Shown: one piece after another, positions 1 to 51,998 of the stretch | How the letters are laid out: each line of letters begins with the position of its first letter | Numbering within the stretch: position 1 is the stretch's first letter | NCBI GenBank assembly: GCA_028875055.1 | Contig: JAPPGG010000051.1 | Coordinates: forward strand, 1-51,998 | Direction of reading: 5' to 3' | Source of the DNA: Chloroflexota bacterium | Lineage (GTDB): Bacteria > Chloroflexota > Dehalococcoidia > Lucifugimonadales > UBA3495 | Length of the DNA: 51,998 bases | Made by a program: the position numbers and the translations under genes | Notes under the pieces: model-generated | The model's database searches: none | What the model was told of the DNA's origin: nothing | What the model saw: the letters and a program-made list of their open reading frames with translations, nothing else

Positions 1-215
1 GGTTGGTGTTTTACGACCCGGCTGCGGGCGCGCCCATCGCCACCCTGGAAAGTGAACGCAACCGCGCCGAGGCAGCCGAGGCTCAGGCTGAGATTGAGCG
101 GCAGTCGCGTATCCAGGCCGAGACCAGAGCTGGCACCGCCGAGGCCCGCGCCGAGACTGCCGAGGCTCGCAACCGGGAGTTGGCAGAGGAACTGCGCCGG
201 TTACGAGAGAACTGA
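1..215 (+). CDS. C-terminal tail of a Uma2-family endonuclease (partial)
   Basis: The reading frame is open from the left edge, so the 5' part lies outside the window. About 70 residues remain: a short VFYDP segment and then a long Ala/Glu/Arg-rich coiled coil (repeats of the type AETRAGTAEARAETAEAR) ending in ELRRLREN. Known of the family: Uma2 (DUF820) proteins are PD-(D/E)XK-fold putative nucleases that often end in exactly this kind of heptad-like coil. The catalytic core is not visible here, so the call rests on the tail alone. The stop lies 12 bases before the next start, so the two genes may be co-transcribed. Confidence 0.6.
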   Translation, partial: LVFYDPAAGAPIATLESERNRAEAAEAQAEIERQSRIQAETRAGTAEARAETAEARNRELAEELRRLREN

Positions 216-227
216 GGGGGGTTCGCC

Positions 228-836
228 ATGACCATTTCCAATAGAGGGGAGTTGCGGGAGACCTACCGGCCCCCGGCGCCCCGGGCGGCGCAGAAGGTGC
301 TGGACCGGTTGGACGAGCACTGCCGGAACTTCATCGCCCTGTCGCCCTTCTGCGTGCTGAGCACCAGCAACGCCGACGGCCAGCCCGACGCCTCGCCCCG
401 GGGCGACCCGCCGGGGTTCGTGCGGGTGCTGGACGAGCGGACGCTGCTGCTGCCCGACCGGCCCGGCAACAACCAGGTGGACTCCCTGCAAAACGTCGTG
501 GAGAATCCCCGGGTGGGCCTGCTGTTCTTCGTGCCGGGGATGAACGAGACGCTGCGGGTGAAGGGTAGGGCGGAGATCGTAACCGGCCAGGGGCTGCTGG
601 AACCCCTGGCCGTGGGCGGGCGGGCTCCGCTGTCGGGGTTGAGGGTGACGGTGGAAGAGGCCTTCCTGCACTGCGGGAGGGCGCTGCTGCGGGGCCGTCT
701 CTGGGACCCGTCGGCGCGGATAGAGCGGTCGTGCTATCCCAGCTACGGGCAGGTGCTGGCGGACCAGATTGCCGGAGCCGACGCTGGGCGGATTGACGCC
801 GAGGAAGCGGAGGCCAACCGGGAGCGGCTCTACTGA
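228..836 (+). CDS. PPOX-type FMN-binding flavoprotein, MSMEG_1061-like
   Basis: A 202-residue protein of the pyridoxamine 5'-phosphate oxidase-like split-barrel fold. The recognisable stretch is FCVLSTSNADGQPDASPRGD (about 42-61), the FMN-phosphate-contacting strand pair, followed by LLLPDRPGNNQVDSLQNV and NPRVGLLFFVPGMNETLRVKG, typical of the MSMEG_1061 subgroup. These enzymes reduce or oxidise small substrates with FMN or F420; the substrate cannot be read from sequence. The ATG is preceded by a GAGGGGGG ribosome site. The gene converges on the HTH gene at 949-1944, with a hairpin between them. Confidence 0.85.
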   Translation: MTISNRGELRETYRPPAPRAAQKVLDRLDEHCRNFIALSPFCVLSTSNADGQPDASPRGDPPGFVRVLDERTLLLPDRPGNNQVDSLQNVVENPRVGLLFFVPGMNETLRVKGRAEIVTGQGLLEPLAVGGRAPLSGLRVTVEEAFLHCGRALLRGRLWDPSARIERSCYPSYGQVLADQIAGADAGRIDAEEAEANRERLY

Positions 837-920
837 TCGCTCTACTGAGGGGCGGTTTACCTGTTCGGCCGATGTGGTATGGCCGGATGTCAATGTTCAG
901 GGGCCTTGGCATTCTGTGCC

Positions 921-948
921 CCCGCTTTGACAAGGACAAGGAAGCGGG
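921..948. terminator. Hairpin between convergent genes
   Basis: A perfect 7-bp inverted repeat, CCCGCTT (921-927) and AAGCGGG (942-948), with a 14-base loop. It directly abuts the stop codon of the minus-strand HTH gene and lies 85 bases after the PPOX stop. Position and symmetry suit a bidirectional terminator. There is no clean T-run, so intrinsic termination is an inference. Confidence 0.5.
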
Positions 949-1944
949 CTAACCGGTGTCCCGATCGCCCTGCTTCAGCATGGCGGAGCAGCCCCGCTCG
1001 TCCACCAGGTGGTTCACTGAAACCCGCCCGTGGCGGTCGTATCCGCTGGTGTAGGCGAATTCGACCTCGGCGCCCCAGGGGACCCTGCCGCCGACCCGGG
1101 TGGTGCCGTCGCCGGGCTTGCCGCCGCTCCGTGGCCCGCCGGCGCCCTTGATCACCACGCCGCTCTTCCCGCCCTTCTTCCAGCCCATGACCTTCAGCTC
1201 CACCGGGGCCACCAACTCCGCTGGCGACGGCGCGAACAGGACCTCGTGCAGCCGCAGCAGCAGGTCCCCCGACGGCGTGCGCTTGCCGTTCATTACCTGG
1301 GAGAGCATCCCGATGCTGATGCCGGCCCGCCGCGCCGTTTCGTTCTGGCTCCAGCCGTGGGCGTCCATACGCTCCCACAGGGCCTGCGGGTCCACCTCGG
1401 CAGGCTGGGCGGCCTCGATCTTCACCGGAGCCTCCAGGACGGACTCCATCCGGGCCTGGGCGGCGGGGCTGAGATTGCGCTGACCGCGCGACACTTGGAC
1501 GACGTAGCCATAGGTCAGGCCCGCCCCGTCCGCCACCTGCCGCAGGGTCATACCTCGTTCCCTGGCCTTCTCCCGGAGATAGGTGCTCTTGCCACCACGG
1601 ACCACGCCGCCCTGGCGGTGGACGACGCCCGGGGGAGGGACCCAACCCAGGACGGCCTCGATCTTGCCGCGCATGTAGGGAGTGAGGTTCTTCCTGCCTC
1701 TGGCGACCTGGGACAGGTGGGAGGGACCCACGCCCATCAGGTTTGCCAGTTCGTTGATGTTGAGGCCGCGCTCCCTGGCGGCCACGGACAGGTGGGACTC
1801 GGCCCGGCCGGTGTCGGCGCCGGGTTGGGCTACCGGGGCGGCGGTTTCGCTGGTGTAGTTGACGCGGCTGGCGTGGTCGTCGCCGTTGGTCCGGACGCTG
1901 GGTTCGCTGCTGTAGTTGACGGTGCTCGTGGCGTTGGCCTTCAT
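949..1944 (-). CDS. DNA-binding protein with three XRE-type HTH domains
   Basis: 331 residues. Three lambda-repressor-like HTH units can be read: about 51-100 (ARERGLNINELANLMGVGP), 119-171 (KARERGMTLRQVADGAGLT) and 188-237 (MDAHGWSQNETARRAGISI), each followed by a (R/K)G(Q/R)(K/R) turn and a hydrophobic helix. Three HTH units on one chain is unusual and suggests binding to a repeated or extended operator. The N-terminus (1-50) is Ser/Asn-rich and the C-terminal 80 residues are basic and unassigned. The ATG at 1944 is chosen because GGAGGAAA sits just upstream; a longer frame to 2010 lacks a ribosome site. Strong inverted repeats lie upstream (1982-2117). Role inferred: transcriptional regulator, possibly of the neighbouring non-coding array. 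Confidence 0.75.
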   Translation of the reverse strand: MKANATSTVNYSSEPSVRTNGDDHASRVNYTSETAAPVAQPGADTGRAESHLSVAARERGLNINELANLMGVGPSHLSQVARGRKNLTPYMRGKIEAVLGWVPPPGVVHRQGGVVRGGKSTYLREKARERGMTLRQVADGAGLTYGYVVQVSRGQRNLSPAAQARMESVLEAPVKIEAAQPAEVDPQALWERMDAHGWSQNETARRAGISIGMLSQVMNGKRTPSGDLLLRLHEVLFAPSPAELVAPVELKVMGWKKGGKSGVVIKGAGGPRSGGKPGDGTTRVGGRVPWGAEVEFAYTSGYDRHGRVSVNHLVDERGCSAMLKQGDRDTG

Positions 1945-1981
1945 GTCGTTTCCTCCGAAAGGCGGAAAGCGAGGCCGGCCC

Positions 1982-2117
1982 GAATGGACCGACCCCGCTC
2001 TCCAGTTCAAGATGCAGGTCGTTGGGTGCGGTCCATTCCGCCGCTTGGGTGTTCGCCGGGAGGCGAAACGCGAAGAGCGGGGCCGCCTCCCCGCAGTTGG
2101 GAGAGACGGCCCCGCTC
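1982..2117 (-). promoter_or_regulatory. Two long inverted repeats upstream of the triple-HTH gene
   Basis: Two perfect inverted repeats precede the HTH gene: GAATGGACCG (1982-1991) with CGGTCCATTC (2029-2038), and GAGCGGGGCCG (2075-2085) with CGGCCCCGCTC (2107-2117). The second would form an 11-bp GC stem with a 21-base loop in RNA from either strand. They could be operators for the HTH protein, leader-RNA structure, or, for the second, a terminator of the small upstream frame at 2185-2364. The symmetry is directly seen; the function is inferred. Confidence 0.45.
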
Positions 2118-2184
2118 GTGGGTGCGTACCTATTCAGTTGTCAGTGGCGGCCCAGGCAACCGCCCTGGTAGCCGCTGCGCCCCG

Positions 2185-2364
2185 CTACTGGCGGCGTGCT
2201 TTGGGTTGTTGACGCCGGTTCAGTGGTCGCTCCAAGCGGCCCGTGGCGACCGGAAACTCAGGATGTTTGTTGTGTCTGGAGATCACCTCCTCGACGTGGT
2301 TGTAGTTGTCGCCGCTGTCACTGACCTTCTGTCCGCCGCTGACCCGGTTGCCGGAATAGGCCAC
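2185..2364 (-). CDS. Possible 59-residue protein of unknown function
   Basis: A GTG-initiated frame on the same strand as the HTH gene, ending TAG at 2185. Third codon positions are almost all G or C through the middle part (SDSGDNYNHVEEVISRHNKH), which argues for coding use. No good ribosome site precedes the GTG, so the true start is uncertain. The segment NYNHVEEVISRHN has a diverged second copy in the minus-strand translation near 2912-2959 (NNHNVKEVMNRNN). No family recognised. Confidence 0.3.
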   Translation of the reverse strand: MAYSGNRVSGGQKVSDSGDNYNHVEEVISRHNKHPEFPVATGRLERPLNRRQQPKARRQ

Positions 2365-2911
2365 GGCGTTAGCGATTGGCGCGTTGGCCTGTCTCCTGCT
2401 CCCGACTGCTGGATTCCTGCCGACCGCTACGCCATGTTGGAGATGGCCCCGTTGCCTATCCGAGCCATCCCGCGCAAGACGAAATGCGCCCAGGGTGGTG
2501 TTCGGCAGGTCCAGCCAGCCCGTGGGGAAGGCGCACTACGCCCAGGGTCAGGCGATGCCGCGGGAAATAGCGGTTGTGGCGCTGGCGCAGGGCACAGTTC
2601 GGCCAGGGCCGGAGTCGGTGGAAACCGGGTGGGTGGGGAGAATCCGGCGAACGCAGCTCGCCCGGCGGTCGCGTGGTCAGGGACCAGGCCAGGGGGAACC
2701 CGTGGCAGTAACGAGCGCCCGGCCGTCGCTGAGGGATGACCGGCCGGTGCAAGTGACGGCAGCGGCGGTGGCTGCCGTGGTTGGGCAGCCGCGCCGCAGC
2801 ATGGCAGGGCGCACTGGAGGCGTTCAGTCGCTCCGGCGGCAGGGCGAGGGCAGGGCGAAGGGCGTCGGCCGCTCCGCAAATGTAGCCGGATGATGGTAAT
2901 CTCCGGGATGC

Positions 2912-2959
2912 CGTGTTGTTTCGGTTCATCACCTCCTTGACGTTGTGATTGTTGACGTT
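2912..2959 (-). repeat. Second, diverged copy of the NNHNVKEV-coding segment
   Basis: On the minus strand this segment matches 2266-2313 over about 48 bases (shared core ATCACCTCC[T]-GACGT on the plus strand). Both copies encode an Asn-rich NHV-EV--RxN peptide in one minus frame and contain a perfect AGGAGGTGAT string. After the matched part the reading frame loses its GC3 bias, so this copy looks decayed. Between the two copies (2365-2911) I see no convincing gene, only long spurious GC-rich frames. Confidence 0.35.
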
Positions 2960-3048
2960 GGCCAGGGCAGCTTTGTCCCGGCAGGGTTTGGGTTCCGGCC
3001 AGGGCGCCGCGAGGGGAACCCGCAGACGCCACAGCCTGGGTTGGGAAC

Positions 3049-3312
3049 GGAGCGGGATCAATCGCTCCGCACCCTCCGCCCGTCAGCAGGAGCGATCAAC
3101 TCCGGTCAGCGGACGGGTGTCCAGCAACCGGGAGGGATCAGCTCCCAACCGCTGAACGGCGTCCGGCGGAAGAAGGACTTGAACACTCCAGCCGCCGGAC
3201 TGCCCAACGGGAGCAGGGCTTGACACTCCAACCCGTTGGACAAGGCCGGGGAAGAAGGGATTGAGCACTCCAACCACCGGCCCGCGCTGCCTGCGGAGGA
3301 CTTGAACACTCC
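3049..3312. repeat. Seven-unit array of short palindromes with ~40-bp period
   Basis: Seven imperfect units start near 3049, 3089, 3130, 3168, 3209, 3248 and 3293, a spacing of 38-45 bp. Each has a GGAG-type arm, an A/T-containing centre and a CTCC arm, for example GGAGCGATCAACTCC (3089), GGGAGGGATCAGCTCCC (3130) and GGAGGACTTGAACACTCC (3295). Units 1-3 carry a GATCA centre and units 4-7 a CTTGAACA-like centre, so the array has two sub-types. The period is not a multiple of three and no frame stays open across it, so it is not coding. It is not a CRISPR array because the units are too divergent and too short. Confidence 0.6.
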
Positions 3313-3362
3313 GGGTCGGCAGCATTCCCTCGTGGGCCGGCCTTGCGGCAAAGACCCGGGCT

Positions 3363-3430
3363 GAGGGAGGGACCCCCAGATTTCTATGGCGGGAAACCTG
3401 GAAAAGCCTGACAACATAGATATTGTCGGC
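3363..3430 (-). repeat. Downstream repeat shared by two family A loci (also about 5560-5628)
   Basis: About 65 bp here resemble 5560-5628: both run GGACC-C-CCAG, TTTCT, GGGAAA, TGGAAAA and then a T/A-rich GAT-AT block. Each lies 85-160 bp beyond the 3' end of a family A gene or remnant on the minus strand (3515 and 5788). The copy here also holds GACAA-8-TTGTC dyad symmetry. This suggests that the gene and its 3' flank duplicated together. Confidence 0.4.
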
Positions 3431-3514
3431 CTTACTGACGCCCCTGGGTAGGCCGTGCGCGCCCCACCGGGCAAGTGTTAACCGGATTGGAACCGGCCCT
3501 TTCGGGGCGGCTAC

Positions 3515-4342
3515 CTACCTGCGCCACTGCCGCAGCGCCAGCGCCAGCGCCCGGAGCGGCCACCGCAGCCGTTCCCGCCGCCTCCGGGCCCGGCGGGTTT
3601 CCGCCAGGGTGGTGCTTCGCCAGTTGGTCTGGTTGTTGCGGTTCAGGCCCGTGAGGGGATAGTCCTGCGGGGGCAGGGTGAGGCCGTGGTCTTCCAGCAG
3701 CGCCAGTTCCACGGTCATGAGCCGCTCCTCGTCGCGCAGCCAGTCAAGCCCCTGGCCCCGGTCGGGGTGGCGCTGCCGCAGCACCCGCCACTCCCGGATC
3801 AGGGGCCAGGCGTCGTTGAAGACCGCCTCGTCGTCAGCGGCGGGTTCCAGGGTGGCCAGTTCGGGGAACTCGCGGCGCGGCGGACGCGGCGGTGAAGGCG
3901 GCTGGCTCGAACTGACGGCGGGCGTTGCGCTCGATGGACCCTTCGCGCTTTCAACTCCGGCCAGTCGCCCCTCGATGCTCCGCAAGGCTTGGCCGTGGGC
4001 CGCAACCTCGCCCTGGGCGGCGGCCAGGCCCACGGCGGTCTCCCCGGCCAGTTCCTCCACCCTTTCCAGCCGTTTGGCCAACAGGTCGTTGCGCTGCCGC
4101 TGTTCCTGGCCGGGCGACCCGGCCCCGTCGAGAAGCGCCCGGTCCAGGGCCACCCGCATCCGCCGGGTGAGCCGGCCGCTCTCCAGGCTGGCGGTCAGGG
4201 TGCGGTGGTCCACGTCCAGGTCCGCCGCCGCCTGGCGCGGTCCCTTGTCGCGCACCAGTTCGTCCAGCAGGGCCATCAGCCGCAGGTGGTGCAGGTCCTC
4301 GATGCTCTCGCTCCGGTGGATGCCCGGCGTCTCCGTCGTCAT
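3515..4342 (-). CDS. Family A protein: HTH + coiled coil + LPPxxYPL domain (intact copy)
   Basis: 275 residues from the ATG at 4342 (GGAGG ribosome site 7 bases upstream; the longer frame to 4426 has none). Layout: an N-terminal HTH-like unit around 25-75 (DELVRDKGPRQAAADLDVDH then RTL and RLTRRMRVAL), a coiled coil about 90-150, a Ser/Pro linker, then a helical domain about 180-275 containing LTLPPQDYPLTGLN and ending in a basic Arg-rich helix (RQWRR). I do not recognise a named family. Broken relatives occur at 5788-5985 with 6513-6860, at 24202-24445, at 36215-36289 and at 36706-37589, so this is the only uninterrupted copy. Direct repeats just upstream suggest autoregulation (inference). 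Confidence 0.65.
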   Translation of the reverse strand: MTTETPGIHRSESIEDLHHLRLMALLDELVRDKGPRQAAADLDVDHRTLTASLESGRLTRRMRVALDRALLDGAGSPGQEQRQRNDLLAKRLERVEELAGETAVGLAAAQGEVAAHGQALRSIEGRLAGVESAKGPSSATPAVSSSQPPSPPRPPRREFPELATLEPAADDEAVFNDAWPLIREWRVLRQRHPDRGQGLDWLRDEERLMTVELALLEDHGLTLPPQDYPLTGLNRNNQTNWRSTTLAETRRARRRRERLRWPLRALALALRQWRR

Positions 4343-4360
4343 GTTCCCGCCTCCCCATAC

Positions 4361-4433
4361 AAAAATGTTCGTTTCAAACAGGGCGATTGCACGCCGTCCC
4401 CGGTTTCCCCTCGGACAAAAATGCACGTTTCAG
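4361..4433 (-). promoter_or_regulatory. Direct-repeat operator candidate for the family A gene
   Basis: Two near-identical 18-mers on the plus strand, ACAAAAATGTTCGTTTCA (4361-4378) and ACAAAAATGCACGTTTCA (4416-4433), 55 bp apart and 19 and 74 bp upstream of the start codon. They differ at only two positions in an otherwise GC-rich region. A binding site for the encoded HTH protein is the simplest reading; not demonstrated. Confidence 0.45.
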
Positions 4434-4454
4434 GTTGGCGATATGTACCCGGAG

Positions 4455-4590
4455 CTTGGAACGGCTCCTTACGAAAACCGTTAACAGGAACCGTCCGGTA
4501 GAGGGCCGATTTCCCCCGAATCCAGGTTCAAAACGTCCCGACCTGCGTTTCTGCAACCGGACGCGACTCCTGTACACCCCAATGACACCA
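4455..4590 (-). repeat. Dispersed TGTACA-type repeat, copy A
   Basis: A diverged member of a repeat family with copies at about 6115-6275, 8575-8735 and 15180-15355. Read on the minus strand it starts with a TGTACAG block and then has a TTTTGAAC-TGGA-TCGGGGG block followed by a run resembling the other copies. The rest of the gap up to 4937 holds a GC hairpin (CGCCCCC 4621-4627 with GGGGGCG 4638-4644) and no gene I can support. Confidence 0.4.
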
Positions 4591-4937
4591 CGGGAGGGGC
4601 CACTGGCGTAAGGCCCTGCGCGCCCCCGCAGGATGGTGGGGGCGTGGGCGAGGTTATGCAAAGCGTTCCGGTTGTTCACACTCTCTGGCGGAGCGTCTCC
4701 GGCACGCCTTCAACCAACGAGGGGCGGAAGCAGACAAGGAGACCGGTGACCATACTGAATGCCGTTTTCACCGGAGCGACCACCGAGCCGGCATCGCCGG
4801 CGGCGTCCGGCCTCAGGGTTTGCCCGGCGGGGTTCATGAGCCGGCGGGGAAGGCCAGGGGAAGCGCCGGGCAGAGGAACGCGGCCAGCCACCACACCACG
4901 ACGCGCCCGGGACCGGGGCCGCAGGACACGGAGGAAC

Positions 4938-5165
4938 ATGACGAAATCGAATCAGGGGAACCGGTACCGGCGAAAATCGAGCCGAGGGAATCAACTCGCC
5001 GGGCAACGGGGCAAGTCAACCGACGCCAAACCGCCAGGGCAGGGGAATCAACCCGATTACTCGCTCCGGCAGCGGGAGCAGGTGCGGGAGGGTCTGCGCA
5101 TTCTGGCCCGGCTGATTGCGCGGGCGCACCTGCGGCGGCAGAAAGGGTGCCCACGACCGGAATGA
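4938..5165 (+). CDS. Small basic protein of unknown function
   Basis: 75 residues starting at an ATG with GGAGG five bases upstream. The first half is Arg/Gly/Asn-rich with repeated (R/Q)GN(Q/R) motifs; the second half is a basic helix (REQVREGLRILARLIARAHL) typical of small DNA- or RNA-associated proteins on mobile elements. No named family recognised. The corresponding DNA shows imperfect GGGGAATCAACCC-like repeats that match the peptide repeats. Confidence 0.4.
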   Translation: MTKSNQGNRYRRKSSRGNQLAGQRGKSTDAKPPGQGNQPDYSLRQREQVREGLRILARLIARAHLRRQKGCPRPE

Positions 5166-5787
5166 CCGGCGGGTGTTAGAAGAGAGCCGCGGCGCCGGGA
5201 CGCTTTCACCAACCCAGTCCGAAGCCAAGCCCTTCCAGCAATCACTCAACCGCCGTGGGCCGCTTCAACGGCATGAGCAGGAAGCCAGACGTTGAGCGAG
5301 ACGGCGTTGAGCGCCAGGTCAAAGGCGACGCCCCCATGCCGTCTATAGCGCAGAACTCAGAATTGAACCACAGCCTTCCGGTGGAGCCTCCCTGAGCGGC
5401 GATTGCCAACCGCGAGAGCAGGATGATGTCCCGCATCGACGTGGACGCCGGAGGAGCCATGCTCAACCCCGGAGCGCCGCGTCACGCAGCGGGTGGCGCT
5501 TGTCTCCGTTGAGACCGACGATGGGAGAGCGAGGCTCGATCCCTGGCAATCGGTCCCGGGTGGGGGACGGACCCGCCAGCTTTCTTCGGGAAAGGCTGGA
5601 AAACCGTGAACTGCATTGATTATCGCCCGCGCCCACGTCGCAGGGAACGGATTTTGCAAGCGCCTGGCCCGCACAGTCGGTGATCGCTTGCCCGGCGCTT
5701 GCTGGCCGCTTGCCGCCAACATCTCTAACGTAGCGTTAAGCCACCACGCCGCGCAGTCAGCCCCGGCGCCGTCCCAGAGCAGGCGGC
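5166..5787. other. Gap of about 620 bp without a supportable gene
   Basis: A minus-strand frame at 5242-5466 (74 residues, with RDIILLSRLAIAAQ and GFLLMPLKRP) looks like a possible gene fragment, but it has no ribosome site and no recognisable family. The right part (5560-5628) carries the downstream repeat shared with 3363-3430. Confidence 0.4.
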
Positions 5788-5985
5788 CTATTTCCGCCAC
5801 CGGCCCATTGCCAGTGCCCGGCGCAGCCAGCGCAGGATGAACCGCCTGGCCAACGCCTTCCTGGTGTTCGCCAGGGCCTTCCACAGTCTCCGCCCCGCCC
5901 GCCTTTTCGACCAATTCCCGCAGGAGCCTCCGCAGCACGAACTCCCGCCACTCCCCGGCGTCGCCCATCCCTTCGTCCTAGGCAT
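5788..5985 (-). pseudogene. Family A remnant, C-terminal end
   Basis: One minus frame ends in LWKALANTRKALARRFILRW and LRRALAMGRWRK, matching the basic C-termini of the family A proteins at 3515 (RQWRR) and 37589 ([13 protein letters not shown]). The upstream part of the homology (WREFVLRRLLRELVEKAG) sits in a different frame, so a frameshift lies near 5890. With the N-terminal piece at 6513-6860 it probably represents one ancestral copy split by repeat copy B. Confidence 0.45.
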
Positions 5986-6114
5986 CCATCGCGCTTTGCT
6001 CCTTCACGTTCAATCTGCTGGCCGGAATGTCCTTTAGGGAGTTGTCCGGTAGGCGGGAATACGGCCCGGTCAACGAACCGCTCGCCCTGATGGGGCTGGG
6101 CGTTCACTGCCCAA

Positions 6115-6275
6115 AAGGGAATTTCGCCGGAACCCGCCCTTTCAGCCAAGCGCTCGCAGAACCGCCCTGAATTCCCTCGATTTCCGCCGGTTTCAAGTTC
6201 AAAATATCCCCCGACTTCCCAAAAGGGCATTCCCCCCAATCTCTGTACACGGGTATGCCATCACACCGGGTCCCG
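6115..6275 (-). repeat. Dispersed TGTACA-type repeat, copy B
   Basis: Minus-strand reading: GGTGTGATGGCATACC, CGTGTACAGAGATTGG, a TTTTGG block, TTGAACTTGAA, then GCGAGCGCTTGG and GGTTCCGGCGAA. The order and most bases are shared with copy C (8575-8735). It lies between the two halves of a broken family A gene, so it may be an insertion. No coding function is evident, although similar peptides can be read in several frames. Confidence 0.55.
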
Positions 6276-6512
6276 CACGCCCCACGGCGCGAGAAATGCA
6301 ATACAACCGGCGTCCTAAACCCGACGGGAAGCCGCGAAAAAGCCGTTGACCCAAACATCGTGTCCAGCGCCGTGTCCGGGTCGATTCAGGTTTGCAATTC
6401 CGCCCGCGGGATTTCATCAATGGGCTTGGATTTCCTTTCAAAGCTACGCCTGTGAATGCGGTTCCGCAGAGATTGCACTTTGGCGCGCCGGATACGGGAT
6501 GAAACGGGCGCT

Positions 6513-6860
6513 TCAGACGGAGGCAGGACAGCCGTGGAGGTTGCTCCCGGTGTCGTCATTCACGGTCATGGAGGAGCGGCCGCCGTCCACCGAAGCCGAG
6601 GCGCCGCTTGTGCTGCCCGCATCCCTGAATTCGGGTAGCGCCTGCCGGACCCGCCGGGACGCCTGCCGACAGCCGCAGCAGACCACCACGGTCCTTTGGT
6701 TCATGCCCAGTCTCTCGGTGGTGGGCGCCCGACCCCGTTCCTCCACTAGGGCATCCCGCAGGTCCAATAGGACAACCTTCGATAGGGGAGCGTCCGGCTC
6801 AATCTCCGGATGGTGGTTTACCTCCAAGGCGGCGTCAGCATCGTTCCAGGCTTTCACCAT
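6513..6860 (-). pseudogene. Family A remnant, N-terminal half
   Basis: Begins MVKAWND and runs through LLDLRDALVEERGRAPTTER and a CC-x5-SRRVRQAL segment, closely matching the gene at 36706 (LLDLLDALVEERGRVPAAEM). Homology stops at about residue 80 and the rest of the 115-residue frame is unrelated sequence. It is preceded by the same 211-bp conserved element found at 24443 and 36498. Confidence 0.55.
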
Positions 6861-7067
6861 GGGTCGAAACTACAATCTCCGCACTGCAATCCCTGCAATA
6901 AAGTGATTATGGACCCGCAGTAAATTGCTCGCCCGGCAATCTTCCAAATTCCGCCCCCAACGTCCCGTTCCCCGTAGGAAATATCCCCTGGATTGTATTC
7001 TGCAATCCTTTCATTTCTCCTTTCAGGGCGCCCACTGCGAAAATCCGGTCCGGGCGATTGCAGTCTG
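6858..7067 (-). repeat. Conserved ~211-bp 5' element, copy 1
   Basis: Extends from the start codon of the family A remnant upstream to GATTGCAGTCTGA. Shares with the copies at 24443-24654 and 36498-36708: a CTGAAAGG block, a GGATTG-7-CAATCC dyad (6990-7008), a TTCC-ACGGG-AA dyad, GAGCAATTTACTGCGG, a TATAAT-like box and several TGCAAT/ATTGTAG boxes. Likely a promoter-operator for family A; the box repetition is directly seen. Confidence 0.65.
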
Positions 7068-7351
7068 ATGCGTCAGGCTACCGCCGGCTCGCGGACGGGT
7101 CCGCCGGTCTGGGGGCCGCTGGCATGGCCGGAACGGTGCTGACGCTGACGCCGGGCAAGCACACGGCAATGGGAGCATCGGTCGGCTTTCGGAGTAGGGG
7201 GGCAAGTTCGGTGCCGGAGAGGTGTTGCGCGACGCGGGTTTCGGGCAATAGGATGGTGCGGCGCGGCGGGCGGCAGATTGCCATGCGCGGCAGTCCCTGG
7301 GCAACGACACGGAGCGTCGCCTCTGTCCCGTAACACGTGGGAGGTGAGCAA

Positions 7352-8404
7352 TTGACAAAGGTAAACCACTGGGCAGGAATTGCGGCGCTGGCGAGTTGCG
7401 TGTTCGCACTGTTGGCCGCCGGGTGCGGCAACGGCGGGGTGTCCACCGACGCGGATGAAGTGATGGTGGGGTTGATCACCAAGACCGATGGGAACCCGTT
7501 CTTCGTTGCCATGGCGGAGGGAGCGCGGCAGCGGGCGTATGAGCTGGACGTGAAGCTGCGCGTCTACACGGGGGAACATGACGGCGATTGGGAAAGCCAG
7601 GCGCGGGCGATGGCCGAGTTGGTGGAGGACGGCGCCGACGGCATCCTGATCACGCCTTCGGACCCCATGCGCCTGGGCGACGCCGTGCAAAAAGCGCGGG
7701 AGGCCGGGGTGCTGGTGATTGCGCTGGACACTCCCTTCGAGCAAAGGGACACCGTTGACGGGACCCTCGCCACGGACAACTTCAGGGCCGGGGAGTTGAT
7801 CGGCCGGTGGGCAAAAGCGAGGCTGGAGGCGGAAGGCAGGGAGGCCAGAATCGCAACGCTGGACGGGTACCCCACGCCGGTGTCGGTGGACGTGCTGCGC
7901 AACCAGGGCTTTCTGAAGGGCTACGGCATAGACGTGAAGGACGCTGGGAAGATCGGCGACGAGGACGATGCCCGCATCGTGGGCCGCGGGGTGACCCTGG
8001 GCACGGAGGAAGGAGGGCGCCGGGCGATGGAGGAACTCATCGGCGAGAACCCGTCCATCAACCTGGTGTACGCCATCAACGAGCCGGCGGCGACGGGGGT
8101 GCATGGGGCGCTGACAGAGTTGGGTCTGGCGGAAGACGTGCTGATCGTAACCATTGACGGCGGCTGCGCCGGGGTGAGGCGGGTGGCGGCGGGAGAGTTC
8201 GGGGCCACGGTGATGCAGTACCCGCTGGAGATGGCGCGGCTGGGAGTGGAGGCGGTGGCGGAGCACGCCAGGACCGGCGATAAGCCGGAGAACACGCCGG
8301 GGCTGGACTTTCACGACACTGGCGCGGTCCTGGTGACCGGAGAGCCGGTGGCCGGCGTCCCGTCCATCGGCGTGGCGGAGGGTCTGCGGGAGTGCTGGGG
8401 GTAG
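7352..8404 (+). CDS. Periplasmic sugar-binding lipoprotein (RbsB/Peripla_BP_4 type)
   Basis: 350 residues from a TTG at 7352, chosen because GGAGGTGA lies 4 bases upstream. The N-terminus is a lipoprotein signal: a hydrophobic stretch and the lipobox LAAGC. The mature part starts VMVGLITKTDGNPFFVAMAEGA, the classic first strand-helix of type I sugar-binding proteins, with DGILITPSDP, VLVIALDTPF, TLATDNFRAGELIG and YAINEPAATGVHGAL further on. It would capture a sugar outside the membrane for an ABC importer. No permease or ATPase gene is nearby, so it is an orphan here. The 280 bp before it contain no gene I can support. Confidence 0.9.
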   Translation: MTKVNHWAGIAALASCVFALLAAGCGNGGVSTDADEVMVGLITKTDGNPFFVAMAEGARQRAYELDVKLRVYTGEHDGDWESQARAMAELVEDGADGILITPSDPMRLGDAVQKAREAGVLVIALDTPFEQRDTVDGTLATDNFRAGELIGRWAKARLEAEGREARIATLDGYPTPVSVDVLRNQGFLKGYGIDVKDAGKIGDEDDARIVGRGVTLGTEEGGRRAMEELIGENPSINLVYAINEPAATGVHGALTELGLAEDVLIVTIDGGCAGVRRVAAGEFGATVMQYPLEMARLGVEAVAEHARTGDKPENTPGLDFHDTGAVLVTGEPVAGVPSIGVAEGLRECWG

Positions 8405-8574
8405 CGGTCAGGGTACAGAACCCCGTGGCGACAATGGGTCCTCTGCAACTGTGCTCCATCCTGTCCTGTCCGGTAGGGGCCGGTCGCCGGTGTCCTGGAC
8501 GCGCCCGGGTCCGGTGTCGGCTCCGCCAAGGGAAGCGCTGGCTGCGATGTTAGGGCAGACGACCCCAGGGCCAC

Positions 8575-8735
8575 TTTTATTTTCAAAACTTCGCCGGAAC
8601 CGTCCCTTTCACCCAAGCGCTCGCGGAACCGGCCTGGAAGCCCTGATTTTCGGCCCGATTCAAGTTCAGATCTGCCCCTGACTTTTGTTTCCAAAAGTCA
8701 CGCCAATCTCTGTACACGGGTATGCCATCACACCG
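8575..8735 (-). repeat. Dispersed TGTACA-type repeat, copy C
   Basis: Best match to copy B: both carry GTGTGATGGCATACCCGTGT followed by ACAGAGATTGG, TTGAACTTGAA, GCGAGCGCTTGG and GGTTCCGGCGAA on the minus strand. It sits in the otherwise empty 8405-8849 stretch between the sugar-binding lipoprotein and the IS21 element. Confidence 0.55.
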
Positions 8736-8972
8736 AGCCTGTTTTTGCCCATTACCCGTAGAGGCGGAGGCCGTAACGCGTGGCCGATTGACGGGCCGCA
8801 GAAATGTCGGGAGCGCCCGAAGCAGGACACCCGTGAAGGGCCGGCCCTGTGTCATCTCTAACTTTAAAATGAGCCAAAATCTCTAAGTTGGAATTGAGCC
8901 ACCTCAACCCGGTGAGCATCATCCACGGAGCAAACGTGGAGGTGCCTGCCGAGATTGCTGAGAGGTGGAGAC

Positions 8973-10190
8973 TTGAAAGAGATCTACGAGATGAATGGAC
9001 AAGGCCATTCCGCCCGGGCCATCGCCCGGGATCTGGGTCTGGCCCGCAACACGGTGCTGAAGTACCTGAACTCGCCCGAGGCGATGCACCCCAAGCCGCG
9101 CCGCCCCCGTGGGTCGAAGCTGGACCCCTACGCCAAGCACATCGACCGACGGATGGGGGAGGGTCTGGAGAACTGCCGGGTGCTGCTGCGGGAGATTCGG
9201 GCCCTGGGCTACGACGGGTGCTACGCCACCCTGACCAACTACGTGCAGTACCGGCGCCGGCCGCGTCAACCCCAGGCCACCATGCGCTTCGAGACGGCGC
9301 CTGGCGAGCAGGCCCAGGTGGACTGGGGCAACCTGGGGTACGTGGGCGCCGACGGGAAGAAGCGCCGGGTCTGGGTCTTCGTGATGACCATGGGGTGGTC
9401 CCGGGCCTGCTACGTGGAGCTGGTGAGGAGGGCGGACACCGCCGCCTTCATCCAATGCCACGTCAACGCCTTCGAGTACCTGGGCGGGGTGCCGCGCCGG
9501 TGTCTCTACGACAACGCCAAGGTGGTGACCCTGGGCAAGGACGAGGAGGGGCAGGTGGCCTGGAACCTGCGGATGCTGGACTTCGCCCGGCGTCTGGGCT
9601 TTGACCTCCGGCTGTGCCGTCCCTACCGGGCGCAGACCAAGGGGAAGGTGGAAAGCGGGGTGAAGTACGTGCGGCGCAACCTGTGGCCCAGCCTGCGCTT
9701 CACCGACGACGCCGATCTGAACCGGCAGGCCCTGGAGTGGTGCGGCGTGGTGGCCAACGCACGGGTGCACGGCACCACCCACCGGGCACCCTGGGAGATG
9801 CTGGCCGAGGAGCGTCCGCACCTGGGACACCTGCCCGACCGGGCGTCGCTGGCGCCATACCTGCGGGAGGACCGCAAGGTGGCAAGGGACGGCTTCGTCA
9901 GTTGGGAGGGGTCCCGCTACGGGGTGCACTGGAAGTGGGTAGGCGCTACGGTGCAGGTGGGCCAGCGTCAGGGGACAGTGGAAATCTGGGCCGGCGATGA
10001 ACGCATCGCGGTGCATCCTCGGGCCCAGAAGCAAGGCCAGCGCTTCGTCCAGCCCGGCCAGTGGGCTGGCCTGCCCAGGGGCGACGGACGGCCCCGCCAG
10101 GAGGCGGTGGCGGTGCAGGTGCCGACGGAAGAGGTGGAACGCCGCTCCCTGGACGTGTACGAACTGGCCGCCGTGGGAGGTGCGCGATGA
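8973..10190 (+). CDS. istA: IS21 transposase IstA
   Basis: About 405 residues. An N-terminal HTH (SARAIARDLGLARNTVLKYL) is followed by the DDE catalytic core: first Asp in EQAQVDWG, second in RCLYDNAK, Glu in KGKVESGVKYVRR. It cuts and joins the element ends. A TTG at 8973 preceded by GAGGTGGAG is a reasonable start; another TTG at 8955 is in frame. The stop overlaps the istB start (ATGA), the usual coupling in this family. Confidence 0.93.
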   Translation: MKEIYEMNGQGHSARAIARDLGLARNTVLKYLNSPEAMHPKPRRPRGSKLDPYAKHIDRRMGEGLENCRVLLREIRALGYDGCYATLTNYVQYRRRPRQPQATMRFETAPGEQAQVDWGNLGYVGADGKKRRVWVFVMTMGWSRACYVELVRRADTAAFIQCHVNAFEYLGGVPRRCLYDNAKVVTLGKDEEGQVAWNLRMLDFARRLGFDLRLCRPYRAQTKGKVESGVKYVRRNLWPSLRFTDDADLNRQALEWCGVVANARVHGTTHRAPWEMLAEERPHLGHLPDRASLAPYLREDRKVARDGFVSWEGSRYGVHWKWVGATVQVGQRQGTVEIWAGDERIAVHPRAQKQGQRFVQPGQWAGLPRGDGRPRQEAVAVQVPTEEVERRSLDVYELAAVGGAR

Positions 10191-11002
10191 TCGCCCTGGA
10201 ACAGGCCCGTCAGCACCTGGAGACCCTGGGCCTCAAGCAGGCCGTGGAAGTCCTGGACCACACCCTGGACGCCGCCGCCAACCAGCAACTGCCCTATCCC
10301 GACATGCTGGCCCAATTGCTGGGGGTGGAAGTGTCCGCCCGAAGGGAACGCTACCTCACCACCAGGACCAAGCTGGCCCACCTGCCCTTCCAGCGCACCC
10401 TGGAGCAATTCGACTTCGCCTTCCAGCCCTCCATCGACGAGCGGCTGGTCAAGGAACTGGCCAACCTGGCCTTCGTGACCGAGGCCAGCAACGTCCTGCT
10501 CCTGGGACCGCCCGGCGTGGGCAAGACCCACCTGGCCATCGCCCTGGCCCTCAAGGCCATCGAGAACGGCCAGGGAGCCTACTTCGTCCGCGCCTACGAC
10601 CTGATGGAGGACCTCAGGAAGGCCCGCACCGAACACAACCTGGACCGGAGGATGCGGGTCTATCTCTCTCCCAAGGTCCTGGTGGTGGATGAATTCGGCT
10701 TCTGGCCCTACGACCGGGAGTCGGCCACCGCCTTCTTCACCCTGGTATCGGCCCGCTACGAACGGGGCAGCATCATCCTCACATCCAACAAGGGCTTCGG
10801 CGAGTGGGGCGAGCTGCTGGGCGACACGGTGATCGCCTCGGCCATACTGGACCGGCTGCTCCATCACAGCCACGTGCTCAACATCCGGGGCGAAAGCTAC
10901 CGGCTCCGGGAGAAAAGGCAGGCCGGTCTATTCCCGTCTCAAAATCTGAACACCGCGCCGGAGGAGGCCGGCGCCAACTACGCAGGCTCACCACCCCGGT
11001 GA
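10187..11002 (+). CDS. istB: IS21 helper ATPase IstB
   Basis: 271 residues. AAA+ ATPase with Walker A GPPGVGKTHLA, Walker B VLVVDEFG, and the conserved IstB C-terminal stretch (TSNKGFGEWGELLGDTVIAS then AILDRLLHHSHVLNIRGESYR). It assembles on DNA and stimulates IstA. The gene starts at an ATGA overlap with istA, with GGGAGGTG upstream. Confidence 0.95.
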   Translation: MIALEQARQHLETLGLKQAVEVLDHTLDAAANQQLPYPDMLAQLLGVEVSARRERYLTTRTKLAHLPFQRTLEQFDFAFQPSIDERLVKELANLAFVTEASNVLLLGPPGVGKTHLAIALALKAIENGQGAYFVRAYDLMEDLRKARTEHNLDRRMRVYLSPKVLVVDEFGFWPYDRESATAFFTLVSARYERGSIILTSNKGFGEWGELLGDTVIASAILDRLLHHSHVLNIRGESYRLREKRQAGLFPSQNLNTAPEEAGANYAGSPPR

Positions 11003-11076
11003 GCTCCGGCCAAGTGGCTCAATTTTAACTTGGCGAAAATGGCTCATTTCTAACTTAGTATTGACACCTGCAACGC

Positions 11077-11104
11077 TTGACGACCGTCGGCGACGGGCTA
11101 TAGT
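11077..11104 (+). promoter_or_regulatory. Promoter of the SNF2-SWIM operon
   Basis: TTGACG (11077-11082), a 16-bp spacer and TATAGT (11099-11104), followed by GGAGGAG and the ATG at 11130. The IS21 right end lies only 10 bp upstream of the -35 box, so the insertion spared the core promoter but removed any upstream activator site. Confidence 0.6.
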
Positions 11105-11129
11105 GGGGTCGGAGGAGACGCCGCCCGGG

Positions 11130-14100
11130 ATGCTGATACTGCACGCCGCACAATGTGAAGGCCGTCTGGTCCTGTGGGGAGAGGATTCCGAGGCAACGGG
11201 AGACGGGCACGGAGATGGCCGGCACCCGCGTTGCGCCGCCGGCGACCTGCTGCTCGGGGTCATGGGTCTGGACGTGGGCGAGGAGATGGCGAGCGAGGCG
11301 GTGGTCTGGCTGCCCAGCTGGGGCAGCGAGCCGCTGCCGTCGAGTCCGCTGGCCGGCGAAGCGCCCCGGTCCCGTGCCAAGCCGCGCATACTGCCCTTTC
11401 GGGTGCCCGCGCTCTGGCTGGACGGGGCCGATGCGGGCGAGTTCCTGGAGAGGTGCGGGGACCGCCCGGTATTGCAGCCCGGGGTGGCCTTGGGGCCGGA
11501 AATAACCTACTGGCGCCGGGCGCGGCAATTCGGGATGGCGCTGGTGGCGCGGCAGCGATACCTGCCCACGGCGACGGGACACGGAGACGGGATGACGGCG
11601 GCGTGGAAGGCGGTATTCGTCGGCGATGACGCCGACAGGCTGGCCGACATGGGGGGGTTGATGCCGCCGGCGGCGCGGTCGGCGACCGGGGACGCGGCCA
11701 CTGGTCCGCCGGCCCAGGCGTCCTCGACGGTGCTGCGGGCCTTCCTGGACGGAGTGGTGGACCATCTGGCGCGGAAAGCGTCGGTGCCCCGGCCGGAGGG
11801 GAACGGGTTTGATTCAGCCCACGACGCCTGGCTGCACGCCCTGGGCGCCGCCGACGGAACCATCCGCGTTGGGCCGGACCAGGCGAAGCAGTTGGGCCGG
11901 CAGGTGTCAGAGTGGCAGAGGCCCATCGCCGTTGCCGCCAACGCGCCTTACCGTCTCTGCCTGCGGCTGGAGGAGCCGCCGGAGACCGAGGATGGGGACG
12001 GGGCGGTCCTGGATCAAGGCGATTGGCATCTGCGGTACCTGTTGCAACCCCACGACGACCGGAGCCTGCTGTTGCCCGCCGAGACGGTTTGGAAGGGTAG
12101 GGGCAAGGACGCCGGCAACCCCGATTACAACCCCAGGGAGTTCCTGCTGGCGGCGCTGTCCCAGGCGGCGAACCTGTGCCCGCCCGTCGCCGAGAGCCTG
12201 GAGATGGAGGGTCCCTCCGGCGGGATGCTGTCCGCCGAGGAGGCGCACCGGTTCCTGAACGCGGAGGCGCCGGCGTTGCAGCAGGCGGGCTTTGGAGTGC
12301 TGCTGCCGGCGTGGTGGACCGGGCGGGGGACCAAGGCCAGGCCAACCATCCGGGCCCGGGTGAGGACGCCGGCCATGACGGGAGGCGGAGGAGTCAGCCT
12401 GAGCACCATGCTGGACCTGGAGGTGTCGGTGGCGTTGGGAGGGCAGGAGATCACGCCGGCGGAACTGGCCGAGTTGGCGGAGTTGAAAGCGCCGCTGGTG
12501 CGGCTGCGGGGTCAGTGGGTGGAGATCAACGCCGATGAGATTCGCGAGGCCGCCGACCACTGGCGCAACCGGAAGCAGGTGAGCCTGCGGGAGGCGGTGC
12601 TCATCGGTTTGGGGGCGGAGGAGCGGTCGTCGGAGGACAACGTTCGGCTGGAGGCGGACGATTGGGTCGGCCGGTTGATGGAGCGGTTGGGCCGGGAGGC
12701 GGAGGTCGAGACGCCGGCGGCGCCGCGGCGCTTCCTGGGTTCTCTGCGGCCCTACCAGGAGCGGGGCTACGCGTGGCTGACCTTCCTGCGCCGCTGGGGG
12801 CTGGGAGCGTGCCTGGCGGACGACATGGGATTGGGGAAGACGGTGCAGACGCTGGCGGCGCTGGAGTTGGACCGGCAGGAGGGCAACGACCGGCCCAGCC
12901 TGCTGGTGTGTCCCACGTCGCTGATGTACAACTGGCAGCGGGAGGCGGGGAAGTTCACGCCGGAGCTGGGGGTGATGCTGCATCATGGACCTGGTCGGAA
13001 GCGGGGCGATGAATTCCGCCAGGCGGCGGCGGAGCGGCAGGTGGTGGTGACCAGCTACGGCACCATGCTGCGGGACGCCGAAACGTTGCGGGGGGTGCCG
13101 TGGCGTGCGGTGATCCTGGACGAGGCCCAGAACGTGAAGAACCCGATGGCCCGGCAGTCGCGGGCGGCGCGGGAGCTGCCGGCCGACTACCGGGTGGCGC
13201 TGACCGGGACGCCGGTGGAGAACCACGTGGGGGACCTGTGGTCCATCATGGAGTTCCTGAACCCGGGTCTGCTGGGCACCCAGGCCCGGTTCAAGCGCGA
13301 CTACTTCGTGCCCATCCAGGCGCACCGGGACGAGGCGGCGACGAGCCGGCTGAAGCGGGCGGCCGGGCCGTTCATCCTGCGGCGGGTGAAGACGGACCCT
13401 GCGGTGATCGACGACCTGCCGGACAAGCGGGAGACCAAGCAGTATTGCGTGCTGACCCGGGAGCAGGCGACGCTGTACCAGGCGGTGCTGCGGGAGGCGG
13501 AGACCCGGATGGAGGAAGCGGAGGGGATCAGTCGGCGGGGGATGATCCTGGACACGCTGACCAAGCTAAAACAGGCGTGCAACCATCCCCGGCAGTTGCT
13601 GGGGGACAACTCCGTGGTCGCAGGGCGTTCGGGGAAGCTGGAGCGGCTGGACGAACTGCTGGAGGAAATCGTGGCGAGCGGGGACCGGACGCTGGTGTTC
13701 AGCCAGTTCGCGGAGATGGGCGAGATCATCCGGGGGCACGTGCAGGAGACCTTCGGAATTGAGGCGCCCTTCCTGCACGGCGGAGTGTCGCGGCGAGGGC
13801 GGGACGCCATGGTGGAGCGGTTCCAGAACGACCCTGATGGGCCTCGGGTGTTCGTGCTGTCCCTGAAGGCGGGGGGTTCGGGCCTGAACCTGCCCCGGGC
13901 GAACCACGTGATCCACTACGACCGGTGGTGGAACCCGGCGGTGGAGAACCAGGCCACGGACCGGGCCTTTCGCATCGGCCAGACCCGGGACGTGCAGGTC
14001 CACAAGCTGATCTGCGCCGGCACTTTGGAGGACCACGTCGACGCCATGATCGAGGCCAAGGCGGAGACCGCCCGGCGGGTGGTGGGCGGGAGTTCCGAGC

Positions 14101-14174
14101 GCTGGCTGACCGAGTTGTCCAACGCCGAACTGCGCGACGTGCTGGCCCTGAGCCGGGAACACTACGGCGACTGA
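11130..14174 (+). CDS. SNF2-family DEAD/DEAH-box helicase
   Basis: 1014 residues. The N-terminal half (about 1-530) is the SNF2-associated region common in bacterial Rad54-like proteins. The motor follows: LRPYQERGYAWL, Walker A DDMGLGKT (about 563-570), VCPTSLMYNWQREA, DEAQNVKN (motif II), LTGTPVENH (III), then the second lobe with VFSQFAEMG, FLHGG, LSLKAGGSGLNL and NHVIHYDRWWNPAVENQATD followed by RAFRIGQ. It is an ATP-driven DNA translocase. The ATG at 11130 is chosen over an IS-internal TTG because a promoter and GGAGGAG lie before it. The SWIM gene follows 33 bases later; this pairing recurs in Actinobacteria and Chloroflexota and is thought to form a DNA-repair or anti-element machine (inference). 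Confidence 0.93.
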   Translation: MLILHAAQCEGRLVLWGEDSEATGDGHGDGRHPRCAAGDLLLGVMGLDVGEEMASEAVVWLPSWGSEPLPSSPLAGEAPRSRAKPRILPFRVPALWLDGADAGEFLERCGDRPVLQPGVALGPEITYWRRARQFGMALVARQRYLPTATGHGDGMTAAWKAVFVGDDADRLADMGGLMPPAARSATGDAATGPPAQASSTVLRAFLDGVVDHLARKASVPRPEGNGFDSAHDAWLHALGAADGTIRVGPDQAKQLGRQVSEWQRPIAVAANAPYRLCLRLEEPPETEDGDGAVLDQGDWHLRYLLQPHDDRSLLLPAETVWKGRGKDAGNPDYNPREFLLAALSQAANLCPPVAESLEMEGPSGGMLSAEEAHRFLNAEAPALQQAGFGVLLPAWWTGRGTKARPTIRARVRTPAMTGGGGVSLSTMLDLEVSVALGGQEITPAELAELAELKAPLVRLRGQWVEINADEIREAADHWRNRKQVSLREAVLIGLGAEERSSEDNVRLEADDWVGRLMERLGREAEVETPAAPRRFLGSLRPYQERGYAWLTFLRRWGLGACLADDMGLGKTVQTLAALELDRQEGNDRPSLLVCPTSLMYNWQREAGKFTPELGVMLHHGPGRKRGDEFRQAAAERQVVVTSYGTMLRDAETLRGVPWRAVILDEAQNVKNPMARQSRAARELPADYRVALTGTPVENHVGDLWSIMEFLNPGLLGTQARFKRDYFVPIQAHRDEAATSRLKRAAGPFILRRVKTDPAVIDDLPDKRETKQYCVLTREQATLYQAVLREAETRMEEAEGISRRGMILDTLTKLKQACNHPRQLLGDNSVVAGRSGKLERLDELLEEIVASGDRTLVFSQFAEMGEIIRGHVQETFGIEAPFLHGGVSRRGRDAMVERFQNDPDGPRVFVLSLKAGGSGLNLPRANHVIHYDRWWNPAVENQATDRAFRIGQTRDVQVHKLICAGTLEDHVDAMIEAKAETARRVVGGSSERWLTELSNAELRDVLALSREHYGD

Positions 14175-14207
14175 CCGATGAAGCGACACCGGAGGAGGCG
14201 CGACGCT

Positions 14208-15062
14208 ATGGCTTACCCTGACTACCGGCCCGCCATCCGGGCCCGGGGAGGCATCAGGGCCCAGTCCCGGCGTGGGGACTTCGGCGCCAGCTGGTGGGCC
14301 CGGCGGTGGCTGCAAACCCTGGAGGAGTTCCGGATCGGGACGCGGCTCGACCGGGGACGCTCGTACGCCCGGCGAGGGCAGGTGCTGTCCATCGACGTGG
14401 AGCCGGGCTTGGTGCTGGCCCTGGTGCAGGGGTCCCGGCCCAAGCCCTACCGCGTCTCCGTCCAGGTGAAGACCATCAGTCTGCCGGACTGGGAGGAACT
14501 CAGGGAGGAGTTCGGACGGCAGCCGGCGATAGCGGCCAGCCTGCTTTCGGGGCGGATGCCCGACGCCGTCGAGGAGTGCTTCAGCGCCCGGGGTCTCTCC
14601 ATGTTCCCGGAGAGCGAAGCGGACCTGGAAACGGTATGCAGTTGCCCAGACTGGTCCAATCCGTGCAAGCACGTGGCAGCGGTGTATTTGCTGCTGGGCG
14701 AGGAGTTCGACCGGGACCCGTTCCTGATCTTCCGGCTGAGGGGAATGGAGCGGGAGGAATTGCTGGGCAGGGATTTGGTCCGGTCCGCCCAGACCCTGGA
14801 TGGGCCTCCGGCAGCCCCGGAGCCGTTGCCGGCGGACCCGTCCGAGTTCTGGGGCAATCCCGGGCGGCAATTTGACGAGGGAGACGCCTTCGGAGCCATC
14901 GCCGTGCCCGACGTTCATGCGGCGCTGCCCCGGCAGTTGGGCCGGTTCCCGTTCTGGCAGGGCGAGGAGGAATTCTCCGCCGCGATGGAACGCATCTACC
15001 GGGCGGCGTCGCAGAGCGCCTTGGACGCCCACGCCGGTCAAACCGACGGGGAGGAGAATTAG
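14208..15062 (+). CDS. SWIM zinc-finger protein
   Basis: 284 residues from the ATG at 14208 (GGAGGAGG nine bases upstream; an in-frame ATG at 14178 is the alternative). The start contains FGASWWARRWLQTLEEF, a hallmark of this family, and the SWIM zinc motif reads CSCPDWSNPCKHV (about 145-157). SWIM domains bind DNA or proteins. It almost certainly acts with the SNF2 helicase encoded just upstream in the same operon. Confidence 0.92.
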   Translation: MAYPDYRPAIRARGGIRAQSRRGDFGASWWARRWLQTLEEFRIGTRLDRGRSYARRGQVLSIDVEPGLVLALVQGSRPKPYRVSVQVKTISLPDWEELREEFGRQPAIAASLLSGRMPDAVEECFSARGLSMFPESEADLETVCSCPDWSNPCKHVAAVYLLLGEEFDRDPFLIFRLRGMEREELLGRDLVRSAQTLDGPPAAPEPLPADPSEFWGNPGRQFDEGDAFGAIAVPDVHAALPRQLGRFPFWQGEEEFSAAMERIYRAASQSALDAHAGQTDGEEN

Positions 15063-15774
15063 TCCGACGTCTGATGCCGTTCGCGAGACAATCGGCGAGA
15101 TGACGGCGCTGACCAGTCATTGAAGCGGACTCTGGCAGCCGGAGTTCGCTTTCCTGCTGCTTGCTCGGTGGTTGCTAGGCAATCGCTTCCCTTTCGAGAA
15201 GTCGGCCCGACAATTCCGGAACCCGTGCTAACCCCAGAGTGCTTGCAAACGCGGGATTTGGGCCCGATTTCTTCCATACGTTTTGAGTTCAAAGAGGGCC
15301 GTAAAATTCCCGAAAGGGGACTCGTCCGAGCTTCTGTACACGGGTATAACATGGTTTTCGGTCCGGCCAGCGTCCCTGTACGGGTGTTTTGGCCGCCGAG
15401 TGCGGGCCGTCGATGTTCACGTTCAAGCTTGCGTTCAGATGCTGCGAGGGTGTGACGGGACGATTGACGCGCCAAGTTTGACCCACGATGACGCGGTCAT
15501 TCGTACGTTTGCCGCGGCCGCCAGGCCGTGCTTTCACGCATCCGAGACAAGGAAATCGCCTCAGCCTCCACCAGTCTGATGGTCGAGGCTGAAGCTCTTG
15601 GTAATCCCTTTCGTGGCGCCATCGCCGGAGGGATTATCGTCCCTGCAAACCTGAACAAGAGAAAGCAAATCGTCGCCAACTTCCGCCCGTTCAACGTTGG
15701 GACGGCGCGGCGGAAACGTCATTGCCAAGCAGAGGTGGGTGCGGATCCCGGTCACCCCGGATTGTTCCCTTTTG
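15063..15774. other. Gap of about 710 bp holding repeat copy D (about 15180-15355)
   Basis: The left half carries a diverged TGTACA-type repeat: on the plus strand CTGTACACGGGTATAACATG (15335-15354) plus TTTGAGTTC and GGGCCCGATTT blocks matching copies A-C. A partial second box, CCTGTACGGGTG, lies at 15375. The right half has an 86-codon plus frame (15528-15788) without ribosome site or recognised family; I do not call it. Confidence 0.45.
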
Positions 15775-16140
15775 TCACATCCAACTGATGCCCCAGTTCC
15801 TGTCGCGCCGCCGATTGATGAGCCAACAGATTCCCAGCACCTCCAGGACTTGAACCAGCGCCAGCAGCGCCAGCGATACCCACGCCTCCAGGGGTTCTGA
15901 TGCGAGGTAGAAGCCGAAGAGTTCAACCAGTGTCCAGTACCACAATATAAACAGGCCTAACCCCGGGGCAATCATGACAAAACCGATGAAAAATCCAAAC
16001 GCTGGCGATATCCAATCGAATGACCGACCACACAGGATTCCAGTTGCCACGGGCGCCACCACGTGCACTCCGATGGAAGTCAGAAACCACCAAACTACCC
16101 AGAGTTCGATACCTATGGCACAACAAATTTGCATCATCAT
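15775..16140 (-). CDS. Small membrane protein of unknown function
   Basis: About 121 residues from the ATG at 16140 (AAGGA eight bases upstream); the frame runs on to 16242. Four hydrophobic segments can be seen: CCAIGIELWVVWWFLTSIGV, VVAPVATGILCG, FGFFIGFVMIAPGLGLFILW and VSLALLALVQVLEVLGICWL, with a basic C-terminus (INRRRDRN). The base composition is lower in GC than the flanks. No family recognised. Confidence 0.5.
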   Translation of the reverse strand: MMMQICCAIGIELWVVWWFLTSIGVHVVAPVATGILCGRSFDWISPAFGFFIGFVMIAPGLGLFILWYWTLVELFGFYLASEPLEAWVSLALLALVQVLEVLGICWLINRRRDRNWGISWM

Positions 16141-16250
16141 CGCGACAGTCCTTGGATCTGTCTGGCACTGATATGCACGTTTCCTAATCCAATAGATGCA
16201 GGGGGCATTCAGAATCTTTATTTCCAGCGTATTCGCAAGCATTGGGCCGC

Positions 16251-16277
16251 TGTGAGCGCCGTTTGCTGACGCTCACA
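16251..16277. promoter_or_regulatory. 8-bp inverted repeat before a replication-relaxation remnant
   Basis: TGTGAGCG (16251-16258) and CGCTCACA (16270-16277) with an 11-base loop, followed by ATTATATCG. It could be an operator or a small hairpin. No transcription unit can be assigned with certainty. Confidence 0.3.
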
Positions 16278-16299
16278 TTATATCGTCGCGTCTGGGGCG

Positions 16300-16896
16300 G
16301 TGACATCCCGGTCGGTCTACGCCGGCACCGCCCTGCGCGCCCTGGCCTCCCAGCCGCGCCACCACGGCGGCGTGATCAACTTCGCCGCCGCCCTGACCGC
16401 CGAGGTTGCCCGCTCCCAAGATTACGACCTGTTCGACCTGCTGCCCACTCACCGCTCCAGCATCGGCTACCGCCGGGGTCGCACCAACTACATGATCCAT
16501 CCCGACGCCTCCTTCACCCTGGAGTACCGGGGCCGGTGGCTGCCCTTCCTGCTGGAGTTCGAGCGAAGGGCCACCACGCCCAAGCGCATCCCCCCGCGCC
16601 TGGCGTCCTACCGCCGCTACTTCGCCTCCGGCTGGGCGGAGCGGGACCACGGGGGACATCTTCCATCGGTGCTGTTCGTCTTCGAGACCGCCGACAGCGA
16701 GGCCGCCTTCCTGGACATCGCCGACGGCATGGAGGGCCTGGACGTGACCACCGCCAACGCTGAGGCCCTGGGAGAGCACGGCGTCCTGGGCGAGGCGTGG
16801 ATACTGCCGCCCCCGCATTCCCTGGACCGGGCGCCGCTGGCCGGATTGTACCCTGTGCCCAAAGTACAATCTTCCTGCGCCGGGGATTTCCCGTAG
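16300..16896 (+). pseudogene. Replication-relaxation family protein, N-terminally truncated
   Basis: 198 residues matching only the C-terminal third of the full-length protein at 32031-33734. Shared landmarks: a helix near INFAAALTAEVA, the strand MIHPDASFTLEYRGRWLPFL, then LEFERRATTPKRIPPRLASY with RRYFASGW, then LPSVLFVFETADSEAAFLDI. The N-terminal winged-helix part is absent and the frame opens with a GTG lacking a ribosome site. A 75-80% look-alike lies at 24635-25258. Replic_Relax proteins (PF13814) are typical of plasmids and integrative elements. Confidence 0.7.
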
Positions 16897-17391
16897 GGGG
16901 GCCTCCACAACCCCGGATGGACAACTTTGCGGCAACTTGCGGCCATCATCTCCCGTTACGTCCCCGCCACTGCAATCCGTTGCAGAGGCGACACTTCAGG
17001 CCGTCGGTGCTCACCAACCATATGCCACCCGCCGGGTACGCCGTTCAGGTACGAATGCCAGCGACAAGCTCCCAGCCACGGATTCTGTCCTGTAGGAGCA
17101 AGATGCCGGGAACCGTGTCCAAAAGCACCGGCGGAGCCGTTCCGGTGGTTTCCAACGATGTCCAAGAGGGAAGAGATTGCCCTTCCCTTGTCTGTGTGCA
17201 ACAGGTGGCAAGGTTGCGAAATGTTGCAGGTCCCGGACCCAGCGGCCCCTCTGCCGTGGGACACCAACGGCAGGCCGAACGTCCGTTGCCCGCTGTTGGA
17301 GTGTAAGACAACGTGGTATAATGAAGGACGCAAAGAGCGCTCATGGCCCCCATAATATCCAGGAACACCGAGACCGTCACGTTTCTCCCTG
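16897..17391. other. Gap with weak promoter-like site
   Basis: It begins with GATTTCCCGTAGGGGGGCC, which is mirrored after the other truncated copy (GTTTCCTATAGGGAGGCC at 25271). A TATAAT box (17318-17323) with TTGGAG 15 bp upstream points toward the operon starting at 17570. A plus frame at 16927-17355 has no family or ribosome site and is not called. Confidence 0.35.
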
Positions 17392-17431
17392 CCCCCGCCG
17401 CAGGCCCATCGCCTGCGCTAGGTGGCGGGGG
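17392..17431 (+). other. Strong two-step stem-loop in the leader of an interrupted operon
   Basis: Outer arms CCCCCGCC (17392-17399) and GGCGGGGG (17424-17431) enclose an inner perfect stem GCAGGC (17400-17405) / GCCTGC (17411-17416) with a 5-base loop. It is followed by an AGGAGGAG string. It could be a terminator/attenuator or a structured leader for the gene starting at 17570. There is no T-run, so simple intrinsic termination is doubtful. Confidence 0.4.
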
Positions 17432-17569
17432 AGGAGGAGCGAACGGTTAGCGAGTTGCTCCGTGAGCCCGTAGACTCCTGACTATCCTCATGCTGAGGTT
17501 CAAGCCGACTGCTATCGGTTTATTGGGAAGGCGCATGGCGAAATGGTCATGGCGCTCAGGAGCATCTTC

Positions 17570-17586
17570 ATGTGCGAATGGGTAAG
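17570..17586 (+). pseudogene. First five codons of the gene split by IS1380
   Basis: ATG TGC GAA TGG GTA AG, preceded by AGGAG at a 7-base spacing. Removing the IS and one TAAG copy joins this exactly in frame to the reading frame resuming at 19289 (MCEWVSLNEVVRKAWRAY). This identifies the true start of the disrupted gene. Confidence 0.6.
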
Positions 17587-19284
17587 CCCCAATCCACCGA
17601 AAAGATGAAGGCGGCGGCGGATTAAGCGGGTAATTGAGTGCTCCTTTCCTTCTGGGATAATGGTTTCTGATACAGGAAACCGGCCCTGAAAGAGGAGCAC
17701 CCAATAGATGCTACCACGTAAGCGTCTTCACCGCATCCAAATTGCCTTCGACGATCCCCGCTTGGTCAACAATGCCGGGCTGATTCTTCCGGCCACCTTG
17801 GCCCTGCAACTGGGCCTGCCCCAACTGGTGGACCGGCACCTGGACCTGGGGTGCGCCCCAGGCCGGGCCAACGTGGGCGACAAGATCATGACCCTGGTGG
17901 CCTCGGCCCTGGCCGGTGGCGACTGCATCGACGATGCCGACGGGCTGCGCAGCGGCAGGACCGCTGCGGTGCTGGGTTGCACGGTGAAGGCCCCTTCCAC
18001 CCTGGGCGTCTTCCTGCGCAGCTTCCGGTGGGGCCACGTCCGCCAGTTGGACCGGGTAAGCCGGGAACTGCTGGCGCGGACCTGGGCTGCCGGAGTCGGT
18101 CCCGGCGACGCACCGTTGACCATCGACCTGGACTCCACCAACTGCGAGACCTACGGCCTGGACAAGGAGGGCGCCCGCCGGCACAACTACCAGGGCCAGC
18201 GCGGCTATCACCCCCTGCTGGCCGTGGCCGCCGGCACCGGCGACGTGCTCATGGCCCGTCTCAGGGGAGGCCGGGCCAATACCGCCCGGGGCGCCGCCAA
18301 CTTCCTGCGGGAGACGGTGGCACGGGTCCGCTACGCCGGAGCCCAAGGCCCACTCACCCTGCGGGCCGACAGCGGCTTCTACAACCACGCCGTGGTCTCC
18401 GCCTGTCGGAAGAAGCGCGTCCGCTTTTCCATCACCGTCCGCCAGCACCAAAGCCTGCGCAACCTCATTGAGGCCATACCCGAAGAGGACTGGAAACCCA
18501 TACCCTACTGGATGGAGGACGCCGCCGACGTGGCCGAGACCACCTACACCCCCTTTGAGACCCAGCCCGACGCCACCCCGGTGCGCCTCATCGTCCGAAG
18601 GGTGAAACCCACGCCCGGCTCTCAACTGGCCCTCTTCCACACCTACAGCTACCACGGCTTCGTCACCGATAGAGAAGGCGACACCCTGGAACTGGAGGCC
18701 GACCATCGTAGCCACGCCCAGGTGGAGAACGCCATCCGCGACCTGAAGTACGGCGTGGGCCTCAACCATCTCCCCTCGGGCCGCTTCCCGGCCAACGCCG
18801 CCTGGCTGGCAGTGCAGGTAATGGCTCACAACCTGGCCCGCTGGACGGCGCGCATCGCCTTGGGCCAGCAGGCGGTCACCACCAAGACCCTCCGCCAGCG
18901 CTTCTTCTCCCTGGCCGGCCGAATCACCCGCAAGGCGCGCCGGATCACCCTGCACCTACCTCAGGGCTGGCCCTGGCAGGACCAGGTGAATGCCGCCCTG
19001 GTCAAACTGCGCACCCTGCCGCTTCCAGCTTGACGACCCAACGCCGTCAAACCCAGACATCGGCCCTCAGACTCGCGACAAATTGGTACGCGACGGACGC
19101 CCCTTGCTATGCCACCCGTCCAAGTCGGTAAATCTCCGCCTCAGACCGCCTGGGCAACGGCATCCAAACCGCCAATCGAGTACACCGAACGTCCCCATCC
19201 GCGTAAATCACCAGACCGTCCCGTCCTCCAGCCCCTCAATCCCCTTCTTTCTACACTAACCTTTGCCTATCGGTGGATTCGGGG
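17587..19284 (+). mobile_element. Complete IS1380-family insertion sequence
   Basis: 1698 bp. The left end CCCCAATCCACCGAAAAG and the reversed right end CCCCGAATCCACCGATAGG form imperfect terminal inverted repeats. A 4-bp target duplication TAAG flanks it (17583-17586 and 19285-19288), the size known for IS1380. It carries one transposase gene. The clean duplication and restorable target frame suggest recent insertion. Confidence 0.92.
17708..19033 (+). CDS. IS1380 family DDE transposase
   Basis: 441 residues. Catalytic acidic residues lie in LTIDLDSTNCETYG, LTLRADSGFYN and HAQVENAIRDLKYGVGLNHL, the DDE pattern and C-terminal signature of IS1380. GAGGAGC precedes the ATG by about 8 bases. 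It fills most of the element and is uninterrupted, so it may be active. Confidence 0.95.
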   Translation: MLPRKRLHRIQIAFDDPRLVNNAGLILPATLALQLGLPQLVDRHLDLGCAPGRANVGDKIMTLVASALAGGDCIDDADGLRSGRTAAVLGCTVKAPSTLGVFLRSFRWGHVRQLDRVSRELLARTWAAGVGPGDAPLTIDLDSTNCETYGLDKEGARRHNYQGQRGYHPLLAVAAGTGDVLMARLRGGRANTARGAANFLRETVARVRYAGAQGPLTLRADSGFYNHAVVSACRKKRVRFSITVRQHQSLRNLIEAIPEEDWKPIPYWMEDAADVAETTYTPFETQPDATPVRLIVRRVKPTPGSQLALFHTYSYHGFVTDREGDTLELEADHRSHAQVENAIRDLKYGVGLNHLPSGRFPANAAWLAVQVMAHNLARWTARIALGQQAVTTKTLRQRFFSLAGRITRKARRITLHLPQGWPWQDQVNAALVKLRTLPLPA

Positions 19285-20051
19285 TAAGCCTTAACGAGGT
19301 GGTAAGGAAGGCTTGGCGGGCGTACGACAAAGCCGCGGGGCTACTGACGCGGGTAACCCCAGCTGTCCCTATCCTGTTCTTTGGCGATCTAGGCGAGTAT
19401 GAAGCGGCCCAGCTGCGTGTATTAACCGTAGGATTGAACCCCTCCCGGCATGAATTCCCGTCAGAAAGGCCGTTCGCGCGCTTTCCGCTATTGGAAGAGG
19501 AAATGTGCCGTAATCACGGTTACTATATCAGCGCCTTATCGTCCTACTTCCGCACCGATCCTTACCGCGCCTGGTTCAGCGCATTCGAGCCGTTACTCAA
19601 CGGAGCGGCAGCGAGCTACTACTTCGGCTACGGTTCGACTGCGCTCCATACTGATATTTGCTCTCCCGTCGCCACCAACCCAACCTGGAGCCGACTCGGG
19701 GCGATTGATCGGTCCACGCTTGAAGCGTATGGCGGTCCGCTTTGGCACAATCTGCTAACGTTATTGAAGCCGCACATGGTGGTCCTGTCCGTCGCAAAAC
19801 GCCACCTGGAGCGCATAGCATTTGAGCCCATGGACGGGGAATGGCGCATCATCCACACTTTCCACCTGACTGGGACCGGAGCACCGCGTTCGCGGCCATA
19901 CGAAGTTCGGGCACGTTGGTACAGCATCAGGAGCGAGCCGTCGCTGTTCGTCTTCGGTGCGGCCGCCCAGACGCCCTTCGGTGTGATCTCCGCTTCCCAG
20001 AAGGGCGAAGTAGGGGCGACGATGTTGGAGGCATACCGGAATGGAAGATAG
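19263..20051 (+). pseudogene. IS-interrupted gene, uracil-DNA-glycosylase-like fold (tentative)
   Basis: The frame runs from an IS-internal TTG, but native sequence starts at 19289. About 255 native residues: an N-terminal helix, RVLTVGLNPSRHEFP (resembling the GxNP loop of UDG-like enzymes), YFRTDPYRAWFSAFEPLL, a WSRLGAIDR segment and IIHTFHLTGTGAPRSRP near the C-terminus where UDG-like folds place a catalytic His. The family call is tentative. GC content is clearly lower than the flanks, suggesting transfer. It overlaps the next gene by 11 bases, so the two formed an operon. Expression now depends on the fortuitous TTG or on transcription out of the IS. Confidence 0.55.
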
Positions 20052-20553
20052 ACGTTGCTTCGTGCAGTTCTCACACCCCGGTCGCGAACATGAACCCGAC
20101 CGGAGCGGTCGAAAGTCTTGGAACAAGAGCAATCGGAGCCATGGGCGAAAATTCATGCGGTTTCACGGGGCCTGGACCGAAGCGGACGGTGGTGAGCGAA
20201 CAGGAGATCTGTACGCATGGGGTGAATGGGAACCGGAATCAGAGTTGCTCCGAGCACTGGATCAGCCCAAACGGGACTCGGGGTATCCCCGATACCTGTG
20301 GCGGCCGTACTACGTACCAAAGGGGGATTACGGAGGGCTACACAACACCGACCCTTTCATCTTCGGCGAGCGCTTCTTGTATTCGAATTGCGGTCAAGGG
20401 AGCAAGCCGGGCTTGTTGCATCTGGGCGGCGGTTCCATCATCGCCTTTGGGAGCGGCAAGGAAATCGGTGGGGCGAGGCAGTGGATGCTTGATACGGTGC
20501 TTGTGGTCAAGGACTCGATGGAATATTCCCCTCCCGCAATGCTCACAGGGTAG
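20041..20553 (+). CDS. Conserved hypothetical protein, 5' part before an in-frame amber codon
   Basis: 170 residues beginning MEDRRCFVQFSHPGREHEPD, with GYPRYLWRPYYVPKG, DPFIFGERFLYSNCGQ, LHLGGGSIIAFGSG and MLDTVLVVKDS. It ends at TAG (20551-20553), but the same frame continues open for 112 more codons. The start overlaps the upstream gene by 11 bases, as in a translationally coupled pair. I do not recognise the family. The GERF-YSNC-Q and G-G-IIAFGSG segments look like a compact enzyme or binding domain, possibly nucleotide-related given the putative UDG-like partner (inference). Confidence 0.5.
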   Translation: MEDRRCFVQFSHPGREHEPDRSGRKSWNKSNRSHGRKFMRFHGAWTEADGGERTGDLYAWGEWEPESELLRALDQPKRDSGYPRYLWRPYYVPKGDYGGLHNTDPFIFGERFLYSNCGQGSKPGLLHLGGGSIIAFGSGKEIGGARQWMLDTVLVVKDSMEYSPPAMLTG

Positions 20554-20889
20554 GGAGAGTGCTTGCCGGACGCTTTCTCGGTTGCCACTGGAGGCCTATT
20601 AACTGACCCTGGTCGGCTGTACCGGGGCGCAACACCCGACGACCCGGTGGATGGAATGTTTAGTTTCTTCCCCGCAACCCCCGCCTGTTGCGGATCGGGT
20701 TTTCCGCGGCCGGTCATTGAATTACCGCCCTCGTACTTCAACCGACGGAGTTGGCAGGCTCCGAAAGGGCTCTGGCGAGGCCGCACCGCAGGGGAACTGC
20801 GTGGTCTCTGGGATTCATTGGTTTCCCAGGTACACGCTAATGGACTGGTGTTGGGTACGTACGCCCGTCCGCCGGAGTGCCGCACTTGA
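20554..20889 (+). pseudogene. Continuation of the preceding gene after the amber codon
   Basis: In the same frame as 20041-20553: GECLPDAFSVATGGLLTDPG, then LYRGATPDDPVDGMFSFFPA, CGSGFPRPVIELPPSYFN and GLWRGRTAGELRGLW, ending TGA. Composition and style match the upstream part, so the two pieces read as one protein of about 282 residues with a single nonsense codon. No independent ribosome site is seen for the TTG at 20563. Confidence 0.5.
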
Positions 20890-20949
20890 GCTGACAGATG
20901 TACCTTCACGCTAAAGTGGATCGAGTGGCTTGCACCTGCGTTCCTGGCA

Positions 20950-21249
20950 TCCTTCGGGAGGGCCGCCCACCTGCGACTTACTCCAGTGATACCGCTCCGG
21001 CGCGCCTGCCCAAGACGGGCCTCCCTTCTCTACCACACTATTCCTGGTGGACGGTGATGCGGAGGAGGAGACCAACGCCAGCACGGCGTCGGGCATGATC
21101 GCCACGTCGCTGCCAATTCTGGTGTCCGAAAGGCGATCCCGTCCGGCAGGAGGATGCAGGGCTGGTCCTGGCATTGCGAGAGCGGAGCCCACGAGTGGGA
21201 CGGTCTGCGCCGACAGATGCAGCGGCCGGAGACACGTCAATCACGCTGA
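20950..21249 (+). pseudogene. Decayed C-terminus of a replication-relaxation gene
   Basis: Frameshifted homology to the end of the intact gene at 32031: FSTTLFLVDGDAEEETNAST then ASGMIATSLPILVSER matches its FPTTLFVVDTEEVAETYAST and MPAMKLPILVSSRE, and GAHEWDGLRRQMQRPETR matches GAYEWDKLRRRMRRQETR. At least one frameshift lies near 21035 and an internal stretch is lost. The DNA after it matches the intact module too (21232-21525). Confidence 0.65.
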
Positions 21250-21525
21250 TACGGCATTCCTAATTGTCGTTAATCAATTCCCTCCCCATATCGTTGTCCG
21301 GGGGCGCAATTGGGCCTTGCGAGGGTGGTTGAGGAGGTTGGCCGGGCGCGGCGACGTATCATTTTCCTTGATTTCAGGTAGGAAACTAGCGCCGCTTTCC
21401 CTTGACCAGTCAGGCATTGTATTTCTACAACTCTGAAAAACCACGCTAAACCAGCGGGGGTGATTTTGGACCGTCAAGGGCAGAGTGCATTCGCCTGACG
21501 CATCGCCGGCGACCAGGTGAAACAC
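21232..21525 (+). repeat. Conserved region between replication-relaxation and HTH genes, decayed copy
   Basis: Aligns with the minus strand of 31790-32035: GGAGACACGT, TTGTCCGGGGGCGCAA, GGTTGGCCGGG, TTTCAGGTA, CCTTGACCA-TCA, GGGTGATTTTGG and CGCCTGACGCATCGCC occur in the same order. It is the 5' region of the HTH/coiled-coil gene in the intact module, so probably a promoter-operator. Over 290 bp of conserved non-coding sequence beside decayed genes suggests a functional site or recent duplication. Confidence 0.6.
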
Positions 21526-21537
21526 GTGCCAAACCAT

Positions 21538-21771
21538 ATGTCAGGCGGCGTCCGCCGGGTGGAGAAGGGGGAGGCTACGCTCCGGAAGGGGCGGGAAGCG
21601 CGGCGGCGGCGGTTTCAGGGGACTTTGCCCGGAGCCTTTCCCAGGGAGCGGCGCGCGGGTTGTGGACGGTCGGTGTACGATGCCCCGGTAGATAGCCCCG
21701 TCGCCCACCACAATCCCAACGCCAGGCCCGCCGAGGTTCAGCATGACCCCCGCGCTGAATTCAAGCATTGA
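21538..21771 (+). pseudogene. Decayed HTH/coiled-coil gene of the module
   Basis: Reads MSGGVRRVEKGEA then RKGREARRRRF and LPG, which corresponds to the start of the intact protein at 31775 (VHWVDKGEAA, IRKGEVEVGREGRRVYV, LPGP) with the recognition-helix region deleted. The AGGTGA ribosome site and the upstream conserved block are in the matching place. The remainder is unrelated. Confidence 0.45.
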
Positions 21772-21797
21772 CGTCCGACGTCCAGACGTCGTATCAT
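21768..21797 (+). promoter_or_regulatory. Promoter of the DNA methyltransferase with three GACGTC palindromes
   Basis: TTGACG (21768-21773), 18-bp spacer, TATCAT (21792-21797). Three GACGTC hexamers overlap the -35 and fill the spacer. Transcription would start close to 21804, the A of the ATG, so the mRNA is probably leaderless. Tight palindromic repeats inside the promoter suggest repression, common for restriction-modification timing. Confidence 0.6.
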
Positions 21798-21803
21798 GGC
21801 CTA

Positions 21804-22937
21804 ATGGAAACGCGAACCAAGAACGCGCCGGGCAGGGTGCGGGACGCCATAATCCAGGTTTTGGATGAATCCACCGAGCCGCTGTCCATCGGCCAAATTT
21901 CTGCCCGGGTCAGCGAGAACATCGGGGAGACTCCTACCTCTTCTGTCCGGTCCTATCTTCGTCTCAATACACCGGGACTTTTTCTCAGGGAGGGACGGGG
22001 ATTGTACCGCTCGAGCAATCCCAGGCTCACGGAGGAAGCCTCCAGAGGTCCCGTCGGAAAACGGCAGGAACCGTTCCGCCATCTCCTGTCCGTTCTGCAT
22101 CACGACGATTGCTTGCCATGGTTGGAACGACAGCCCGGCAATTCCTTCCACGCCGTAGTGACCGACCCCCCGTATGCGTTGTATGAATACAGTGACTGTC
22201 AGCAGGCCAAACTTCGCTCCCGTAAGGGAGGAGTGTGGAGGATTCCGCCGTCCTTTGATGGGGCAGTTAGGAACCCGATACCACGGTTCACCACCCTGAA
22301 CCAGCAACAGCTAGCCCACATTAGGGAGTTCTTCGAGCTGTGGGGGAAGCTGGTCCGCCGCGCCATCGTGCCTGGGGCCAACGTGGTCGTTGCCTCCAAT
22401 CCCTTGGTGTCCTACCTGGTGTCCGAAGCCTTGGCCAATTCCGGTTTGGAACGTCGGGGGGAAATTATTCGCCTGACCATGACGATGCGCGGCGGCGACC
22501 GTCCGAAGGGAGCCCACGAAGAATTCCCGGATGTTAGCGTGTTGCCAAGGTCGATGTGGGAACCCTGGCTCTTGTTCCGGAAGCCGCTGGATGGCAGAGT
22601 GCAGGACAACTTGCGGAAATGGGGCACGGGCGGCTTCCGGCGGCCCGGCCAGGACAAGCCATTTGGCGACGTACTGCCCTCGGCGCCGACTCGGGCGTCG
22701 GAACGACGCATCGCCCCTCATCCCAGCCTGAAGCCACAGTCCTACATGCGAACGCTGGTGAGGGGAGTCTTGCCCACGGGTGAAGGTGTCGTCCTGGACC
22801 CCTTCGCGGGAGCAGGTTCCACCCTGGCGGCGTGCAACGTGGTTGGATACTCCAGCGTCGGTGTGGAGAAGGATGCCGAATACTTTACCCTGGCCAGAGA
22901 ATCAATTCCCAAACTGACGGAATACGGTGCTGATTAG
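21804..22937 (+). CDS. DNA methyltransferase (beta-class, DPPY) with N-terminal winged helix
   Basis: 377 residues. About 1-75 looks like a winged-helix domain (IIQVLDESTEPLSIGQISAR). The catalytic motif DPPYALYEY comes first (about 123) and the AdoMet motif DPFAGAGSTLAACNVVGYSS comes near the C-terminus, the order of beta-class amino-methyltransferases (N6-adenine or N4-cytosine). It modifies a specific DNA site that cannot be read from sequence. It converges on a PD-(D/E)XK protein gene at 23130, so the two plausibly form a restriction-modification pair. The start follows the promoter directly with no leader. Confidence 0.88.
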   Translation: METRTKNAPGRVRDAIIQVLDESTEPLSIGQISARVSENIGETPTSSVRSYLRLNTPGLFLREGRGLYRSSNPRLTEEASRGPVGKRQEPFRHLLSVLHHDDCLPWLERQPGNSFHAVVTDPPYALYEYSDCQQAKLRSRKGGVWRIPPSFDGAVRNPIPRFTTLNQQQLAHIREFFELWGKLVRRAIVPGANVVVASNPLVSYLVSEALANSGLERRGEIIRLTMTMRGGDRPKGAHEEFPDVSVLPRSMWEPWLLFRKPLDGRVQDNLRKWGTGGFRRPGQDKPFGDVLPSAPTRASERRIAPHPSLKPQSYMRTLVRGVLPTGEGVVLDPFAGAGSTLAACNVVGYSSVGVEKDAEYFTLARESIPKLTEYGAD

Positions 22938-22982
22938 ATGACCTGGGCATTCGATACAGTAGGCTGGGGACTACGGGCTGAC

Positions 22983-23011
22983 TGTTTCCCTAGTGATGCA
23001 GTCGGGAAACA
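22983..23011. terminator. Inverted repeat between the methyltransferase and endonuclease genes
   Basis: TGTTTCCC (22983-22990) and GGGAAACA (23004-23011), perfect 8-bp arms with a 13-base loop, extendable with mismatches to CTGA...TCAG. It lies between two convergent stop codons, as expected of a bidirectional terminator. Confidence 0.5.
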
Positions 23012-23129
23012 AGTTCAGAACACACGGCGCTAACTATCTGGCGGACAGGATGAGGGGTCGTCGTCCCCGGGTGTACCGCGCTTCGGCTCGGCCAGTTGTC
23101 TGCGCGCGACGCCTGGGCATGCACGGGTT

Positions 23130-23738
23130 CTAACCGACGTTGCGATAAACCCACTGCTCGCGAAGCTTGCGAATTCCTTCCCGATGCAGGGTAGCGGTCC
23201 TCGTCCCCAGTTCACCTCTCGGGTTCCGGCGGAAGTCTTCCAGCGTCACGTGCGCCAGATAAACCTCGGTAATGGTCAACGGAGCGCGATTTACCGCTGG
23301 CTCAGTGGCATTGTCGACTACGTAGACAAATACGCACATCCACTGTTCTCTGGCCCCGTGCGTGTCCACTGCCCCGCCCCTCCGGCGAGTGGTCTTGATT
23401 TCTACGCCCTGTTCCCCGGCCTGGACCGAATTTTCGGGGTACACGCCGTTGACGATCAGGTCGGGATGGCCGTTGAAGAACCGGTTTTCCACGAGCGTCC
23501 GCGAATGATTGGCCAGGCTGGAGGTCAGCATGTCGGACAACACCCCCGACATTATGGCCGGGCGTAGCATATCGTCGAGCCGCCTCAGTCCCTTGGAAGT
23601 CAACTGTTCGTTCACGTCAAAGAAGAAGTCGTAAACGTCCGCTATTGCCAGGCTGAAATCCTCGGTCCTCAGCTCGTAGGGCAATGGCAATGCCGGGTTG
23701 AAGCCCTCCCGGTTCACTGTGTTACGCGTCAGCGGCAT
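23130..23738 (-). CDS. Putative type II restriction endonuclease (PD-(D/E)XK)
   Basis: About 202 residues from the ATG at 23738 (AGGGG upstream; a GTG at 23759 is the alternative). The nuclease core is visible: GHPDLIVNGVY, then 19 residues after the Asp, GVEIKTT, giving D-x19-EIK. Upstream a helical stretch (RLDDMLRPAIMSGVLSDMLT) and downstream WMCVFVYVVD strand fit the fold. It would cut unmethylated DNA at the site protected by the neighbouring methyltransferase (inference from pairing). I cannot name the enzyme or recognition site. Confidence 0.7.
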   Translation of the reverse strand: MPLTRNTVNREGFNPALPLPYELRTEDFSLAIADVYDFFFDVNEQLTSKGLRRLDDMLRPAIMSGVLSDMLTSSLANHSRTLVENRFFNGHPDLIVNGVYPENSVQAGEQGVEIKTTRRRGGAVDTHGAREQWMCVFVYVVDNATEPAVNRAPLTITEVYLAHVTLEDFRRNPRGELGTRTATLHREGIRKLREQWVYRNVG

Positions 23739-24201
23739 ATAGCAACCCCTGGGCGGCACCCCAACGTGTTCTCCATGGCAAACAGTCGCTTGGCAAAGGA
23801 AGCAAGCACCTAATCCCTATTGTGTAGAGGCAAAGGGCGTATTCAGTGAACAGCAAACTGCTTCCTCGAAAGTCCAACCCGGTGGACTCTTGGTTTGCTG
23901 ATGTTAGCCTATCATTAGACTCTTGTCCTTGTCTTGGGGTCGTGCAACAGGAAAACCGTTGTGGGTGGCTGCTGGCGGGCGGGACGCGGCGGCGAATGTC
24001 GGCGTTGCCTGGCACAACCTCTTCACTATCGCCGTTGGTTTGCTCATTAGTCCTCCGGTGAACCCATCCTCCCCGTAATTTCCTCCGGTTGACTACGCCC
24101 GCTCGTCTACCAATTCCCGCAGTTGGCAATTTGCATTCACCGGCGCAGCCACCCACTGGCACAGGGCCACCACGCCGTCCTCCGGTGTCCCGCCGCCGAA
24201 A
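23739..24201. other. Gap without a supportable gene
   Basis: Long frames here (such as 23722-24162 minus) overlap the endonuclease start and have no ribosome site or recognisable domain. The last 120 bp (a short NANCQLRELVDERA peptide on the minus strand) might be a worn piece of family A, but I cannot support it. Confidence 0.35.
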
Positions 24202-24445
24202 TCATCCCCCGGATTCCGGCGGCGGCTGCCTCACCCGGCGGGGCATCTGCCGGGAATCGCAGCAGGCTGCCATCGTCGCATTATTCACGCCCATGACCTC
24301 CGCTGCGGGGACGCCGCCGCGTTTCTCACCAGGTCGCTCAGCAAGTCCAACCGGGCGTCGTCTGATAGGGGTTCGTCCGGTTCCGCCCCGGGGTTGTGGC
24401 GCACCTCCAGGGCAGGCTCAACAATTTCTTTCACGGGCTTCTCAT
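24202..24445 (-). pseudogene. Family A remnant, frameshifted N-terminal half
   Basis: In two frames the minus strand reads VKEIVEPALEVRHNPGAEPD, EPLSDDARLDLLSDLV, then after a shift EKRGGVPAAEVMGVNN, CCDSRQMPRRVRQ, ending TGA at 24202. This matches the family A gene at 36706 (ALEVGCDPEVGPNAPLSG, PAAEMLEVN, CCDTRQVSRRMRRAL). It is preceded by copy 2 of the 211-bp element. Confidence 0.5.
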
Positions 24446-24654
24446 GGGTCAGGACTACAATCACTGCAATGCAATGTCTGCAATAATGTGATTATAGAGC
24501 CGCAGTAAAATGCTCGCCCGGAAGTCCCTCCATTGCCGCCCTCAACGCCCCTTTTCCCGTAGGAAAGTCCCCTGGATTGCAGAATACAATCTCCTCCCGA
24601 TTCCCTTTCAGGCCGCCCACTGTGAAAAGCCGGTTTGGGCGATTGCAGTTTGAC
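24443..24654 (-). repeat. Conserved ~211-bp 5' element, copy 2
   Basis: Same order of boxes as at 6858-7067 and 36498-36708, including TATAAT, GAGCATTTTACTGCGG and CCCGTAGGAAA. The GGATTG-7-CAATC dyad (24574-24592) has its 7-base centre in the opposite orientation (CAGAATA where the other two read TATTCTG, relative to the same flanks). The truncated replication-relaxation gene starts at its far edge. Confidence 0.65.
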
Positions 24655-25258
24655 GTGTCCGGCCCTCACCGCTGCCGACGCCGTCCAAATCGCGGACGGG
24701 TTGGCTTGGGTGATGACCGCAAAATCGCTAGGACCATTACCCACATTTTCAGAATCATTGACCACCCTGGCCGCCGCTCTCACCGCCGATTGCGCCCGCA
24801 GCAAGGTCTACGGCGTCCTGGAGCTGCTGCCCACCTCCCGCTCCCGCATCGGCTATCGCTACCAGGGCCAAGACTACGTGATCCACCCCGACGCCACGTT
24901 CTGGATATCATACCGGGGCGACCGGCGTCCCTACTTCCTGGAGTTCGAGCGCCGCGCCGTCACGCCCCGGCGAGTGCGCGCCAGGCTGGAGAACTACCGC
25001 CGCTATTTCCGCAGCGGCTACGCCCGCCGGGACCACGGCGGGGACCTGCCCCTGGTGCTGTTCGTCTTCGAGACTCCCAACGACGAGGACGCCTTCATGG
25101 ACGCCGCCAGCTACATCGATCACGCCCCCTTTGCCAGTTCCAACCTGGAAACCATCGTCCAACGGGGCATCCTGGCTGACACGTGGCTGCCGCCGGCGCC
25201 GGAACCCTGGGAAAGGCTGCCATTGCGGCGACTGGTCAAAGTGCAACTTTTCCGGTGA
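24635..25258 (+). pseudogene. Replication-relaxation family protein, N-terminally truncated
   Basis: About 200 residues of the C-terminal domain: YVIHPDATFWISYRGDRRPY, FLEFERRAVTPRRVRARLEN, YRRYFRSGYARRDHGGDLPL and VLFVFETPNDEDAF, very similar to 16300-16896. The winged-helix N-terminus of the intact family member is missing; the frame instead enters conserved element copy 2, so the 5' part has been replaced. An HTH/coiled-coil gene follows after about 240 bp, the same order as in the intact module. Confidence 0.65.
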
Positions 25259-25495
25259 TGTGGCTCCCGGGGTTTCCTATAGGGAGGCCACAAACAAACA
25301 CGAATGACAGGGTTTTTTCTTGTCTTAACCTCGTCTGATCCCAAAAGACCTCCGGCTTGCATTTCGTTGCAGAAATCGGAGTTTTCGGGGCAGAGATACC
25401 GAGTCTGTACAAAACAGCGAGAAAGGCGCTGGCACGTATGACACATAAGGATTGACCCGTAGATGAAACGCAATGACACAATGGGAGGTGCGGAC

Positions 25496-25834
25496 ATGCG
25501 ACTGCTGACCAAGGCGGAAGCCTGCCGGGAGTTGAAGCTGTCCCTGTCCACCCTGAACCGGCGCATCGCCGCCGGGGAGGTGCCGGTAAAGAGGGAGCCA
25601 CGCGGACGGAGGCACCGGGTATACGTGATGCTGGACGGCGACCCGCCGGGCAGCGGCGTGGCTGCTGACCCGGCGCTGGCGATGGCCCAGGAGCGGATTC
25701 GCGGCCTGGAGGGGCAGGTGGGCTTGTTGCAGGGACAGCTTGAAATGGAACGGCAGCGCAACGGCGAACTGGTGGACGAGTTGAAGGCGGCGCAGGAACG
25801 GCGCGGCCCCTGGTGGCGGTTCCGGCAATCGTGA
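25496..25834 (+). CDS. HTH/coiled-coil regulator of the replication-relaxation module
   Basis: 112 residues from the ATG at 25496 (GGGAGGTG six bases upstream; an earlier ATG at 25463 is weaker). The N-terminal excisionase/MerR-like HTH reads LTKAEACRELKLSLSTLNRR then IAAGEVPVKREPRGRRHRVYV; a coiled coil (QERIRGLEGQVGLLQGQLEM) follows. It is a paralogue of the protein at 31320-31775 but lacks its C-terminal membrane helix. Probably a DNA-binding control protein of the element. Confidence 0.7.
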   Translation: MRLLTKAEACRELKLSLSTLNRRIAAGEVPVKREPRGRRHRVYVMLDGDPPGSGVAADPALAMAQERIRGLEGQVGLLQGQLEMERQRNGELVDELKAAQERRGPWWRFRQS

Positions 25835-25930
25835 AAGCATCGCTGGCGGACTCCCGGCCCCGGCTGTCTCTTGGTCCTGGATTGGGGAGGGGCAATTTCC
25901 GAAACTGGCGGCCCGAATGACATTTCCCCC

Positions 25931-25960
25931 TTGCGTACTGGGTATCCGGTGGGATAATAT
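25931..25960 (+). promoter_or_regulatory. Promoter before the HigA-like gene
   Basis: TTGCGT (25931-25936), 18-bp spacer, TAATAT (25955-25960). The expected start of transcription is within a few bases of the ATG at 25970, so the transcript would be nearly leaderless. Confidence 0.5.
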
Positions 25961-25969
25961 AAGTGGAGC

Positions 25970-26296
25970 ATGGGCCAAACTCACGACGGCGAGGCAGCGG
26001 CGATGGGCAGCAAGGCAGGACAGCCGGAATACCCGGCCACATCCGACGAGATGACGGCTGCCCTGAACGCAGCCCTGGAAGCGGGCGACCTGAACAGCAT
26101 CATGGGCGTCATGGGCCGGATGGTCCGCGCCCACCGGATGCGGCGGGTGGCCCGGGAGACGGGCCTGGGCGAGAAGAGCCTGTACAAGTCCATGCGGGCC
26201 GGGGCCAACCCCGAGTTCAACACCGTGCTGCGGGTGCTGCGGTCCCTGGGGTTCCAACTCCAGGTCCGTCCCATTGCCGACCCGACCGACGATTAA
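25970..26296 (+). CDS. Antidote-like HTH protein (HigA/HI1420 type), no toxin partner
   Basis: 108 residues. The pattern matches the addiction-module antidote family: TSDEMTAALNAALEAGDLNS, then MGRMVRAHRMRRVARETGLG, EKSLYKSMRAGANPEFNTVL and RVLRSLGFQLQV. Normally a RelE-like toxin gene precedes it; none is present here. Lying 38 bases before the recombinase gene, it more likely regulates that gene. The ATG at 25970 fits a leaderless start; an ATG at 26003 is the alternative. Confidence 0.75.
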   Translation: MGQTHDGEAAAMGSKAGQPEYPATSDEMTAALNAALEAGDLNSIMGVMGRMVRAHRMRRVARETGLGEKSLYKSMRAGANPEFNTVLRVLRSLGFQLQVRPIADPTDD

Positions 26297-26334
26297 ACCA
26301 GCCGCCACCACGAGCAAGCGAAAAAGGAGAACAC

Positions 26335-27996
26335 ATGAAGAAACAGTTGCAACCCCTGACCCCGGCGGCCCTCTACGCCCGGGTCTCCAGCGACCGCCAG
26401 GACGTGGACCTCTCCGTGGCCGCCCAGCTTCGGGCCTTGAGAGACTACGCCAAGAACAACGGCTACTCTGTGGCCCGAGAGTACGTGGACGAGGCCGAGA
26501 GCGGCAGGATCGCCGACCGCCCCCAGTTCCGGGAGATGATCGAGGAGGGCAGCAGGCCAAAGGCACCTTTCCAGGTGATTCTGGTCTGGAAGTTTTCGAG
26601 ATTCACCCGCAAGCGGGAGCACGCTGTGGCCTTCAAGGCCCAGTTGCGGCGCAAGGGCATCCGCGTGGTGTCCATCACCGAGCAGGCCGAGGACAACGCC
26701 ACCGGCCGGCTGCTTGAGGGCATCATCGAGTCGGTGGACGAATATTACAGCGAGAATCTTGGGCAAGAAGTGACGCGGGGGATGCGGGAGGCCGCTTCCC
26801 GTGGTTTCTTCCTGGGTTCCAAGGCCCCCTTCGGCTACACCCGTGTCAAGGTCAGCGACGGGGTGAAGGACCGCCCCACCCTGGAGGTTGACCCCGTGTC
26901 CGCTCCGATAGTCAGGGAGATATTCGAGAGTTCCCGCCGGGGCAACGGGCTGGCGGAAATCTGCAAGGAGCTGAACGGGCGGGGCATCACCAACCGGGGC
27001 AAACGCTGGCAGAAGAACGTCGTCCACTACCTGCTGACCAACGAGGCTTACACCGGCACGGCGGTGTGGGGTGTGAAGAGCAAGGACGAGAAGGCGGGAG
27101 ACCCGGTGAGGGTGGAGAACGCCTGGCCCGCGTTGGTGTCCCGGGAGTTGTTCGACGCGGTGCAGCAGGGACTCCACCAGCGGGCGCCCACGGTGGCGCG
27201 GCCCGGCCGTGTCGGGAGCCAGTACCTGCTGAGCGGTCTCCTGCGCTGCGGGGTATGCGGCAGGTCCTACTCGGCCCAGGGAGCCAAGAGCGGCCAGTTC
27301 GCCTACTACGTCTGCTCCAGCCTGTTCCGGGAAGGAGCCGGAGCGTGCACCGCCCGCTACCTGAACGCCAGCAAGGTGGAGGACCTGGTGATCGAGAAGG
27401 TCAGGGAGCGGATTCTCACCGAGGAGACCATCACCGAGCTGGTGACCCTGGTGGCCGAGGAGATTGATGCTTTGGCCGGCGAGGTCAACGGCAGGCTGAC
27501 CGCCATCAACAGCGAGCTGTCCGACGTGGAGACCCGGTTGGAGAACCTCTACCAGGCCCTGGAGACCCAGCAGTTGCCCATCGAGGTCCTGTCGCCCCGC
27601 ATCCTGTCCCTGAAGAGCCGCCAGGACCAGCTTGTGGCGGCGCGGGAGGAAGCCGAGTTCCAGTTGGAGCAGCGGCGGGCGGAGCTGCCCACGTCGAAGG
27701 AGATCAAGGGGTACGTGGCGGACTTCCGCGCACTCTTCCAGGACGGCACTTTCCCGGAGCGGAAGGCCCTGATCCGCAACTTCGTGCAGGGCATCGAGAT
27801 CGTGGAGGACGAGGCGGTTCTGACGTACACCATCCCCATGCCCCAGGACGGGGTGACGTCGGAATCGGCCTCGGTTCTTGATTTTGTCCAGTCCGGCCCA
27901 CCAGACTTGACGGTAGACAGTACCGGGGAGTGCAAAGCCAGTTCCTCGGCGTCCTTTCCCCCTATCGGACTATTATCCGGCATCGGGATTGTGTAG
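26335..27996 (+). CDS. Large serine recombinase (integrase), plus strand
   Basis: 553 residues from the ATG at 26335 (AAAGGAGA upstream). Catalytic resolvase domain with YARVSSDRQDVDLSVAAQLR (nucleophile Ser18) and RFTRKREHA, a recombinase domain (PFGYTRVKVSDG, then NVVHYLLTNEAYTGTAVWG), a zinc ribbon (CGVCGRS ... YYVCSSLFREGAGAC) and a coiled coil. It catalyses integration or excision between att sites. About residue 522 lies at the centre of an 18-bp imperfect palindrome; beyond it the frame is antisense to the opposing recombinase gene, so the native C-terminus appears to have been replaced. Confidence 0.9.
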   Translation: MKKQLQPLTPAALYARVSSDRQDVDLSVAAQLRALRDYAKNNGYSVAREYVDEAESGRIADRPQFREMIEEGSRPKAPFQVILVWKFSRFTRKREHAVAFKAQLRRKGIRVVSITEQAEDNATGRLLEGIIESVDEYYSENLGQEVTRGMREAASRGFFLGSKAPFGYTRVKVSDGVKDRPTLEVDPVSAPIVREIFESSRRGNGLAEICKELNGRGITNRGKRWQKNVVHYLLTNEAYTGTAVWGVKSKDEKAGDPVRVENAWPALVSRELFDAVQQGLHQRAPTVARPGRVGSQYLLSGLLRCGVCGRSYSAQGAKSGQFAYYVCSSLFREGAGACTARYLNASKVEDLVIEKVRERILTEETITELVTLVAEEIDALAGEVNGRLTAINSELSDVETRLENLYQALETQQLPIEVLSPRILSLKSRQDQLVAAREEAEFQLEQRRAELPTSKEIKGYVADFRALFQDGTFPERKALIRNFVQGIEIVEDEAVLTYTIPMPQDGVTSESASVLDFVQSGPPDLTVDSTGECKASSSASFPPIGLLSGIGIV

Positions 27997-29480
27997 CGCA
28001 CCACGGCGGCCCCGGGCTGCACCACGATCTCCCTGACGAAGGACTCGATGAAAGCTCGTCGCTCGGTAAGCTCGCTCTCGTTCAGGTAACGGCTCAGGTC
28101 CTCGCAGTAGGCGGTAATCGTTTCCACGTCGTCCAGCACCACCCGGCGCTGGGATAGCAGCACCCTGGCCTCCTCCGCCGTCGCCACAAGTTTCTCCTGA
28201 CGCTCCCGGTGGTCCCGGATGCGGGGCTTGAAGTCCTCGATGTCCAGGTCGGTGGTCTCCGCCAGGTTGTAGAGCCGCTCCAGCCTCCGCTTCACGTCGG
28301 CCAGTTCCGCCTCGGCGGTCTCCAGCCGCTGGCGCTGCTCCCGGGCTATGCCGTCCATCTCCTCGTCCACCAGCTTGACCAGTTCCCTGATGTTGGACTC
28401 GGTGAGGATGTTGTCCCGAATCCTGCCGACCACCATCTCCTCGAACCTGCGGGCGTTCAGCCTGGGGCAGTCGCAGGCCCCGCTGCCCCGCTTCATCAGG
28501 GACTGGCAGACGTAGTAGGCGAACTGGCCGCTCTTGGAGTCCTGGCCCGACATGGCGCGGCGGCACGCCTTACACTTGACCAAGCCACTCAGCAGGTAGG
28601 AACTGGCCACCCGCCGGGGGTGTACCTGCTTGGGGGCGCGGGAACGTAGTTGCTTGTTCACCCTGCGGAACTGGGTCTTGGACACGATGGCAGGGAAGGC
28701 GTTCTCCACGCGCACCGGCTCGCCCTTGTGCTTGGCGGATGTTCCCCAGGTCAAAGTGCCGGTATAGGTCTCGTTGCGCAGGATGATGTGGACGCCGTTC
28801 TTGGACCAGGGCCGGCCGGTGGGGTTGGCGATGCCCTCGTCGTTCAGGGTGCGGGTGATGTCCAGGATGCCGTGGCCGGCCTCGGCCAGGTTGAAGATGC
28901 GCCAGACCACTGGCGAGGTGTCCGGGTCGAGTTCCAGGGTAGGGCGTTTCTTGGCCCCGTCCTGGACCATGATCTTGCGATAGCCGTAGGGAACTCTGCT
29001 GGCGACCCAGAAGCCCCGGGAGGCGGCTTCCCGCATCCCCCGGTAAACCTCTTCGGCAAGATTTTCGCTGTAGAATTCGTCCACTGACTCGATGATGGCC
29101 TCCATGAGCTTGCCGGTGGGGGAGTCGTCGGCGTGCTCGGTGATGGAGACCACGCGGACTCCCTTGCGCCGGAGCATGGACTTGAAGGCGACGGCGTGTT
29201 CCCGCTTGCGGGTGAACCTGGAAAACTTCCAGACGAGAATCTCGCTAAAGGGCGACTCCGGCTTGGAAGCCTCGTCCAGCATCTTGCGGAACTGTGGGCG
29301 GTCGGCGATTCTGCCGCTCTCGGCCTCGTCCACGTACTCGCGGGCTACGGAGTAGCCGTTACGCTCGGCGTAATCCCGGAGCGCCCGCATCTGAGCGGCC
29401 ACGGAGAGGTCCACGTCCTGGCGGTCGCTGGAAACGCGGGCGTACAGGGCCGCCGGTATCAGGTCAATTCCATTACTCAT
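27549..29480 (-). CDS. Large serine recombinase (integrase), minus strand
   Basis: Starts MSNGIDLIPAALYARVSSDR at 29480. Same domain order as the plus-strand enzyme and very similar up to YTIPMP (FSRFTRKREHAVAFKSMLRR, a CKAC ... YYVCQSLMKRGSGAC zinc ribbon). About 528 residues are genuine recombinase; the last ~115 (27549-27890) are antisense to the opposing gene and have no recombinase character. The two genes thus meet at nearly the same residue number. A ribbon-helix-helix gene overlaps the start (ATGAGTAATGG), implying coupling. Confidence 0.88.
   Translation of the reverse strand: MSNGIDLIPAALYARVSSDRQDVDLSVAAQMRALRDYAERNGYSVAREYVDEAESGRIADRPQFRKMLDEASKPESPFSEILVWKFSRFTRKREHAVAFKSMLRRKGVRVVSITEHADDSPTGKLMEAIIESVDEFYSENLAEEVYRGMREAASRGFWVASRVPYGYRKIMVQDGAKKRPTLELDPDTSPVVWRIFNLAEAGHGILDITRTLNDEGIANPTGRPWSKNGVHIILRNETYTGTLTWGTSAKHKGEPVRVENAFPAIVSKTQFRRVNKQLRSRAPKQVHPRRVASSYLLSGLVKCKACRRAMSGQDSKSGQFAYYVCQSLMKRGSGACDCPRLNARRFEEMVVGRIRDNILTESNIRELVKLVDEEMDGIAREQRQRLETAEAELADVKRRLERLYNLAETTDLDIEDFKPRIRDHRERQEKLVATAEEARVLLSQRRVVLDDVETITAYCEDLSRYLNESELTERRAFIESFVREIVVQPGAAVVRYTIPMPDNSPIGGKDAEELALHSPVLSTVKSGGPDWTKSRTEADSDVTPSWGMGMVYVRTASSSTISMPCTKLRIRAFRSGKVPSWKSARKSATYPLISFDVGSSARRCSNWNSASSRAATSWSWRLFRDRMRGDRTSMGNCWVSRAW
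27873..27925. other. Recombinase junction / candidate attachment site
   Basis: 53 bp spanning the point where the two recombinase genes meet. The centre AGTCCGGCCCACCAGACT (27890-27907) is an imperfect palindrome encoding SGPPD on one strand and SGGPD on the other. The arms GGTTCTTGATTTTGTCCAG and GACTTGACGGTAG recur at 49098-49150 in inverted orientation. It may be a recombination product of the encoded enzymes. Confidence 0.5.
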
Positions 29481-29702
29481 TGATTTCACCTCGATCATTG
29501 TCTCCGGGTTCCGCTTGGCGGGAGCGCAGCCTTTTCCGGCGCTGCTCGCGGCGCAGTTCCCGGTCTTCCATGTACAATCGCAGGGCCTCCCGCACCAGTT
29601 CGCTCATGTCGCGGCCCTCTTCTTCCTTCACCCGCTGGACCTGCTCGTACATTTCCGGCGGCAGCGAGAAGGTGATGGTCCTGGAAATGCGCGTGGGGGC
29701 AT
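29473..29702 (-). pseudogene. Ribbon-helix-helix (CopG-like) regulator with a start-proximal frameshift
   Basis: A short frame overlapping the recombinase start encodes TRISRTITFSLPPEMYEQVQ then RVKEEEGRDMSELVREALRL, a textbook RHH fold (strand-helix-helix). The natural ATG at 29702 is one base out of frame: ATG is followed by five C residues where six would give MPPTRISRTI. Either the C-run is a mutation, sequencing error or phase-variable tract, or translation starts elsewhere. The stop TAA lies inside the recombinase start. Likely a repressor of the recombinase gene. Confidence 0.6.
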
Positions 29703-29854
29703 CTTCTCTCTTTGTCCACTGTCATATTAGATTGTCTTACTATCCATCGTCTCACGTCCAGCTTGTCCGGTCAAGACGTGGCGGTCATCTTTCATTATCA
29801 AAACCGTCACCTGCGGCGATGTAGGCCCTTTCTCACCTTCTATATTTGATGGTC

Positions 29855-30262
29855 TCAACGGTGGGTGCTCCCGGTTTCTTCGCTGTCGCTGGACATTGGC
29901 AGGAATTCGCCACACCAGCCCAGCGGATCAACTTGGGTCAGGTGGTATTCGTCGCCGAGAGACCGACGCGGCCGGTATCTCACACAGTAGCATTTAGAAC
30001 CGAATACCGTTGTCCAACCCACGTTATTGATTTGCACTCGCTCCGGTTCAGCCGGCACGATTTTTGCATATTTACATCTTCTGCACCGTCTGGCCGCCGG
30101 CACGTCGGATGCATCAGAGAATCTGGCAGAGTGGACCCTGGACGTCAATCTGCCCTTTCGATGGCAGAGCTCGCCGGATTGCGCCCCGCACGCCCGGCAA
30201 CTTGCTATCGCCACCAGTGGATTGTCTGAGACGTTTCGTTCGTCGCCGGAACTGCTATTCAT
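29855..30262 (-). CDS. Zinc-finger protein of phage/element type
   Basis: 135 residues. The core VAIASCRACGAQSGELCHRK followed by G and VHSARF matches the C-x2-C-GA-x-G-x2-C ... H-x2-R zinc finger found in actinophage and integrative-element proteins. A second Cys pair (CRRC) follows. Possible role: DNA-binding accessory of the minus-strand module. Start at ATG 30262, with no strong ribosome site. Confidence 0.55.
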   Translation of the reverse strand: MNSSSGDERNVSDNPLVAIASCRACGAQSGELCHRKGRLTSRVHSARFSDASDVPAARRCRRCKYAKIVPAEPERVQINNVGWTTVFGSKCYCVRYRPRRSLGDEYHLTQVDPLGWCGEFLPMSSDSEETGSTHR

Positions 30263-30427
30263 CTGCGGTACCGCTGGCCCTGCGGGACGGTTATAGAAGA
30301 AACGGGGAACTACTCATGGCCATTATGATGCGGGCGGTTGGGTATAGAGTCCGGCAAAAGGGTAGTGGGCAGAAGGGCTGGAGAAAACACCAACTGCCCC
30401 TTGGCAGCGGAACGGATAAGTCATGCA

Positions 30428-30934
30428 CTAAACGGGATAATTTGGGAACGTGCTTCTCATGTATTCTTCAATGCTGCGATCACTCGTGACTATCTCGAAT
30501 CTCTCGTAGTACCGCAGATGGTTCCGAGCTACCCTCCTGGCACGTTTACCACAGTGAGTTTTGACGATCACTTCAATCTTCATGGCCTCGCTTCGCGGGT
30601 GAACCCACGGCAATGGATCCCGGCATATTGCCAGTTCTCCTGATTCCAGTCGCGGATTCTGTATGCCCTCGCGCTCGTTGTGCTCTTTCCATGGCATAAC
30701 TGCGTACTTTTTCAGGAACTGGTCTTTCTGGATAATCCTGTATTCCAGAGGATGCAGAGTGATGCCGTATCTGCCCGTGTTGCGGGCCTCTACATGCAAA
30801 GTCGGTATGGTCCGTTCCTCTTCACCGTGCACGTACCTGATGGCCACCACGTATGCCCGCACCGACCACTGCGATATTCTACCGAACGACAAGATATTGA
30901 TGAGGGTTCCAACCGCTGATATCAGTAGTTCCAT
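30428..30934 (-). CDS. Hypothetical protein with an N-terminal membrane-like helix
   Basis: 168 residues from the ATG at 30934 (GGGG eight bases upstream), shorter than the maximal frame. Residues 1-20 (MELLISAVGTLINILSFGRI) are hydrophobic; the rest is a mixed beta-rich soluble domain (LHVEARNTGRYGITLHPLEY, MKIEVIVKTHCGKRARRVAR). Composition is near 50% GC, unlike the recombinase genes, suggesting cargo. No family recognised. Confidence 0.45.
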   Translation of the reverse strand: MELLISAVGTLINILSFGRISQWSVRAYVVAIRYVHGEEERTIPTLHVEARNTGRYGITLHPLEYRIIQKDQFLKKYAVMPWKEHNEREGIQNPRLESGELAICRDPLPWVHPRSEAMKIEVIVKTHCGKRARRVARNHLRYYERFEIVTSDRSIEEYMRSTFPNYPV

Positions 30935-31319
30935 TGTCGCAACCCCTATAGCATAATTTCCACCCTCGTAGCGTTTCGCTCTTGGGTGGTCGATTGATCG
31001 CCGATTTTCAAAGTGCTCACCAGCAAATTCGGGGTAATCCGAGCACAAGGTAGCAGCGTTTGAGCGCAGCGGCTCGGTTCTCAAACAGCAAGAACTTGCT
31101 TGTGATGGTTAGCGGGGTATGGCAGAAGGGTTTATTGCGCCGGCCTGAGCATCCAGTAAACCCCGCAGAGTTTCACCGATTCGAATCCCACTCCCATTCT
31201 ATCACCCGCTGACGAACCACCTTGCGATGGCACCAGCTACTTCCACAGCTGCGCGGCTTGGATGATTTGGACCGGCGACACAATCCGGGCTTCCAGAAAG
31301 TCAGCGACAATTGCGCACC
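30935..31319. other. Gap with a T-loop-like string but no RNA gene
   Basis: Contains ATTCGAATCCCACTCCC near 31179, reminiscent of a tRNA T-arm and 3' end, but the flanking bases do not pair and no tRNA body precedes it on either strand. A short palindrome AGCAAG-AA-CTTGCT lies near 31087. No coding frame is convincing. Confidence 0.4.
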
Positions 31320-31775
31320 TCACGAGGCCAAAAGCCACGCTACCACACCGCTGACCGCCAGCAGCACGACCAGCGCCACGACGGCAATGCCCAGTCTGGC
31401 AACCCAACGCTTCGTCCGTTGGTGGGTGCTCTGCTCCCGGACCAGTTCCGCCTCCAACCTGCCGCATTCGCCCATGGCGGCCTCCGTCTCGCCTCTGGCC
31501 TGGTCCCGCTCCTGTTCCAATTGGTCCGCTTCCTCCGCCAGTTCCTCCACCTTCCGCCGAAACTCTTCAACCCTGGCCCGGGATTGCCGCAGCAGCTCCC
31601 GGTCGCTGGGGTAGCGGGGTCCGGGCAGCTTCACGTACACCCGCCGGCCTTCTCTCCCTACCTCCACCTCGCCCTTGCGGATCATCCGGTCCAGGGTCGA
31701 TAGCGATACCTCCAACTCCCGCGCCGCCTCCCCTTTGTCCACCCAGTGGACGTCATTTTTGACGTTATCTGACAT
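31320..31775 (-). CDS. HTH/coiled-coil protein with C-terminal membrane helix
   Basis: 151 residues from the ATG at 31775 (GAGGTGAT five bases upstream). Excisionase/MerR-like HTH (VDKGEAARELEVSLSTLDRM then IRKGEVEVGREGRRVYV), a long coiled coil (about 50-115) and a hydrophobic C-terminal segment (IAVVALVVLLAVSGVVAWLL). A DNA-binding domain tied to the membrane by a coil is unusual and could tether element DNA. It is a paralogue of 25496-25834 and lies downstream of the replication-relaxation gene. Confidence 0.7.
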   Translation of the reverse strand: MSDNVKNDVHWVDKGEAARELEVSLSTLDRMIRKGEVEVGREGRRVYVKLPGPRYPSDRELLRQSRARVEEFRRKVEELAEEADQLEQERDQARGETEAAMGECGRLEAELVREQSTHQRTKRWVARLGIAVVALVVLLAVSGVVAWLLAS

Positions 31776-31789
31776 GTAAATCACCTCGT

Positions 31790-32035
31790 CAATGGCGATG
31801 CGTCAGGCGATTGCACTCTTGCCAAAATCACCCTGGTTGTTTTAGCGCCGTTTCTCACACTTGCAAAAATGCAATTTTTGAATGGTCAAGGGGAATTTCA
31901 GCCCGTTTCGTACCTGGAACCAGGGGACATTGACGCATCGCGGTCTCCCGGCCAACCTCTGAAAACACCCCCGGAGGAAAGTTTGCGCCCCCGGACAACA
32001 GGGCGGGTAGAAGAAGCCGTGTCAGCATGATTAAC
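31790..32035 (-). repeat. Conserved region between replication-relaxation and HTH genes, intact copy
   Basis: Counterpart of 21232-21525. Ordered shared blocks include TTGTCCGGGGGCGCAA, GGTTGGCCGGG, CCTTGACCATTCA, GGGTGATTTTGG and CGCCTGACGCATCGCC, ending at the ribosome site of the HTH gene. Likely a promoter with operators; the CCTTGAC could be a -35 region, but no clear -10 is seen. Confidence 0.6.
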
Positions 32036-33734
32036 GTGTCTCCTGCCGGCGCATACGTCGGCGCAGTTTGTCCCACTCGTATGCCCCCAACTCGCACAGC
32101 GCCAGCGGCGCACGTTCCGGTTCCCACAGGGGGCGCCAGGACCGGCCCAGTATCCCCCTATAGGACAGAAGCTCCCTACTGGACACCAGGATGGGCAGCT
32201 TCATGGCAGGCATCCGGGACGCCGTGCTGGCGTAGGTCTCCGCCACCTCCTCGGTGTCCACCACGAACAGCGTGGTCGGGAAGGGCGGCTGGTCATCCCG
32301 GGGCGCGTCGGAGCGGTAGTAGCGGGAGTAGGGTCGCAGGCGGGCGGCCACTCCCCTGGGGTGGCGGGCGCGCAGCTCGTGCTCGAGGTAGAAGGGCACG
32401 TGCAGGGCGTTGACGAGCAGGTGCCCCACGGCGTCGGGGGCGATGGCGTCCTCGCCCCGGTTGAAGGCCCGGTCCGAGCGGGCGGTGGGAATGGACCACC
32501 GGAGTTCGCTGGCGCCCTCGGCCCGGGCCTCGGCGGCCAGTTCGGACAGGAACCAGGTGATGCCGTCGGCGTGGCCGGTCTGACGCTGCCAGGTGAGGAT
32601 GCGGTGTCCCAGGGGCCGGGGCCGTCCGTGATTGTCGGCAGCAGGCTCGGTGCTCCAGGCGGCCATGGTGGTGGACAGTTGCGCCCGGTCCCGGCGGGTG
32701 ATGTACCTGATGCCCCGGTCGGACACGGCGTAGCGCACGTCGCTCCGCTTGCCGTGCTGTTCCACCAGGCCCCAGGTCTGCGTCAGGCTGCGGGTCATCT
32801 GGCTGACCCTCCCGTCGGACACGCCCAGCCAGCGGGCCAGGTGTTCCCGGGGGATCATCGGGTAGTCGGTGATCAGGTCCAGGGCGCGCTTCTCCGAGGG
32901 GCTGAGGCCGAAGGCCGGGACGGACTGGACCATCCGCTCCGGATCGGGTAGGGACGCCCGCTTGCGCTCCGGCGCCTCCGGTTGAAACTGTCCGCCGGGG
33001 TCGGCGTCGGAGACCACCTGCTCCAGGGTGCGGTATCTCCTGGCAACCACCCAGTTGGAGGAAATCCAGGATAAGCGCTCCCACGCTTCCAGGGTCTCGC
33101 GGCGCTCCACGCCTACGAAATAGTCCCTGAAGTCCGCGTTGAGGCAGAACTCGTCGGTGAGCCGCTGCTCCCAGGGACTGGGAACCAGGACCAGCACCAT
33201 TGAGGGACGGCGGTTGTGGTGGTACTCGGCGATGGCCCGCAGCCGGTCGTAGAGGGAGCGGCGCCGCAGCGCCAGCCCCTGGCGCACCACGCCGAAGCTG
33301 CGGCCGTTGTGGAGCGTGATCACCGCGTCGAACCGGCCCCGGCGCTGGAACTCCACCTGGGTTTCCCGCCCGTCCACGCCGGGGGATAGCGTTGCTGCCA
33401 GGCGGCACACCGAAGCCACGGCGTCAATGCGGCGTATGAGCAATGCCAGCCACTGCCTGGACACGGGGTAGGCCCGCATGAAGCCCGAGGGCGCGTCGTA
33501 GCCCAGGGCTTCGGCGGCCTGGGCGATGCCCTTCTTCGTGAGGTAGTAGCGGTGGCTGGAGGGCAGATGGGCCGTGCCGTGGCTCACCCGCCCGGCCAGG
33601 CCGTCCTTCAGCAGTGTGGCAAGGGCGCGGTGGACCGTCGCCAGAGGTTCGCCCAGGACCAGGGCCAGTTCCCCCGCGTCGATGAGGGGCAGCCGGGCCA
33701 GGGCGTCCAGGATGCGCTCTCGTGAGAATGCCAT
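32031..33734 (-). CDS. Replication-relaxation family protein (full length)
   Basis: 567 residues. The N-terminus is a winged helix (ILDALARLPLIDAGELALVL, then VHRALATLLKDGL and YYLTKKG), a middle region has a second winged helix (LSPSEKRALDLITDYPMIPR, then WLGVSDGRVSQMTRSL), and the C-terminal domain (about 400-530) contains AIAPDAVGHLLVN, YLEHELRARHPRGVAARLRP, FPTTLFVVDTEEVAETYAST. The family (PF13814) is found on plasmids and integrative elements and is linked to plasmid replication and DNA relaxation; biochemistry is scant. The C-terminal layout resembles nuclease-like folds, but I see no firm catalytic set. This is the only full-length copy of four in the window. Confidence 0.8.
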   Translation of the reverse strand: MAFSRERILDALARLPLIDAGELALVLGEPLATVHRALATLLKDGLAGRVSHGTAHLPSSHRYYLTKKGIAQAAEALGYDAPSGFMRAYPVSRQWLALLIRRIDAVASVCRLAATLSPGVDGRETQVEFQRRGRFDAVITLHNGRSFGVVRQGLALRRRSLYDRLRAIAEYHHNRRPSMVLVLVPSPWEQRLTDEFCLNADFRDYFVGVERRETLEAWERLSWISSNWVVARRYRTLEQVVSDADPGGQFQPEAPERKRASLPDPERMVQSVPAFGLSPSEKRALDLITDYPMIPREHLARWLGVSDGRVSQMTRSLTQTWGLVEQHGKRSDVRYAVSDRGIRYITRRDRAQLSTTMAAWSTEPAADNHGRPRPLGHRILTWQRQTGHADGITWFLSELAAEARAEGASELRWSIPTARSDRAFNRGEDAIAPDAVGHLLVNALHVPFYLEHELRARHPRGVAARLRPYSRYYRSDAPRDDQPPFPTTLFVVDTEEVAETYASTASRMPAMKLPILVSSRELLSYRGILGRSWRPLWEPERAPLALCELGAYEWDKLRRRMRRQETR

Positions 33735-34042
33735 ATCTTCAGCGTAACAGCCGGAAGCCGCCGCCGTCAGTGGGCAATTGTCACTCCTAGCTTAGAAGAA
33801 GGTAGCAACTCCAGGATCTGGGAGGACAGCCGGAATGACCCCGTTGGCCAGTTCATCCTGTTAAGGTGGATCGCGATACTAGGATACTATTCGCCCGGAG
33901 CGGCCAATCCCGGTCGATAGCTGGTCCTCACCGCAGTGAAGAGGTAGATGGTGCGGCCGTTGGGCAGGTCCCTGCAGAGTGCGAATTTCAAAGTGCGGGT
34001 CATCGAGATGCATTTATCGTACTGGTCTGGAGTTGTCTCGGG
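33735..34042. other. Gap of about 310 bp
   Basis: A 38-codon minus frame (MTRTLKFALCRDLPNGRTIY followed by LFTAVRTSYRPG, near 33892-34008) may be a gene fragment, but it lacks support. No promoter clear enough to call for the replication-relaxation gene. Confidence 0.3.
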
Positions 34043-34311
34043 CTAACGGCGCTGTAGCAATTGGTCGTACTCCTAATATGAGCCGATCCAGAACCAGAAG
34101 ATGTCGTTTTGTTCCATTAGGCCGAGAGTGCGGTAGTCGGCCCTGACGCGCACTGAGAAGACGGGGTGTCGTCGTCCGACGCGTTTGAAGTTCAGGCCCG
34201 GGTGGTTCGGGTTCCCCTGAAACAAAATGCACACGTTCCTGGTATGCTGTTTGACGTGGCTCGGCAGAAGGTTGTAGGTATCCCAGCAGTGCTTCGCGTG
34301 AAGGAGCGCAT
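34043..34311 (-). pseudogene. RelE/ParE-type toxin, inactivated
   Basis: The ATG at 34311 follows the antitoxin stop by two bases. MRSFTR then, after a one-base shift, HCWDTYNLLPSHVKQHTRNV, CILFQGNPNHPGLNFKRVG, PVFSVRVRADYRTLGL, IFWFWIGSY and, beyond an in-frame TAG (34073-34075), EYDQLLQRR. This is the complete pattern of a ParE/RelE-like toxin of about 90 residues with one frameshift and one nonsense codon. It would not be produced as a whole protein. Confidence 0.65.
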
Positions 34312-34313
34312 GG

Positions 34314-34538
34314 CTAAAAGTCAGTCGGGTCCAAAGGGGTGGTGGACCCCGCTCCGTTGTCGGCCAAAGTTTCGTTGGCGAGGTTGCTCAGCAGCTCATC
34401 CGATTTCGGCCGGTCGAACAGTTGGTCCCACTGTTGGCCAGCATCAAGCTCGGCCAGCAGGAACCCGGCAAACCGGTCCTGTGCTTTTGGGGGAAGTGTA
34501 ATAGCCCGATTGAAGGCGTCTTGCAGCAGTTGGTTCAT
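34314..34538 (-). CDS. Antitoxin of a RelE/ParE-type module
   Basis: 74 residues: MNQLLQDAFNRAITLPPKAQ then FAGFLLAELDAGQQWDQLFD, LLSNLANETLADNGAGST and PLDP, the standard make-up of the small helical antitoxin encoded before these toxins. GAGTGGG precedes the ATG. The antitoxin is intact while its toxin is broken, a usual decay route because loss of the antitoxin first would be harmful. Confidence 0.7.
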   Translation of the reverse strand: MNQLLQDAFNRAITLPPKAQDRFAGFLLAELDAGQQWDQLFDRPKSDELLSNLANETLADNGAGSTTPLDPTDF

Positions 34539-34591
34539 GATTTCCCACTCTTTTCTTTTTGAATGACTTCAAACTGGCCGACCGGTATCTG

Positions 34592-35332
34592 TCAGACTTT
34601 CCGCATTGACGCCCATTTCCTTCTAGATTCAGTGAGCGCCCGAATTTCCTTTAGTAGTTCTTCGTCCAAACCAACTTGGATGTGAGCTAAGGCGGATTCT
34701 AACGCGGACCGTTCCTGTTGTGGCATCTGATCTATCAATTCCTTCAACTCGGGAGAATTTTCCGACAATTGGTTGAGATCGGGCCGATCTGCGCTGACGC
34801 CTAGCGTGATCTTGATCGAATTCACCAGTAGATGCCGGAAGCTGTAGTATTCCGCTTCGCTTAGGAAAAATCCGTACGGAGTGGGAACCCAAAATGGGTT
34901 ATCGTTGCTGCGATCCCCACCGGGGAAGTGGGCTAGCTGGTTATTGCGGAACCAGTGGTAAAAGTGGGTGTACAGAGCGTCTAAATCGCCTTTGTACATA
35001 GTCGAACGCAAAAACTTATTCTTATCTTGTTTGGAATAATGGGCAGCAGCCCACCAACGGACAGCGTCGGCAAACAGCACCTTCATTAGGTGATCCAAGA
35101 ATGGACCGATGATTGGCATGTGCTTCTGAATCTCGCTTTCATCAAGCCATTCACGCACGAAGAAAGCTCGGATGTTTGCTAAGCGTTGGTCTATTTCCCT
35201 CGTGTTGACGAGTTCCCAGTCGATCCTCCTCTTTATGAACATCCACTCCATTGCTTCTATGGAAGCCAAGGAGGCGAGTAGGCATCGTAGGGATTCGCGT
35301 TGTGCGCAGGTTTTTTCATTCACGGGAAGCAT
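34592..35332 (-). CDS. Hypothetical protein with a HEPN-like RNxxxxH motif
   Basis: 246 residues, mostly helical, low GC. The motif WFRNNQLAHF gives R129-N130-x4-H135 (R-x5-H), which fits the R-x4-6-H active site of HEPN RNases, with a long helix before it. No named family recognised; the HEPN reading is an inference from the motif and helical content. It lies beside a decayed toxin-antitoxin pair in a defence-like stretch. Start at ATG 35332, but the spacing to GAGG is poor and a GTG at 35320 is possible. Confidence 0.4.
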   Translation of the reverse strand: MLPVNEKTCAQRESLRCLLASLASIEAMEWMFIKRRIDWELVNTREIDQRLANIRAFFVREWLDESEIQKHMPIIGPFLDHLMKVLFADAVRWWAAAHYSKQDKNKFLRSTMYKGDLDALYTHFYHWFRNNQLAHFPGGDRSNDNPFWVPTPYGFFLSEAEYYSFRHLLVNSIKITLGVSADRPDLNQLSENSPELKELIDQMPQQERSALESALAHIQVGLDEELLKEIRALTESRRKWASMRKV

Positions 35333-35529
35333 CCTCGCTTTTAGTGTCTGCCTCTCGGTACATTTGCCGCGCGGCTAACGCTGCTTGCAATCGGCCGGTT
35401 GGGAGTTGGGCTACGGTTGTTTCGATGGTCTGAGTGGTTCTGCTACTGGGTTACCATTCGTGGCGCCATAAAAGGCGAGGAGCGGTGGAATGGGCAGTGT
35501 CCACCGAATTGGAATATTGGTATTCCATT

Positions 35530-35916
35530 TCAATCGTCGCATAAGCTGCACCCGTCCATTACAGTCGGTGGCCTTTCCGCGGCGAGTGCTGCTTCCATTA
35601 ATTCGTTTATTGGCCTGTCCAATAGTGCCTCAGCATCTACCCGGGCATCATCATCTACCCAAGGGCCGCAATTTGTGCACCAAACCAGTGCGCCTACGCC
35701 AACTGTTTCTATGTGCTGGATACTTGGCAGATGGACGGCAAACCACTTCGCGATCAATGCGAATGTAGAGTGCGGTAGTCTCATCTGGCACGTGCGGCAA
35801 TCGGCATTGTGGTCTACCAGATGTACACCATTCCATTGCAGGGCGAATACATCGGAGGCTTTCTTGTCTTTGTTGGTGGATATGACATCAAAGGCGTACC
35901 CGTACTTGCAATTCAT
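35530..35916 (-). CDS. Cys-rich, probably zinc-binding hypothetical protein
   Basis: 128 residues from the ATG at 35916 (AGGAG five bases upstream). Cys pairs: CRTC, CTNC and CSLC, with nearby His, suggest one or two zinc sites. Other stretches: KKASDVFALQWNGVHLVDHN and FALIAKWFAVHLPSIQHIE. No family recognised. It shares strand and composition with the HEPN-like gene, so the two may be one transferred segment. Confidence 0.45.
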   Translation of the reverse strand: MNCKYGYAFDVISTNKDKKASDVFALQWNGVHLVDHNADCRTCQMRLPHSTFALIAKWFAVHLPSIQHIETVGVGALVWCTNCGPWVDDDARVDAEALLDRPINELMEAALAAERPPTVMDGCSLCDD

Positions 35917-36214
35917 GATTTCTCCTGCGGTGGGTGATGATTCACCTTCATTCGTTTGATCCATCCACCGCTGGGCCAAGGCGTCTCTTGCTACCTTGGG
36001 CATTATATCATTCTGGGCTATCAGGGCTTAGCATTTCTGCTCAGCGGCTTGGCCGAGGCGGACGTGCAGCGTATCGTAGGCATCGTAGTGCGGGATGGGC
36101 AGGTTACAGCCGTGCTAGTGACAGTTCCTGATTTTCCAGTCCCATTTAGACACAAGATGAACGGCGATCTGGCCCCTTCAGGAAACTCCAACAGCACTTT
36201 TGTCAAGTGGAAAC

Positions 36215-36289
36215 CTCTTGGACGGGCTGGACGACTTGGCCAACGATCAGGGCTGGATACCTGCCGCCGAGGTTCTGGGGGTAAATTAC
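36215..36289 (+). pseudogene. Family A fragment, 25 codons
   Basis: LLDGLDDLANDQGWIPAAEV and LGVNY match LLDLLDALVEERGRVPAAEM and LEVN of the family A gene that starts 417 bp downstream. It is too short to function; it marks a tandem duplication or replacement of the family A locus. The surrounding 35917-36497 holds no other supportable gene. Confidence 0.45.
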
Positions 36290-36497
36290 CCAGGCCGGCA
36301 CTTTGCTACGACAACCGGTAGGTGTCCCTGCAGATGTGGCAGATGAAGGTGGGCTTCAGGAATTCGGGCGACGGCGACCAGTAGGAAACTGACGACGAAA
36401 TCCTAGCCCGGCATGTGAAGGAATTTGATACTCGCGCCGACAATTTTCCGGGACCGGGGAGACGGCCCGGCGGAACTCTTCCCGAAAGCTCCGACGT

Positions 36498-36708
36498 GTC
36501 AAACTGCAATCCTCTCAAGCGGTTTCCCGCAGTGCGCACCCTGAAAGGAGAAATGAAAGGATTGCAGAATACAATCCAGGGGCATTTCCTACGGGAAATT
36601 GAGCGTTGGGGACGAAGTTTTGGGTATTACAGGGCGAGCAATTTACTGCGGCTCTATAATCACTTTATTGCAGGAATTGCAGTGCTGAGATTGTAGTTTC
36701 GACCCATG
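36498..36708 (+). repeat. Conserved ~211-bp 5' element, copy 3
   Basis: Ends at the ATG of the family A gene. Contains the dyad GGATTG-CAGAATA-CAATCC (36559-36577), TTTCCTACGGGAAA, GAGCAATTTACTGCGG, TATAAT (near 36656) and ATTGCAG/GATTGTAG boxes. The TATAAT position fits a promoter, but no good -35 hexamer stands 16-18 bp upstream, so an activator may be needed. Confidence 0.65.
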
Positions 36709-37155
36709 GTGAAAGCCTTGAACGACGATGACTACGACGCCCTGGAGGTGGGCTGCGACCCCGAGGTGGGACCGAACGCTCCCCTATCGGGCGACGTCCT
36801 ATTGGACCTGCTGGACGCCCTGGTGGAGGAACGAGGCCGGGTGCCCGCCGCCGAGATGCTGGAGGTAAATTGCCGCACCCTGGCCTTCTGCTGCGATACC
36901 CGGCAGGTCTCCCGGCGGATGCGACGTGCGCTGGTGGACTTCAGCAATACGGGCGAGGCCGGTGGCGGCGAATCGCATGTTGGTGATGGTCTGCCGGACG
37001 AAGGTGTGGTGGTTCTGCGCCAGCGGACGGCTGACCTGGAGGACGAAAACGCCGAGCTGCGGAAGTTGGCAGGTGATCAGGCGCGCCAGCTGGAGGAGCT
37101 GACCGGTAGGCCGCGCTGGAAGGCGCAAGCCAACCGGACGAAGCTGCCGAAGTAG
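36706..37155 (+). pseudogene. Family A gene, N-terminal part (HTH + coiled coil)
   Basis: 149 codons: VLLDLLDALVEERGRVPAAE then CCDTRQVSRRMRRALVDF (HTH-like) and LRQRTADLEDENAELRKLAG (coil), ending TAG at 37155. The C-terminal domain follows in another frame at 37197. Compared with the intact gene at 3515, the protein is split. Either this is a frameshifted gene or a variant in which the two domains are made separately. Confidence 0.55.
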
Positions 37156-37196
37156 TATACGCTGATGATGCGCATGGACATGACCAGTCCGACAGC

Positions 37197-37589
37197 GTGG
37201 CAGAGAGTTGGAGACCGCCCCAGCGCCGGACCGGAATGCCCGATGCCGGGGTGGTTACCCTGGAGGAACGGCCCGATGAGGAGTTCGCCTTCGGCCCGGC
37301 GGCGCCTTTGGTTGCCGAATGGCGCAGGTTGCGGACAGACGGCAGGCAAGGCGCCAGCCGCGTTGACCGGGCGCAGGCCGCCGTGCGCCGGTGGGAACTG
37401 GAAGCCGCAATGATTGGCGAGTACCACCTGACCCTGCCGCCGGACACCTACCCCTTGGATGGCGCAAGGCGCGCCGATTACGTCCGCTGGCGGCGGGATG
37501 CGTTGGCGGAAGCCCAGAGAGAGTTGGGGAGGGCTAAACGAGCGCGTTTGCTGCGGCGGGTGTTTACTCTGGGGTTGTGGCGGAGGTAG
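37197..37589 (+). CDS. Family A gene, C-terminal domain as a separate frame
   Basis: About 130 residues: [40 protein letters not shown] and the basic end [13 protein letters not shown] match the C-terminal domain of the intact family A protein at 3515-4342. The GTG start at 37197 lacks a ribosome site, so independent translation is doubtful. The frame ends about 110 bp before the restriction island. Confidence 0.5.
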
Positions 37590-37636
37590 TAGCTGCTCTT
37601 CCAAGCGGCGCCGTAGCTATGATTTCCAGGGCCGGA

Positions 37637-37665
37637 TTGACCCGATGCGCCCAGGGGCATATCCT
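37637..37665 (+). promoter_or_regulatory. Promoter of the type I restriction operon
   Basis: TTGACC (37637-37642), 17-bp spacer, TATCCT (37660-37665), leaving a short leader of about 30 bases to the ATG at 37701. The next genes overlap or are closely spaced up to hsdR, so this could serve the whole operon. Confidence 0.45.
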
Positions 37666-37700
37666 TGAACTGCATCCAAGAATACAAGGGAGCGTGGAGG

Positions 37701-37958
37701 ATGGAACCCAGGATGTCGTCAAGCAATCGTCTGCTGCCCACGGGGGAATGCTGGTGTGGCTGCGGCTCGGAAACCTCCATCGGTTCCTTTTTCCTCCCCG
37801 GCCACGACAAGGCCGCCGAGGCGGCGGTGATTTCGGTGGAGTACGGCGGCGCGCCCCGGTTCCTGGTGCAGCACGGGTACGGACCGGAGGGCAAGAATCC
37901 CAGGCAGGAGATGGCGAAGCTGCGCTCCGATGGCAAGCGAGGGAGGAGATCCCGATGA
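37701..37958 (+). CDS. Small CWCGCG protein preceding hsdM
   Basis: 85 residues. Pattern: [20 protein letters not shown] then [20 protein letters not shown] and VQHGYGP. This small conserved protein, probably metal-binding through its Cys residues, is often seen just before type I methyltransferase genes; its function is unknown to me. The start is the ATG with GGGAG upstream. Its stop overlaps the hsdM start (ATGA). Confidence 0.7.
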
Positions 37959-39544
37959 CGACCCCAAAGGGAAGGCGGAAAGCCTCCGGACCCGGGGGCG
38001 CCGCAACAAACGGGGACACGGTTGCGGATTACCGCGCCGAGTTGTGGCGCATGGCCGACACCCTGCGTGGCAGCATGGACGCCGCCGAGTACAAGCACGT
38101 GGTCTTGGGGCTCATTTTCCTCAAGTACATCTCCGACGCCTTTGAGGAAGCCTACGCCAGGCTGGATGCCGAGCGGGACCAGGGCGCGGACCCGGAGGAC
38201 CCGGACGAGTACCGAGCCCAGGGCATCTTCTGGGTGCCGCCCGAAGCCCGGTGGACTGTGCTGCAAGCCCAGGCCCGCCAGCCCGCCATCGGCCGTTTGG
38301 TGGACGACGCCATGACCGCCATTGAGGGGGACAACCCGGCGCTCAAGGACGTGCTGCCCAAGGAGTACGGCCGGGACGCCCTGGACAAGCAGCGCCTGGG
38401 CCAGGTGGTGGACCTGGTGAGCAACATCAGGGTCGGCGGCGCCGAAGCCCAGGCCAACGACGTGCTGGGGCAGGTGTACGAGTACTTCTTGGAGCAGTTC
38501 GCTTTGGCCGAGGGGCGCAAGGGCGGCGAGTTCTACACGCCCCGCTCGGTGGTGCAGCTGCTGGTGGAGATGCTGGAACCGTACCAGGGCCGAGTCTATG
38601 ATCCATGCTGCGGCTCCTCGGGGATGTTCATACAGTCGGTGGACTTCATCCGCGCCGACGCCACGGGCAACGGCAACGGCGGCCGCGCCAGGGGGGACAT
38701 TTCCATCTACGGCCAGGAGTCCAACTACACCACCTGGCGGCTGGCCAAGATGAACCTGGCCATCCGGGGCATCGAGGGTCAGATCGCCCAGGGCGACAGC
38801 TTCCACAACGACCGTCACCCCGACCTGCGGGCCGACTACACCCTGGCCAACCCGCCTTTCAACGTCTCCGATTGGGGCGGCGAACGGCTGCGGGACGACA
38901 AGCGTTGGGATTACGGAGCGCCGCCGGTGGGCAACGCCAACTTCGCCTGGGTCCAGCACTTCCTGTACCACCTGGCGCCCCGGGGAGTGGCGGGGTTCGT
39001 GCTGGCTAACGGCTCCATGTCCTCCAACCAGTCGGGTGAGGGGGAAATCCGCAAGGGCATCGTCGAGGCGGGACTGGTGGACTGCATCATCGCCCTGCCA
39101 GGGCAGTTGTTCCGCTCCACCCAGATACCGGCCTGCCTTTGGTTCCTGCGCAAGGGCCGCGTCGCGGGGGAAACACGCACCAGGGAAACGCTGTTCATCG
39201 ACGCCCGCAAGCTGGGGCATATGCTGGATCGTACCCACCGGGACCTGTCCGCCGAGGACATCGCCCGCATCGCTGGCGCCTACCATGCCTGGCGGGGCGG
39301 CGCCGGCGACTATGCCGACGTACCCGGGTTCTGCAAGAGCGCATCGCTAGAGGAAATCGGCAAGCACGGTCACGTGCTCACGCCGGGCCGCTACGTGGGA
39401 GCGGAGCCGCAGCCTGACGACGGCGAGCCCTTCCAGGAAAAGATGGCCCGCCTGGCAGCCCAGTGGCGGGAGCAGCAAACCGAAGCCCGGCGGTTGGACG
39501 CGGCCATCGCCGAGAACCTGGAGCGGCTGGGATTCGGAGGGTAG
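37955..39544 (+). CDS. hsdM: Type I restriction-modification methyltransferase subunit HsdM
   Basis: 529 residues. N-terminal HsdM helical domain ([20 protein letters not shown] then KYISDAFE), AdoMet motif [14 protein letters not shown] (about 214) and catalytic NPPF in [14 protein letters not shown] (about 298). It methylates adenine in the bipartite site defined by HsdS. GGGAGGAG precedes the ATG. High GC, like hsdR, whereas the genes between them are clearly lower in GC. Confidence 0.95.
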
Positions 39545-39550
39545 AGTCTT

Positions 39551-39977
39551 TTGACGAACTTGAACCTTGGGCCGCTGGAAGACGCTGTTGGCCAGTTGGA
39601 AGACGCCTTGGACATATATCACTCCGACTTGGCATTGGACAACCCTCGTCTCAAGAGACATCTGAGGGCAGCCGTAATCCAAGCCTTTGAGTTCACGTAT
39701 GAGCTCTCCTTCAGAATGCTGCGCCGCTACCTGGAGCTTGCATCGGCCAATCCCGCAGAAATTGATGAACTCGTTTTCAATGACGTGATTCGTGAAGCGT
39801 ACAGGCAAGCCCTCCTCAAGTCCGAACTCCCGGAGTGGATGGAGTTTCGGAGAAACCGCGGCACGACCAGCCATACCTACAACGAAGAGAAGGCGCAGGA
39901 GGTGTTCGAAAGCGTTCCCGACTTCCTACAGGAGGCCCGGTATCTCTTGAACCGCCTACAAGAGAGGGTTGGATCTT

Positions 39978-39985
<8 letters not shown>
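39551..39985 (+). CDS. HepT-type HEPN protein (HI0074 / NTase_sub_bind family)
   Basis: 144 residues, helical: LEDAVGQLEDALDIYHSD and LRAAVIQAFEFTYELSFRML are typical of the nucleotidyltransferase substrate-binding family. The active-site motif is R101-NRGTTS-H108-T-Y110, i.e. R-x6-H-x-Y. Known: in HepT-MntA modules the HEPN RNase is the toxin and MntA inactivates it by adding AMP to the Tyr two residues after the His. Here the partner nucleotidyltransferase is the N-terminus of the next protein, fused to HsdS. The TTG start is 6 bases after hsdM; the stop overlaps the next start. Confidence 0.8.
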
Positions 39986-41625
<1,640 letters not shown>

Positions 41626-41633
<8 letters not shown>

Positions 41634-42897
41634 ACCGAACCAAGACATTCTGCTTGCAGAAATGGTGGTCGAGTTTGTCATTGACGGGCGATGCGTCTCC
41701 GCCCCGGCGAGAATTCTTGAACGGCTGTCGCCTCACCCCCAGGTGGTAATCGAGGTTACAGACGTTCCGCGCCAACCACAACCGATTTCGCGCAGTACGC
41801 CAGACCGACAAACGTCAACCATCTCGACATTCCCACCAACTTCTAAAGGGCCTTCAGAAGTACGATTAGGCAGCGGTGTGCGAATTGGTGTGGTTGCCAA
41901 TGACTGGGTTTTCAACCAGACGGACGCAACATTACATTTGCAACTGAATCCGTGTGTCGCTTTGGATTTGCGGAATCCAATTTTCAAGTTGCATTTCAGC
42001 CTGTTGAACCTTACCGGGGATGTCTTCGATTGGCCGATAAAGTTGGAAGCTCCGCCTTGGCTTGTAAACATCGCACCCGTGCCAAACAAGTCAAAAATTG
42101 AAAGGGAACTTCGAAGAGCCTCCGGCTACTCCGTGATGCACGCAGGCACAATCGAACGCATGGACGGAGAAGACATTTCTGAACAGAACGCGGAAGCTCT
42201 TCTTGCTGGATTGGAAAGGTTTCTCTCCTTCGTTTGCGGATCTTCGTGCGGCTTGACCAACGTAACGGGTGTTGGAAAAACAGATAATGCGATCTGGAAG
42301 CGTTGGGGGTCCCATCACGTATCCCCATGGCAACGCCGCCGTTCGTGGTCAGATATCACCATCCGAAACAACCTTCCAGACATGTTTGCCGCGTATTGGG
42401 AAAAGTACCAGAGGCGTCAGCAACACTTTGATAGAGTTTTGGGTTGGTACGTCCACAGCAACGAAATTGAAGCACTCGACCTGAGTATCATTCTGAATCA
42501 AACTGTCCTTGAAATGCTGACCAGTTTGACATCCAGTGGAAACGATGCAGGAGGACCTATGGGGCACCGCATTGCGGCCATGCTAAAGGAGCAAGGTATC
42601 GATCCTCAGATTCCTGCCTATTGTAGTGAACTAATTGCGTTGGCCAAGCGCTGCGGCTTCAGACATGGCCCACATACACTGGTTGAGATACGTAACTCAA
42701 CGGTTCATTCAAACAATAAACCAGGGCAAACTGCCATCGAAGCTTTCCACGAAGCCAAACACTTGGGCTTATGGTACATAGAGCTTCTGCTACTGAAAAT
42801 GTTCGAGTATACAGGCGAATATGCCTCACGCCTTGCAAACGTTCAGCGAGCGGGAGCTACGGAACTGGTTCGGTGGTTGAATGACGAGCAATCTTGA
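41626..42897 (+). CDS. HEPN-type protein (ApeA-like C-terminus), defence-associated
   Basis: 423 residues. The N-terminal 240 residues are beta-rich and unassigned; the C-terminal part is helical with LVEIRNSTVHSNNKPG, i.e. R356-N-S-T-V-H361, a classic HEPN R-x4-H site in the ApeA-like context (followed by a WYIELLLLKMFEY helix). Likely an RNase acting in abortive defence (inference from family). The start overlaps the hsdS stop by 8 bases (ATG at 41626), so production is coupled to HsdS. GC is low relative to hsdM and hsdR. Confidence 0.55.
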
Positions 42898-42946
42898 CTA
42901 TATTTGCCACCCTTACTGGAGCCGACGTCGAATAGGAGGTTTACCA

Positions 42947-43174
42947 ATGGACTGGCGAGATTACATTTCGTCTGACCCGGGGATTTGCCACGGAAGAGCG
43001 TGCATCAAGGGTACGAGGGTCATGGTGACCGTTATCCTAGACAATCTGGCCGGTGGACATAGCGCTGAGGAAATCATCAGCAGCTATCCTTCGGTGACAC
43101 GTGAAGGGGTCCAGGCGGCTCTCTACTACGCGGCTGAGCTGGCCCGTGAACGTTCGGTGCCCTTAGCGAGATAG
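42947..43174 (+). CDS. DUF433 antitoxin
   Basis: 75 residues from the ATG at 42947 (GGAGG seven bases upstream). Pattern: YISSDPGICHGRACIKGTRV then MVTVILDNLAGGHSAEEIIS, the DUF433 HTH-like fold that binds DNA and neutralises the PIN-like partner. It is followed 7 bases later by the DUF5615 gene, the usual pair. Confidence 0.88.
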   Translation: MDWRDYISSDPGICHGRACIKGTRVMVTVILDNLAGGHSAEEIISSYPSVTREGVQAALYYAAELARERSVPLAR

Positions 43175-43181
43175 GCTCGTC

Positions 43182-43532
43182 ATGCGGTTCAAGTTCGACG
43201 AAAACCTCCCCAGGGAGATGGCGACCCTCTTTGCCAATGCGGGCCACGACGCCGTGACTGTTCTTGACCAGCAGATGGGTGGTGACGAAGACGAGGACAT
43301 TGCCGCTGTCTGTCTCAACGAGGGTCGCGCGCTTGTTACGCTGGACCTGGATTTTTCCGACATCAGGGTTTATCCGCCCCGGCGCTATCCGGGGCTTGTG
43401 GTGCTCCGTGTATCCAGCCAGTTGCGAGAAGACCTCCTACAGGTCGGAGTTCGTCTGCTTGAGAGTCTGACCACTTCACTGCAAGGCCAACTTTGGATCG
43501 TTGAAGACTCTCGAATCCGCATTCGTGAATAG
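43182..43532 (+). CDS. DUF5615 PIN-like toxin
   Basis: 116 residues: MRFKFDENLPREMATLFANA, GHDAVTVLDQQMGGDEDEDI, LVTLDLDFSDIRVYPPRRYP. The acidic residues D6-E7, D36/D38 and D54/D60 form the PIN-like nuclease set. It degrades RNA when free of its antitoxin (family knowledge). It lies between the HEPN gene and hsdR, 3 bases before hsdR. Confidence 0.88.
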   Translation: MRFKFDENLPREMATLFANAGHDAVTVLDQQMGGDEDEDIAAVCLNEGRALVTLDLDFSDIRVYPPRRYPGLVVLRVSSQLREDLLQVGVRLLESLTTSLQGQLWIVEDSRIRIRE

Positions 43533-43535
43533 CCT

Positions 43536-46500
43536 ATGACCACCCTCACCGAAACCGACGTCGAACAGGCCGCCCTAGAATGGCTCGCCACCTTGGGCTG
43601 GCAGACAGCACACGGGCCGGACATCGCCCCGGACACGCCGGGCGCAGAGCGGGCCGACTACGGGCAGGCGGTCCTGGAACGACGGCTGCGGGATGCTCTG
43701 GCCAGGCTGAACCCGGCATTGCCCTACTCGGCGGTTGAAGATGCTTTCCGCAAGCTGACCCGGCCCGAAGGGGCCACCCTGGAGACCCGCAACCGGGAGT
43801 TCCACCGGATGCTGGTCAACGGCGTCAACGTGGAATACCGAGCCGGCGACGGCGGTATCCGGGGCCAGCCGGCGCAGGTTATAGACTTCGGCAATCCGGC
43901 AAACAACGACTGGCTGGCGGTCAACCAGTTCACGGTTACGGAAACGGTGGGCGGGAACCGGAACACCCGCCGCCCCGATGTCGTCCTGTTCCTCAACGGC
44001 CTGCCCCTGGGCGTCATCGAACTGAAGAACCCCGCCGACGCGGAGGCCACCATCTGGAGCGCGTGGCAGCAGCTCCAGACCTACCAGGCAGAACTGCCCT
44101 CCCTGTTTTCCATGAACGAAGTACTGATGGTCTCCGACGGTCTGGCCGCCTGCATCGGCGCCCAGGGAGCCGGGCAGGAGTGGTTCAAGCCCTGGCGCAC
44201 CACCACCGGAGAAACGCTGGCGGATTCCAGCCTGACCGAGTTGCAGGTGATGCTGGAAGGCGTGTGCCAACCGGAGCGCCTCTTGGCCTTGCTGCGGGAC
44301 TTCATCGTGTTTGACGACGACGGCAGCGGAAAGCCGGTGAAGAAGCTGGCCGGCTACCACCAGTTTCACGCCGTCCGCGCCGCCGTGGGCGAGACCCTGC
44401 GAGCGGCAGAGTTGGAGCGGGCGGAACGGAACATCGGAGAGGAACGTGGCAGTTACGAGTCGGGCCGCAGGCCCGGCGGCGAGCTCGGCGACCGGCGCAT
44501 CGGGGTGGTCTGGCACACCCAGGGATCCGGCAAGAGCCTCACCATGGCCTTCTACGCCGGGGCCATCGTGCGTGAGCCGGCCATGCAGAACCCTACCATC
44601 GTGGTCCTCACCGACCGCAACGACCTTGACGATCAACTCTTCGGCACTTTCTCCCGCTGCCAGGACCTGCTGCGCCAGCCGCCGGTGCAGGCCGAAAGCC
44701 GCTCCGATCTGCGGCAGAAGTTGTCGGTGGCTGCCGGCGGCGTGGTGTTCACCACCATCCAGAAGTTCTTTCCCGAGGAGCGGGGCGACACCCATCCCAC
44801 CCTATCGGAACGGCGCAACATCGTAGTCATCGCCGACGAGGCCCACCGCAGCCAGTACGACTTCATCGACGGTTACGCCCGGCACATGAGGGACGCCCTG
44901 CCCAACGCCTCCTTCGTCGGCTTCACCGGCACGCCCATCGAGTTGGAGGACGCCAACACCCGGGCGGTGTTCGGCGATTACATCAGCATCTACGACATCC
45001 GGCGTTCCGTGGAGGACGGGGCCACGGTGCCCATCCACTACGAAAGCCGCCTGGCCAAGCTGGAACTGGACGACACCCAGCGTCCCACCATTGACCCGGA
45101 CTTCGAGGAGGCCACCGAGGGCGAGGAGCTTGAGCAAAGGGAGCGGTTGAAGACCAAGTGGGCCCAGTTGGAGGCCGTGGTCGGTGCTCCCGACCGGGTA
45201 AGGCAGGTAGCCCAGGACATCGTTGACCATTTTGAGCAAAGGTTGGAAGCGCTGGACGGCAAGGCCATGGTGGTGTGCATGAGCCGCCGCATCTGCGTTG
45301 ACCTGTACGACGAACTGGTCCGCCTGCGCCCTGAGTGGCATGGAGACAACGACGGCGAGGGCGCCATCAAGGTGGTGATGACCGGCTCGGCATCGGACCC
45401 GCCGGAGTGGCAGCGGCACGTGAGGAACAAGGCCCGCCGGGAGGCGCTGGCCAATCGCTTCAGGGACCCCGACGACCCTTTCAAGGTGGTATTGGTGCGG
45501 GATATGTGGCTGACCGGCTTCGACGCGCCCAGCCTGCACACCATGTACCTGGACAAGCCCATGCGGGGACACGGGTTGATGCAGGCCATCGCCCGGGTGA
45601 ACCGGGTGTTCCGGGACAAGCCGGGCGGGTTGGTGGTGGACTACCTGGGATTGGCCAACGACCTGCGGCGGGCACTGGCCACGTACACCGAGAGCGGAGG
45701 AACCGGGCGCGCCGCCATCGACAAGGAAGAGGCGGTGGCGGTGATGCTGGAAAAGCACGAAGTGTGCTGCGCCCTGTTTCACGGCTTTGACCGGTCGAAG
45801 TGGACGTCCGGCGGGCCAGGGGAACGGTTGGGGTTGCTTCCGGCCGCTCAGGAACACATCCTGACCCAGGAAAACGGCAAAGACCGCTGCATGGCGGCGG
45901 TCCGCGAGCTCTCCCAGGCCTTCGCCCTGGCCGTGCCCCACGAGGAGACCCACCGCATTCGCGACGACGTGGGGTTCTTCCAGACGGTGCGGGCGGCGTT
46001 GTCCAAGTCGTCGCCTTCGGATACGCAATCGGACGAGGAGACGAACCTGGCGATACGCCAGATAGTTTCCCGGGCGGTGGCTTCGGAAGGAGTCCTGGAC
46101 ATCTTCGCGGCAGCGGGGTTGGACAAGCCGGACATCTCAGTGCTGTCCGAAGACTTCCTGGCCGAGGTGCAAGGAATGCCTCAGCGCAACCTGGCGGTGG
46201 AGTTGCTGCAAAAGCTGCTCCGGGGTGAAGTGGCGAACCGCCGGCGCACCAACGTAGCACAGGCCCGCTCCTTCGCCGAGATGCTGGAACAGACCCTCCG
46301 CCGCTACCAGAACCGGTCGGTTGAGGCGGCGCAGGTGATAGAGGAGCTGATCCAACTGGCCCGTGAGGTGCGGGAAGCCGCTGCCAGGGGCGAAAGGCTT
46401 GGTCTGACGGATGACGAACTGGCCTTCTACGACGCCCTGGAGACCAACGACAGCGCCGTGCAGGTTCTGGGCGACGAAACGCTCCGCGCCCTCGCCCGCG

Positions 46501-46688
46501 AGTTAGTGGAGACCGTGCGGCGCAACGTTACCATTGACTGGACGCTGCGGGAGAACGTGCGGGCACAGTTGCGTGTCCTGGTCCGGCGTATCCTGCGCAA
46601 GCACGGGTATCCGCCGGATAAACAGGAAAGAGCTACCCAAACGGTACTGGAACAGGCGGAGGTGCTGTCGGAAGGGTGGTCGGTTTGA
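43536..46688 (+). CDS. hsdR: Type I restriction endonuclease subunit HsdR
   Basis: 1050 residues. Nuclease domain with [15 protein letters not shown] then VIELKNP (D148, E162, K164), followed by the SF2 motor: [16 protein letters not shown] (Walker A, about 327), [44 protein letters not shown] and [13 protein letters not shown]. It translocates DNA and cuts unmodified DNA with HsdM and HsdS. A helical C-terminal region follows that binds the MTase core in known enzymes. The frame is intact. Confidence 0.95.
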
Positions 46689-46757
46689 AGCCGATTATCC
46701 TCTCCTCATCAAGCATCGTTAGGTTTAGCGCCGGCATATGCTAGGATGGAAGGTGGG

Positions 46758-46775
46758 GGCAGTCGGGAAACTGCC
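46758..46775 (+). promoter_or_regulatory. Inverted repeat before the P-loop gene
   Basis: GGCAGT (46758-46763) and ACTGCC (46770-46775) with a 6-base loop, 15 bases before the ATG at 46790. No good ribosome site is seen, so the hairpin may control the start or act as an operator. Confidence 0.4.
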
Positions 46776-46789
46776 GTAATCACCTTTAT

Positions 46790-48787
46790 ATGAAGCGAAG
46801 AAAATACAGAACCAGCGAGGATTCCTCTCCCATCGCAATTCACTCAAGGAAAAGGACAGTGTCCCAAAGTAGTATGTACCCACCGATAACCTTAATCACC
46901 GGCCCGAGGGAAAGCGGCCGTACAACCTACGCTGTACTGGTTTGTGCCGAACTATTCAAGCAGGGTATTTTCTGCTTCAACAACAGCACTGCCCTTTTTG
47001 GTGGGGACATTGCAAAGTATTTGCATGTTTATGATGGCCTTCTCACCCTGGCTGAAAGAATCCCTAAGCCGGTCACGATCTTAATTGAAGAAGCAGACGC
47101 CCAAAATGCGACTCGCCGAACGGGTGACCCTCGCCACGAAGCCGCCATCTATTCCGCTCTTGCTACACTGGCAGAAAAGTTCTGCTACTTGATCCTTACA
47201 ACGGTCCAGGGCAATGAGACCCTCATAAGCGAGGCTCTATTAGGTCATGCTTATCAGCATGTAACCCCATTTATGGAAGCCAGGAGCAAGGAGACCGTCG
47301 CCTTGGGAACCTTGCACCGGGTGGGACGATACAAGGTGCCGGTCGGAAATATAGCCTATGAACCTGAATCAATACTCAACGCCATGAAATTGGCTAATAC
47401 CTTTAAGGAGATGAGGAAAGGAGCGCCCGAAGGCAAAGACGTCGAATACACTGAGGGCCGCTTGTTCGAAGTGCCGCAGACTAGCATCGACCAAATGCCA
47501 CAGCCGCAGTACCCCGAATACCCGGTGTTTTACCGGCACCGCATATTGCGGGCTTTGCCTAACGGGAGATTTCATCGACTGACTGAAGAATCGCTCCTCC
47601 ACTTCACATGGCTGGAGAGTGTCAACGAGCATCCCAACGAGACTGTGGCGCTGGAGATGCTCGAGCGAACCATGCCTCAGTGGGGGTTTGACTATCAACC
47701 AAGTCCTGTCGTTCAAGATTCCAACTTTCCTGATGGCCAAGCTGTCATCAATGGTGAACTTGCCAATTTGGAAGTTGTATCGATACAACCGCGGTACTCC
47801 GGTGGGCATAGCCTGCATGAACTGGTTGCCCTGACTCGAGTGGGCAGGGCCGAGAATCTCAATGACGCAGCCATCCTCAAGTGCCAGACTTGTCGAACCA
47901 CGGAACATTATAGTGTTGTAACCTGGGAGGACCTTCCGGACCACAACGAAAGGCACCGATGGGTCATGTACCTGCCGGAATCGTTATCACCGCCCTCTTT
48001 CCCATTCGATCTGGCAGCGACTCCTTTACTAACTATCGATCAGAGAAGTTTCACCCATGAAATGGAAAAGGCAATACAGGGCAAAGCAGAGAAAATCGCC
48101 AAGCAGGGTCGAGGTTTGCGAAACTGGGTGGTAGTTTTGGCACAGGGATTCCCAGTCGACGCGGACTGGTACCACCAATTACCTAACCAGTGGCCCGAAA
48201 ACATCGACGGTATCTGCGTCGTCGCCACCGAAGGGTATTTAGGCGCAAACAATCACCTGATTCCCTTCAAGGACTTCACCGCCGTATTATTGAAATGCCC
48301 TCCAGATTTTCAGGACCACAATTGCTACCACCCTGGTTACAGCTATAGGGTCAGCGGCATGGATACGGACTTTCGACCTTTGTCAAGAGACTCGCATACT
48401 ACAGAGGAAGTGTCTGCCGCAGCATGGAACTTCCCCCTGCCCGCTATCCCTGTCAAGAAGACTTTGGTATTCCGCGACGAAGACGAAAGGGAAATTCAGA
48501 CCTTTTGGGGTGCGGAAATTAGCAGTTTACAAGCCCGGGAAATCCTTGGAGTGTTGGGATACAATTGGCGCGAACAGCTTCGCGGTAGTCTCTCGCTTTG
48601 TTCCAAAGACGACGTTCCCAATCAAGATGGGTGCTGGGCTAGGGTCCGGTGTGGTGAAGATAAAAAATGGACTGGTATGGTCTCTCACGAAGGCTACGAG
48701 CTTCGAGAGGAATTCGAAACTGTTGACGAAGCCAGGGAGTGGTCTGAACTTCATATGGCAATGCTGCTAATGCACATTGAGGGTTAG
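46790..48787 (+). CDS. P-loop NTPase of unknown function after hsdR
   Basis: 665 residues. Walker A-like LITGPRESGRTTYAVLV has Arg where Lys is usual (GPRESGRTT); Walker B-like VTILIEEAD follows, then YLILTTVQGN (sensor-like), an arrangement recalling Zot/HerA-type ATPases. A DHNCYHPGYSYRV stretch and a CQTC pair lie further on, and a conserved-looking C-terminal domain (DEREIQTFWGAEISSLQARE) ends the protein. GC is near 50%, far below hsdR, so it probably has a separate origin. It could be a terminase-like or defence ATPase; I cannot name it. Confidence 0.5.
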   Translation: MKRRKYRTSEDSSPIAIHSRKRTVSQSSMYPPITLITGPRESGRTTYAVLVCAELFKQGIFCFNNSTALFGGDIAKYLHVYDGLLTLAERIPKPVTILIEEADAQNATRRTGDPRHEAAIYSALATLAEKFCYLILTTVQGNETLISEALLGHAYQHVTPFMEARSKETVALGTLHRVGRYKVPVGNIAYEPESILNAMKLANTFKEMRKGAPEGKDVEYTEGRLFEVPQTSIDQMPQPQYPEYPVFYRHRILRALPNGRFHRLTEESLLHFTWLESVNEHPNETVALEMLERTMPQWGFDYQPSPVVQDSNFPDGQAVINGELANLEVVSIQPRYSGGHSLHELVALTRVGRAENLNDAAILKCQTCRTTEHYSVVTWEDLPDHNERHRWVMYLPESLSPPSFPFDLAATPLLTIDQRSFTHEMEKAIQGKAEKIAKQGRGLRNWVVVLAQGFPVDADWYHQLPNQWPENIDGICVVATEGYLGANNHLIPFKDFTAVLLKCPPDFQDHNCYHPGYSYRVSGMDTDFRPLSRDSHTTEEVSAAAWNFPLPAIPVKKTLVFRDEDEREIQTFWGAEISSLQAREILGVLGYNWREQLRGSLSLCSKDDVPNQDGCWARVRCGEDKKWTGMVSHEGYELREEFETVDEAREWSELHMAMLLMHIEG

Positions 48788-48921
48788 TTATCCTGATTTC
48801 GGATAGCTGTCATGTCCTGCGCTCACCTACAGGCACTCAGATGGCTAGGTTAAGGGCTATTCGGAAGGTGTGTGACGAATTGCCACCCGGCAAGCAAGTG
48901 CAATTACGCTGAACCAAGGCT

Positions 48922-48969
48922 GATGCCTGGACCGGAGGCATCGCTGCCCAAGGCGTCGATTCCGACGCC
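48922..48969. other. Two adjacent hairpins downstream of the P-loop gene
   Basis: GATGCCT (48922-48928) pairs with AGGCATC (48936-48942), and GGCGTCG (48952-48958) pairs with CGACGCC (48963-48969) across a 4-base loop. Tandem perfect stems 135-180 bp after the stop could be a processed RNA end, a small structured RNA or a worn element end. The rest of 48788-49097 contains no gene. Confidence 0.4.
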
Positions 48970-49071
48970 TGTATGGGTATCATCTATAACACCAGACTGA
49001 GAGTCAGAGTGGTGGTCCTTGTTTTTCCAGCTTGTTCGGAGACGCTTGAGCCGTTGCTGACACCCTTGCGG

Positions 49072-49155
49072 TTACAAAGCTAAGAGCAATTCAAAAACGG
49101 TACTGCCTACCGTCAAGTCAGGCCCACCAAGCTGGACAAAATCAAGAACCTTTAC
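49072..49155 (-). pseudogene. C-terminal remnant of a serine recombinase / second att-like copy
   Basis: The minus strand reads VKVLDFVQLGGPDLTVGSTV then FELLLAL and stop, matching ASVLDFVQSGPPDLTVDSTG of the plus-strand recombinase. At DNA level 49098-49150 is the reverse complement of 27873-27925 over the outer 19 and 22 bases, with a different 12-base centre. It may be the end of a lost recombinase or an attachment-site relic bounding the restriction island. Confidence 0.45.
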
Positions 49156-49220
49156 AATCAGGTTCAAAATAGCCGTGTAGTCGCCCATTGGGTCAGCCCT
49201 ACGCGACGGCAAAGTGCGAA

Positions 49221-49243
49221 GCCCCTGCTGATATGGCAGGGGC
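49221..49243 (-). terminator. Terminator hairpin of the hybrid kinase gene
   Basis: GCCCCTGC (49221-49228) and GCAGGGGC (49236-49243), perfect 8-bp stem with a 7-base loop, 13 bases beyond the stop of the kinase gene. Downstream on the minus strand the sequence is TTCGCACTTTG, only weakly T-rich. Confidence 0.6.
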
Positions 49244-49255
49244 ATTTCACTTGTC

Positions 49256-51709
49256 TCAGCCAGGCGGCTTTCGTGGGGCGACAGGATTGCCCGTCCCGGA
49301 AGCGGCGCCCGGAACCTCGATTCTCCCCGGTCCATCTTCCCGCCCCTCCCCCTCCGGCACCCAATACCCCACCCGTGGCTCGGTGAAGATATAGGCGGGG
49401 CTGTTGGCGTCGTCGCCCAGCTTGGCGCGCAGCTTGTTCACGACGTTGCGCATGGGACTCAGGGCGCCGGCGCCCTTTCCGCCCCAGACCCGCTCCAGCA
49501 GGTGCTCGTAGGTCAGCACCCGGCCGGCATTGGCCGCCAGCTCCGCCAGCATCCGGTACTCCAGGGGCAACAGATGCACCGGACTGCCGGCCAGGGTCAC
49601 CCGGCGCGCGGCGTGGTCGATTGCCAGGTCTCCGTGCGCGTAGGGTTGCAGCGGCTGGGACGCCGCCCGCCGGCGCAGGGCCGCCCGGATGCGCGCCGCC
49701 AGTTCCGTGGGCGAGAAGGGCTTGACCATGTAGTCCACCGCCCCGGCGTCCAGGGCCCGGCCGATGATCTCCTCCCGGCCGTAGGCCGACAGGAAGATCA
49801 CCGGCACGTCGGCCATGCCCAGCAGGGCCTGCATCAGCTCGATGCCGTCGGTGTCGGGCAGCATCAGGTCCAGCAGCGCCAGTTGGGGCTGCTCCGTCTC
49901 CATGAGGCGCAAAGCCTCCTCCGGGTCCCCGGTGACCACCGGCCGGTAGCCCGCCGCCGCCAGGGTGTCGCGGATGTGGCGCAGTTCCTGGGGATCGTCG
50001 TCCACCGCCAGCACCGTCGCCCCTTCCCCGGACTCCTCCGCCCCCGGGCGCGGTAAGCGCGCCGCGTCAGCCGGGTCCGGCACGGCTTCCCCCACCGTGG
50101 GCAGGGTGAAGGTGAAGCGCGCCCCCAGGCCAACCCCGCCGCTCTCGGCCCGGATGCGGCCCCCGTGGGCTTCCACGATCCCCTTGCAGATGGCCAGGCC
50201 CAGCCCGGTGTCCCCGCCCGGCTCCCATGACCGCTCCCCCGCCTCCGCTCCGGAAAACTTGCGGAACAGATGCGGCAGGCGCTCCGCCGGGATGCCCCGC
50301 CCCTCGTCGGCCACCGTTACCGCCACGTGAACCCCGTCCCGCGCCGCGCTGACCCGGACCGCCGCGCCCGGCGGGGAGTGGCGGGCGGCGTTGGTCAGCA
50401 GGTTGACCAGCACCTGCACCACCCGCCCCCGGTCCGCCAGCACCAGGGGCAGGTCCGGCGGCAGGTCGATCTCCAGGATGGCGCCGCTCCCGGCGCTGCC
50501 CAGGGCGCTGCGGGCCCGGTCCACCAGCGCCGCCACCTCCGCCGGTTCGGGACTCACCGGCAGCGCCCCCGTCTCGATGCGGGCCACGTCCAGCAGGTCG
50601 GACACCAGGTCGTTCATGTGGTCGGCCTGGTCGCGCATGATCCGGACGAACTGGCGCACCACCGCCCCGTCCAGGTCGGCCACCGAGTCCAGGATCGTGG
50701 CCGCCGACCCCTTGATGGAGGTCAGGGGTATCCTGAGCTCGTGGCTGACCATGGCCAGGAAGTCGGCCCGCAGCCGCTCCGTCTCCTCCACCGCCGCCAG
50801 GTCCTGCAGGGTCACCATGAAGGACTCCACCGCGCCGTCCTCCCCCAGGATGGGAGTGGCGTTGAGCAGCACGGTCACGCTCCGGCCGTCGGGCACCCGC
50901 AGCACGATCTCCTCGGCGTGGACCCGCTCCGGGGAGCTCAGCAGCCCGGCCAGGGGAAACTCCTGGAGCGAGACCTCCCGCCCGTCGGCCCGCCGGAAGG
51001 TCATCCCGTTCAGCAGGTCCTCCGGCGCCTGGCCGGGATCCCGCAGGCTGTCCACGATGCGCATGGCCTCCCGGTTGAAGGACACGGGAAGTCCGGTGCT
51101 GGCGTCCAGGACCGCCACGCCCACCGGGGAGGTGTCGATCAGCGTCTCCAGGCCGGCCCGGGCCCGCCTTTCCTCCCGGTGCTGGCGGGCGTTGGCGATG
51201 GCCAGGGCCGCCTGGGCGGCGAACAGCGCCAGCGTCTCCTCGTCCTCCGGGGTGAACTCCTGCCCGTCCTCCCCGTGGGTCAGGTAGATGGTGCCGACCC
51301 CGACCCCGTGGTGGCGGATCGGGGCCACCAGCAGGGAAGTCACCGGCACCGAGGGCAGGAACTCGGGCATGTTCAACGCTCTCAGGTGGTCGTCTATGTT
51401 CGGGACCCGCAGGGGCTCGGCCAGGCCGCTGAGGTACTCGAAGAAGCCCAGCCCCTCCCGCATGTCCCAGAGCCCCTGGTGCTCCTCCTGGGTCATGCCG
51501 GAGACGATGAAGTCGGTCTGCCCGTCTTCTCCAAATACGGTGATCGCGCCGTAGCGGGCTCCGGTGAGGGAGCGGGCGGAGTCCACCACCCCCTGGAGCA
51601 CGGACCTGAAGTCCAGGCTCTCGTTGATGCTCAGGCTGGCCTGGCTGAGCAGGGCCAGACGCTGCCGCAGGGCCTGGTTCTGCCGCAGCAGCTCGTCGGG
51701 CGGGTTCAT
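49256..51709 (-). CDS. Hybrid histidine kinase-response regulator with OmpR-type output domain
   Basis: 817 residues from the ATG at 51709 (GGAGGTGA four bases upstream). Domains in order: GAF (about 30-175), PAS (190-305), HisKA with SHELRIPLTS (His323), HATPase (N440, DEGRGIP 468, GDTGLGL 499), receiver (acidic pocket D570-D572, phospho-acceptor D614, K663) and a C-terminal winged helix (LPLEYRMLAELAANAGRVLT then LLERVWG, RNVVNKLRAKLG). No transmembrane helix, so it senses a cytoplasmic signal. The chain holds sensor, kinase, receiver and DNA-binding output, a one-protein signalling pathway. A palindrome at its promoter suggests autoregulation (inference). Confidence 0.93.
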   Translation of the reverse strand: MNPPDELLRQNQALRQRLALLSQASLSINESLDFRSVLQGVVDSARSLTGARYGAITVFGEDGQTDFIVSGMTQEEHQGLWDMREGLGFFEYLSGLAEPLRVPNIDDHLRALNMPEFLPSVPVTSLLVAPIRHHGVGVGTIYLTHGEDGQEFTPEDEETLALFAAQAALAIANARQHREERRARAGLETLIDTSPVGVAVLDASTGLPVSFNREAMRIVDSLRDPGQAPEDLLNGMTFRRADGREVSLQEFPLAGLLSSPERVHAEEIVLRVPDGRSVTVLLNATPILGEDGAVESFMVTLQDLAAVEETERLRADFLAMVSHELRIPLTSIKGSAATILDSVADLDGAVVRQFVRIMRDQADHMNDLVSDLLDVARIETGALPVSPEPAEVAALVDRARSALGSAGSGAILEIDLPPDLPLVLADRGRVVQVLVNLLTNAARHSPPGAAVRVSAARDGVHVAVTVADEGRGIPAERLPHLFRKFSGAEAGERSWEPGGDTGLGLAICKGIVEAHGGRIRAESGGVGLGARFTFTLPTVGEAVPDPADAARLPRPGAEESGEGATVLAVDDDPQELRHIRDTLAAAGYRPVVTGDPEEALRLMETEQPQLALLDLMLPDTDGIELMQALLGMADVPVIFLSAYGREEIIGRALDAGAVDYMVKPFSPTELAARIRAALRRRAASQPLQPYAHGDLAIDHAARRVTLAGSPVHLLPLEYRMLAELAANAGRVLTYEHLLERVWGGKGAGALSPMRNVVNKLRAKLGDDANSPAYIFTEPRVGYWVPEGEGREDGPGRIEVPGAASGTGNPVAPRKPPG

Positions 51710-51731
51710 GGGGTCACCTCCATTCATTGCA

Positions 51732-51777
51732 CTGGAATTCCAGAGGCAATTATGGAGCAATTTTCCAGAAGTGACAA
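51732..51777 (-). promoter_or_regulatory. Promoter and 12-bp palindrome of the hybrid kinase gene
   Basis: On the minus strand TTGTCA (51772-51777), a 17-bp spacer and CATAAT (51749-51754). The perfect palindrome CTGGAATTCCAG (51732-51743) covers the expected transcription start, and a related TTCTGGAA lies inside the spacer. This spacing suits an operator bound by the kinase's own winged helix. Confidence 0.6.
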
Positions 51778-51870
51778 GACGTTATGGAATATCGGGGCAG
51801 ATATTACAGACACGTTATATCGGTTTGGTACAATTCTGTTCGTGTTCATTCAGTAACGGGAGGATTTCGC

Positions 51871-51957
51871 GTGTTTACCAGACGACCACATTCCGGGCCG
51901 GCAGCGGCGCCCCACGCCGGCAACGCTGCCGCAGCTGAGTTTACCCCCCCCCCCTGA
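51871..51957 (+). CDS. Possible divergent gene start with an 11-C tract
   Basis: A GTG at 51871 with GGGAGG upstream opens a frame (FTRRPHSGPAAAPHAG) that meets eleven consecutive C residues (51944-51954) and stops at TGA immediately after. With twelve C the frame would continue open to the window edge. An extended -10 (TGGTACAAT, ending 51834) lies about 35 bp upstream. It may be a phase-variable gene, a decayed gene or a homopolymer error; the gene body is outside the window. Confidence 0.3.
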   Translation: MFTRRPHSGPAAAPHAGNAAAAEFTPPP

Positions 51958-51998
51958 AAGGGGTATGTAAAGGGTATTCAGGGGGGCACGTGGCAGGT

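Follow-up and report, generated by a model that had tools for sequence, protein, structure and literature searches.

The window, as the whole stretch of 51,998 bp analysed here is called, corresponds to contig C9 of a Chloroflexota genome of 3.75 Mb in 75 contigs (98% complete). An intact module (W32) lies on its minus strand and opens with an intact gene of 567 aa (RR-A; 32031–33734, −) encoding a winged helix-turn-helix (HTH) and a Replic_Relax domain (PF13814, E 6.7e-7, 30 bits against a cut-off of 25.3), with a match to MarR_2 as well; PF13814 was matched in 13 of 18 Replic_Relax (RR) proteins, this one included. The RR gene is the 5′ neighbour of the block examined in this study, which is defined as the interval between the RR gene and a short gene for an excisionase-like HTH protein. 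In W32 the block spans 31776–32030 (−), between RR stop and HTH start, as delimited by homologous copies and an alignment of 15 of the 23 copies collected. The HTH gene (31320–31775, −) is intact and encodes 151 aa from its ATG, comprising an excisionase-like winged HTH, a long helix and a C-terminal stretch that resembles a membrane helix. Cargo and then a large serine recombinase (LSR2; 27549–29498, −) follow downstream on the same strand, and at two loci with little cargo the gap between HTH and recombinase is 262 bp (L045) and 334 bp (L042).

The DNA before the RR start codon (33735–33783, and 540–628 in locus L011) is a conserved promoter-like stretch that runs up to this codon, and given this position the RR transcript may be leaderless. 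A sharp upstream boundary is common to all four intact modules of the genome, and the homology among modules extends from near 33783 to the LSR 3′ end. The serine recombinase genes at 25963–27996 (+) and 27549–29498 (−), both with resolvase, recombinase and zinc-ribbon domains (PF00239, PF07508, PF13408), lie tail to tail with an overlap of 448 bp, and the same overlap was observed in L009 and L011. Several loci share one LSR1 end point (after ..CC(A/G)CCA) and differ in the DNA that follows it; the overlap junction thus has the appearance of a recombination point through which both frames are read. The constant LSR1 end and the sharp upstream boundary may mark the ends of the element in the window, for which no empty site was mapped. 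The block was also considered as the usual element end and rejected, since module homology stops elsewhere with the exception of one junction described below. The window further contains fragments of RR-B, a diverged RR subfamily with more genes and pieces in the genome, at 16342–16842 and 24761–25225, and a dispersed repeat of ∼460 bp whose copies (6615–7078, 24207–24663, 36214–36371 and 36493–36954) are 71–78% alike. Relatives of the RR protein were found at 79 loci, mostly in metagenome bins of Chloroflexota, Dehalococcoidia and SAR202, and one bin each carrying the label Bryobacterales, Gammaproteobacteria or Gemmatimonadota.

A second, decayed module (W21) lies on the plus strand. Its RR remnant (20936–21240, +) was recognised by tblastn as RR 454–520 with a stop and RR 547–567 as a separate piece, and its HTH gene is likewise a remnant (21526–21767, +). 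Between the two lies the block (21241–21525, +, the start being approximate), identified by homology, alignment and the constraint test described below. The ORF behind this decayed module encodes a DNA methyltransferase (21768–22937, +; PF01555, E 8.3e-14) and is a candidate for a gene that the block still serves. An earlier note on this DNA had read 21232–21525 (+) as a non-coding block shared between intact and decayed modules, and this homology was confirmed (E 3.4e-35 to 31776–32030, −); four further copies in the same genome were matched with E 5.5e-62 or better. A count of copies, which the note had proposed, gave six RR-block-HTH modules in this genome, four of them intact (W32, C31, C49a, C49b) and two decayed (C35, W21), and 23 related block copies in 10 of 50 family genomes, all collected with the block as query.

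The block contains a dyad, TGAC-NN-GTCA, two or three times. In W32, site 1 (31931–31940, −) reads CGATGCGTCA in the sense of the module and TGACGCATCG on the opposite strand, and stands 52 bp before site 2 (31879–31888, −; TGACCATTCA, 7/8 dyad letters). Site 3 (31796–31805, −; TGACGCATCG, 6/8 dyad letters) is directly upstream of the HTH ribosome-binding site, and this degenerate state of sites 2 and 3 (7/8 and 6/8 letters) is that of the intact copies in this genome. Between sites 2 and 3 lie a palindrome, TTGCA-TTTT-TGCAA (31861–31874, −), which is absent from the A′ clade and has TTGTA-TTTC-TACAA as its counterpart in W21, and a GCTAAA core (31841–31846, −), a candidate −10 region at distances of 42 bp (site 2) and 41 bp (site 3). 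The decayed copy W21 carries site 1 at 21352–21361 (+; CGACGTATCA), a perfect site 2 at 21403–21412 (+; TGACCAGTCA), the GCTAAA core at 21445–21450 (+) and site 3 at 21496–21505 (+; TGACGCATCG), where a 10-bp insertion has widened the distance to site 2 to 93 bp. The same insertion, near one helical turn, bears on the two words GGGTGATTTTGG and CGCCTGACGCATCGCC that the earlier note had placed at equal positions in the two modules: both words do occur in each, but they are 34 bp apart, start to start, in W21 (21458, 21492) and 24 bp apart in W32 (31833, 31809). The first of them, GGGTGATTTTGG, was also considered as a nick site, a reading that was rejected because the resemblance is too weak.

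The preservation of the block relative to its neighbouring genes was assessed in two ways. Raw identity between W21 and W32 amounted to 179/253 (71%, 34 gap columns) for the block, 151/203 (74%, 37 gap columns) for the final 240 nt of the RR gene and 105/240 (44%, 8 gap columns) for the HTH gene over its first 240 nt. The block therefore exceeds the HTH gene and falls below the RR end, and the claim of the earlier note that the block is better kept than the flanking genes stands on one side only when judged by raw identity; it stands on both when judged against constrained positions. For the latter comparison, 13 intact copies, taken from this genome and from related ones, served to define invariant positions in the block (116 positions), the last 240 nt of RR (166) and the first 120 nt of HTH (76). 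The six copies judged to have both genes decayed kept 84–92% of these positions in the block versus 54–75% in the RR end. In W21, the block was the best-kept stretch of the decayed locus (105/116, versus 119/166 in the RR end and 37/76 in the HTH start), and the corresponding values, in the same order, were 103/116, 91/166 and 38/76 for G5c36; 102/116, 90/166 and 37/76 for G65c50; 107/116, 124/166 and 46/76 for G65c120; and 98/116, 115/166 and 30/76 for G4c284. Those for C35 were 105/116, 107/166 and 65/76, its assignment as decayed being a judgement, since its HTH frame is open (although diverged) and its HTH start is 86% kept. Fisher tests for the six copies gave p values of 2.3e-5 to 6e-12 for the block against both flanks, and 0.005 to 4e-10 against the RR end alone. 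As a control, the 13 intact copies, each left out in turn, retained 92–100% in all three parts. Where gene damage was milder (G26c199, G62c136 and G13c6) the block was no better kept than the genes, and in G13c6 it was worse kept (p 1.5e-5); the 23rd copy, G3c15, through which a contig end cuts, was left out of both the intact and the decayed groups. In the decayed copies, then, the block has outlived its neighbouring genes.

Which parts of the block are conserved may be explained by dyads recognised in more distant relatives. The diverged RR-HTH intervals of the A′ clade (RR identity 63–64%) and of loci in G246, G248, G102, G075 and G078 (54–67%) have only pieces of the A block in common, yet carry TGAC-NN-GTCA. 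A total of 15 perfect dyads was counted in 10 distant intervals, against a mean of 0.036 and a maximum of 1 in 500 rounds of dinucleotide shuffling, in a test that is partly circular, since the motif had originally been recognised in part of those intervals; L185 and L199 were examined once the motif was already fixed. There were zero perfect dyads in G102, and dyads were absent from G075c96. Among the A copies, site 2 reads TGACCATTCA, TGACCAATCA or the perfect dyad, while site 3 is most often TGACGCATCG, a word that had also been picked out in the earlier note, and site 1 is read on the other strand. As a test of specificity, 250 genomes of the order were searched for paired perfect dyads (TGACNNGTCA, 70–88 bp, TGACNNGTCA). 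This pattern was found at 10 places in 7 genomes and the reversed control pattern at 0; all 10 places adjoin RR and/or HTH sequence, and three of them are loci not previously encountered. Within the window's own genome, a relaxed dyad pair was matched at three places, W21, C31 and C35, two of which are decayed modules, and was not matched in W32, C49a or C49b. At G246 (L135/L198), L185 and L199 the HTH gene begins ∼1 kb after RR; G246 has a further ORF with HTH-like sequence between block and HTH, and ∼500 bp after RR there is a further perfect dyad in L198 and a near-perfect one in L199.

The dyads are also regularly spaced. For 21 of the 23 A copies, the aligned distance from site 2 to site 3 was either 82 or 83 bp; the remaining two, W21 (93 bp, +10) and G13c6 (94 bp, +11), carry insertions at different places that retain the phase. 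Other clades had distances of 82 (A′ and G248), 85, 93, 94, 95 and 96 bp, so that all aligned spacings fell within 82–85 or 93–96 bp and none between 86 and 92 bp. The GCTAAA-like core lies 31–32 or 42–43 bp from site 2 and 40–41 or 51–54 bp from site 3, and in A copies sites 1 and 2 are 50–52 bp, about five turns, apart. By comparison of the distinct spacings with random draws at 10.5 bp per turn, sites 2 and 3 lie on the same helical face (p 0.0013) and the distances to the core are phased as well (p 0.006 and 0.0009), these p values being rough because the copies are related, and so not independent, and the distinct values few. The best-fitting periods (11.8, 12.3 and 11.1 bp) were longer than 10.5 bp. 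Probabilities calculated for the indels presuppose independent events and were set aside. In 12 of the 23 A copies the automatic scan chose a different 10-mer as site 3, at 109 bp, overlapping the HTH start and out of phase; these 12 rows were left out of the phasing test and the aligned site 3 was substituted by judgement, whereas phasing between sites 2 and 3 was weak when all automatic rows were used (Rayleigh R 0.24 at 10.5 bp). A GCTAAA-like core, with small variants, was present in 36 scanned intervals, the script having required such a core. A sigma-70 promoter search gave zero matches in 31200–33900, and no −35 box was seen at a constant distance from the core.

The properties of the HTH protein are relevant to what may bind these sites. 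HTH_17 was matched in 13 of 15 family members, with that of W32 below the cut-off, and the structural model (mean pLDDT 88) consists of a winged HTH (9–51) and a single helix (58–150). All 15 proteins have a strongly hydrophobic C-terminus, with maximum Kyte-Doolittle values of 1.88–3.23 over 19 residues. Foldseek matches of the HTH part were to the excisionases Pukovnik Xis (4j2n; probability 1.00, E 0.29, 1.1 Å over 40 columns) and RdfS (8dgl; probability 0.98, E 0.46, 38–40 columns), and also to BldC and RacA (5i44, a weak match, E 0.3); none was found at E 0.001, and all four had E above 0.2. Like phage and ICE excisionases of this kind, the protein has a winged HTH fold and its gene is linked to an integrase; unlike them, it carries a long helix and a membrane-helix-like end, and its candidate sites precede the gene start rather than lying at a known attachment site. 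Comparison of the HTH profile with the PDB gave weak matches to tropomyosin coiled coils (E 0.04), and DUF536 was absent from the Pfam matches of the 15 proteins (E 0.001).

Co-occurrence points to the HTH protein as the probable binder of the dyads. In a census of A-clade RR loci (21 of 27 used, the other 6 having no RR 3′ end in the contig), an HTH gene was found behind RR in 20 of 21, the exception, L188, being without a dyad, and a perfect dyad was present in 12 of 21. The B-clade loci (47 of 52 used, with 2 left out by choice and 3 having under 600 bp behind RR) had no HTH gene (0/47) and no perfect dyad (0/47), a contrast that is confounded by descent. Furthermore, the 110 bp before the diverged HTH-b genes contain TGAC words in direct orientation (three in W25, three in C60 and five in C35; the script placed 3 of 5 loci, C25 and G002 being those not placed). 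Together with the association of dyads and HTH, these words suggest that TGAC is likely the half-site of this HTH family. Alternatively, the dyads could be bound by the winged HTH of the RR protein. In the RR model (mean pLDDT 67.7, a low confidence), a winged-HTH-like region with an alpha/beta part behind it occurs twice, which suggests an internal duplication; the PDB matches of the model, mostly MarR-like, were not relied on given that low confidence.

Several other explanations of the block were considered. The apparent preservation could be that of a relic, produced by ascertainment with the block as query together with chance slower decay. When the 50 genomes were searched with RR DNA alone, C35, G5c36 and G65c50 were missed, so that three of the six decayed copies are known only through the block; moreover, there was no block match beside three internal RR fragments in the 50 genomes (G005:C39, G003:C40 and G065:C36), and the block is missing behind an open RR-A′ gene on the plus strand of C18, in this case because of an A′ element junction at the RR/block border. 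However, the block is borne by all six damaged copies that the RR search recovered and whose RR 3′ end is covered by the contig (W21, G4c284, G65c120, G26c199, G62c136 and G13c6), and for the three among them with both genes decayed, p values against the RR end alone did not exceed 0.005. The orthologous copies G5c36 and G65c50 represent a single locus in two species and were counted as one event; their identity is highest from −300 to +300 around the block (56–60 of 60 bases per window) and mostly 45–59 of 60 further out, with fewer where gapped. We consider the relic explanation very improbable, and rate only slightly above it the proposal that the RR/block border is an attachment site at which the serine recombinase recombines. 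This proposal draws on one A′ element (L094 2941|2942, L086 3762|3763, L093 2484|2485) that was broken open exactly between RR and block, inside an RR-B gene, for which both junctions and an uninterrupted RR-B relative on contig C60 were observed, with no target duplication seen. Against it, this is a single event with no shared core dinucleotide recognised, RR and block are joined in 13 intact A copies and in three A′ copies (C61, the minus-strand copy on C18, and G26c254), and the constant point at which LSR1 abruptly ends is a better candidate for an element end. The least probable of the explanations is that the block encodes a structured RNA, either a leader or a small RNA. A predicted helix, GUC-C-GGGG/CCCC-UU-GAC, has one double change in G4c284 and a short hairpin is compensated in W21, but the covariance and structure search proposed in the earlier note did not bear this out: the covariation term was weak (+0.74), only 5 of 48 pairs had any double change among 15 folded copies, no Rfam match fell within the block, and the palindromes are equally explicable as protein sites. 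An RNA element was rejected on these grounds. Rfam gave nothing in 31300–33850 at E up to 1, and in 20800–22000 a single sub-threshold match outside the block, to the RT-19 RNA (21767–21849, +; 25.8 bits against a gathering threshold of 78.3, E 0.012), that is probably due to chance.

The earlier note had offered an origin, a transfer site or a dense operator as possible functions. Of these the dense operator is favoured, on account of the dyads, their phasing, the position upstream of HTH and conservation across diverged modules. An origin of transfer or replication would be used by the Replic_Relax protein in cis, and be served in trans in decayed copies. PF13814 is listed as the relaxase MobC of streptococcal mobilizable elements (PMC5357655), and the integrative mobilizable elements of streptococci that carry it (Rel_PF13814/MobC; PMC5357655, PMC12479173) resemble the present ones in that they are integrative and encode a protein with a Replic_Relax domain, and some also carry an orphan methyltransferase (PMC12479173); furthermore, the block directly follows the RR gene and survives the loss of genes. 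Unlike in those elements, block and HTH belong to the module here and the hosts are mainly Chloroflexota, and the S. suis elements are described as encoding a coupling protein of the VirD4 type (PMC12479173), whereas a search of this genome (G000) for that type (PF02534) gave no match, with 5 of 14 control genomes positive. The homologous B-clade loci lack perfect dyads, so that dyads go with HTH and not with RR alone; nothing specific to nicking was seen in the block; searches for the block in PLSDB plasmids, for the RR protein among phage records and for one exact pattern of the block in IMG/VR gave zero matches. An origin therefore appears improbable to us, if a little less so than an attachment site. 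The main rival, which we regard as unlikely, is a centromere-like or membrane docking site, at which the HTH protein would tether element DNA through the dyads for segregation or positioning. Membrane tethering has been proposed for RocS and possibly for pSK1 Par (PMC11500499), and the predicted layout of a winged HTH, a helix at 58–150 and a hydrophobic C-terminus in 15 of 15 proteins would fit, as would the tropomyosin coiled-coil matches and the weak fold match to RacA. RocS, RacA and Par have been described with the same three parts, namely a MerR-type winged HTH, a coiled coil or long helix and, in RocS, C-terminal membrane contact (PMC11500499), although here these parts are predictions only, and the C-terminal helix is hydrophobic and transmembrane-like rather than amphipathic as reported for RocS (PMC11500499). 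The HTH family differs further from RocS and Par in having no DUF536 match, few sites (only 2–3 per block) and a gene that adjoins a serine recombinase. In this genome relaxed pairs are confined to module loci (pairs, not single dyads, were counted), and integrated elements should, by reasoning, need no segregation.

In view of the observed homology, constraint in decayed copies, dyads, spacing and gene order, we think it reasonably probable that the block, in decayed copies as well as intact ones, is a phased operator-promoter island of mobile elements in Chloroflexota. Two TGAC-NN-GTCA-like dyads (three in the A subfamily) occupy one helix face at a separation of 8 or 9 turns and flank a core with a −10-like GCTAAA, before the start of the HTH gene. 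The HTH protein would probably bind the dyads as dimers and bridge them, and bridging would loop out or clamp the putative promoter; the HTH gene, the cargo behind it and the serine recombinase would thereby be autoregulated. The islands of decayed copies could then be governed in trans by HTH protein from intact copies elsewhere in the genome. Gal/lac-type two-operator looping employs palindromic operators, a promoter and a GalR/LacI repressor. As in that system, perfect or near-perfect palindromes at two or three places flank a promoter-like core, approximately integral turns apart, upstream of the gene for a DNA-binding protein; unlike there, the putative binder is an excisionase-like winged HTH protein with a membrane-helix-like end and not of the GalR/LacI type, and looping and promoter activity are predictions here. 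It is also possible, although we hold it to be unlikely, that a membrane-anchored excisionase-like protein bridges the phased dyads and holds its own control region at the membrane, the dyads of decayed copies being docking sites controlled in trans.

On the operator-promoter reading, continued activation or silencing of the cargo gene that follows is most likely why the island has been kept in decayed copies. The same-strand gene downstream of the decayed block in W21 is, by family match, a methyltransferase. Family matches likewise identified a Uma2 gene downstream of G65c120 and, ∼0.9 kb from G5c36, a Type ISP coupler region with an interrupted frame. The regions downstream of G4c284 and G65c50 showed DNA homology to the G5c36 region only, and no downstream gene was identified behind the decayed block of C35. 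These neighbours suggest that decayed blocks may still serve downstream genes.

A literature search found no paper combining sponge, Chloroflexi and serine recombinase. If dyads of decayed copies are indeed membrane docking sites controlled in trans, intact elements would govern gene-dead relatives and their restriction-modification cargo across one genome. TGAC-NN-GTCA pairs ∼8 or 9 turns apart are a concrete candidate for a cis-acting code in a multi-copy family of Chloroflexota serine-recombinase elements able to carry restriction-modification genes. The block is an example of regulatory DNA, if that is its role, surviving longer than the adjacent genes. Lastly, should the HTH protein bind from the membrane, excisionase-like proteins would be linked with membrane positioning proteins such as RocS.

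Follow-up and report, generated by a model that had tools for sequence, protein, structure and literature searches.

Paired recombinase junctions as putative attachment sites of a restriction island with an integrase gene probably split by integration in a Chloroflexota bacterium

A contig of a Chloroflexota bacterium (JAPPGG010000051.1; its whole analysed stretch of 51,998 nucleotides is called the window below) contains two similar 53-base sites in inverted orientation, one of them next to recombinase genes, and a type I restriction system lies between them. Such an arrangement raises the question of whether the recombinases invert the enclosed 21 kb, as the original prediction proposed, or whether the sites have another function.

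Paired junctions around a restriction island

To compare the two sites directly, we aligned 27873–27925 with the reverse complement of 49098–49150. They are identical at 44 of 53 bases, which is far beyond chance, the next-best 53-base match to 27873–27925 in the window reaching 33 bases on the same strand and 27 on the opposite strand. The outer parts match as described, over 19 bases on the left and, on the right, with one A/G difference. The centres do differ as stated (TCCGGCCCACCA versus CTTGGTGGGCCT), but they are not two orientations of one core: the core GGCCCACCA is identical at both sites and runs in the same direction on the + strand. What appears to be a flipped core in an inverted repeat is a directly repeated, asymmetric core between palindromic arms. 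The two junctions are laid out as follows.

27873–27925: junction A.B, left end of the B island (A arm 27873–27891, core 27895–27903, B arm 27904–27925)
49098–49150: junction B′.A′, right end of the B island (B arm 49098–49119, core 49121–49129, A arm 49132–49150)

Because the core is direct at both sites, the predicted reaction is excision or integration of 27.9–49.1 kb, not inversion. It is very improbable that integrases flip the 21-kb stretch: the outer arms are indeed inverted repeats and recombinase genes are found at one of the sites, but an inversion system calls for inverted cores and these are direct, junctions elsewhere in the genome are arranged consistently with respect to the direction of the core, and in a tRNA-anchored array on contig C49 the cores all point one way. 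We have rejected the inversion reading on core orientation.

The two sites are very probably hybrid attachment sites at the ends of a 21.2-kb island that carries the large serine integrase LSR-B and the type I restriction system, with the integrase gene split by integration. In the mechanism that we propose, this B island would have joined a tandem array, with type A islands that carry the related integrase LSR-A on either side. The attP of each element would be a palindrome of ~52–54 bp with an asymmetric core and CC at the dyad centre, and the chromosomal target would be those tRNA genes whose 3′ ends match the core. With attP placed within the 3′-terminal part of the integrase ORF, the integrase body would stay at one island end upon integration, its last 15–16 codons and stop would be left at the opposite one, and excision would reunite the two. 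Since A and B read the core on opposite strands, the A integrase would come to lie tRNA-distal and the B integrase tRNA-proximal. The arms, core orientation, tRNA target, empty site and tail conservation on which this scheme is built are read from the sequence; we infer that the integrases act on the A and B sites, that crossover occurs at CC and that loss of the tail alters activity. The parts of the scheme found in the window are these.

27904–49121: genomic island of type B, 21.2 kb (delimited by the arms and the core)
26335–27903, + strand: LSR-A body, large serine integrase, 523 aa (Pfam Resolvase, Recombinase, Zn_ribbon_recom)
27904–29480, − strand: LSR-B body, large serine integrase, 525 aa (Pfam domains)
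49072–49119, − strand: severed LSR-B tail DLTVGSTVFELLLAL followed by a stop (49072–49074), an in-frame continuation of LSR-B across the core
49130–49180, + strand: severed tail of an A-type integrase, SWTKSRTFTIRFKIAV, stop 49178–49180 (end L176)

The original prediction was right that recombinase sites bracket a type I restriction island, the cargo of which includes the following genes.

32031–33734, − strand: replication-relaxation/HTH protein (Pfam PF13814, E 6.7e-7)
37577–39544, + strand: HsdM, type I methylase (PF02384, E 3.1e-100; HsdM_N)
39969–41633, + strand: HsdS specificity subunit (PF01420, PF18765; PADLOC Specificity_I)
43536–46688, + strand: HsdR restriction subunit (TIGR00348, E 4.7e-174; PADLOC REase_I)

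The true start of HsdM is probably downstream of the ORF start. The N-terminus of HsdS contains an MntA-like nucleotidyltransferase stretch (NCBIfam MntA, E 1.9e-10, under the cut-off), and a 423-aa ORF (41626–42897, + strand) without a match in Pfam, PADLOC or NCBIfam overlaps the HsdS 3′ end; the two may be a toxin-antitoxin pair linked to the restriction genes. The cargo differs in other B islands that share these ends. The neighbouring A island encodes, on the + strand, an SNF2 helicase with DUF3670 (11061–15062; best PADLOC matches ZorD and DpdE) and, after it, a SWIM zinc-finger protein; the two may form a defence pair. This A island also contains a Mu-type/rve transposase (8955–10190) and a DDE group 1 transposase (17708–19033).

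Integrase classes, candidate attP sites and tRNA targets

LSR-A and LSR-B share 56% identity, and both have Resolvase, Recombinase and zinc-ribbon domains in that order, over the Pfam cut-offs. CcrB of the SCC elements is only a distant homologue, the two integrases scoring just 159 and 145 bits against an equivalog cut-off of 900 (NCBIfam). The 3′ end of LSR-A consists of the A arm and core, and there is no stop before the junction. Further LSR-A copies, 95–98% identical, are found at several loci of the genome, which holds full-length integrase copies free of internal stops as well as integrase fragments.

To reconstruct the unintegrated sites, we joined the LSR-A end to the sequence right of 49129 (attP_A) and the sequence left of 49129 to the LSR-B end (attP_B). 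The rejoined arms are GGTTCTTGATTTTGTCCAG for attP_A and GACTTGACGGTAGRCAGTACC for attP_B. Each rebuilt site falls in the 3′-terminal part of a gene for a large serine integrase and is palindromic about a common dyad centre, GGCC|CACC, with 21 and 22 of 26 positions paired; none of 3000 shuffles was as good for either. Of the 132 GGTGG sites in the window, the expected partner ranks first. Palindromes with an asymmetric central dinucleotide (centre C|C) have the shape expected of attP for two serine integrases, and we infer CC as that dinucleotide. Both share one half-site layout, with an outer GGTnC at −23 and an inner GTCnA at −10 from GCCCACCA. The core is read as GGCCCACCA by LSR-A and as TGGTGGGCC by LSR-B, in both cases at one and the same position close to the C-terminus. 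A screen of 99 genomes yielded no intact attP_A-like site, and neither of two attP patterns was found in a viral collection.

The opposite reading of the core follows the integrase phylogeny. In a tree of 70 integrases, all 30 labelled rows of the A-like clade have A polarity and 31 of 32 in the B-like clade have B polarity, these counts omitting the seven tree rows that lack a polarity label. Polarity also agrees with anatomy: B integrases end at tRNA genes, which adjoin them at 13 of the 32 named B-type ends, and A integrases lie at the far end. A long-branched B-clade integrase at a contig end (L098, JAPPHY010000019.1) has A core polarity, possibly a second orientation flip. Nearly the same integrases also occur in bins of other phyla, an Acidimicrobiia MAG (L094) and an Acidobacteria MAG (L065); L094 stands at zero branch length beside L109 from a Chloroflexi bin, which may be a binning error or a transfer between symbionts.

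The core, GCCCACC(A), coincides with the 3′ terminus of tRNA genes, namely tRNA-Val(GAC), tRNA-Val(TAC), tRNA-Lys and tRNA-Ile. Among the 49 tRNA genes of the genome six end in the core, and an A or B end is found at four of these six versus none of the 43 others: A ends adjoin tRNA-Val(GAC), tRNA-Val(TAC) and tRNA-Lys, and one B end adjoins tRNA-Ile. Three tRNAs carry GGTTC-GA-GTCCA at −17/−10. By a post hoc alignment their inner motif stands at the attP distance (−10 in all five sequences) and their outer motif 6 bp nearer the core (−17 versus −23 in attP).

As is the case for tRNA-integrated islands, the tRNA 3′ end is repeated at the far boundary and an empty site is found in relatives. 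One contig of the genome (C71) ends in the tRNAs Val-Leu-Arg-Val(TAC) followed by an A′ end, and on another (C61) chromosomal DNA adjoins an A end. This C61 flank matches DNA in G002 (85%), G001 and G004 (75%) and G007 (70%), and in all four relatives tRNA-Val(TAC) continues straight into the flank-like DNA. The tRNA-Val(TAC) site is empty in these relatives. In the genome of the window the two ends of the occupied locus lie on different contigs, C71 and C61, which the assembly does not connect. In two further genomes, G058 and G055, ARAGORN showed no tRNA beside the flank match (L245 and L247).

A genome-wide search for the A arm, which the original prediction had called for, returned 16 places at ≤2 mismatches and none with the reversed control; the B arm is found at 9 places at ≤3 mismatches. 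The objection that the arm might simply be conserved coding sequence of recombinase C-termini holds in so far as the arms are integrase-coding, but they are attachment sites as well: they lie at tRNA 3′ ends, bound islands of differing cargo and have an empty counterpart in relatives. We classed 17 junctions, comprising the A-arm sites and the tRNA-Ile.B end, as three tRNA.A′, one tRNA.B, five A.B, five B′.A′ and three A.other (the partner in the A.B junction of contig C72 is an LSR-B fragment). All ten island-island junctions are heterotypic, with A joined to B. The C49 array starts at tRNA-Ile and continues with B islands of 21.7 and 17.9 kb that alternate with A islands, in the order B, A (29.3 kb), B and A, the last running to the contig end. 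Five B islands (17.9–42.3 kb) have the integrase end in common, four of the five share a block of ~2.45 kb, and a few more blocks are common to pairs.

In genome G071 a lone B island lies at tRNA-Ile (828352–879136), and in G013 A.B and B′.other junctions are 58 kb apart. A rule that B islands stand only upstream of A islands fits the genome of the window and is broken in relatives by B′.X junctions (L197, L198, L201–L203, L208 and L210). Similarly, we dropped a strict ban on homotypic junctions, since G004:C311 (B′.B) and G144 have them. After a named A-type end an A′ tail was found in none of 31 cases, one of which ran off its contig; the count of opposing integrases is too low, L065, L069, L072 and L080 also facing LSR-B by eye. 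At position 18660 of G004:C311, a 23.9-kb contig, a nearly intact attP_B-like junction lies beside its own integrase (L199, L215); a circular overlap test found none, and circle and tandem are indistinguishable here.

Severed integrase tails

The LSR-B tail lies 21 kb from the LSR-B body, at the left edge of the 49072–49155 interval flagged by the original prediction, and the tail at 49130–49180 is that of the A island which comes next on the right. Body and in-frame tail are thus found at opposite island ends. When the frames are followed across the core into the far end of the island, that of LSR-A gives SWTKSRTFxIRFxLxL-like tails and that of LSR-B gives DLTVxSTxFEMWxGL-like tails. In 39 unique A′ ends the first stop falls at codon 17 in 29, at codon 18 in two, at codon 10 in two and elsewhere in three, and three have no stop within 75 nt. 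In 25 unique B′ ends it falls at codon 16 in 17, at codon 17 in three and elsewhere in two, with no stop in three. Ten A′ tails out of 39 and eight B′ tails out of 25 thus lack the modal stop, and L185 and L196 are clearly degenerate. The other two frames mostly have early stops or none, with no comparable pattern. Entropies by codon position are 0.87/0.76/0.91 for A′ and 0.73/0.56/0.84 for B′, modest differences with the second position lowest. In the integrated state the integrase frames continue into neighbouring DNA and acquire tails of many lengths.

Two integrases are misfits to this simple scheme, L098 with its A polarity inside the B clade and L070. The A-type integrase of L070 (MPMJ01000027.1, 226–1839) runs in frame into a B′-type tail and stop (NLTIDRTIFEMWLGGL), which may reflect a hybrid attP or an exchange of tails between the classes. 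An AlphaFold model of this integrase with its tail (mean pLDDT 72.7, pTM 0.37) gives the tail a pLDDT below 50, and so lends no support to a structural role of the tail.

As an independent test, the comparison was extended to Dehalococcoidales. With G099, a Dehalococcoidales relative, 65 of 101 genomes matched. We analysed six stretches from five genomes of the order, with integrases whose ends adjoin tRNA-Ala, tRNA-Val or tRNA-Met. In four single-contig genomes an in-frame tail and stop were found at 16.1 kb (G183), 37.7 kb (G107), 43.5 kb (G174) and 9.8 kb (G144), and the tail-integrase dyad ranks first among 59, 39, 74 and 73 GGTGG sites, respectively. For the second G144 island the dyad ranks second of 73, and in this genome the tail of the first island completes the integrase of the second in frame. 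No far end was found within 60–80 kb for G163 or for the second G183 stretch (G183a).

These data bear on two further explanations. The far-end tails could be non-coding, conserved only as an attachment arm bound by the integrase and ending in accidental stops. The first ~7 tail codons do overlap the binding arm and the codon positions differ only modestly in entropy, but the stop stands at one codon well past the arm in the majority of unique ends of either class, the other two frames offer no comparable reading, second codon positions are the least variable, and Dehalococcoidales with different arms retain an in-frame RT..F-type tail and stop. We therefore regard non-coding tails as quite unlikely. 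Alternatively, the arrays could be fossils in which neither integrase still works, a reading to which the degenerate ends and tails and the integrase fragments of the genome would lend themselves. This too is unlikely, if somewhat less so: against it stand the full-length, uninterrupted integrases, the near-identical LSR-A copies at several loci, the differing cargo between matching ends and the free target in sister genomes. Together these observations suggest recent movement.

A more tentative extension, which we consider possible rather than probable, is that integration acts as a switch. The integrase gene would be whole only on the circle, and insertion would remove the tail and so change or disarm the enzyme. 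Alternating mirror-image arrays, in which no body regains a tail, would be locked, while homotypic junctions (G144, G004:C311), which place a body beside a tail of its own class, would be unstable and hence rare.

Relation to known integrases

The closest parallel is the ssrA-GI of Dehalococcoides, in which dsiB always overlaps attL and its stop codon is unclear (McMurdie et al. 2011, PMC3146451). It was suggested that dsiB may work on the circle alone, or when an adjacent island supplies a 3′ fragment (PMC3146451). As in these islands, the 3′ end of a serine integrase runs into the attachment site before any stop is reached within the island, and the islands stand in tandem with an RNA-gene core as direct repeat, likewise in the class Dehalococcoidia (PMC3146451). 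Unlike the ssrA-GI, which target the tmRNA gene, the islands described here are found at tRNA 3′ ends and not at ssrA (PMC3146451). Neither a palindromic attP nor a second, mirror-image integrase class is described for the ssrA islands in the passages of that report considered here (PMC3146451), in which the 3′ integrase fragment is likewise only suggested; in the tRNA islands we find it, with a conserved stop.

Self-disrupting recombinases have been called exclusively archaeal tyrosine enzymes (Badel et al., PMC8371274). Similar to the ‘suicidal’ integrases of the SSV type, the attP lies inside the integrase gene and the gene is partitioned by integration; unlike them, the enzymes here are bacterial and are serine, not tyrosine, recombinases (PMC8371274). 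In SSV integrases the catalytic domain lies in the C-terminal part, which the split detaches from the N-terminal part, whereas here only 15–16 residues are removed (PMC8371274). The sites also resemble those of the LI/A118 phage serine integrases in having a central dinucleotide and related half-sites in attP; as a further possible parallel, the outer (zinc-domain) motif may stand nearer to the core in attB half-sites than in attP half-sites (PMC3783163). For LI this shift is 5 bp (Rutherford et al., PMC3783163); unlike LI, the target here is the T-arm/acceptor end of a tRNA gene, and our shift, from a post hoc alignment, is 6 bp (PMC3783163). Among the open-access papers returned by literature searches, none described in its title or abstract opening a serine integrase that loses its tail on integration.

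By sequence comparison, dsiB-homologous integrases of tRNA islands have their missing 3′ fragment at the far island end, with a conserved stop. The fragment is seen both in SAR202-type relatives and in Dehalococcoidales and bears on the question, raised in 2011, of where dsiB ends; the integrase completed by its neighbour in G144 matches the suggestion made at that time (PMC3146451). The analysis also provides exact boundaries and targets for an island family, some members of which carry defence genes, in bacteria that are mostly uncultured. Should the tail prove to matter for activity, these enzymes would provide a parallel, among bacterial serine recombinases, to the archaeal suicidal integrases, and a convenient system in which to test the control of directionality.
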